This document shows positions 1 to 38,968 of a DNA stretch of 38,968 bases, piece by piece (position 1 is the first letter of the stretch; each line of letters starts with the position of its first letter). This stretch comes from Mycoplasmataceae bacterium. Its GTDB lineage: Bacteria > Bacillota_I > Bacilli_A > Mycoplasmatales > Mycoplasmoidaceae. A model generated the notes under the pieces. It saw only the letters and a list, made by a program, of their open reading frames with translations, was not told the DNA's origin and did no database searches. The DNA lies in contig JAIRME010000011.1 in the NCBI GenBank assembly GCA_031258945.1, positions 1-38,968 of the forward strand. The letters run 5' to 3'. The position numbers and the translations under genes are program-made.

Positions 1-1280
1 CCAACAATAACTAAATTGATAATAATAGCTGCTTGAAAATAATCTCGATAATTTTGTTCACCTAATGGTCCTTTTTTTAACCAAGTAGTAAAAAAAGAGG
101 AACTAGTAATCCCCACAGACATAACCGATTGATAAATAGCCATGGGAGAAGTTTTTTTATTGTTAAAACTTTTTTGTAAAATTAACCCTAGAATTAAATT
201 ATAAATCACTCCATAACTAAAACCATTTAGTACATGAATAGCTAAATATCCATAAGGATTTAATACATATATGCCTGCGACTTCGTAAATTATTCAAATC
301 CCACAACCTAAAGTAAATGATCACATTTTGCCAATTCTATTTATTAAAACTAATCCTGTAATTAGGCCACCAAATAATTGACCAAAACTGAATAATAATG
401 ATAAATAACCTTCATAATTACCAGCGAGTTGAAAATTGATCGGATTATTAGGGTCTTTAGCATATCCTGCCAATACTTCAATATTGAGTTGAGCAATAGC
501 TCCTGAATTTGCTCATTTAATGAAAGCAATTAGAGAACCTAAAAAACAAATATAAATAAAATAAATTCATTCACTAGAGGTTTTTAATTGTTTTTTATAA
601 ATCTCATCTTTGTAAAGAAGATTCTTATTTTCTTTTACAAAATATGCAACCACAAAGGTAATAACAACTATTGCTAACCCTACTAATCATAAGTATTTGA
701 GAATATCAACATTATTTTTAAAATTATCACTGCCAATCGAAGAAAAAGTAGATTGAATAGCACTAGAGATAAAATCAGCTAATAGAGGAGGAATAGAAAG
801 CAACGAAACAGTTAAAAATTGTTTAGATTTACCATATTGTTCATTGAACATTAATTGATATGTACCAATCATACTGGCGCCAATTCCTACACCAAGTGAT
901 TGAATTACATTAGTAGCAGTAGAGGGGTAAATAATAATTGGTATATAAGTAATTAAACCAATTAGTAAAGCTAAATATATTATTGCTTTACGTGATTTCA
1001 TATGGTAGGTAAATCAATCTGCAAATATTCTTGTGAAGATTCCAATAAATCCATATGCAGCCATTGGTAATCATAATAGAGTTACCTTAGAATCAATTGC
1101 TTTTTCCATTACACCTGTGTATTGACGTAATAGCATTAATGGAATCCAAAATAAAGTGTAACAAATAAATAATAATTTATAGCCTTTTTGCTCGATTTTA
1201 ATAAAACGAATTACTAAAATAGCGGTAACTACGGCTAAAACGATGACAATAATATTAATGTAAACTGGTAAATAAGACAT
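1..1280 (-). CDS. Major facilitator superfamily transporter, 3' end cut by window edge
   Basis: A polytopic membrane protein of which about 426 residues are visible; it starts at ATG 1280 and runs off the left edge without a stop. TGA codons at 1071-1073 and 687-689 read as Trp and join otherwise separate pieces in one frame. The sequence is a chain of hydrophobic helices with short polar loops, including YLPVYINIIVIVLAVVTAIL at the N-terminus. A long, partly polar loop (NIEVLAGYAKDPNNPINF) lies about two thirds of the way along, before further helices. This fits a 12-helix MFS permease, probably of the proton- or solute-symporter type; no substrate motif was recognised. Its upstream neighbour on the same strand is a small membrane protein about 230 bases away. 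The family is fairly sure, the substrate unknown. Confidence 0.7.
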
Positions 1281-1510
1281 AACTAATAAAAGTTTGTATA
1301 ACTTCTTTCGTAGATGTAATTTATAACTAAAATATTTATTCTTATTGTAAATAAATTCTTAATATCTGGGTAAATTTGGTAACAAAGTCAGTGGTGATTA
1401 CTATTTTTATGGTTTATAACTGCATATCTCTAACAAATTTTTAAAAAGGGGGGGGAAGAAAAAAACATCAATTTTCATTCAAAATAATAGATGCAAAATA
1501 GAAACAGAAA
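1281..1510. other. Intergenic region with a G8 tract
   Basis: AT-rich spacer between two minus-strand genes. It must hold the promoter of the MFS gene, but no convincing -35/-10 pair stands out; TTATAC lies on the minus strand about 15 bases before the start codon. The only striking element is a run of eight G (1448-1455) in a purine-rich context. An imperfect inverted repeat (AAATTTGGTA near 1372 and TAACAAATTT near 1433) is too loose to call a terminator. No ORF or RNA gene was seen. Confidence 0.5.
1448..1455. repeat. G8 homopolymer tract followed by AAGA
   Basis: Eight consecutive G residues in very AT-rich DNA, flanked by A5 upstream and AAGAAAAAAA downstream. The same G8-AAGA string occurs at 31301-31312 in the phosphate operon. 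Such tracts are prone to slippage, but this one is intergenic and about 170 bases from the nearest start codon. Confidence 0.6.
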
Positions 1511-1981
1511 TTAATGTTTGCTTTTTTTGGATTTGGTTGATTTTTCTTTTTTTCTATTTTTATTGCGTGCAACAAGCATTAAAATGCCACTAACTGTTCC
1601 TCATGGGAAAGCAATTATTTGAAATATAGATGATGTTAATGAATACAAACCTGTAAGTTGTGTTCGTTTAACATAAGCTAAACCAATTCAGTTTACTGTA
1701 CATGCATAAATCGACCAAGCAATTAAACAAATGCTTAAAATACAGAGAAACATTCAAGTACCATTAGCTATACTATCTGCAACTGCATAAGACAAACTAG
1801 AATCATTTTTTAATAAATTTTCCCGAATAGTATTCACGATTGAATCGTGATTAATAAAAATTGTACAACACCCTCAAATACTCAAAGCAAAAGTGATGAT
1901 GGCAAATATACCGCCTAAAATGGAAAATACATAAGCTGTAGTAATTAAACCTTCATATTTATTATTGGTTTTTACTTTCAT
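1511..1981 (-). CDS. Small three-helix membrane protein, unknown function
   Basis: A 156-residue protein that is visible only when TGA is read as Trp (four such codons). It starts at ATG 1981 and stops at TAA 1511. Three hydrophobic segments are seen at about residues 14-42, 73-97 and 112-141, followed by a short strongly basic tail rich in Lys and Ser (KKEKSTKSKKSKH). Cysteines cluster in the first two helices (WGCC, FLCILSIC). It is divergent from the acyl-ligase operon with only 45 bases between start codons, so the two may share a control region. A TAAAAT box nine bases before the ATG is a possible -10. No family was recognised with confidence. Confidence 0.75.
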
Positions 1982-2026
1982 ACTTGAATTATTTTAAACT
2001 ATTAATGTTAGAATTATTGATAATTT

Positions 2027-3943
2027 ATGGTCAATTATAAAAAAACCAAAAAATTAGTTAAAGTAATTTTAAATGAATTAAATCAACAACCGTCTACTTT
2101 AGAAGCTTTGAAACAAATTACTTTAAAATATTTCGCAAAAAATATTTTTACAGTATATGAACTTAATAATCAAATAAAAACAGTAACTTATGAGCAAATG
2201 TTTGAACAAGCCAATATTGTACGAAATAATCTTTTGGTTAAGTATTCTCACGAAAGTGGGGTAATTGTGTTGCAAATGGATAATTCGCCTAACTGATATA
2301 TTGCATTTTGAGGAATTGTTTCAGCAGGATTTAAACCAATTTTAGTTGATCCTAAAATCAACATATTAAATCAAATTTTACAAAATCTTAATATCATCAC
2401 TACTATAACCGATAGTAATATTCAAGATTTTTTGTTGAACAAAAATAATCAACCAACAATATCTTATGCCGAAGAAATTGCTTTTTTGTCTTCAGGAACA
2501 ACTGGTACCCCTAAAATTATTTCTTATAATGCATCCTCTCTAAAGGCACAAATTGGAGTTGCTTCCAATATTTTAAAAAAAAATAAAACTATCCGATTAG
2601 GTAATAAATTAACAGATGCTAATAAAATAAGAATATTAGCTTTCTTACCATTTTTTCATATCTTTGGATTTATGGTGATTGTTGTTTGGTTTAGTTTTTT
2701 TGGACGTACCATTATTTTTTTAAAGAGTTTATCCAGTAAGGATATTCAATTAATTTGCCAAAAATATCATGTAACACATTTTTTTGCTGTTCCCCTAGTA
2801 TGGGAAAATATTGTTAATGCTATATTTAATGAAGCAAAGAAACTAAATAAAATGCATCAATTGCAAAAAGCAATCAAATTAAGTAATTTTCTACAAAACA
2901 TTTCTCCAACAATCGGAATAAAAATAGCACGTTCTTTCTTGTTTGGAAAAGTGCGGAAAAGAGTATTGGGGAATAGTTTACAATTTTGTATTTCGGGCGG
3001 AGCACAAATTAATAAAAAATATTTGCAATGTTTAAATGGAATTGGCTATTCTATTCACAATGGATACGGTTTGACGGAAAGTGGAATAGTGTCTGTTGAG
3101 TTGTCTAAATATGCGAGATATCGTAATCGTGAGACTGTTGGCAAACCTTTTAACATCGTACAATGAAAAATCACTCCGCAAAATGAATTACAAATCAAGG
3201 GTCCTTTGCTTTTTCAAAGCACATTATTACACGGTAAATTAATAATCAATAATCAAAATGAATGGTATTCTACTAATGATATTATTAAAATAAAAAAGAA
3301 GCGTATACAAGTTGTGGGTAGGCTAGACGATGCAATTATTGGTGGAGATGGTGAAAATGTTCACCCTGAAGAGCTAGAAAATTTAATAAATATTGATAAT
3401 AGATATACTTGTGGAATTTTAGGAATTAAACAACGCTCCGGTTGTCATCAAATTAATTTATTAGTTTATTTCAAAGAACATTTACCATCTACAGAACAAT
3501 TAAATTTAATTGAAAAAATTCACAAAATAGTTGAAACTATTCCAATCTATAAAAGACCAATTAAGTTTTATGCTACGGATCAATTGCCTCTGACTAACTT
3601 GGGTAAAGTAAAACATAAACAATTATTATTAATGTATCAAAACCATGAATTAAAATTGGTACCGTTGACTAAAAATATCGAAAGCGATTTAGAAATTATT
3701 AAAAATGATTATGTTAAAAAATTGTTGGATGATGTACGTCAATGCTTTGCCAAAATATTTAATGTAAATGTAAACACAATTTATGACAACACTAATTTCA
3801 TGACTGACTTGGGTGGCAGTAGCATAGATTATTATGGCTTATTAAATGAGATTACTCAAATTAGTAAAAAAGAAATTAAGTTGGTGGGTAATAAAGCTTT
3901 ATTAACCCCATTAGATTTTGTTATTTATATTCTGAATAATTAG
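2027..3943 (+). CDS. Acyl-AMP ligase with C-terminal acyl-carrier domain
   Basis: A 638-residue fusion, continuous when TGA is read as Trp (2294, 2312, 3164). Residues 1 to about 520 form an ANL-superfamily adenylating enzyme. It has the P-loop SSGTTGTPK (155-163), the NGYGLTESG motif, a WYSTND segment near 413, GRLDDAIIGG (431-440), and NLGKVKHK near the end of the domain, which carries the expected catalytic lysine. Residues of about 560-638 form a carrier domain with DLGGSSIDY, in which Ser599 aligns with the phosphopantetheine serine of ACP. The enzyme would activate a carboxylic acid as the adenylate and load it onto its own carrier. The fatty-acid substrate is inferred from the two PlsC-type neighbours. 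It is the first gene of an eight-gene operon. The start is ATG 2027, with no Shine-Dalgarno. Confidence 0.88.
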
Positions 3944-3958
3944 GTTATTATTAAAGTC

Positions 3959-5374
3959 ATGAATAAACTTGGCAAACGTCGTGAACCACTATTTGCTTTA
4001 GCTGCGTTGGGTCCAAATTTTTTAAACTTATTTTTTACGATTTATATTCAAAATGCTTTATTAGGTAAACTAAATGTCGGTTTTGATCCAAATGATACTT
4101 CACGTGTGATTGTTTCTATTAGCATTTTCACAGTTTTATTCACTATTACTAAAGTAGTAGATGCTTTATTAAATATTCCAATGGCTCATTTATCAGACCG
4201 CACCAAAAGCAGATGAGGACGACGTCGACCATGTATTTTACTTGGAATGGTAGGGTTAATTTTGACCTATTTGGCTTTATGTAATCCAATTTCTTTAGCT
4301 GAAGGTAGTATATCTAATGTCGTTTATTTCTTTTTTATTCTGTTGATTTATTTTACAAGTTATTGTTTGTGTCTTGAATCGTTTTATGCATCATTCCCTG
4401 AAATTACTTATGATGTACAGGCTAGAATTAGGTTGACTAATTGAAAAGCTTTTTATGACACAATTAGTTATTCAATCGGTTATGCATTACTACCAGTTAT
4501 TTTAGGCTTTTTAACAGGTGTGAGTATGCGCTGAATCGGTATGAGCATTACTCCGTTGATGTTAACAATGCTAATTCCGTTGTTTCTAATTAAAGAACCA
4601 GCATCATACATTATTTCTTATCAAAATCATAAAAAGACCAAAATAAATTCTAAGCAGGTGCAAGAAAATGAAAATGTTGGTTTTTGAGAATCAATTAAGA
4701 TTACTTTGGGTAATCGTCCTTTTTTGGTTTGAGTTTTGATTTTTGCATTGTTTTATTTTGGTCTAGATTTATTTTTGCAATCACAAATACCGTTAGCACA
4801 ACAATCGATGGGTTTGAATAGTTGGCAAACAACGGTGATTAATACAGCCTCTTTTGCCCCTATACCTTTAATGTTATTTATTAATAAAAAAATTATGAAT
4901 AAATGAGGTTTTAAAGTTTCCTTTATGTTAGCTATTTTGTCATTTATCATTGCAATGTCAACATTTATGATAGCCTATAAAAATTGGATTAACTCACAAT
5001 ACATAATTTTAATAGTTGCTGCCATAGGTTCAAGTATCGGTAGTTTTGGTTTAACTACTTTTTTCTCTGCACCATATTTAATTCCTTCACAAATGGCAAA
5101 AGAACAGACTGATAAAAACAATAAAGCTAATCAAGCTATGTTTTTTGGCATACAAGGTATCGTGGTAGCCTTATCGAATGCTTTAAATGAACCAGTGTGA
5201 ATTAATGTATCTCAAATTGGCGGGAAAGAACATCCAGAATATGGCCCACATATTACTACATATATTGTAATTGGTATTTGTACACTGGCATTAATTGCGG
5301 CTTGCTTTATGCCAAAACATTTTAAATATATAGGTAAAAAAAGTGCGATAGATACTTATGCAGAAACTAAATAA
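3959..5374 (+). CDS. GPH-family (MFS_2) cation symporter-like transporter
   Basis: A 471-residue integral membrane protein with about 12 hydrophobic segments, in one frame with many TGA-Trp codons. The cytosolic loop between helices 2 and 3 reads HLSDRTKSRWGRRRP, which matches the D-x-(S/T)-x-x-(K/R)WGRRRP signature of the glycoside-pentoside-hexuronide (GPH) family. That family includes bacterial sugar symporters, and the same MFS_2 fold is used by the animal lysophospholipid carrier MFSD2A. The gene starts 15 bases after the ligase-carrier gene, and its end overlaps the first acyltransferase by 17 bases, so it belongs to the operon. In this context a lysolipid, fatty acid or glycolipid precursor is as plausible as a sugar. 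The family is strong, the substrate is open. Confidence 0.82.
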
Positions 5375-6026
5375 TGTTTATCACGAGAAATGATATCGAA
5401 ATTTATTCCGTTGATTTATGAAAATAACTGGTTGATTCCCTTCGTGAATTCTTTTCAAACCAAAATATTATTATGAAAATAGAAAAATTCAAAAACGTTG
5501 AATTAAAGATAATGCAATTATTGCTAGCAATCATCGCACTACTTTAGATCCGTTTTTATTAATGTTTGTTTTCACAACTCGTTATTTACATTGCATTGTG
5601 GGTGAATTTATTTATGAAAACATTCCCTTTGTAGGTACGATACTTGATTTATTTGGTTCTATTAAAGTAGAACGCTTTACTGCGAATCCTGATTATTTAA
5701 ACGTTTGTAACAACATTCTAAGCAGTGGAGGTATCATTCAAATCTATCCAGAGAGTCATTTGCCTAAACCTAATCAAACAGAGTTATCTCCTTTTAAATC
5801 ATCGGTAATTTTAATGTCTATCCAAACGCGTTCTCCCATTATCCCTATTTACCATTGTGGCAATTATGGTTTATTCAAACGCGAAAAAATCGTTATTGGT
5901 GTACCGATGCACTTATATGAAAATTGTCAACAAATTAATCCAACTGTGGAAAAATTAAAAAAATTCACTAAAATCTTAGAAGACAAAATTAATCAATTAA
6001 AGTTGATGGTGTCACATGATAGATAG
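5358..6026 (+). CDS. PlsC-type 1-acylglycerol-3-phosphate acyltransferase-like protein
   Basis: A 222-residue acyltransferase of the LPLAT/PlsC superfamily. Block I is SNHRTTLDPF, with the catalytic dyad His59 and Asp64 in the NHX4D pattern. Block II is GSIKVERF, with an arginine expected to bind acceptor phosphate (Arg106). Block III is IYPESH (129-134) in place of the usual FPEG. ATG 5358 lies inside the end of the transporter gene and gives the typical N-terminus MQKLNNVYHEKWYRNLFRWF, with aromatic and basic residues. Later ATGs (5418, 5562) would cut off this region or the catalytic block. The enzyme should transfer an acyl chain from a carrier or CoA donor to a lysolipid at the membrane. 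The acceptor is unknown. Confidence 0.85.
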
Positions 6027-6660
6027 GAAAAATAAGCGTTTTTATTGATTACTACACTTATGTAAGGTTTTAGCATGGCCATCATGATGAATTATTTATC
6101 ATCGTAGATATCATTACATGCCTAATGCTTTTAGGCGTGCCAAAATTAAAGGACCAGGTATTGTGATTTGTAATCATAATCACTGAATTGAACCACCGTT
6201 AATTGCTTATACATTTCCCTTTCGTACAATCGTTTTTATTATTTCTAATGTCCTGTCAACAAATTGATTTGGAAAATGGTTTTTCAATCAAATTGGCACA
6301 GTTGTTATTAATAAAAAAGAATTTGAATGAAATAATTTTAAAAAAATTATTACAATGTTGAAACAGGGAAAATTAGTGTTAATCTTTCCGGAAGGAATTA
6401 TGAATAAAAGCGAACAATTAGTCGATTTTAAAGAAGGTTTGGTAACAATTGCTCATTTAGCTAATGTTCCAATTTATCCTATTTATATCGCTAATAAACA
6501 TAAACCGTTACGTCTCCAACATATCATGTTAGGAGAGACAATTAATTTGAACCAAAAATATCAACAACTTAACACACAAACATGTAGTGCCATGACTAAA
6601 TTATTATGAGAATATATTAATATTATGAAACATCAATTGGAAAGTGAACTACATAGATAA
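6016..6660 (+). CDS. Second PlsC-type acyltransferase, variant HX4E block
   Basis: A 214-residue member of the LPLAT/PlsC superfamily. The start ATG 6016 overlaps the end of the previous acyltransferase by 11 bases, indicating translational coupling. Block I reads CNHNHWIEP, so the dyad is His54 and Glu59 instead of the usual His and Asp. Block III is a canonical FPEG (124-127). The arginine normally present in block II is missing (IGTVVINK). An aromatic N-terminal segment (FYWLLHLCKVLAWPSWWIIY) is probably membrane-associated. Two adjacent acyltransferases with different signatures suggest different positions or acceptors, as with PlsB/PlsY and PlsC roles. Whether the Glu variant is catalytically competent is untested. 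Confidence 0.82.
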
Positions 6661-6662
6661 CA

Positions 6663-8156
6663 ATGGGAATCTCTAAACTAGGTTATCGAAAATATTGAAC
6701 TGAACCAATGCCACAAAGTGAAATAGATTGATTGGAAGCTAATGGACACATCAATACCATTAATCAATTGTTAAATTTTATTGATAAATATGGTAAGAAA
6801 ATTGCTATTAGTAGTGTTCAAATACAGAAAACATATCACGAATTATTACAAGATGTTGGGAAAGCCAGAAATTATTTATCAAAAAATGGAATTAAAAAAG
6901 GGAATTTGGTAGGAGTGCAAATGGACAATGAATATCTATTTATTGTAATATTTTTGGCAATAACTACTATTGGTGCTATAGCTAATGTTTTTCCGGTACA
7001 AATGCCTAATCAATTAGTAAAAAATATTTATCAAAAACATAAACTTAAATTGTTAATTTATAGTAAACGATTAGCAGAAACGTATACTAATTTTGCTTTA
7101 AATATTATTTCAGCTAACGATGTAACTGACATTCAACCCACTCTATCAGTTGAGGTTCAGGCAAATGACTTGGCGGCATTATATTTTACTGGTGGCACGA
7201 TAGGGAAACCTAAAGCAGTTATGTTAACACATAAAAATTTGATGCGTGGGATGACAAACGGAGCATATGGCTTTAGTAAAATTCTGCATCTTAAATATTT
7301 AACGATTATTCCATTTTTTCATGTATTTGGTTTGGTACGAAGTATGTTAACTCCTTTATACACGGGAAGCGAAAATTACCTTTGCACAGATTTTAATAGT
7401 TTTTTGCCAAATTTAAAGATTACTAATCCTAATTTAATATGCATTACTCCAGCAATGTTGGAGATGGTTTGTTTTTTTGGACAACAAGATATGAACTTAA
7501 TAGGTAATAATTTAAAAACGATCGTAGTCGGGGGAGCTAATGTTCCGTCAAATTTGCTTTCACAAGCAAATACATTGGGTATTTATACGTGTCAAGGATA
7601 TGGGTTAACTGAAACAGCTAATTTAGTTTCTGGCAATCGTTTTCCAAAGAAAAATCCCAATTCGGTTGGTGAAATATTTGACTTTCAAGAGATTAAAATA
7701 GTTAACCGAGAATTATGAATTAGCGGTGAAAATATTTCCCCTGGGTACTTCCAAGATACATTATCTAATATATTATCCTTTGAAAAAAAATGATTTAAAA
7801 CCGGTGATTTAGTATCCTATAAAAATAATCAACTTTATATCATCGGTCGTCTAAAAAATTTAATTATTTTGAAAAGTGGAGAAAAATTTTCTCCCGAGGA
7901 AATTGAATCTAAAATGAATAATTTTTCATTAATAAAAGATAGCTTAGTTTATTTGAAGAATGATCAAATCATTCTTGAAGTTTATCCGCGTGATGTCAAA
8001 AATATTATGAGCACACAAATACGCGACTACAAAATTAAAATGTTTTTTCAAAAAATAAATAACAGTTTACCCACATTTATGAATGTGAATGAATTAATCA
8101 TTCGTACACATGATTTCGAGCGATCACCGGCAATGAAAGTATTGCGCATACAATAA
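6663..8156 (+). CDS. Second acyl-AMP ligase (ANL superfamily), stand-alone
   Basis: A 497-residue adenylate-forming enzyme without a fused carrier. It carries TGGTIGKPK (176-184) as P-loop, GYGLTETA, WFKTGD, IIGRLKNLI followed by GEKFSPEEIE, and a C-terminal SPAMKVLR whose lysine fits the catalytic A10 position. Family members make acyl-AMP and pass the acyl group to CoA or to a carrier protein. It starts at ATG 6663, two bases after the second acyltransferase, and is followed 32 bases later by a free carrier protein, its likely partner. That makes it a probable acyl-ACP synthetase, reminiscent of the ligase half of Aas. Substrate chain length cannot be read from the sequence. Confidence 0.87.
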
Positions 8157-8188
8157 TTTTGTAATATATTTAGCTAGCACATAACACT

Positions 8189-8440
8189 ATGATAGAGGAA
8201 TTGGTTAAGATATTCAAAAAGGTAATGCCTGATAATAGAATGAACTATGGAATAATTAATGAAAATAGCAAATTATTCAATGATATTTGCCCCAATAGTA
8301 GTTCATTAATTATGGTTGCTTTTGCAATTGAAAAACAATATCATATTTCCTTACCTGGTTATTTGGAGATTCGTAAAGCTACAGTAGGAGATATCATTAA
8401 AATAATTCGGATAGAATTGTCCAAACAAAAAGATGCTTAA
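8189..8440 (+). CDS. Acyl carrier protein-like, atypical NSS site
   Basis: An 83-residue protein of carrier-protein size and helical pattern. Aligned by eye with E. coli ACP, DICPNS (32-37) matches DLGADS, and the following helix SLIMVAFAIEKQY matches helix II. Ser37 is therefore the expected phosphopantetheine site, but the invariant DSL is NSS here. Unlike classical ACP it is not strongly acidic and ends in a basic helix. It sits between an acyl-AMP ligase and an Sfp-type transferase and overlaps the latter by eight bases. The odd site may make it a dedicated carrier recognised by the neighbouring transferase and not by AcpS. An inactive carrier fold is the alternative. Confidence 0.75.
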   Translation: MIEELVKIFKKVMPDNRMNYGIINENSKLFNDICPNSSSLIMVAFAIEKQYHISLPGYLEIRKATVGDIIKIIRIELSKQKDA

Positions 8441-9035
8441 AATTTACATTGCTAAAATACCAACAAAAATTATTAAACGCAAGATACCCACTTCTCTTCT
8501 AAACGAGATTAACCAATACATGCATCCACAAGCGCGCCTACAAAAAAATGCTTCGTACTTGTTATTAAATATTGTTTTGAATACACATCACATATGAAAC
8601 AAGGATATTAGTGTTAACGAATATGGTAAACCTTCGTTAATTGGTAATCAAATCTATTTTAATTTATCCCATAGTGGTGAATACATAGTCTGTGCAGTTG
8701 CCAATAATCCAATTGGAGTTGATATCGAGTTTACTAATTCTCACATTAAAAGCATTTCTAGCGCCTTTCTAACAAAAAATGAAGTACAAACATACATTTC
8801 CTTATCTAATCAAAAACTAACGCAAATATGGGCAATAAAAGAAGCGATTGTTAAATTATTAGGTGTTGGATTGAGTAAAAAACTAAGCACTATATCGCTT
8901 GCATCTTTAAAAATTAACAATAAACGTTTGTACACGTTTAAGAAAACATTTCGTGCCTACCATCACTTGCAATTTGCTCTCGCTAGTTATGTTCAACTTC
9001 CCAAGAAAATTAACCTTATAAAAGTAAAACTATAA
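8433..9035 (+). CDS. Sfp-type 4'-phosphopantetheinyl transferase
   Basis: A 200-residue protein, intact when one TGA is read as Trp. It shows the Sfp/Gsp/HetI signatures in order: YGKP (64-67), FNLSHSG (77-82), GVDIE with metal-binding Asp97 and Glu99, and WAIKEAIVKLLG (133-144) with Glu137. The enzyme moves the phosphopantetheine arm of CoA onto a carrier serine. It is the last gene of the operon, and its ATG overlaps the carrier gene's stop region. The operon encodes two carrier domains, its obvious substrates. Mollicutes usually rely on the small AcpS-type enzyme, so a dedicated Sfp-type one is notable. Family identification is strong; carrier specificity is inferred from context. Confidence 0.9.
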
Positions 9036-9046
9036 AAGCAACATAG

Positions 9047-9766
9047 TTATACTTTTAAAATTTTGTTTTGATTATTGTAAATTAAAAAATATGCAACATC
9101 GTTAATAATAAGATCAATTAATTTACCAACATCGGTAATATTTTTATTCCAGTCTGTATTGTTTTGTTTGCTATGAAAAATAGAATCACTAACCACTTTG
9201 ATAATAGCGCATGAAATTTTATTTTTTGAGCAAGTTTGAATAACAGCAGCGCTTTCCATATCAACTGCTACTGCTTTTTCATCAAAATTAAATTTATTGA
9301 TATTTTTTTGATTGATAAATGTATCACCACTTACTAACTTTCCGTGTGAAAGTGAATTAGGGTATAACTTGATAATATCTAATATTTTTTCATTTAATTC
9401 TCTAGTTGTTAGAAAATCAATTGGTTGTTTAGGAACTTGATTTAACCCATAACCAAAAGCAGTAACATCTACATCATAATAACCAACAATGTTAGGAATA
9501 ACGATATCATTAACTTTTAAGTTCGCTACCAAACTACCACAGGAACCTACATTAATGACAATGTTAGTTTTAAAACAATCAATTAAAATTTGGGTTGCCG
9601 TTGCGGCGTTAACTTTACCGACCCCACTATATATTAAACAAGCATAATCATCAAGAAATTTGAGAATGTAAACTTCATGATTATTGACTACACTAGTATG
9701 AACATAAGTCATTTTTTTAAGTAAAGTTGGCGTTTCACTAGACAATGCTATAACAAAACCGATCAT
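9047..9766 (-). CDS. mtnN: 5'-methylthioadenosine/S-adenosylhomocysteine nucleosidase
   Basis: A 239-residue nucleoside phosphorylase-fold enzyme that splits MTA or SAH into adenine and thioribose derivatives, clearing by-products of SAM use. Diagnostic segments are the start MIGFVIALSSE, YSGVGKVNAA, NVGSCGSL, SGDTFI, and AVDMESAAV, whose glutamates contact the ribose. A C-terminal VVSDS contains the catalytic Asp that protonates adenine. No TGA is used. It starts six bases after the NadD-YqeK gene and is cotranscribed with it. Its stop lies 11 bases from the stop of the convergent transferase gene, and no terminator hairpin is visible between them. Confidence 0.93.
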   Translation of the reverse strand: MIGFVIALSSETPTLLKKMTYVHTSVVNNHEVYILKFLDDYACLIYSGVGKVNAATATQILIDCFKTNIVINVGSCGSLVANLKVNDIVIPNIVGYYDVDVTAFGYGLNQVPKQPIDFLTTRELNEKILDIIKLYPNSLSHGKLVSGDTFINQKNINKFNFDEKAVAVDMESAAVIQTCSKNKISCAIIKVVSDSIFHSKQNNTDWNKNITDVGKLIDLIINDVAYFLIYNNQNKILKV

Positions 9767-9772
9767 CGTTTA

Positions 9773-10810
9773 CTAATTATAATGAGCATACATTTCTTTC
9801 AATAGTTTAGTGAAAGCAACTTTAAGATTTTTTTTAGCAAGTTCAACATAATCTTCGCGATTTGTTACATCTTCATTTGTACGATTTGGTTCTAGTTTAT
9901 CAGCACAATAAAGAATCATATCTAATTTCGATGGTTTTGAACTAGGGATAACATGATTAGCGATCGCATTTAAAATCTCCTTATCTTTGATATTAAAAAA
10001 TTTTTTGGCATACACAGCACTTGCCACGCCATGTAGTGTATGAATAGTAGGATATTTGTTTTTGTTTCATTTTGGGGCTAGTTTTTTAATTTGTGCATCA
10101 GACATTTCTTTGCTAATATCATGGTACATGGCTGCAATGTAAGCTTTTAGTCCTAGCAATGGTGAAATTTGTCGACCAATTTGAATAGCTAATTTTGCAA
10201 CTCTAATTGTATGTTGAAAACGTTTTAGTGACATTAATGGTTGTACTTGATTGATGGTATACAAACCAAATGTAGCAATGTACAATGCTACAATTGGGGT
10301 AAGAAATTTAACTTGTGGTAATTTTCGTAAAGCACTACTACAAGTAGGTACAAGTTTAATATTAACAAAATCGGCTGGAATATCCTTTTTAAACTTTTGA
10401 TTATTACGTTTAACAACAACTAAACGAGCAAGTTTCAAAATAGTTTTCCAATTTTTTCATTTTTTGAAATCTAAGTATCGATCGGTACCGATGATAAAAT
10501 AAAAAGTTGCATGTGGGTAAAGTTTCTTGAAATACTTCAATGTATTAAATGTGTAAGAAATTTCACGATTTTTTTGATTTATTTCATAATCTGAAATTTC
10601 TATATCTTTACAATTACGAAACATTAATCTCAACATCATCATACGATCTTTGCAGTCTGCAAAAGGCAAATGAGTTTTCAATGGAGGATTTTTACTAGGA
10701 ATAATAATAAATTTTTGAAATTGATAATGTTTCTTAATTGTTTTATAAATAGACAAATGACCAGTGTGAACTGGATCAAAAACACCACCAAACAATATAA
10801 TAGTTGACAT
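9773..10810 (-). CDS. nadD: NadD-YqeK fusion: nicotinate-nucleotide adenylyltransferase + HD hydrolase
   Basis: A 345-residue two-domain protein, continuous through TGA-Trp codons at 10457 and 10067. Residues 1 to about 165 are NadD: GGVFDPVHTGH (8-18) binds ATP, IIGTDRYLDF and PTCSSALR follow, the last matching the ISSTxIR block. It joins NaMN and ATP to form NaAD in NAD synthesis. The rest is a YqeK-type HD domain with RFQHTIRVA, MYHDISKE, HTLHG and CADKLEPNR as metal ligands; YqeK proteins hydrolyse Ap4A. Separate nadD and yqeK genes are neighbours in Bacillus, and the fusion is known in other mycoplasmas. The promoter TATAAT (10817-10822) is only six bases before ATG 10810, so the mRNA may be leaderless. 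Confidence 0.9.
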
Positions 10811-10816
10811 TGATTA

Positions 10817-10822
10817 ATTATA
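10817..10822 (-). promoter_or_regulatory. -10 box of nadD-yqeK, six bases before the ATG
   Basis: A perfect TATAAT on the minus strand, followed by TAATCA and the start codon. Transcription should begin at or next to the ATG. No clear -35 is present 16-18 bases upstream. Confidence 0.6.
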
Positions 10823-10846
10823 TAAGTTAATGCTTTTTTGACTATG

Positions 10847-10852
10847 TATAAT
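10847..10852 (+). promoter_or_regulatory. -10 box of the parE-parC-yqeG-yqeH operon
   Basis: A perfect TATAAT on the plus strand, 21 bases before ATG 10874, within the divergent spacer shared with nadD-yqeK. The nearby TTGACT (10838-10843) is too close to act as its -35. Confidence 0.5.
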
Positions 10853-10870
10853 TATGAAAAATTTAATTAA

Positions 10871-12783
<1,913 letters not shown>

Positions 12784-12784
<1 letters not shown>

Positions 12785-15240
12785 TGTCTAAGAAAAATGA
12801 TTCATTAATTCACCTTAAATCAATCGAAGAGATTATGTCAGAAAGTTTTGGCAAGTATGCCAAATACATTATTCAAGATCGTGCATTACCTGACATTCGT
12901 GATGGTTTAAAACCAGTGCAACGAAGAATCATTTATGCTATGCATGATTTGCAATTGTTTTATGACAAACCACACAAAAAATCAGCCCGTACTGTCGGAG
13001 AAGTAATAGGTAAGTATCATCCGCATGGCGATACTTCTATCTATGATGCCATGGTGCGTATGTCCCAAAATTGAAAAAATAATATTCCTTTAGTAGATAT
13101 GCATGGTAATAATGGTTCAATTGATGGTGATAGTGCTGCAGCCATGCGATATACAGAATGTCGTTTGTCACAGTTTGGTCAATTGTTAATTGAAAATATC
13201 AAAAAAGATACAGTACCATTTATTAATAATTTTGATGATAGTGAAAAAGAGCCAACAGTATTACCAACCTTTTTACCTAATTTGTTAATTAATGGTGCTA
13301 GCGGTATTGCAGCAGGTTATGCTACCAATATTCCGCCATTCAATCCTAGCGAAGTGATTGATGCCATTATTACACGAATTGATTCTCCGTCGGGATATCT
13401 ATCTACCATTTTAAAAATTATGCCAGGCCCTGATTTTCCTACCGGAGGACTAATTCTTAATCAAGAGGGTATACGTGATGCTTATGAAAAGGGTAAGGGC
13501 AAAATTATCATTCGTGCTAAGATTATTCAAAAGAGTGCTAAACAAGTTTATATTACAGAAATTCCTTACGAAACTAATAAGGCTAGTATTATTAAAAATA
13601 TTCAAGAATTAGCAATTAAACATGATGTGTTGAATCTTGAAGAAGTGCGCGATGAATCAGATGATAAAGGTGTTTCTATTGCTCTTGATATGAAGAATGG
13701 TAAAAATTTTGAATTTGTAAAAAACTTTTTGTTTAAAAATACTCAATTACAAATTTCTTACAATATTAATATGGTAGCCATTAAAGAACGTAAACCTTAT
13801 TGTTTGCCAATGTTACAAATTTTAGATGCTTTTATTGAACACATTACTAATACTACAATTTTAGCAAGCAAGTATGATTTAACTAAAGCTAAAAACCGCA
13901 AGGAAATAATTTTAGGATTAATTAAAGCTATTCGTATGTTGGATGATGTGGTTGATTTAATTCGTAAATCTAACGACAAAACATCAGCTAAAAATGCACT
14001 TATTATTAAAATGGCTTTTACTGAACCACAAGCAGAAGCTGTAGTTAGTTTGCGTTTATATCGCTTATCTAACACTGATGTATCTAATTTAAATAAGGAA
14101 CTAATGGAATTGGAAAATATCATTAGTGAACTAGAACTACTAATTGAAAATAAGGATTATCGCAATAATTATTTAAAAAATAAATTACGAGTTTATAAAA
14201 AAATATTTGGTTATTCTCGTAAAACGTTAATCTCTCAAGAAGAAGCTAAAATTGAAATTGATCAAACAGATATCATCGAAGACCGTGAAAATATTGTGGT
14301 GGTAACAAGAGCTGGATATTTAAAAAATATTTCAAAGCGCAGTTATTCTAATTCAGAATATGAACGTTTGAAATTAAAAGAAGGTGATATTCCTATTGCT
14401 CAATTTATATCTAATCAACGCGATAAGGTAATTCTAATTACAGCCAAGGGTAATTACGTTAGTATTCCTACTTTTAAAATTGATGAATCCAAATGGAGCG
14501 ATATGGGTGTACATTTGAATAACATTATTGTTAACGATCCAGACGATAAAATTATTCAAGCATTTAATTTTGCTAATAACATTGAAGATAATCGTTGTCT
14601 TATCATAGCTTCTCGTCGAGGGATGATTAAACGGACATTAATTAAAGATTTAGGAGTGTCAAAACTAACTAAAATATTAACTGTTATGAATTTAGATGAA
14701 GGCGACTCAATTACGAGTTGTGTCATTAGCGAGAGTGCAGATGAACCAAACCAAATGTTAGGTGTAATTACAAAATATGGCATGGGATTATTTTACCCTT
14801 CCAATCAAATTAGCGTAGTTTCCCGCAATGCAGCAGGTGTCAAGAATGTTTCCCTGCGTGAGAAGGATGAAGTAAGTGCAATTTTTATTGATGATCCTAC
14901 TCGTGAATACATTTTGATTGTTTGTGTGCAAGGAATGAAACGTATTCGACGCGAACAAATCATTCAAGGCAAACGTAATAGTGTTGGTAAACCATTAATT
15001 AATCAAATCAAATCTAACCCCATTGAAGTGTTAAATGCTTTTCCAGTGAATATGAACGAAATAATTAATAACTTAACTCATGAAGGAGTATGAGCATTAA
15101 TTAAATCTAGCGAAATTGTAATAGGTGATAGTGAAACTAGAGTTAGCCCAATTAAAGGTAAACATTCATCTTTTGCCACCAAAATTGATTTTACAGATTA
15201 CAATAAAAACACTGAACAATTAGAATTATTTGATAAATAA
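12784..15240 (+). CDS. parC: DNA topoisomerase IV subunit A
   Basis: An 818-residue type IIA topoisomerase A subunit. The breakage-reunion domain begins with [20 protein letters not shown]. It contains the quinolone-region helix [17 protein letters not shown] and the catalytic tyrosine in [10 protein letters not shown] (about residue 123). The C-terminal beta-pinwheel has repeats such as [13 protein letters not shown] and [13 protein letters not shown] but no QRRGGKG GyrA-box, which favours ParC over GyrA. The frame runs through TGA-Trp at 13072 and 15091; stopping at the latter would remove the last 49 residues. It is translationally coupled to parE and followed two bases later by yqeG. Confidence 0.92.
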
Positions 15241-15242
15241 AT

Positions 15243-15833
15243 ATGAGCAAATATAAAAATAAATCTAATTGATTAAATTATTTTCGACCCACTATTTTTA
15301 TTAGAACATTTTCTGATATTAATATTTTTTTACTTCGTAAAATGGGTGTGAAAATGCTAATTTGTGACTTAGACAATACATTATCGCCTCATTTTACTAA
15401 GTGACCAAATAAAAAAGTTGTTGATTTTTGCAAACAGTTGCAGATTAGTGGGATTAAATTAGCAATTGTTTCTAATAATAGTAAAAAGCGAGTATTGACT
15501 TATACAAGTCGTTTACAACCCGATGAAATTATTTTTAATGCGAAAAAACCATTTAAGCGAAAAATCGTAAAAATGTTGCAAAGATTAGATTTATGCGCAA
15601 ATGAAATTATTTTTTTAGGTGATCAATTTATTACAGACATTTGAGTGGCTAATCGAATAGGTTCTAAAAGTATTCTTGTACTACCGATTATTGATCAATC
15701 TAGCAATACTTCTTCATCTAAATTGATTAGATTTTTAGATAAATTTATTTACAAAAAATTGGAACATGGTAATTATCTAAGATTAGATTACACTAGAAGT
15801 AAAGGGTTAGGGGATGAGCACCAATTTATCTAA
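15243..15833 (+). CDS. yqeG: YqeG-family HAD phosphatase
   Basis: A 196-residue haloacid dehalogenase-like protein. The nucleophile motif is DLDNTLSPH with Asp42 and Asp44. Motif II is IVSNNSKKR, motif III lies around FNAKKPFKR, and the metal motif is LGDQFITDIW (TGA-Trp), typical of YqeG. Family members are putative phosphatases, often next to the ribosome-assembly GTPase YqeH, as here; related mitochondrial proteins dephosphorylate phosphatidylglycerophosphate. It starts two bases after parC, and its end overlaps yqeH by 20 bases. The family is sure, but the in vivo substrate is not. Confidence 0.9.
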
Positions 15834-16882
15834 AAATAAAAAGTGTAAAGGATGTGGAATGCCTTTATCGACTAACATTCAAGATTTAGCTTATACACCG
15901 AATCTTAAACTAGATTATTGTCAACGTTGTTTTCGTCTAAAACATTATGGTATTAATTCTCATAATGAGTTATCTGTATTGACCGTTAATAAGGTATTAG
16001 ATAATTTAAAAATTCAAACACGTGATTGAATTGTCTTGGTTAATGATGTTTTAAATGTTAATTTTGAAGTTATAGAACGATATAAAAATCACTCAAAAGT
16101 TTTATTTGTATTCAATAAAGCTGATCTTGTGGTTAATAATTTCAATTATCAAAATGTACAAAGACGTTTAATTAAGATGTTAATAAATTTAAGCATCAGA
16201 ACGCCTCAAGTTATCATCTCGTCAGCTACTAATAACTATGGGATTCGTAAAATATTTGAATTTATCAGAGAACGAGAATTAAATGAAAAAATTTATTTTG
16301 TTGGCAAAACCAATTCTGGTAAATCATCAATTATTAATGCTTTAATAAATTACACTGGCAGTATCGTCGCACCATTGACTATTAGTAACTTACCTAATAC
16401 AACAATTGGGCTTAAACAAATTAAATTGCAAAAACATAATATCATCGATACACCGGGCTATTATAGTGAACATAGCATTTTACACAATCTAACAAATTTG
16501 AAAGATGTTGCTTCAATTCAGAATAAACAGAAAATTAAACCTTTTTCTTTTCAAATTATTCAGCCACAATCTTTCATAGTAGATAGTTTGCTTTGATTGA
16601 CAACTACAAATGATAAATTGGCATCAATTGTATTTTATATGCCAAATAAATTGAAAGTGCAACGCACTAAACCAGAAAATTTATTACGTAATTTAAAAAA
16701 TCCATTAAATAACGTTTATCATGTTAATAATTGTGAAAAATTAACGCAAGAATTAATTTTAAAACCAAATATGAAATATGATTTAATGATTGAAGGTTTA
16801 GGAATGATTGTGGTTCAAGGTATTGAAAAACTTATTGTAAATACCTTTAAAAATGTAAAGTTGACGTTGTTAAAAGATTGGA

Positions 16883-16890
<8 letters not shown>
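15814..16890 (+). CDS. yqeH: YqeH circularly permuted GTPase
   Basis: A 358-residue GTPase acting in 30S ribosomal subunit assembly. An N-terminal zinc finger has two CxxC pairs (Cys11/14 and Cys36/39). The GTPase motifs come in permuted order: NKAD (G4, 101-104), SSAT (G5, near 136-139), GKTNSGKSS (G1, 164-172) and DTPG (G3, 212-215). This G4-G5-G1-G3 order is diagnostic of the YlqF/YqeH group. A C-terminal domain with a conserved late GLG follows. TGA-Trp codons occur at 16027 and 16594. The last eight bases overlap the 3' end of the convergent mnmA gene. Confidence 0.94.
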
Positions 16891-18061
<1,171 letters not shown>

Positions 18062-20089
18062 CTAATATGCAACAATGATTTGTTTCATATATGAGGTGAT
18101 ACTGCCTGTATTGTCAATCACATCAGCTTTTAAAGTAAAGCTATAATTACCAATAATTAGTGAACTAGTGCTAGGGAAACGCACTAAACATGTCCCTCGT
18201 GTAGTGCCAGTAGTTTGGTTATCATCAATTCTTAAATTCGAGCCAAATATTGGATCTGGGTCTACAATACTTCAAGTAATATTTTTAGTAATAGAATTCC
18301 AATTAATGTCATCCATGAAATATTCAGTATTATTACCATCAGAAAAATCAATGTTAGCTGGTTCAATTAAGTTGGGGCCAAAAATATGATCGTCTTTTTG
18401 CGTTAAAAACGGTAAAATAGAATTACTATTTTCAATATCTGTTCCAATTTGATAAACTTTATTTATGTGTTGTTCATAAGAAATAATTGAATTGAGGTTC
18501 CATGTTTTCTCAGCAAAAGTTGCAATACTTTTGAAAGTACCTTGATAAACTAAATCTTGTGTTTGTCTAGTGTAATAATCGCATCAAATGCAATAATAAG
18601 CTCCTTTATAAAAAGGTAAATATGCTTTTGGTAAATCAGCAATAGTTTGCGAAAATTTATAGAGATTTCAATCATTGAATATTTGATTAGGTTCTGGCTT
18701 TTGCATACCAGCACTTAAAACATAATACAAATAATCGTCGTTAAGATTGTACAAATGATATCCATTAGCAGCAAGTTGATTAATTGTCGCATATTTACCG
18801 GATGATGAATTAGTTCAATAAGCTACTTGAATATTTTTATCAGGTAATATTGTGGGAGTAATGTTACTTCAATCATAAAGAAATTGATCATTAAATGCTC
18901 TTACTTGGTGGTAACCTTTTTCTACAAGTAAGTTATAAATTTCGTTCATTCAATCGTTCAATGTATCAAAACCTGTAGCATTTATGGCAGGAACATCTAG
19001 AACGTCAATGGCATACTGTTTTAAAGTATTGCTATAACCAATAGATGTAGTTGAATCCATCCTTTCATATGGGATAAATTCATCAAATCCAATATTAAAT
19101 TTGCGACAACCAAGATCGTGAAAAAATTGACTATATTCGATATACAAGTTTTTTATATAGGACCTTGCATTATTATTAGTGATATCAATCGCAGCAGGAT
19201 AATCAACACTACTACCAGCATTATTTTTCAAAGTAATATCTTCACCTTCGTGGTTGTTAGAATATCATTCAATGATTCATCGAGCATGTCCAGGCATATC
19301 AAGTGAAGGGATAATTTCAATTTGATGTATTTGTGCAAAACGAACAATATCCATCATTTCTTCTGCACTAATAAATCTTTGATCAAAACCAGCTCTTGCT
19401 CCAGCCAAATTGAAAAATTGATTTCCTTCTGGTAATTGTAAACGCATACAACTCAATTCAGAAAAATGTAATTCTATAGTGTTAATTTTTTTGTAAGCAG
19501 CTTCTACAATTAAATTTTTGACTCACTTTGGGGTAAAATATTTACGCCCACAGTCTAAGTGAATAGTGCGTTCTGCAATATCGGGATAATCCAATATATC
19601 GCCGTAATAAATTTTGTTATCGCTAATTTTATAAATTTGCATTAAAGTATTAAAGGCATATAAAACACCTCTTAAACCATTAGCGTTGATAATAATTTTG
19701 GAAGAAATATTGATGGCGTAAGTATCAGGTAAAGAAGAAGCATTAACTAAATCATTTGCTACATTAACCCGAATACTATGATCTATCACAGAGGAATCAT
19801 TAACTAGTTGAATTTTGCCAAATGTTATTCCGGCATCCATTAATCGTTGCTGAATCAAATACAGTAAATCAGTCAATCCGGATATTTTAGCATCGTAAAA
19901 AATTTTTGAATTAATTGCAAAATTAAATGAATTAGCGGAAATATTTTTATATTCTTTAACAGTTGGTAATAGTTGTTTTTGAATATTTTTGTAATCAAAG
20001 TTAGCACAAGAAGTGAGAGTACCAATGCTTCCTCCAATAATTGTAGTGATTACAGAAGAGTTAATTATTAATGATTTAATTTTTTTCAT
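18062..20089 (-). CDS. Surface lipoprotein, GH20 family beta-N-acetylhexosaminidase
   Basis: A 675-residue lipoprotein. The signal sequence ends in LTSC (Cys28). Residues of about 40-150 resemble the GH20 N-terminal accessory domain. The TIM barrel starts near HLDCGRKYF and includes IIPSLDMPGHARW. The catalytic Asp336-Glu337 pair lies in NIGFDEF, matching the GH20 substrate-assisted Asp-Glu pair. The last 110 residues or so look like an Ig-like beta domain. GH20 enzymes remove terminal GlcNAc or GalNAc from glycans. It is last in the murQ operon, ten bases after the GHL10 gene. It may replace the NagZ-type enzyme found beside murQ in other Firmicutes, with chitin or host glycans as alternative substrates. 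Confidence 0.87.
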
Positions 20090-20099
20090 TTTTCAATTC

Positions 20100-22097
20100 C
20101 TATAATTTTGTTGTAATTTTTAATATATGTTGATTAGCTTGATTGCTAACTTGGTTGGCTAATGAATTTGCATATGTTTGATTACGATAAGTTAAATTAT
20201 GATTTAAATCAGTAATGCTAAAAAAGATGCTCCCTTCATAAGCAATATTACTTGTAGCATATTGGATACAATGTAATATCTCTTCAGCATTACCAAATGA
20301 TGACAAATTGTATAAGTATTCATTATTTGCATAATTAAAATCAGATGCTTCCATATAACGATAATTGGGGTGGCCAATATAAAGTTTGGTTCTACTACCA
20401 CTTTGTAATTTAACATTTGCTCATCAATCAAACAGTTCAACAAATGGTCCGCTTTTATATTGCGCATTTCAATACAATTGGGGGCAAATGTAATCCAATC
20501 ACTCTTCTTCTATTCATTTTTTTGAATCGTAAAATTCATCATGAAAAGTGCTCATAGAAGTGGTTGGTGTATTAGAACCATCGGGGGTATCAGTAAACTT
20601 ATTACTAGATCAAATACCACCAGGACTAATACCAAAAACTACATTACGATTAGGATTGTTGGTATTAAAATCATTTATAGTGTCATGAATTGCTTGTATT
20701 AAATCATCATTATTTTTACGCCTTCAATCATCAATTGTTAAGCCACTACCATATTTATTATACGAAGCTTGATCTAATGGTTCGCCATATTGACCCATGA
20801 AATTTTTAAAACTGATATTTTGTATATTATCATTTTGCAACTTTCAATCACCATTTTCATCTAATTGAATGTTATTATTCTCATCCCGCGTATAATTGTT
20901 ACGTCATGAAGTGGCATATGGATAAAAATAATCATCTAGATGAATGCCATCAACATCATAATTATTTAAAATTTCCTTAATTGAATCAACCACATAGCTT
21001 CTCACATCTGGTTCGCCAGCATTTAAATATAAAGCACCACCATACTTGTAAACCAAATTTGGGTTAGCAGTTACTCTAGTTTCACCTCCTGGAAGTTGTT
21101 GGAATAGCCAATTTAAAACATTAGGATTCGTAGTATTATTTTTTGCTAATTGCCCTTGTTCGTTTAACTTATCAGTAAAGTTGTCAAAATTTAAATAATC
21201 ATATCAACTCATGTTACGACCATTAGAATCAACAGCATAATCTATACTAGAAACACGATAAGGGTTTAATCAAGCATGATATTTTACACCTGCTTCGTGA
21301 GTTTTACTAACCATATATTGTAACGGATCAAAACTTTGCAATCAGTCAAGGGTATAACCTTGCGAACCAACGAGATATGTGGAATATGGGTTGATTGAAG
21401 ATTTATAAAAAGCATCCATCATTGGGCGTATTTGAAAAATGACAGTATTCATTGAATAATCAATATATGTTTGTAAAAAATTATCATACTCTTTTACAAA
21501 TTGTTCTTTAGTTAAATTATGCAAATTAGTAGATTGAATCGGGGTATTTCAGCCTTCGGCATGTGTGTAGTTGTACAAAAAATTCATATTTCTGACTGTG
21601 GCAGTTCACGTAGATTTCATGTATTCAGGATGTTGAATAATCAAATCATCAGGAAACAATGCTAATGCGGTATCGTTACCATTGATTTTGACATAGGCAT
21701 CAGTGTAAATTTGATCAATATTATCGAAAATACGTTGATGATGTAGTGCGATTGGTTCAATGTTTATATTTAAAATATTACTAATTGCTACATCTTCATT
21801 AAAAACTTGTAATTTTACTTTTTTATGGGTTTTGCTAATGTTTTTTAAATAAAAATTAAATTGATTATTTTTTGGATCATAAGTTGATGTTATTATGTCT
21901 TCGTGCGAACTGACTAAATGAATATTTGAATATTTAGTCGTATTACCACTAACTTTGACAGCGTTGTTTTGATTAGGATAAGATATGGTTTGGTTTGGTA
22001 CGACAATGCTTAATGGAAAAACGGAAGTGCAATTAGTCACAATTGGAGCGGTTATTGGAGCGATAGAAATAGGAAGAATAAATTTTGCTTTTTTCAT
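20100..22097 (-). CDS. Surface lipoprotein, glycosyl hydrolase-like 10 (YngK/DUF187-type)
   Basis: A 665-residue lipoprotein with a signal ending in VTNC (Cys23). A beta-rich, Ig-like segment (about residues 30-125) precedes a TIM-barrel domain of the GHL10 family from about residue 165. Diagnostic blocks are MNTVIFQIRPMMDAFY, HAWLNPYRV, VDGIHLDDYFYP, FGISPGGIW and WLDYICPQLYW; the acidic pair in HLDDY is a likely catalytic or ligand site. Members are predicted glycan hydrolases found in Bacillus and gut bacteria. It starts one base after the serine hydrolase gene in the murQ operon, implying a role in glycan or peptidoglycan breakdown at the cell surface. The exact bond cleaved is unknown. 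Confidence 0.85.
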
Positions 22098-22098
22098 A

Positions 22099-23595
22099 TT
22101 ATTTATCTTTCAAACTATTGCATGCCTCATATACTCAATTACTAATTACCATACCGATGCGGTTAGCACTATCAGTTGTTCCTTTTGGTAAAAAATAACG
22201 ATGTTTACCAAAGAAAATGTTGCCGTTAGAATCATGATCATAAAGTATGGTATGAATGGAATTAGTTAGGATACAAATAGTCAAATGATTAATAGGGTCT
22301 ATTACAGTCATAGTTCCCGTTCACCCATCATGGCCATAAGTTACATTTGGAGCATAATCGCCAAAAATATAATCGTTATAGAAACTGAAGTTCGTTTTTC
22401 ATCCTGTAGCAAATTCAAAACGATTACCCTCCGGATTAACAATAGGTGTGGTTACATCTTGTACTATTTGTTCATTAAAAAAAGTATTGGATCCATACTT
22501 ACCATTATTTAGCATTACATTCATCAAAACGGATAACTCTAAAGCAGTTGAAAATAAGCCAGCATGACCAGAAGCACCTTGCATACAATAAAAAGCCTTT
22601 TCATCATGTACTTCACCTTGGATAGTCTTTGTTCTGCGCATATCGGGGAATGTTGGAACTTGAAATTCTCTTGAATTACCTAATAGTTCTGTGGCAGCAC
22701 AATCATTTTTTGAGAATCCTTTTTGCAAGGGATTAAAAACTGTATGACGCAAACCCAACGGTTGATAGATTTCATTTTCTGTATATTCATCAATTCATTT
22801 ATTAGTAATTGCGTGCACTAAAATATCAACTAACATAAAATCAACATCACTATAAAGTTGCTTAGTGCCAGGAACAGTTTGTAAATCTAACATTAATATT
22901 TTTTCTAATGCTTGATTTTTATCACGTAATAAAAATACATCATCGGTACCACCAGTTAAAAAAACTCGTGGATCAGGAATAAAACCAGAAGTATGGGTTA
23001 AAATTTGGCGAATGGTAATAGTTCCCCATTGCACTGTTTGAGTTTTTTTAGTTAAACTATTAAAAACATTGAATTGTTCTTTTGTAAAATTGGGAATATA
23101 TTTACTAATAGGATCATCTAGTGATTTTATTTTTTTGTCATATAAAAGTTTTTGGATTGCAAACATCCCGGCATACATTTTGGTATTAGAAGCTAAATCA
23201 TAAAGTGTTTCAGTCGTAGCATTCACTTGTTGATCTGTTGGCAATAATTCACCATAATGGGGAATAGGTCATGAGTTGATTTCAATATCACCTCGGGAAT
23301 AAAGTAATGATTTACCAAATGCTTTGTTGTAAACAATTTTGTTGTCTTTTGTGACACAAATTTGCATACTGGGAAAACCATAAGCTTCACTACTGCTACC
23401 ACTAATAGTTTCGGATAATTTAAAATTCACATATTTATTAATTAAATCTAATTTATTTTTATCAAAACCAGCTGCGCTAGGGTTATTAGTGTAATCTTCT
23501 AGCATAAAATTAGAGGAGCAAGAAGTTGTATTAAGTGCGATGCTGCTTGTCAAGACAGAAATACTAGGGATTAAACTAGTTATTTTTTTATTCAT
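22099..23595 (-). CDS. Lipoprotein serine hydrolase of the beta-lactamase/class C PBP family
   Basis: A 498-residue lipoprotein (signal ending TTSC, Cys26) with the serine beta-lactamase fold. SNTK gives the catalytic Ser136 and Lys139, YSD (Tyr248) is the second motif, and a late GHDGW provides an HxG third motif. HTSGF and LGLRHT segments are typical of the esterase/amidase branch. It starts one base after murQ. In the Bacillus murQRP operon a protein of this fold also sits beside murQ and is linked to removing peptides from MurNAc, so an amidase or peptidase acting on imported wall fragments is plausible. Antibiotic hydrolysis is unlikely to matter in a wall-less cell. Function is inferred from context. 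Confidence 0.82.
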
Positions 23596-23596
23596 T

Positions 23597-24511
23597 TTAT
23601 TTTAAACACTCCCTTAGCATACCGCGGTGTTTTTTTAATAGTTGTTTAGCTTGCCCATAGTTCAAATTCTTTTTAATCATAATTACAGCAGGTTTTACTT
23701 GGTTATGAGTAATAGACATAATTTTTTTTATATCCTTATCATTTGCTTTAGTGATTCTTTTAACTAAATTAAATGCACGTGTAACTAATTTGAGATTAGT
23801 TGGTTGTACATCCACCATCAAGTTACTAAAAACTTTACCAATTTTTATCATTGCACCAGTGGATAATGTATTTAAAATCATTTTTTGAGCAGTACCAGAT
23901 TTCATTCTAGTAGAACCAACTATGGTTTCAGGACCAGTGATTGCCTCAATTTTAATTTTGGCTATTTTGCCAATTTCAGAATTATGACTTGTAGCAATAC
24001 TAATAGTTTGACAACCTAATTTATTAGCATAGATTAAACCACTAACAACATATGGTGTTCTACCGCTTGCACTAATACCGACTAACACATCTCTTTTATT
24101 TAATCGAATGTCTTTTAAGTCGTTAATAACTGCTAGTTGATTGTCTTCTGCTCCTTCAATTGGTTTGCGAATCGCTGCATCTCCTCCGGCAATTAATCCA
24201 ATTACTAACTTGTCACTTACTCCATAAGTCGGTGGCATTTCACTAGCATCTAACACACCTAATCTACCGCTTGTACCGGCACCAATATAAATTAATCGTC
24301 CACGATGATTGAAAGCATAAACAATTTTGTCAATAGCAATAGCAATATTTTTTAATTGTGATTTAACTGCTAAAGCTATTGACTGATCTTGTTTGTTGAT
24401 AAGATGCACCAATTGGATAGTTTTTAAAGTATCAATATTTTTAGTTTGATGATTAACACCTTCCGTAGATATATTTGATAAGTCTATATACTTAGAGGTG
24501 AAATTACTCAT
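23597..24511 (-). CDS. murQ: N-acetylmuramic acid 6-phosphate etherase
   Basis: A 304-residue cytosolic SIS-domain enzyme that removes the D-lactyl ether of MurNAc-6-phosphate to give GlcNAc-6-phosphate. It has the family start NISTEGVNHQT, IYIGAGTSGRLGVLDASEMPPTYG, VGISASGRTPYV, and TRMKSGTAQKMILNTLSTG. Length matches the family and no Trp codons are needed. It leads an operon with three secreted hydrolases. A PTS EIIBC gene is encoded just across the divergent promoter. TATAAT lies six bases before the ATG. MurNAc is specific to peptidoglycan, so this gene ties the cluster to wall-fragment use in an organism that should have no wall. Confidence 0.95.
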   Translation of the reverse strand: MSNFTSKYIDLSNISTEGVNHQTKNIDTLKTIQLVHLINKQDQSIALAVKSQLKNIAIAIDKIVYAFNHRGRLIYIGAGTSGRLGVLDASEMPPTYGVSDKLVIGLIAGGDAAIRKPIEGAEDNQLAVINDLKDIRLNKRDVLVGISASGRTPYVVSGLIYANKLGCQTISIATSHNSEIGKIAKIKIEAITGPETIVGSTRMKSGTAQKMILNTLSTGAMIKIGKVFSNLMVDVQPTNLKLVTRAFNLVKRITKANDKDIKKIMSITHNQVKPAVIMIKKNLNYGQAKQLLKKHRGMLRECLK

Positions 24512-24517
24512 TTAATC

Positions 24518-24523
24518 ATTATA
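24518..24523 (-). promoter_or_regulatory. -10 box of the murQ operon, six bases before the ATG
   Basis: A perfect TATAAT on the minus strand, followed by GATTAA and the start codon. The geometry is identical to nadD and mnmA and predicts a leaderless mRNA. Confidence 0.6.
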
Positions 24524-24545
24524 TGTAAATTTTAACTATAAATAG

Positions 24546-24551
24546 TATAGT
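24546..24551 (+). promoter_or_regulatory. -10 box of the small membrane protein/PTS unit
   Basis: TATAGT on the plus strand, then AAAAGGGT and ATG 24560. The eight-base gap leaves at most a base or two of leader. The 48-base divergent spacer with murQ is the place to look for a shared regulator site. Confidence 0.45.
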
Positions 24552-24559
24552 AAAAGGGT

Positions 24560-24811
24560 ATGGAATTTGTGGATCAAAAAAAGCAAAAAGAAGAGATTGG
24601 ACATTGACACATTTTAAATGCTAATCAAAAACGTTTGGTTTACTTAGGTATGATTATTGGAATGTTAATTGCTGTGATAGGCGTTACTTTTCTTTCACTT
24701 GGATATTCAATTATTGTAGGCTGTGTATTGGCAGGTATCGCAGTTTTAGCTTTAATAGCGGTTAGCATTATTTGGTTATTATGAATTCATCGTATTCGTA
24801 AGAAAAATTAA
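24560..24811 (+). CDS. Small two-helix membrane protein, unknown function
   Basis: An 83-residue protein visible only with TGA as Trp (GHWHI, LLWIH). A charged N-terminus (MEFVDQKKQKEE) leads into two hydrophobic helices at about residues 28-50 and 53-75, separated by a Gly/Cys turn (IIVGCVLAG), and ends in HRIRKKN. It is divergent from murQ and 57 bases upstream of the PTS gene, probably cotranscribed with it. No family was recognised; a helper of the permease or a stray small membrane protein are both possible. Confidence 0.65.
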
Positions 24812-24868
24812 ATAGGTTGATGTTTTTACGAAATTTATCGAGTGAGCAAAAAAGGTGGGTGGGGAATC

Positions 24869-26446
24869 ATGACACAAGATTACAATAAAATAGCAAAAGA
24901 TATATTTGATGCAGTTAAGCAGTATGGTATTGTTAGTGCGGATATATGTATGACCAGATTACGTATCAAACTTAAAAATAAAAAAGTAGACTTATCAAAA
25001 TTTAAAAAAATTCCAGGTGTAATGAGTGTCGTAGCAGCCGATGATGAATTTCAATTCGTCATCGGTCCTGGAGTAGTTAAAAAAGTTTATGCTAGTTATA
25101 AACAATTATTAGCAACCGCAGAGATTAAAACAGAATACGGTGCGCCAAGTTTAAAAGAAATAGCTAACCAAGTTAAAAATGAAAATAAAAGTAAAAGACA
25201 GTCAAATTTAGTGGCGATTGCATTAAGCAAATTTGCTAAAATATTTACTCCATTAATTCCTGCTTTTATTGCTGCAGGTATTTTAGCAGGAGTAGCAGGT
25301 ATACTACAATCAATATATACTAGTGTATTAATTGATGGAACGCGAGCGTGAACGAATACCACTGCATATGAATGGTACAATTTATTTAATTTATTGCTTA
25401 CTGCTTGACAGACTGGTTTTTTAATTATTGTTGGTTATCGTTTTTCGGAAGCATTTGGTGGAAACGGTTGAATTGGAGCGTTAATTGGTGCTATTTTTAC
25501 ACCGCTGGCTGGTAGCGCATTTGCAGCTATGTACAACCCTGATGCACAAACATTTTTAGGAATTCATGTATTAAAACAAAATTTAAATACGTTTTGATTA
25601 ACTAGTGGTTTAGTGACTTTAGGTAATGATGGTGTACCGAGTGGAATTGGAACGGCTCATGGCTCTATTTTTGGTATTATTCTTGGTTGTACAATAGCAA
25701 TTTACATAGAAAAATATATTACGAAAGTAATGCCTGTGCAGTTGGATACTGTTATTACACCATTCATGACTGCATTATTCATGGTGTTTATCAATATCTT
25801 TTTAATTATTCCAATTTCTGGATATATGTTTTTCGGTATGACTTGACTATTTAGTCATTTATGTAAAGGCCCAGGAGCACCGTTTGGTGACATGGTGTTA
25901 GCGGCATTATTTCTTATTGCTGTGATGTTTGGAATTCATCAAGGTTTTGTTCCGATGTATGTAGCAATGATTCAAGACCCAAACATTGGGATTAATATAT
26001 TATTTCCTGTGTTAGGATTGGCTGGTGCTAGTCAAGTAGGGTGTGCCCTAGCAATGTGAGCAATAGCTAAGAAAAAAGGGATACTACGAAGACAAATTCA
26101 AGGTGCAATTATTCCAGGTTTTTTAGGTATTGGTGAACCATTGATATATGGTGTTTCATTACCTCGAATTATACCTTTTATATCGGCTTGCATCGGAGCT
26201 GCTATACCAGGATTTTTTGTTGGAGCAATGAATGCTTGGGGTGGCATTGATATGGGATTAAATTCCATTTTTGGCCCAAGCGGTATATTGGCTATTCCAA
26301 TGATTACTAGCGCTAAAGGGATTGGTATGGGAATTTTAGTTTATGTATTAGCTTTATTTATCGGATATGCATCTGGATTCGCGACTGGTTGGCTAGGTTA
26401 TCGTATATTTAAAAACAACCCTAAAATTAATTGAAACTTAGAATAA
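24869..26446 (+). CDS. PTS EIIBC component, MurP/sucrose-trehalose class
   Basis: A 525-residue phosphotransferase permease. The N-terminal EIIB domain has its phospho-cysteine at Cys27 in ADICMTRLR. From about residue 115 an EIIC domain of roughly ten helices follows, with [13 protein letters not shown]-like loops and the hallmark GIGEPLIYG (420-428). No EIIA is fused, as in MurP and SacP, which borrow the glucose EIIA. ATG 24869 is preferred over GTG 24842 because it gives the usual EIIB start [13 protein letters not shown] and has a G-rich stretch upstream. Its position opposite murQ makes MurNAc the likely substrate, with sucrose, trehalose or GlcNAc as alternatives. Confidence 0.85.
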
Positions 26447-26464
26447 CACATTTTATATTTTTCA

Positions 26465-26470
26465 TATAAT
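26465..26470 (+). promoter_or_regulatory. -10 box of the phosphate operon
   Basis: TATAAT in the 50-base spacer before pstS, 26 bases from ATG 26497, so this transcript has a short leader of about 20 bases. No -35 or obvious regulator palindrome was found, and there is no Shine-Dalgarno before the ATG. Confidence 0.45.
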
Positions 26471-26496
26471 CTACTGCGAATTGAACATTCACAACC

Positions 26497-27729
26497 ATGA
26501 AACGTTGAATCAAAAATACAAGAACGGTTGCCCTATGCTTAATCCCCATAGGTTTAGTGACTGCTTTCTCTAATAGTTGGTCCAATAAAATACCTATTTC
26601 TTGTGTTGGTTCTAGTGGTGTCAAACCATTCGTAGAAAGTCTTTCCAAAGAATACATGAAAGCCAACAAAAAAGTCGATATCACCGTTGAAGCTGGTGGG
26701 AGCGGTTTTGGAATTCAACAAATTTCACAAGGTTTCGCTAACATTGGTAACGCTTCAAAAGATCCTTATAGTGCAGTTTATGGTAAAGATGATAAGGGAA
26801 CTGATGGTTTTAGATCACAATGAGAAAAAAATAAAATTAAAACCATCACAATTGGTTGAGAAGCAATTTGCATGGTTTACATTCCACCTAAAGAATTGAA
26901 TTTAAATCCAGATGAATTAAATAATATTTTAGTAGTCAACAATAGTAATGTGTGTAACTTAATGCGTATATTTAGTGGCATTAATTCAAACGTTACTGAT
27001 GCAACATTAGGGAATTTTTATAATGATCAAGCAGATTTAACTCCGTCTCAACAACAATTATTAATGAACACTAGTATTATTCCATATGTAAGAGCCGGTG
27101 GATCACTAACATCAGGAACTGCTTCATCGTTTGTAGGGGGAACTCATTTAAATTTTAATGAGAAAAATGATTTAACAGTAGCACAACAAAATGCCTTTGA
27201 TAGTGGTTATTATGGAACAAAATTTGGTTTAGTTCAAACTGATGAAGCAAATAGTCGTGCATGGGATATATTTGCTAAAAACAATAAACCTGGACAAATA
27301 GTTTATTTATCTTCAGGTTTTGTTAAACAAAATTTAGATTTAATCAAATCCAAAGGGTATGGTATCATGGCATATGATGGTAGCGAAACTCAAACGAACC
27401 CAACAAGTTTTGATGTCAATTTCATTGATAGTCATGATGGTTACAATTGATTTAGGCCACTTAATTTAATGATTCCTGTTACAAATAACGAATCGTTTAC
27501 TACTGAGATGAATTTTATTAAAACTTTATTATCGGATGAATACAAAAATAAATTAATAGAAATTGGTGCTAAGTATTTAAATACAGAAGAAATTGAACAA
27601 ATATTCCCTAACGATATTTCAGGAATTTGAAAATCCGATTATCAATTAGCAAAAGAAAAGGAAGCAGATTGAAATTGACCAAAAGATTATAATTTTGCTC
27701 CTATCCCATCGGGAATATCTGACAATTAA
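26497..27729 (+). CDS. pstS: Phosphate ABC transporter substrate-binding protein PstS
   Basis: A 410-residue binding protein anchored by one N-terminal hydrophobic segment (residues 10-25). Phosphate-site motifs are VGSSGVKPF near the mature start, EAGGSGFGIQQIS, and RAGGSLTSGTASSF, which supply Ser, Thr and Arg contacts. The cysteine at position 36 falls in the first beta strand, so a lipid anchor there is doubtful. The C-terminal region is in frame through several TGA-Trp codons (for example 27448 and 27628). It captures inorganic phosphate outside the cell and delivers it to PstCA-PstB. It is the first gene of a nine-gene run and is followed one base later by pstCA. Confidence 0.92.
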
Positions 27730-27730
27730 T

Positions 27731-29827
27731 ATGGCAAACGAAATTGTTAGTTTATTAAAAAAGAAACAAAGATCTGACAAGGTTTCTAAAACTGTTTCTT
27801 TGTCTTTGTCTTGGTTGTTTTCACTTGTTTTCTTTTTATTGATTATTTTTATTGTTGTAGCTGCTATTCCTGGTTTTAAAGCTTATGGTCTAAGCATTAT
27901 TAGCAATACATTTGATATGGCTAATAATAAAGCTAGTGTATGATTACCACTTTGTGTTACTTTATTAATTTCTGGATTAGCAATTATCATTGCGGCACCA
28001 GTTGGTGTTAAGACAGCGATGTTTATTAAATATCGATTACCAGTAAAATATCAAAAAGGTACACGAATTGCAATTGAATTATTGGCTGATATTCCTTCAG
28101 TAATTTTTGGTTTATTTGCTTGTGAAATGTTAGGAACTGTCTTGAAATATGTTTTTCATATGCCTACCTCATACAATTTGATTACAACAGGATTCATGCT
28201 AACTTTTATGATTTTACCAACGATTGTATCATTATCTTTAAATTCGTTGGATGGGGTGGATAAAACTTTAATTTCTGCATCTATGGTTTTAGGTAATACT
28301 AAAACTCGTTCTATTTACAAAGTATGCAAGAAGGATGCACGTAATGGAATTGCGGTTGGTGTCATTATTGCTTTTGCTAGAGCCATCGGTGAAACTATGG
28401 CTGTATCCATGATTTTACAATCACAAGGGTATAACCCCATTTTTGATGAAGGGTTTGGTTCTATTGCCACTAGTGGTTTAAGATCATTGGGTGCTTTAAT
28501 TGCCGCAAACATGTTTGCAGAAGGTGGTGGTCCTGCCCTACAATCATTATTATTTGCTTTTGGTTTATTTATGTTTTGTTTCGTTATGATCCTAAATGGA
28601 GTAGCAATGTATGCCACTAAAAAACGTAACAGGAGTAAATGAAAATGATGAAATACATTTGAAAAAAAATTAGGTGGATTCATCACTTTTATACCGATGC
28701 AGTTCAAAATTGGTTGAGAACATTTGACTTTTCAATCAAAGATTGATAAACGAAAAAACCTTTCTAAATATTTGTCAAACCGAATTCAAAAAAATCGTTT
28801 CGTATATGTGTATAGTTTTTATAAATTTTTTTGGGAAATATTCTCCATTACTTTAACAATGAGTTTTTTAGCTTGAATTACGATTGATATTATTGGGTTT
28901 GGGGGTGTAGCTTTGACGCAATCTACTGATAGCGTTTTTACTTTTACCAACAATTCTACTGGCCAAGCTTTTATGAATACAGTTTTGATTATCATAATTG
29001 CAATTGGCATCGGCATGCCACTTTCTTTGATGATAGCGATTTATTTAAACGAATTTGTCAAAGATGGTAAAGTAAAGAAAACCTTATTATTTTTCATTGA
29101 TTCATTGGGAGCGACACCATCTATTTTGTTTGGGATGTTTGGTTTAATCTTTTTTATTCAAACAATAGGTATGTCTGCGGGCGGTACGGCAGGTAAGTCG
29201 ATTTTGGCTGGAGCATTAACTATTTTAATAGTTATTTTACCAGTATTTATTCGCACTATTCAACAAGCATTACAATCAATTCCTAAAGATTTACGTACCA
29301 ATTCTTATGCTTTAGGTGCAGGTAAATGAGAAACAATTCGTAAAATTGTGTTACCAGCAGCACGCCAAGGTATTACCACCGCTATTATTTTATCTATCGG
29401 GCGAATATTAGCAGAGACTGCTCCACTATACTTGACGAGTGGTTTAACCTCTTCTAGTTCTATTTCCTTAGTTAATCCAGGTCAAACTTTAACTACAAGA
29501 ATTTATGCGCAAATTTATACGGCAAATATTCATGATGGCATCAATATTATGTATGAGTGTGCTTTTGTAACCATGATATTGGTATTATTAATTATTCTAG
29601 TTGTACATGTTGTTATTCCAAGTTACTATAAGCATAAACGTCGGCAATTAGAAATCCAAAGTAAAAATATTCGTAAAGAACAAGAAAAGTTTGAGCGTGC
29701 TCATCATTCTTTACAAAAATTATTCACTGTGAACGATATTCTTAAACGTAAAAATTATCATGTGGTTAGAAAAAGAAAACCAGCTAATAAACTGCACCAA
29801 AAAAAAGGTATAAGGAAAAAATCATAA
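27731..29827 (+). CDS. pstCA: Fused phosphate ABC permease PstC-PstA
   Basis: A 698-residue single polypeptide carrying both permease subunits. Residues 1 to about 300 are PstC, with DIPSVIFGLFACE, an EAA-like loop, and FARAIGETMAVSMIL. Residues of about 370-670 are PstA, with DSLGATPSILFGMFG, YALGAGKWETIRKIVLPAA and GRILAETAPLYLTSG. The join is a cytosolic linker read through TGA codons from 28640 (WKWW), with no stop in code 4. A pseudo-dimeric Pst permease is also known from Mycoplasma genitalium relatives. The C-terminus ends in a long basic tail (KRKPANKLHQKKGIRKKS). It forms the phosphate channel energised by PstB. Confidence 0.9.
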
Positions 29828-29860
29828 CTCTTTGAGTTAGTTATAATTAAAAGCAAGTTA

Positions 29861-30838
29861 ATGTTCAAAAAAAAAAAAAATAATTCAATTGAAATAGAAG
29901 CTGAAAGTATCGACAAGCAACAAGCAGATGCTAGTAAAGTTTCCAAAGTTTTGGCTAGACCGTTTTTAGCCAGAAATTTTAAATATTGATCGTTGACTCA
30001 ACCACAAAAAAAACTTTACAAACACATGTTACAGCAAAGTAAAAATGTAGATGCAATTAAAAAAGAATTTAATCGTGAAAATATTTTTGAAGTAGAACGT
30101 TTTAACTTTTGATATGATCATCGTGAAAAACATGCTTTGAAAGATATTAATATGCAGATTAAACGCAATAAAGTAACGGCTTTAATTGGACCTTCTGGTT
30201 GTGGCAAATCAACTTTCATTAGATGTCTTAACCGCATGAACGATCAAATTGATGGTATTTCATATGATGGTAATATTTACTTTGATAAAGGGATAAACTT
30301 AGTTAGTAAAAAATTAACTACATTAGAATTGACTACAAGGGTAGGTATGATTTTTCAAAAACCATCACCATTTCCTATGAGTATTTACGATAATGTAGCT
30401 TACGGTCCACGTTCACACGGCATTAATGAAAAGAAGTTATTAGATAATATCGTTGAAGAGTCATTAAAAGGGGCTGCACTTTGAGACGAAGTTAAACATA
30501 ATCTTTTTGATTTAGGCACTTCGCTCTCAGGTGGGCAACAACAACGTTTATGCATCGCTCGAGCCATTGCTTTAAAACCTGAAACACTATTGATGGATGA
30601 ACCAACTAGTGGATTGGATCCTATTTCCACTAGTAAAATTGAAATGTTAATTAACCAATTGAAGCAACAGTTTACTATTATTATTGTGACTCATTCCATG
30701 GCACAAGCACAAAGGATAAGTGATGAAACAGCTTTTTTTTGACAAGGGAGCGTAATGGAAATGGGCACAACGAAACAAATGTTCACTTCACCAAGAAACA
30801 AGAAAACGAGAGAATACATCTCGGGAAAGATTGGATAA
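29861..30838 (+). CDS. pstB: Phosphate ABC transporter ATPase PstB with N-terminal extension
   Basis: A 325-residue ABC ATPase. Walker A is GPSGCGKST (110-118), the Q-loop [14 protein letters not shown] is typical of PstB, the signature is LSGGQQQR, and Walker B is LLMDEP followed by TSGLDP. The ABC domain begins near residue 75, so an unusual lysine-rich extension of about 70 residues precedes it. ATG 29861 is in frame and follows the pstCA stop by 33 bases. Codons 3-7 lie in a run of 14 A. An internal start, such as the ATG at 30029, would give a more usual PstB length, so the true N-terminus is uncertain. The gene ends one base before the next ATG. Confidence 0.9.
29867..29880 (+). repeat. 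A14 homopolymer tract in the 5' end of pstB
   Basis: Fourteen consecutive A residues spanning codons 3-7 of the longest pstB reading frame. A change of one or two A would stop translation from ATG 29861 early, while an internal start would be unaffected. Such tracts are known slippage sites in mollicutes. Confidence 0.75.
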
Positions 30839-30839
30839 T

Positions 30840-31319
30840 ATGACAACATTAGCAGCACAAGAACCATTACACTGATATATATGAGTAGGATTTATAGCTT
30901 CCGCTTTGATCGCTATATTTACCACGCCACAGTTGATTAATTTAATTAAAACAAGAAACACTACCTACATTAATATTCCTATGTATGCCATTTACTTAAT
31001 TGGTTGTTTTTGTTTTTTGGTTGGTGGAGTTTTAATGACTTGTGGAATTGGTATTGGTGATAACCCTTCCTGGTCGCAGCGTTTGTCATCAGGTATGCCA
31101 CTAATAATAGCTCAATCAATTTGCGGAGTGATTTCTTCCATTATTTTTGGTTGAAAAATTAAAAATTATTCTGCTGCCAAACGTGCTAAAGTAACTGAAC
31201 TACAGTATTGCCAACAACTTAAATCTGTTTATGACGAATACAAAAAGAAAGTACATGCACTTTCACATGTTGAAAAAACAAGAATTGAAGAAGTCAAAAT
31301 GGGGGGGGAAGATAAATAA
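30840..31319 (+). CDS. SemiSWEET/PQ-loop family small transporter, copy 1
   Basis: A 159-residue protein with three predicted helices (about residues 15-35, 45-66, 80-105) and a charged C-terminal tail. The first helix ends in TPQLINLIKTRNTTYINIPM, which resembles the PQ-loop of SemiSWEETs, small channels that dimerise to move sugars. The tail AKRAKVTELQY recurs in the next gene, so the pair arose by tandem duplication. It starts one base after pstB. A G8 tract lies near its 3' end. Family placement rests on motif and topology, and the substrate is unknown. Confidence 0.72.
31301..31308 (+). repeat. G8 tract at the 3' end of SemiSWEET copy 1
   Basis: Eight G residues encoding the Met-Gly-Gly-Glu region just before the stop, followed by AAGA, identical to the string at 1448-1459. 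Slippage would alter only the last residues of copy 1. It lies 12 bases before the start of copy 2. Confidence 0.6.
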
Positions 31320-31320
31320 T

Positions 31321-31674
31321 ATGCTATCTATTACAACTATTATCATGACTATTGGGGCTATATTTATTGCTATTTTCTCTTTGCCTAATCTAATTAATGT
31401 ATTACGAACCAAGAATACTGCTAGTGTTAATTTGCCAATGTACATTATCTTTACATTGGCATGCATAATGTTTGCCATTTACGGCGGCGGCATGTGTGGC
31501 GATAATAATTTGGGAGGTGGGCTTCCAGTATTAATTTCTAATATTTTTTGTATATTGATAGCCATTGTCACATTAACAATTAAATTTACTAATCTTCGCA
31601 AGGCTAAAAAAGCAAGGCTAACTGAATTACAATATTGGGAAACTCATCAAAGCAAAACTAAAGGTGGTGTGTAA
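31321..31674 (+). CDS. SemiSWEET/PQ-loop family small transporter, copy 2
   Basis: A 117-residue paralogue of the preceding gene. The matching block is LPNLINVLRTKNTASVNLPM, with the PQ pair as PN, followed by two more helices and the tail KARLTELQYW. A glycine-rich GGGMCGDNNLGGG stretch lies between helices 2 and 3. ATG 31321 is used because its start MLSITTIIMTIGAIF begins the first helix; upstream in-frame residues lie inside copy 1. The stop overlaps the phoU start (TAATG). Copies 1 and 2 could form a heterodimeric channel. Sugar transport is inferred from the family only. Confidence 0.72.
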   Translation: MLSITTIIMTIGAIFIAIFSLPNLINVLRTKNTASVNLPMYIIFTLACIMFAIYGGGMCGDNNLGGGLPVLISNIFCILIAIVTLTIKFTNLRKAKKARLTELQYWETHQSKTKGGV

Positions 31675-32360
31675 TGAATTATGAAATAATGAAACAATCT
31701 GAACGTGAATTACAAACTGAATTTATTAAATATTGTAATCATGTTTATGAAACTTGGGAATTTGTGTATAAAGCAATTAAAAATAAAAAAACCAACCAAG
31801 CTATGTTAAGTGAAGTTTATCGCATGGAAGATATTTCTAATCATTTTGAGGCGCAAATCCAAGATGATTGCATTTGATCTATTTCTAAAAATGAACCATT
31901 GGCTAATCATTTACGATATATTATCGCCATATTAAATTCAATTAAAGATTTGGAAAGAATGGCAGATTATGCAGTTAGTGCAGCCCGTTTTTTTGTTAAC
32001 AATCAAGTGAGTGATAATATTCGTAATTTGATTGTTGATATATTAAAAGGGGCTTTACTTGGTATGAACAAAACAAATAAATCACTTGAAGTAAAACCGG
32101 CGATTGATACTTACAAGACATGTCAATCTGCTCACTTGTCTTTTAAAAATTATTACAATAAAATGTTAGAAAAATTTTCATATATATTAAAAAAAAGTTC
32201 GATTCAGGAAATTGAAAAATTTTTTCAAGGTGCAGCCATTGTGATGAAACACATTGAACGTTTAATGGACCATGTTGCCAATATTTCCGAAAATTTTGTT
32301 TTTATTAAACAGGCCGATTTGTTTTTTAATAAGCAAAGCAAACAGGTAATGAAAAAATAA
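31674..32360 (+). CDS. phoU: Phosphate transport regulator PhoU
   Basis: A 228-residue all-helical protein with the two three-helix PhoU repeats. The metal-binding segments are [16 protein letters not shown] in the first repeat and [19 protein letters not shown] in the second, matching the E-R-x-x-D-x-x-x-N/A pattern. PhoU dampens Pst uptake when phosphate is plentiful and in other bacteria links Pst to the PhoR kinase. No kinase gene is in view, so direct control of the transporter is more likely. TGA-Trp occurs at 31875. It is coupled to SemiSWEET copy 2 by a TAATG overlap. Confidence 0.9.
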
Positions 32361-32362
32361 TT

Positions 32363-33376
32363 ATGGGTAGCAATAAATTAACTTATCAAGCGAGTGGTGT
32401 CAATATCCACGAAGGTTATAAAGAAGTAAAATTAATTAAAGGTTTGGCTAAATCTACATATAACAAAAATGTTATGAATAATTTGGGATCTTTTGCCGGA
32501 ATGTTTAAAATTCCTAAGGGGATAAAAGAACCAATCTTAGTTTCGGGGACAGATGGAGTAGGAACAAAAATTGCGATCGCATGTGCTAAACATAAGTATG
32601 ACACAGTAGGAATTGATTGTGTGGCAATGTGTGTTAATGATGTTTTATGTCACGGAGCGAAGCCTTTATTTTTTTTAGATTACATCGCCTGTGGTAAATT
32701 AGATGCACGCATTGCTGCTGATTTAGTAAAAGGGGTCACTAACGGTTGCAAACAGTCAGGTAGTGCTTTAATTGGTGGAGAGACAGCTGAAATGCCAGGA
32801 TTTTATAAAACCGGTGATTATGATTTAGCAGGATTTTCGGTAGGAGTATTAGAAAAAAATAAAATTATTAATGGGAAAGATATTAAAGTTGGTGATGTCT
32901 TGATAGGAATCACTTCTAGTGGCTGTCACTCTAATGGTTTTTCTTTAATCCGAAAAATTTTCAAAAATTTAAATGAACCATTCAATGGACAACCTATTTG
33001 AAAAACACTATTAACACCAACTAAAATTTATGTAAAACCTATTTTGAAATTAATGGAGCATATTAAAATCAAAGGAATGGCACACATTACTGGTGGTGGG
33101 TTTATTGAAAATGCACCAAGGATGATAACTAAATCTAAATTACAGATTGTAATTAATAAAAATAGTTATCCTTTACCCAAGATTTTTCAATTAATTAACC
33201 AAAGAGGGGTTGATATTAATCACATGTATAACACTTTCAATATGGGAATTGGTTTTATTGTCTGCGTTGATAAAAAAGATGTAAAAAAAACTATTCAAAT
33301 TCTAAAACAAGCAAAAGAGAAATCTTATGAGATTGGTTATATTACTAGTGGGAAGGAACCGATTTGTTTAAAATAG
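32363..33376 (+). CDS. purM: Phosphoribosylformylglycinamidine cyclo-ligase (AIR synthetase)
   Basis: A 337-residue enzyme, full length for the family, which closes FGAM to AIR with ATP in de novo purine synthesis. Diagnostic segments are [12 protein letters not shown] at the start, [37 protein letters not shown] (quoted in parts: [21 protein letters not shown]), [11 protein letters not shown], and [17 protein letters not shown]. One TGA at 32999 is read as Trp. It follows phoU by two bases, and its end overlaps purN by 13 bases. Most mollicutes lack this pathway, so the gene is unusual here. Confidence 0.94.
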
Positions 33377-33933
33377 CTGTTCTTGTTAGTGGTAACGGTA
33401 GTAATCTACAAGCAATTGTTGATGCTATTGCTAATGATGAATTGAAGGCAGAAATAGCGATGGTGATTTCCTCTAATACAAAGGCATACGCATTAGAACG
33501 AGCAAAAAAACATCATATTAAAACCTATATTGTTTCTAACAAAGAATTTAATAATCCGAGCGAAGAAATATTAAAACTGGTTAATCAACATTCGATTAAC
33601 TTAATTGTTTTAGCCGGATATTTAGGAATTTTAAAAGGTGAAATATTAAAAGTTTATGAGAATAAAATCATTAACATCCATCCGTCTCTATTACCTAAAT
33701 TTGGTGGTCAAGGAATGTACGGCCATCACATTCACGAAGCTGTTATTAAAGCAAAGGAAACTAAAACGGGTTGTACTGTTCATTATGTATCAGAACATAT
33801 TGATGCTGGTAAAATTATTCTGCAAAGTAAAATTAAAGTCTTACCCGATGACACATCAATTACTTTGGCGGAACGGGTTTTACAACAAGAGCATAAACTG
33901 CTACCAAAAGCTATTAAAATGTTGATTAAATAA
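33364..33933 (+). CDS. purN: Phosphoribosylglycinamide formyltransferase
   Basis: A 189-residue folate-dependent enzyme transferring formyl from 10-formyl-THF to GAR. It has SGNGSNLQAI for phosphate binding, the NIHPSLLPKFGG block with the catalytic His and Asn, and GCTVHYVSEHIDAGKII with the catalytic Asp. The start is TTG 33364, giving [12 protein letters not shown], a normal N-terminus with no nearby ATG. It overlaps purM by 13 bases, implying translational coupling. It is the last gene of the phosphate-purine run and ends 25 bases before the stop of the convergent membrane-protein gene. Confidence 0.93.
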   Translation: MFKIAVLVSGNGSNLQAIVDAIANDELKAEIAMVISSNTKAYALERAKKHHIKTYIVSNKEFNNPSEEILKLVNQHSINLIVLAGYLGILKGEILKVYENKIINIHPSLLPKFGGQGMYGHHIHEAVIKAKETKTGCTVHYVSEHIDAGKIILQSKIKVLPDDTSITLAERVLQQEHKLLPKAIKMLIK

Positions 33934-33958
33934 TAGTACCATTGACTAAAATTAAGAC

Positions 33959-35278
33959 TTAAAGATTATTTGATTTTTTAGCTTGTTCTAACTTTAAAGT
34001 ATTGTTTTTCAATTCATTAATTTGCTCAACCGAGGTAATGTTATTTAACAAAGTGTATAACATGTATTGCTTTTCTTTAGGATTATCGACGTAATGAGCT
34101 TCAATAAATTTAGCTCCATCATCTAATTCTTTCATTAAATTACCCGCTTGTTCTTTGTTGATTTTTCCAGTTGTTAATGGTATTTTAATCATGGGTGGCA
34201 AAATTGCAACGAAATTAAAATCATCTAAAGCATTAATTCCGTTGGTATAAGCAAAAGTTCGAAAAGTTGCTATAGTTCCACCAATACCTTTAATAGCATT
34301 TAACACAGAATTTACCTTAGAATTCAACATATTTTTTATAAAAATGCCCACAATTACAGTAATTGTACCGATTGGCAAAATGATTGAGAAAATTAAGTCC
34401 AAATTGACACCCCATTTACTTAAAAAGATGGCTTTGATAATGGTATAAATGTTTTGAAAAATCATTACAAAAATTAAATAAACCAAATCCGATTTATGTT
34501 GGGAAAGACTGTCGTCAATGCTAATAGTTTTCTTGCTAGTTTTTTTAATAATTCAAGAAACACCATAGGTTAATATCCAATAACCTAGAACGATTAAGGT
34601 AGATAAAAAATTAAAGAAGCCAAACACGATTGCTAGATTAGTAATAAAGTCGGCATACATTTTAGTTTTAAAAATGCTAAAATGGGTAACACTAGTTGGA
34701 AATTGTGTGCTTAAATTGTATTTTTTAATTTTACGATTTTCAATAATTGTACGACTTGATACATAAATTTGCATTATTAAAGCGATTATCGCTATTAAAG
34801 AAGTAATGAACATATATGAGTATGCCAAATCAATTGCATTAGAACGAGTTGTCCAAGCGGTTGTAGGATCAGTAGCAGGAGCAGTAAATGTATTAGTGAT
34901 AAAAGTCATTAGTGAAAAATTAATTAATTTAAAATAATGACCGGCTCCCTTGTATAGGGCAATGTAGGCATTAATTAATGTTTGGTTATCGTTTGTTATA
35001 TCACCGTTTTTATATCCAGTTGAAGTTATATAGCCTTTATTAATAGCATCTTTAATTCAACCTACATTTTGACCGTTAAAAAAATTTGAGTCACTATCAG
35101 TTATTACATAATTATTAAAACCGGTTTTTTCTGTTATAAATGTAACGGTGAAATAAATCATTACTATTAAGAAAATAATTCAAAAAATCATTTTCACAAT
35201 CATACTTTTATCCAAATAACCAAAGCCATTTTTTAATTTGCCAAAAGTTTTATTTTTCTTAATTATTATCTTTTCCAT
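33959..35278 (-). CDS. Polytopic membrane protein, unknown function
   Basis: A 439-residue protein, continuous through several TGA-Trp codons. ATG 35278 is the first in-frame start after an upstream TAA at 35285. Five to six hydrophobic helices are seen: one at about residues 25-48, two around 150-215, and others around 270-340. A large polar loop of about 90 residues after the first helix is probably extracellular. The last 100 residues or so are hydrophilic and helical (GKINKEQAGNLMKELDDGA, NELKNNTLKLEQAKK) and probably cytosolic. It lies six bases after a lipoprotein gene in an operon with fnr, miaA and hemW. No family was recognised; a lipoprotein-permease pair is one possibility. Confidence 0.72.
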
Positions 35279-35284
35279 AATGAA

Positions 35285-36052
35285 TTATTGATAGTATGCT
35301 CCAAAGTAGTTCGCTGCATTTGTTATCGGTTCAATATTATTAAAACCACTATTAGCAATTATGTCTTGATTAGAATTATAAAATGAAACTTGACCGATTT
35401 GACCGATAAAAGAATGAAGATTGATAGTTTGTGTTCACCAACCTTCATCTAATGGCGTTTTTACATTGTTTTCAGTCAATAAACAGTTAGTAAACGAAAA
35501 TAAGATTTCAATAACACTTCCTGAATCTAATGAATAGTCATCATCAGTTATGTTGTCCGTTTTTTCTAAGATTATTTGTGAATTCATTTTTAGACGTAAA
35601 TATCCTGTATATGTGAGTAGCAACGAATTGTCATCTTTTTGATATTCTACATCAGAAATAGCAGTAAGGAACTGTAATTGTAAAGTATTTTCTGTATAAA
35701 AATTTCATAATGAATCAGTTGACTTAAGCTTGATAGTTAAGTTGTTAGTTTTTATTAAAGCGACACCTTTTGTGTACAAATAGGGTAAATATAATGAATA
35801 TTCTAAACATCTGTCAATTTCGGGGACACCATATGATGATGAGTTGTTATTTGCAAGATCTGTTCATAGTTTATAGTAGTTACCAGGTTCATTGATCGGT
35901 ATATTTGATTTAAAGTAACATCTATTACTAAATAGATCAATCATTATCTGTGTTTCTGTTTTATTAGAACAGGAAGTAACAGTCGGAACTATTCCTACAC
36001 TGATGAATATTAGTGGCGACAAATATTTGGTTAACTTTCTATACATGTACAT
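35285..36052 (-). CDS. Lipoprotein, unknown function
   Basis: A 255-residue protein with a basic N-terminus, a hydrophobic stretch and a TSC lipobox (Cys28), the same pattern as the GH20 lipoprotein. The rest is beta-rich and polar with many Asn, Ser and Asp residues and no catalytic motif that could be recognised. TGA-Trp codons occur at 35864 and 35435. ATG 36052 or ATG 36046 could be the start; both keep the signal. It begins two bases after hemW and is followed six bases later by the polytopic membrane protein, so the two are probably made together at the membrane. Confidence 0.72.
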
Positions 36053-36054
36053 GT

Positions 36055-37104
36055 TTACATTAACTCCATTAAAGTATTATCTAACAAATTAAGATTGTCT
36101 ACTCGTAAATGATTATTTTCTACATGTACATGTTTTAATTTATCTTTGTAATAAATGTATGCTTTTTTATATATTGGATGGGTTAAATCTAATCCTTCTT
36201 GTAATCTTAACCCCATCATCATAATTTGAAAATAATAATCAGATGTGGAATATTTTGTTTTTCTTAAATGATATTTTTTTAGATTTCCCTTGATTTCGTA
36301 ATAAGTTCGCTTTTCAAATCCGCAAGCACCTAATCCGATAGCCTTCCATTGATGTGTTAATCAATATGCTTGGTTATGTAAAGATCGAAATTGAGATTTA
36401 ATACATCAATTACTAACCTCATAGCGTTGATAATTAATATCATTCATTAATTTAATAATTAGTTTCAGTTGATGCTCAATGTGTGAATCATTTAATTGAT
36501 ATTTATTTTTATTTAAAAAAGAACCAGGTTTGATTTCCAATGCATATCAAGCAACATGTGGTATACATGCTGATCGTATGAATTTAATAGTGTCACGGAT
36601 ATCATTATCCATTAATTCGTTGAAACCATAGATTAAATCGATACTAATATTGTTGATTCCTACTTTTCGAAGATTACTAATTGCCTCCTGAACGTCTTTT
36701 AAGGTATGTTGACGCCCAAATTTTTGCAAAAGGGTGTTGTTTACTGTTTGCATACCAATTGACACTCTATTGACATTATTTGTTTTCAAAATATAAGCTT
36801 GATCTATTGTAATGTTTTCAGGATTGCATTCAATAGTGAATTCATAATCAATGGCAAGATATTTACTAAGCGTGCATAAGAGAGTATTGAGTAAATGATT
36901 ATCAATACTATTGGGTGTACCTCCACCTACGTAGATAGTTTTAAATTTACATCCTTTACACCTATCATTAATTTCATTTATTAGTCTGTGTGTGTACCTG
37001 CTTATACAATTTGAGTTGCTTACAAATCTTACAAAATCACAATAATGGCAAATAGCTTTGCAAAAAGGAATGTGTACATATAAATGTTTGGTTTTTGATG
37101 TCAT
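36055..37104 (-). CDS. hemW: HemW-like radical SAM protein
   Basis: A 349-residue radical SAM protein. The cluster motif is CKAICHYC (Cys15, 19, 22), preceded by LYVHIPF as in HemW. KTIYVGGGTPNSI and the FTIECNPENIT block follow, then NNVNRVSIGMQTV, with QKFGRQHT after it. HemW is a heme chaperone in bacteria that respire. Mollicutes lack heme synthesis, so the role here is unclear. ATG 37104 lies two bases after the miaA stop; the GTG at 37122 is an alternative start overlapping miaA. TGA-Trp at 36547 joins the N-terminal half to the C-terminal domain. Confidence 0.88.
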
Positions 37105-37106
37105 AC

Positions 37107-37997
37107 TTATTTGTTTAATCACTGCTTAACATAGTGCAAAACATCGGCTAAATTATGTTGATTGTATGCATAAGTATTTTTGTAGTGATGACGAATTCAT
37201 GTAAGTTGTCTTTTAGCATATTGTCTAGTTTGCTGTTTAATTTTATTAATATCAATACCTGCTATAGGATTAATTAACCCATGCGTGATATTCAAGTAAC
37301 CAATTGCTTTAAATGCGTTTAAATTTTCATAGTTTTTAATATGTTTAATGATTTGTTGCACTTCTTCTATTCAACCGTCACTTAACATGTAGTCTACACG
37401 TTGATTAATATCTTGGTAAAGTTGTTCGCGAGGTTTTGTACATAAAATATATAAAGGCTCATAAATTTGTTTTTTAATATTGTGGATTAAATTATGATCA
37501 GTTAAATTTTGTAATGCACGAACTAAACGTTTATGATTGCTACCAATTTTCTGAACCAACGACTGATCATATTTAATTAGATGTTTTTGTAATTTTGTAA
37601 CGGATCAATCGTTAAATCTTTCATCTCGCTCTTTATTAGAATCCAAGTCATAATTTTTAATTAATGCATCAATGTATAAATGAGAACCACCAACTACAAT
37701 GGGTACTTTATTACGTGCATAAACATCTTGAATTACAATATTAGCCTCTTTTTGAAACCTTTTAATATCTCATTTATCTTTGATTGAAATAAAATTTATT
37801 AAATGAAATTTAACTTGTTTTAATTCTGCAGTAGTTGGTTTATTAACTCCAACATTCAATTCTTGATAAACTTGGAAAGCATCAGCATTAATAATTTCAC
37901 CGTGAAACATTTTTGCAAGAGTAATACCTACTTTAGTTTTGTTGGTAGCGGTTGGGCCAATAATTACAATGATTTTATTTGTTAATGGACTTATCAT
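37107..37997 (-). CDS. miaA: tRNA dimethylallyltransferase MiaA
   Basis: A 296-residue enzyme adding a dimethylallyl group to A37 of tRNAs that read codons starting with U. The P-loop is GPTATNKT (14-21). NADAFQVYQ replaces the common DSMQVY, and VVGGSHLYIDAL is the family's GGTxLY block. The C-terminus has the RQYAKRQLTWIRH helix. TGA-Trp codons occur at 37770 and 37371. Its start overlaps the end of the reductase gene by 23 bases and its stop is two bases from hemW, so it lies inside an operon. Length is slightly below the usual 300-315. Confidence 0.93.
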
Positions 37998-38925
37998 ACT
38001 GTTTGATGTGATTTAAAATATGCCTTACGGCTACTGCAGCTTCGCCATGAGCACAAATAATACTACTAGGTTTACCTTCGTAGGTACAAATATTACCAAT
38101 CGCATAAATATTAGACAAATTAGTTACTTGCGAAATATCAACAGGGATGCGATTGGTTTCAGTAGTTTTTAAACCTTTAAATACTTTTAAACCATCGGTA
38201 TTAATAGTTTGGCCATATTGTACAATAACAAAATCAAATGGTAATTCAAGTGTTTTTTTAGAGCTGTTGTTTTTGCAAAATAGACAATTATTTTGAATTT
38301 TTAAAATTTCGTAGTTTAGTAGAATTTTAACTCTATTATTAGCTAGTCTATTTACATTACTACCATTAGCACGAAACTCATTTCGTCGATGAATGATGGT
38401 AATAGATTTTGTTGCTTGGCTTAATTCATTTGCTCAGTCCACTGCTGAATCACCGCCACCCAAGATAATGACATCCTTATTTTTATAAACATTAATTTCT
38501 TCTACATTATAATGAACGCGAAAATGGTTACTACCATTAATTTCCAAACGATTAGGGAGAAACATTCCTGGGCCAGTCGCAATTAAAATAGTTTTAGTTT
38601 GAATTTTTTGATTATTTGAAAGTTGTATTTCAAAACCATTTGAATGTGGAAGGTATGAAATGATTTTGGTTTTTAAAAAATAATTAACTTTAGTTTTTTT
38701 TAATTGACTAATTAAATTAGCCATTAATTGATATGCTTTAATTTTGTTATATCCTGGATAATCTTCTACTATTTTTTGACTATAAACCATTAGTGGTTGA
38801 CCACCTAAATAATCATTTGACTCTATTAGCAATGGCTTCAAACCTTTAATATGCGCTAAACTAGTAGCAAAAATGCCAGCAGGCCCTCCACCAACAATCA
38901 ATACATCATATTTATTATTTTTCAT
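37975..38925 (-). CDS. Ferredoxin/flavodoxin-NADP reductase, TrxB-like type 2 (YumC-like)
   Basis: A 316-residue two-dinucleotide-domain flavoprotein. The FAD motif is GGGPAG (12-17), the NADPH motif GGGDSAVDW starts near 156, and the late block GNICTYEGKP matches the GDICTYxGK of type 2 ferredoxin-NADP reductases. The thioredoxin reductase CxxC is absent from its usual place just before the NADPH motif, which argues against TrxB. The CLFC near residue 225 is elsewhere. The Asp normally found in GDICT, which contacts FAD, is Asn. ATG 38925 is chosen over an in-frame start at 38949 because it gives the typical MKNNKYDVLIVGGG. It leads the operon with miaA and hemW. Confidence 0.83.
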
Positions 38926-38932
38926 GTTTATA

Positions 38933-38938
38933 AGTATA
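38933..38938 (-). promoter_or_regulatory. -10 box of the reductase-miaA-hemW operon, seven bases before the ATG
   Basis: TATACT on the minus strand, then TATAAAC and ATG 38925. The short gap again predicts a transcript starting at or next to the start codon. Confidence 0.5.
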
Positions 38939-38968
38939 ACCAATAACATTCTTTAAATAATCTGTGAT

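Follow-up and report, generated by a model that had tools for sequence, protein, structure and literature searches.

What does a row of genes for acyl-adenylate-forming ligases, carrier proteins and PlsC-type acyltransferases do in a wall-less bacterium that carries genes of the standard phospholipid route elsewhere in its genome? The question was raised by positions 2027-9035 of a 38,968-nucleotide stretch of DNA from a Mycoplasmataceae bacterium (contig JAIRME010000011.1), here called the window, whose genome is referred to as G000. Translated with table 4, this interval contained seven tightly packed genes on the plus strand; the preliminary description had counted eight, a number that holds for the functions and not for the genes, since one carrier forms the C-terminus of the first ligase. 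The row opens with LIGA-CP (2027-3943), an acyl-adenylate-forming ligase (PF00501, 1.5e-34) with a C-terminal carrier domain at about 3731-3940 (PF00550, 2.8e-4). It is followed by a GPH/MFS_2 transporter (3959-5374; PF13347, 2.7e-32), the PlsC-type acyltransferases PLSC1 (5358-6026; PF01553, 8.8e-16) and PLSC2 (6016-6660; PF01553, 4.8e-22), the stand-alone acyl-adenylate-forming ligase LIGB (6663-8156; PF00501, 2.3e-50), the free carrier protein CP2 (8189-8440) and an Sfp-type phosphopantetheinyl transferase (PPTase, 8433-9035; PF01648 (ACPS), 1.9e-13). These family matches, obtained with the table 4 translations, bore out the motifs that had been described for the row. The successive junctions measured +15, -17, -11, +2, +32 and -8 bases; the last five had been given correctly, and the first had been omitted. 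When table 11 was used, TGA codons broke six of the seven genes, the 83-aa carrier being the sole exception.

The promoter scan of the locus gave a shuffle-level signal. Terminator-like sites numbered six where 2.7 were expected, with four lying within the genes and two beyond the row, a pattern that is not informative. On the minus strand, a divergent, weakly DUF4064-like membrane protein (1511-1981) adjoined the locus in four of the five genus copies, its counterpart not being found in copy L054. The other flank, also on the minus strand, is occupied by resident neighbors at 9047-10810, two genes that resemble an MTA/SAH nucleosidase and nadD and were named by sequence reading.

The gene row is a real, conserved, accessory locus and not a chance arrangement, because its gene order is also found in four further species of the genus and, beyond it, in other families of the class. 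A first-ligase search of 60 relatives returned full-length matches (52-60% identity) in four other genus genomes. The locus order was recovered in four of the 35 other genus genomes, with 52-61% identity in the first ligase. What remained were weak matches to LIGB of these loci and, in a genus genome lacking the locus (G021), a lone 434-aa AMP-binding protein (L057:8313-9617). The whole row was kept in all four genomes, in one of them (locus L053 of G024) without an adjoining PPTase. When 320 genomes of the order were searched with a ligase-carrier profile (E ≤ 1e-20), only five genomes, all of this genus, matched. Sampling 392 genomes across the phylum gave 31 more genomes with a profile match, all of them in the same class and nearly all without in-frame TGA, and a second-ligase search of 395 class genomes added further copies of the locus. 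Eleven outside loci, using the standard code and showing variations in gene order, came from three other families of the class. The locus as judged from these searches is class-wide and, within this mollicute order, was found in the genus only; the suggestion that it is a mollicute speciality is not supported, as standard-code families of the class also carry it.

In families f25 and f26 the order was LIGA, in some copies the GPH transporter, PLSC1, PLSC2, LIGB, CP2 and a gene of the LRAT family, with the PPTase next in line in L195 and L196. A shorter form consisting of the PPTase, LIGA, a fused PLSC and the LRAT gene was observed in family f21, and in family f15 LIGA stood alone, the acyltransferases being absent. 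The paired PlsC genes after a carrier-fused LIGA are a class-wide feature of the locus that is present in the window. An LRAT-family gene was found in all 11 outside copies and in two genus copies, where CP2 and the PPTase gene flank it (L055:6531-6953 and L056:10075-10506; PF04970, about 1e-23). It was not found between CP2 and the PPTase in the window or in L054, nor in the G024 locus. By gene content, the window copy can be described as a member of the class-wide locus minus the LRAT gene. The LRAT family includes phospholipid acyltransferases and phospholipases, and its presence hints that phospholipids are deacylated, or acyl groups transferred, in these relatives. In addition, family models placed FakA and FakB next to three outside copies (L166, L169 and L197). 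Searches in other directions gave little: the plasmid-borne relatives were distant ligases only, none covering 80% of the query, and a LIGB scan of named genomes returned only generic ligases of 22-37% identity, with no matching locus in the six neighborhoods examined. PADLOC gave no matches to anti-phage defense systems, and a limited check of the open-access literature found no publication describing the locus.

The supply of acids was addressed by the search for ketoacyl synthases, which were not found in 25 of the 27 genomes tested, G000 included, whereas all 14 control genomes were positive; the two genomes with the enzyme were f21 genomes. As G000 is about 86% complete, a single absence from it is not proof. 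With no such enzyme detected in G000, the bacterium probably scavenges its fatty acids. Elsewhere in G000 we detected two FakB genes, one PlsX, one PlsY, one separate PlsC and an AcpP-like carrier, and since these genes lie apart from the locus, the latter is an addition to the standard route. This agrees with the earlier proposal that the locus exists beside the FakB/PlsX/PlsY/PlsC route.

Both ligases have kept their catalytic lysine. LIGA has the motifs LSSGTTGTPK and YGLTES and the catalytic lysine K527 in its translation, and K527 was invariant in the alignment of 17 orthologues, as was S599, the phosphopantetheine serine of the fused carrier domain (codon 3821-3823); the PF00550 match of this domain was barely above the model cut-off. 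The catalytic lysine of LIGB, K492, was shared by the five genus copies and varied hardly at all among 12 sequences, and the structural model (pLDDT 84) had the fold of an acyl-adenylate ligase. The nature of the acid is less sharply defined: the two proteins scored about equally with many acid-CoA ligase models, all far under cut-off, MenE, DltA and aryl-CoA ligases matched them as well as fatty-acid ligases did, and neither comparison with solved structures nor fold searches separated a fatty from an aromatic acid as the substrate. In the LIGA tree the genus copies formed one clade (100/100 support), which is compatible with both transfer and repeated loss.

For CP2, no carrier model of Pfam was matched by the single protein. 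Nevertheless, a five-sequence CP2 profile matched acyl carrier proteins of the PDB at 1.6e-7, outside orthologues matched PF00550 (PP-binding) at 2e-9 and 2e-10, and the serine S37 (codon 8297-8299) and D32 were invariant in 12 sequences. The preliminary description had taken the operon to be self-contained and separate from AcpS. This could not be upheld: the PPTase encoded by gene 7 was the sole PF01648 match in G000, and of the 36 genus genomes, 25 had an orthologue that the gene 7 profile identified, in about 20 cases without the locus. In G024 the gene order was rplM, rpsI, PPTase, mtnN, nadD, parE, parC, with the locus elsewhere in the genome, and in G033 the locus sits between rpsI and the PPTase (ribosomal and housekeeping gene names in both genomes were taken from reading the sequences). 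Given the sole match in G000, the orthologues in genomes without the locus and the parE-side address in G024, one enzyme probably serves both the locus and the housekeeping AcpP, and would thus be the general PPTase of the cell. In the PPTase tree, genus PPTases from genomes with the locus grouped with those from genomes without it (95/93). The gene may have been a resident one; because some f25, f26 and f21 copies of the locus also carry a PPTase, it is equally possible that the locus was lost and the PPTase kept. In G022, another genome without the locus, a 305-aa frame that contains a carrier domain was observed at a distance of about 1 kb from the PPTase gene (G022:C17:1386-2937).

The two acyltransferases of the row differ from the housekeeping enzyme. 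They formed a separate branch from the housekeeping PlsC (100/100 support), and the PEGTR motif, which most of the genus's housekeeping PlsCs retain, was missing from both. PLSC1 has kept NHxxxxD, and its motif III reads PES/PEG[RHK] in place of PEGTR; PEGR or PEGK occurred in several copies of the cluster PlsCs. In PLSC2, HX4E replaced HX4D in all five genus copies, whereas outside copies have HX4D; the PlsC histidines were conserved across the genus copies. After the generic model, the best NCBIfam match of PLSC2 was the Aas-type PRK08633 (acyl-ACP--phospholipid O-acyltransferase), which scored 68 bits with PLSC2 and 36 bits with PLSC1, the PLSC2 match being far under the whole-protein cut-off.

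The best NCBIfam matches of the transporter were GPH models. In the profile alignment with MelB, whose residue roles, including that of the sugar residue D124, have been described (PMC8329300), D124 was aligned to Leu and D59 to Asn, and D55 was kept. The D55 position was invariant in 11 transporter orthologues, and at the D59 position the genus copies had Asn and the f25 and f26 copies Asp. The structural model was nearest to MelB (Z 33.9) and MFSD2A (Z 31.9); with both among the top matches, the fold search does not single out a substrate. We propose that it could be a lysophospholipid or another polar lipid precursor. Three f26 loci and both f21 loci had no transporter gene.

With moderate confidence, we favor the reading that scavenged fatty acids feed an accessory pathway of lipid acylation. 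In it, LIGA would adenylate a fatty acid and hand the acyl group to its own fused carrier, LIGB would load the free carrier CP2 likewise, and the single PPTase of the genome would activate both carriers. The GPH transporter would import the acceptor, most likely a lysophospholipid or glycerophosphodiester, to which PLSC1 and PLSC2 would transfer the carrier-bound acyl groups, giving a host-derived or remodeled phospholipid made beside the FakAB/PlsX/PlsY/PlsC route. The identity of the acceptor is put forward tentatively; that the locus acylates a lipid or a lipid precursor we regard as likely, and that the ligases act on a fatty acid as quite probable. This reading is supported by the conserved gene order, the carrier serines and ligase lysines, the lack of a detected ketoacyl synthase, and FakA, FakB and LRAT as neighbors; further support comes from the separate PlsC branch without PEGTR, the Aas-type match of PLSC2, and a transporter that lacks D124 and has a MelB/MFSD2A-like fold. 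Generic ligase matches, solved structures that do not tell fatty from aromatic acids, a window without the LRAT gene and the loci in which the transporter is missing count against it. So do the solitary LIGA of f15, and the standing of MelB beside MFSD2A as a top fold match, which leaves a lipid as only one candidate substrate of the transporter. Of the acylation operon proposed initially, the activation of acids on dedicated carriers and two PlsCs unlike the housekeeping enzyme have stood, whereas the fatty-acid substrate and the lipid product are still what we infer.

Two alternatives also end in phospholipid. The locus could accommodate a bacterial Lands-type deacylation-reacylation cycle, in which the LRAT protein removes or shifts an acyl chain of host phospholipid, the transporter imports the lysolipid and the paired PlsCs reacylate it with scavenged fatty acids loaded on the carriers. 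We consider this unlikely; the window's species would have lost the LRAT step or would depend on an outside supply of it. Even less probable is a second route to phosphatidic acid, with PLSC1 acylating glycerol-3-phosphate and PLSC2 lysophosphatidate, using acids that FakAB refuses. Two PlsCs in succession and two carriers would suit such a route, and the standard route coexists with the locus; however, both cluster PlsCs lack PEGTR and fall on a separate branch, and an internal acceptor needs no transporter.

The remaining alternatives lead away from phospholipids or from fatty acids. Because the f15 LIGA stands without acyltransferases, LIGA can serve another purpose, and this observation, together with two different ligases suggestive of two acids and with dedicated carriers and an Sfp-type PPTase typical of such pathways, would be in keeping with a specialized lipid or secreted acylated metabolite. 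Here the PlsCs would join two acids to a small non-phospholipid acceptor, and the transporter would export the product or import the acceptor. Yet neither a ketoacyl synthase in the genome nor a condensation gene among the neighbors examined was detected, the PPTase is probably the general one of the genome, and the FakAB and LRAT neighbors point to bulk lipid chemistry, which makes this explanation as improbable as the phosphatidic-acid route. The equal matches to MenE, DltA, aryl-CoA and fatty-acid ligases would also fit a dlt-like aminoacyl or aryl carrier system that loads a non-fatty acid and passes it to a membrane lipid. We regard this as very unlikely: the seven genes include none of the DltB or DltD type, fatty-acyl transfer is what PlsC enzymes are known to carry out, and FakAB genes adjoin outside copies.

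Compared with characterized systems, the accessory acylation pathway would work most like LplT-Aas of E. coli (fused in PRK08633-type proteins), with which the locus shares the combination of a transporter, a PlsC-type acyltransferase and an acyl-carrier ligase, the PRK08633 scores of the two PlsCs and the PEGR or PEGK motif III of several copies being further points of likeness; in our best reading it is built differently and is not a member. We did not file it as LplT-Aas because the transporter is of the MFS_2/GPH family (PF13347) and not an LplT-type flippase, and because PlsC and ligase are separate genes in every copy having both. Moreover, ligases, dedicated carriers and PlsCs each occur twice in the locus, and relatives add LRAT. 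For the NHX4D motif of LplT-Aas the picture is mixed: PLSC1 has it, and PLSC2 has HX4E in the genus and HX4D in the outside copies. Like the FakAB/PlsX/PlsY/PlsC route, whose FakA and FakB adjoin three outside copies, the locus would use exogenous fatty acids, but with acyl-AMP ligases and carriers and without acyl-phosphate. In contrast to the dlt operon, none of the seven proteins matched the DltB (MBOAT) or DltD families. The comparison with MFSD2A-type lysolipid carriers is mixed as well: the fold matches both MelB and MFSD2A, and of the MelB-type cation site the D55 position is kept, with Asn (genus) or Asp (f25 and f26) at the D59 position; lysolipid transport would be one possibility.

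Each of the two candidate acceptors has a precedent. Mitis-group streptococci make phosphatidylcholine from a host precursor that is scavenged and acylated twice in the GPC pathway, whose transporters and acyltransferases were unidentified when it was described (PMC6805115). The locus was compared with this pathway by its logic, and a choline lipid would be one possible product here. Mycoplasmas deacylate and reacylate phosphatidylcholine (PMC3403081), an activity that would call for a phospholipase together with a system for reacylation; LRAT, ligase and PlsC would fit these roles. As the search of 320 order genomes recovered the locus in this genus only, it cannot explain this activity in other mycoplasmas. 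If the favored reading is true, bacteria without fatty-acid synthesis would have a second, carrier-protein-based use of scavenged acids, common to several families of the class and bearing on how membranes are built or remodeled from outside lipids in reduced genomes. Testable enzymes of this kind would be useful for the gaps in the GPC pathway even if their product differs.

Two other blocks were observed in the window. Family matches at 18062-26446 identified a GH20-like lipoprotein, a GHL10-like lipoprotein, a beta-lactamase-fold serine hydrolase, a SIS-domain protein with a presumed resemblance to MurQ and a PTS EIIC permease, possibly reflecting peptidoglycan-fragment scavenging by a wall-less bacterium. 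A phosphate-uptake-like block at 26497-32360 comprised a binding protein, identified by family match, and a permease, an ATPase and a PhoU-like protein, named by sequence reading, with two small unassigned membrane genes at 30831-31674 within it.

Follow-up and report, generated by a model that had tools for sequence, protein, structure and literature searches.

A murQ-murP gene cluster with putative surface hydrolases suggests scavenging of foreign peptidoglycan by a wall-less bacterium of the order Mycoplasmatales

What would a bacterium that apparently builds no cell wall do with genes for the consumption of N-acetylmuramic acid (MurNAc)? The question is raised by a gene cluster in the 38,968-nucleotide stretch of DNA analyzed here (hereafter the window), which is contig C13 of a Mycoplasmataceae assembly of 835 kb in 46 contigs. 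In this cluster, four packed genes on the minus strand (18062-24511) face a small ORF and a phosphotransferase system (PTS) EIIBC gene on the plus strand (24560-26446). The placement and assignment of these genes in the first-pass annotation were confirmed by family models under the reading of TGA as tryptophan (Table 1). For comparison, we used 36 genomes of the genus and 320 genomes of the order. Because the assembly is 85.8% complete, every absence reported below is provisional and could be a gap.

Table 1. Genes of the cluster and of the downstream pathway, with the supporting family matches
Feature	Contig and coordinates	Strand	Family evidence
GH20 hexosaminidase, putative lipoprotein, 675 aa	C13: 18062..20089	-	PF00728 99.2 bits (cut-off 22.3); PF02838 26.6 bits
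GHL10 glycanase, Cwp19/DigH-like, putative lipoprotein	C13: 20100..22097	-	PF02638 117 bits (cut-off 27.9)
PBP4B/YfeW-type serine hydrolase, putative lipoprotein	C13: 22099..23595	-	NF002968 E 7.2e-113
MurQ, N-acetylmuramic acid 6-phosphate etherase, 304 aa	C13: 23597..24511	-	TIGR00274 over cut-off
Small hydrophobic membrane-protein ORF, 83 aa, before murP	C13: 24560..24811	+	match in congener G251
MurP-type PTS EIIBC (MurNAc)	C13: 24869..26446	+	NF007152 the best model
NagA	C41: 22714..23838		224.8 bits (cut-off 225.65)
NagB	C41: 22022..22654		220.8 bits (cut-off 236.9)
Glucose-type EIIA	C39: 33930..34322		

Under genetic code 4 (TGA = Trp), the cluster genes are intact, with in-frame TGA codons in four of the five proteins, whereas in a code 11 reading, in-frame TGA breaks every cluster gene except murQ. 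The listed ORF of the GHL10 gene starts at 22130, a likelier start being the Met at 22097, and the listed ORF of the EIIBC gene starts with a GTG at 24842, the likelier start being 24869. For each of the five proteins, at least one family model matches with an E-value of 4.1e-28 or better, so that these are not chance ORFs, and the catalytic motifs are conserved in all five intact genes. The minus-strand genes are separated by 1, 1 and 10 bases (with the GHL10 start taken as 22097), a same-strand spacing that suggests a single transcript; scans for promoters and terminators across positions 16700-30000 returned 63 and 4 sites, respectively, fewer than in shuffles (80.1 and 6.1), and have no bearing on the limits of the operon. 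The cluster sits inside a single contig, with housekeeping genes on either side (gyrase/topoisomerase IV type subunits, MnmA and a phosphate-type ABC transporter set). In the genes for GHL10 and GH20, TGA accounts for 14 of the 15 and 9 of the 11 Trp codons, respectively, and the G+C content is 0.30, like that of the window; thus, these genes are long-term residents of a TGA = Trp genome rather than contaminants. The three hydrolases have lipoprotein-like starts, that is, a Lys-bearing hydrophobic stretch (read by eye) leading up to a putative lipoprotein cysteine (C28 in GH20, C34 in GHL10 in the numbering of the listed ORF, and C26 in PBP4B). The surface location of the hydrolases is inferred, as is the regulation of the cluster.

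The Mur ligase family (PF01225) has no match in this genome (the control matched 10 of 14 genomes), nor does the MraY family (PF00953) in any of the 36 genomes of the genus (control, 12 of 14), in line with the first-pass expectation, and we therefore take the organism to be wall-less; together with the use of TGA for Trp, the small genomes and the gene content of the order, this agrees with its assignment to the wall-less order Mycoplasmatales. The genes that were expected to be present, namely, nagA, nagB and that for a glucose-type EIIA, were all found, on C41 and C39. The nagA gene adjoins nagB, and a second nagB and a gene for a glucose/GlcNAc-type EIICB lie beside this pair on the opposite strand, in divergent orientation; a third nagB-like match is on C35, and the EIIA gene is next to that for EI. 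Both NagA and NagB score just under the respective cut-offs. The reported lack of NagZ also held, in that the GH3 family (PF00933) was not found in this genome and is present in only 2 of the 36 genomes of the genus. Neither MurR nor NamZ is encoded within the murQ-murP cluster.

MurQ, which has the SIS fold, scores above the equivalog cut-off of TIGR00274 (382 bits against 302) and is 50% identical to its E. coli counterpart. Its residues E91 and E122 align, with a constant 8-residue shift, with the acidic residues E83 and E114 of E. coli MurQ. For the EIIBC, which had been assigned to the MurP class, the MurNAc EIIBC model NF007152 indeed tops the NCBIfam models (E = 3.9e-117), far ahead of the sucrose model (E = 6.5e-59), and the identity to E. 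coli MurP is 40%; the protein has no EIIA domain, is encoded beside murQ and carries the EIIB phospho-Cys in the motif ICMTR. The NF007152 score of 392.4 bits is below the equivalog cut-off of 516 bits, and the protein is accordingly best described as MurP-type rather than as a proven MurP. The 83-aa ORF has 50% identity over 58 aa (E = 1.4e-15) to a sequence upstream of murP in the congener G251 (locus L033). The beta-lactamase fold previously ascribed to one of the three lipoproteins was retained, and the protein can be assigned more specifically to the PBP4B type (NF002968, 377.6 bits, slightly below the equivalog cut-off of 385 bits), with 42% identity to E. coli YfeW over 425 positions and an SxxK motif at residues 136-139.

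By analogy with B. subtilis AmiE, which we take to belong to the same fold and family as PBP4B, we propose that the PBP4B-type protein might remove stem peptides in the manner of an amidase. AmiE is described as a MurNAc-L-alanine amidase (PMC5061867). This amidase step is the weakest part of the scheme outlined below, and the description of E. coli PBP4B as a penicillin-binding protein counts against it. Plasmid pbp4b genes in Priestia and Salmonella records have no annotated murQ nearby, and a plasmid match to PBP4B at 26%, in Parabacteroides, is part of a protein with a GH3 annotation, which hints at a coupling of PBP4B with glucosaminidases, and no more.

The affinity of the GHL10 protein to Cwp19 of C. 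difficile and DigH of E. coli was missed by the first-pass annotation. Its only solved match is Cwp19 (PDB 5oq2, E = 5.7e-59); in an alignment it is 32% identical to DigH, which itself scores as GHL10 (453 bits). The three proteins share the GHL10 domain and the conserved core DDYFY, WRR and Q-x-YW, with DDYFYP in both Cwp19 and the window protein. Cwp19 is reported to leave anhydro ends on peptide-bearing MurNAc and reducing ends where MurNAc is peptide-free (PMC6016235), and DigH is described as a hydrolase specific for denuded glycan (PMC12288456). By virtue of these relatives, the window protein is predicted to cleave peptidoglycan glycan strands. Cwp19 and DigH, however, serve the wall of the producing cell, whereas the cell harboring the window has none. 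PF02638 was detected in only one of the 320 genomes of the order, the present one (control, 7 of 14), an occurrence that rests on a single assembly. A broad contig scan with the GHL10 protein, using back-translated patterns that may miss genes with TGA for Trp, recovered two distant loci (29%), in Paenibacillus and in a Bacilli metagenome-assembled genome (MAG).

The GH20 protein contains the catalytic pair D336-E337 within the motif GFDE (334-337). Members of this family are found in 10 of the 320 genomes of the order, including G251 and seven genomes of genus g31, all seven of which have a MurQ-like match below the cut-off. The GH20 of G251 was considered as an orthologue of the window protein and rejected (no tblastn match at E up to 1). 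Plasmid relatives of GH20 are all less than 60% identical, and none covers 80% of the protein. Structure models built without an alignment (mean pLDDT 35.7 for GHL10 and 33.6 for GH20) were of no use.

On the strength of the observed gene content, families, downstream genes and lack of wall-building markers, we consider scavenging of foreign peptidoglycan by a bacterium without a wall of its own to be, with some confidence, the best explanation of the cluster, and we infer the following enzyme specificities and order of steps. The PBP4B-type lipoprotein would strip stem peptides off MurNAc. The GHL10 lipoprotein, acting mainly as a hydrolase, would then cleave the MurNAc-GlcNAc bonds of the bared glycan and so produce reducing MurNAc ends, and the GH20 lipoprotein would take off the GlcNAc at the non-reducing end. 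MurP would then bring MurNAc in as MurNAc-6-P, using the shared EI, HPr and EIIA; MurQ would convert it to GlcNAc-6-P and D-lactate, and NagA and NagB would yield fructose-6-P for glycolysis. GlcNAc would enter via the separate glucose/GlcNAc-type EIICB. The reported action of Cwp19 and DigH on bare glycan fits an amidase acting first: once the peptide is stripped, GHL10 can yield reducing MurNAc that is exposed by GH20 and taken up through MurP. Neither AnmK nor MupG would then be needed. Overall, the glycan seems to be stripped and cut outside, and MurNAc itself imported. Some observations weigh against the scheme. The EIIBC, PBP4B, NagA and NagB all fall under equivalog cut-offs; GHL10 might instead work as a genuine lytic transglycosylase, in which case anhydroMurNAc would be lost without AnmK; and MupG, NagZ or AnmK may reside in the approximately 14% of the genome that is unassembled. 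A route of AnmK-dependent recycling, in which anhydroMurNAc kinase would take over the products of GHL10 acting as a lytic transglycosylase, was also weighed and put aside, as AnmK has no match in the 36 genomes of the genus.

Among the relatives, MurQ passes the cut-off in 35 of the 320 genomes of the order (63 if every match with E up to 0.001 is counted, a number that takes in other SIS proteins) and in 5 of the 36 genomes of the genus. Of 30 short loci from the order, 21 carry a MurP-like gene no more than 1.5 kb from murQ, counting the window copy and a partial match (L017); in 20 wider stretches around murQ (mostly 13 to 20 kb, one of 10.7 kb), such a gene was additionally found in L032, L033 and L034, and not in L031, L039, L040 or L050. 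In the MurQ tree, the window protein groups with that of G247 (100/98), then with G251 (100/99), and the five copies from the genus come together (95/91), as expected from vertical descent within the genus. In two of these congeners, G253 and G246, the genes murP, PBP4B, murQ and mupG follow in that order on one strand, and in G251, murP converges on murQ-PBP4B, with PBP4B split between two frames. In G247, the source of the nearest MurQ, PBP4B was not matched and murP was not seen in the roughly 9.5 kb flanking murQ on each side, which counts against the scheme; the other cluster genes were likewise not found in the 20 kb around its murQ.

The usual partner of MurQ in these congeners, also overlooked in the first-pass annotation, is MupG. 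In S. aureus, MupG cleaves MurNAc-6-P-GlcNAc once MurP has imported it, and the MupG family is reported to contain also paralogues with other functions (PMC6262408). The MupG C-terminal domain (PF05913) was detected in 94 of the 320 genomes of the order. Within the genus, it is present in all four congeners that have MurQ and in none of the 31 that do not (Fisher p = 1.9e-5, uncorrected for relatedness), and across the order, in 29 of the 35 MurQ-positive genomes compared to 65 of the other 285 (p = 4e-12, likewise uncorrected). The present genome (86% complete) has no MupG match and is the only MurQ-positive one in the genus without it; here, the GHL10 and GH20 genes follow murQ-PBP4B. The present genome is not alone in this within the order: five other MurQ-positive genomes (G002, G009, G011, G204 and G312, in addition to the present one, G000) lack it, and none of the five encodes GHL10, which again weighs against the scheme. 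In a search of the CC-licensed literature, we found no paper on MupG in mycoplasmas, and the S. aureus study mentions no mollicutes, mycoplasma or spiroplasma (PMC6262408). As a bolder and distinctly tentative extension, the organism might have switched from an inside route, in which MupG processes MurNAc-GlcNAc released by others, to a surface route with amidase, GHL10 and GH20, and so become a primary degrader of peptidoglycan, perhaps with bacteriolytic activity, safe from its own enzymes for want of a wall.

The closest match among the known systems that we compared is E. coli murQ-murP-yfeW, with three proteins in common and the same PTS uptake of MurNAc followed by MurQ. The window differs in having no adjacent murR (which is divergent in E. 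coli), in gene order, in the addition of GHL10 and GH20, and in its wall-less host. The Bacillus murQRP operon, with which the parallel was originally drawn, is thus not the only counterpart, E. coli providing the nearest tested three-gene match. The B. subtilis operon is murQRP-amiE-nagZ-ybbC, where ybbC is namZ; unlike B. subtilis, the genome studied here has no detected GH3 NagZ, with GH20 and GHL10 instead. As proposed for the present organism, outside enzymes of B. subtilis free MurNAc, which MurP and MurQ consume (PMC5061867). The S. aureus cluster mupG-murQ-murP-murR has MurP and MurQ in common with the window, and MupG, not found in our genome, as the difference.

MurNAc catabolism without a wall has precedents. 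In Spiroplasma, MurNAc use through murP and murQ has been described (PMC4607517, PMC5726471, PMC12453411), and Hepatoplasmataceae are reported to have a MurNAc PTS and to be capable of utilizing debris of walled bacteria (PMC10928387); the Rimicaris Hepatoplasmataceae MAGs are described as having no CAZymes (PMC9636832). The core inference of the first-pass annotation, a MurQ-MurP pair serving the use of foreign MurNAc in a wall-less organism, is supported, but not as a surprise: a mollicute feeding on MurNAc is known in kind (PMC4607517, PMC5726471, PMC10928387). In their available portions, the Spiroplasma reports name murP, murQ, nagA and nagB, and those on Hepatoplasmataceae the MurNAc PTS, with no surface peptidoglycan-hydrolase set among the genes named.

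The strongest competing explanation, which we nevertheless regard as unlikely, is ordinary Spiroplasma-like salvage, where only murP-murQ, together with PBP4B, would handle MurNAc, and GH20 and GHL10 would degrade glycans of host or dietary origin, for instance chitin or mucin oligosaccharides, sharing the operon because all these activities feed GlcNAc-6-P. Host glycans are indeed a possible substrate of GH20, given that the closest solved chain is the GH20 lacto-N-biosidase TrpyGH20 (E = 2.7e-19), that the nine other GH20-bearing genomes of the order lack GHL10, and that a separate GlcNAc/glucose EIICB is present; however, the characterized relatives of GHL10 found here, Cwp19 and DigH, act on peptidoglycan, and the murQ operon has the GHL10 gene placed between those for PBP4B and GH20. 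Improbable, in our assessment, is a role in which the lipoproteins mainly disarm muropeptides that alarm an animal host, or lyse competitors, feeding being a by-product: on general grounds, surface enzymes that open glycans would suit a cell that is unable to harm itself, but murQ and murP, with which they share the operon, serve catabolism, and nagA, nagB and PTS parts are present. We give hardly any credence to a decaying relic of ancestral wall recycling because, despite the patchy spread of MurQ in the order and the split PBP4B of G251, none of the five window genes is disrupted, their catalytic motifs are conserved, and a GHL10 found in a single genome of the order looks like a gain.

Wall-less bacteria are usually regarded as consumers of ready-made sugars. 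Compared with the known cases, a set of putative surface hydrolases that could dismantle walls looks new for this wall-less group, as does the seeming replacement of MupG by GHL10 and GH20. If peptidoglycan is indeed dismantled outside the cell, a wall-less bacterium would be a degrader of the walls of its neighbors, and a single genus offers a simple comparison between the MupG route and the GHL10/GH20 route. The link between MupG and MurQ across the order further suggests that the MurNAc use described in Spiroplasma may really be use of MurNAc-GlcNAc.

The small membrane-protein ORF that precedes murP, the gene of the MurP-type EIIBC, has a counterpart kept in the same upstream position in the MurQ-positive congener G251 (stretch L033, 7034-7207; E 1.4e-15), and the match in G293, another genome of the order (stretch L035), is weak at best (E 0.13). 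The PBP4B gene of G251, adjoining an intact murQ, is broken across two frames (L033, 8917-10388), which could reflect a frameshift, a pseudogene or an assembly error. Elsewhere in the window, clustered genes make up an acyl-carrier set that seems atypical of a wall-less bacterium with a small genome.

Additional features of the window
Feature	Position	Strand
Membrane-protein ORF, 83 aa, before murP	24560-24811	+
AMP-binding enzymes (two, a phosphopantetheine site in one of them)	within 2027-9035	
MFS_2 sugar-type transporter	within 2027-9035	
Two acyltransferases	within 2027-9035	
Phosphopantetheinyl transferase	within 2027-9035	

Additional diverged MurQ/SIS-like genes, about 21-28% identical to the MurQ of the window, lie close to murP-murQ in two genomes of the order, G009 and G011 (stretches L037 and L038). 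All 7 GH20-positive genomes of another genus, g31, contain a MurQ-like gene scoring under the MurQ cut-off (TIGR00274), and one g31 genome, G093, encodes two adjacent giant ORFs (1,574 and 1,584 aa; stretch L115, 3339-12792), both with GH20 matches.

MupG-type genes, for the intracellular enzyme acting on imported MurNAc-GlcNAc, are also present in 29 of the 35 MurQ-positive genomes of the order, in several of which they adjoin the MurQ gene. Therefore, import of MurNAc-GlcNAc may be frequent among wall-less users of MurNAc.
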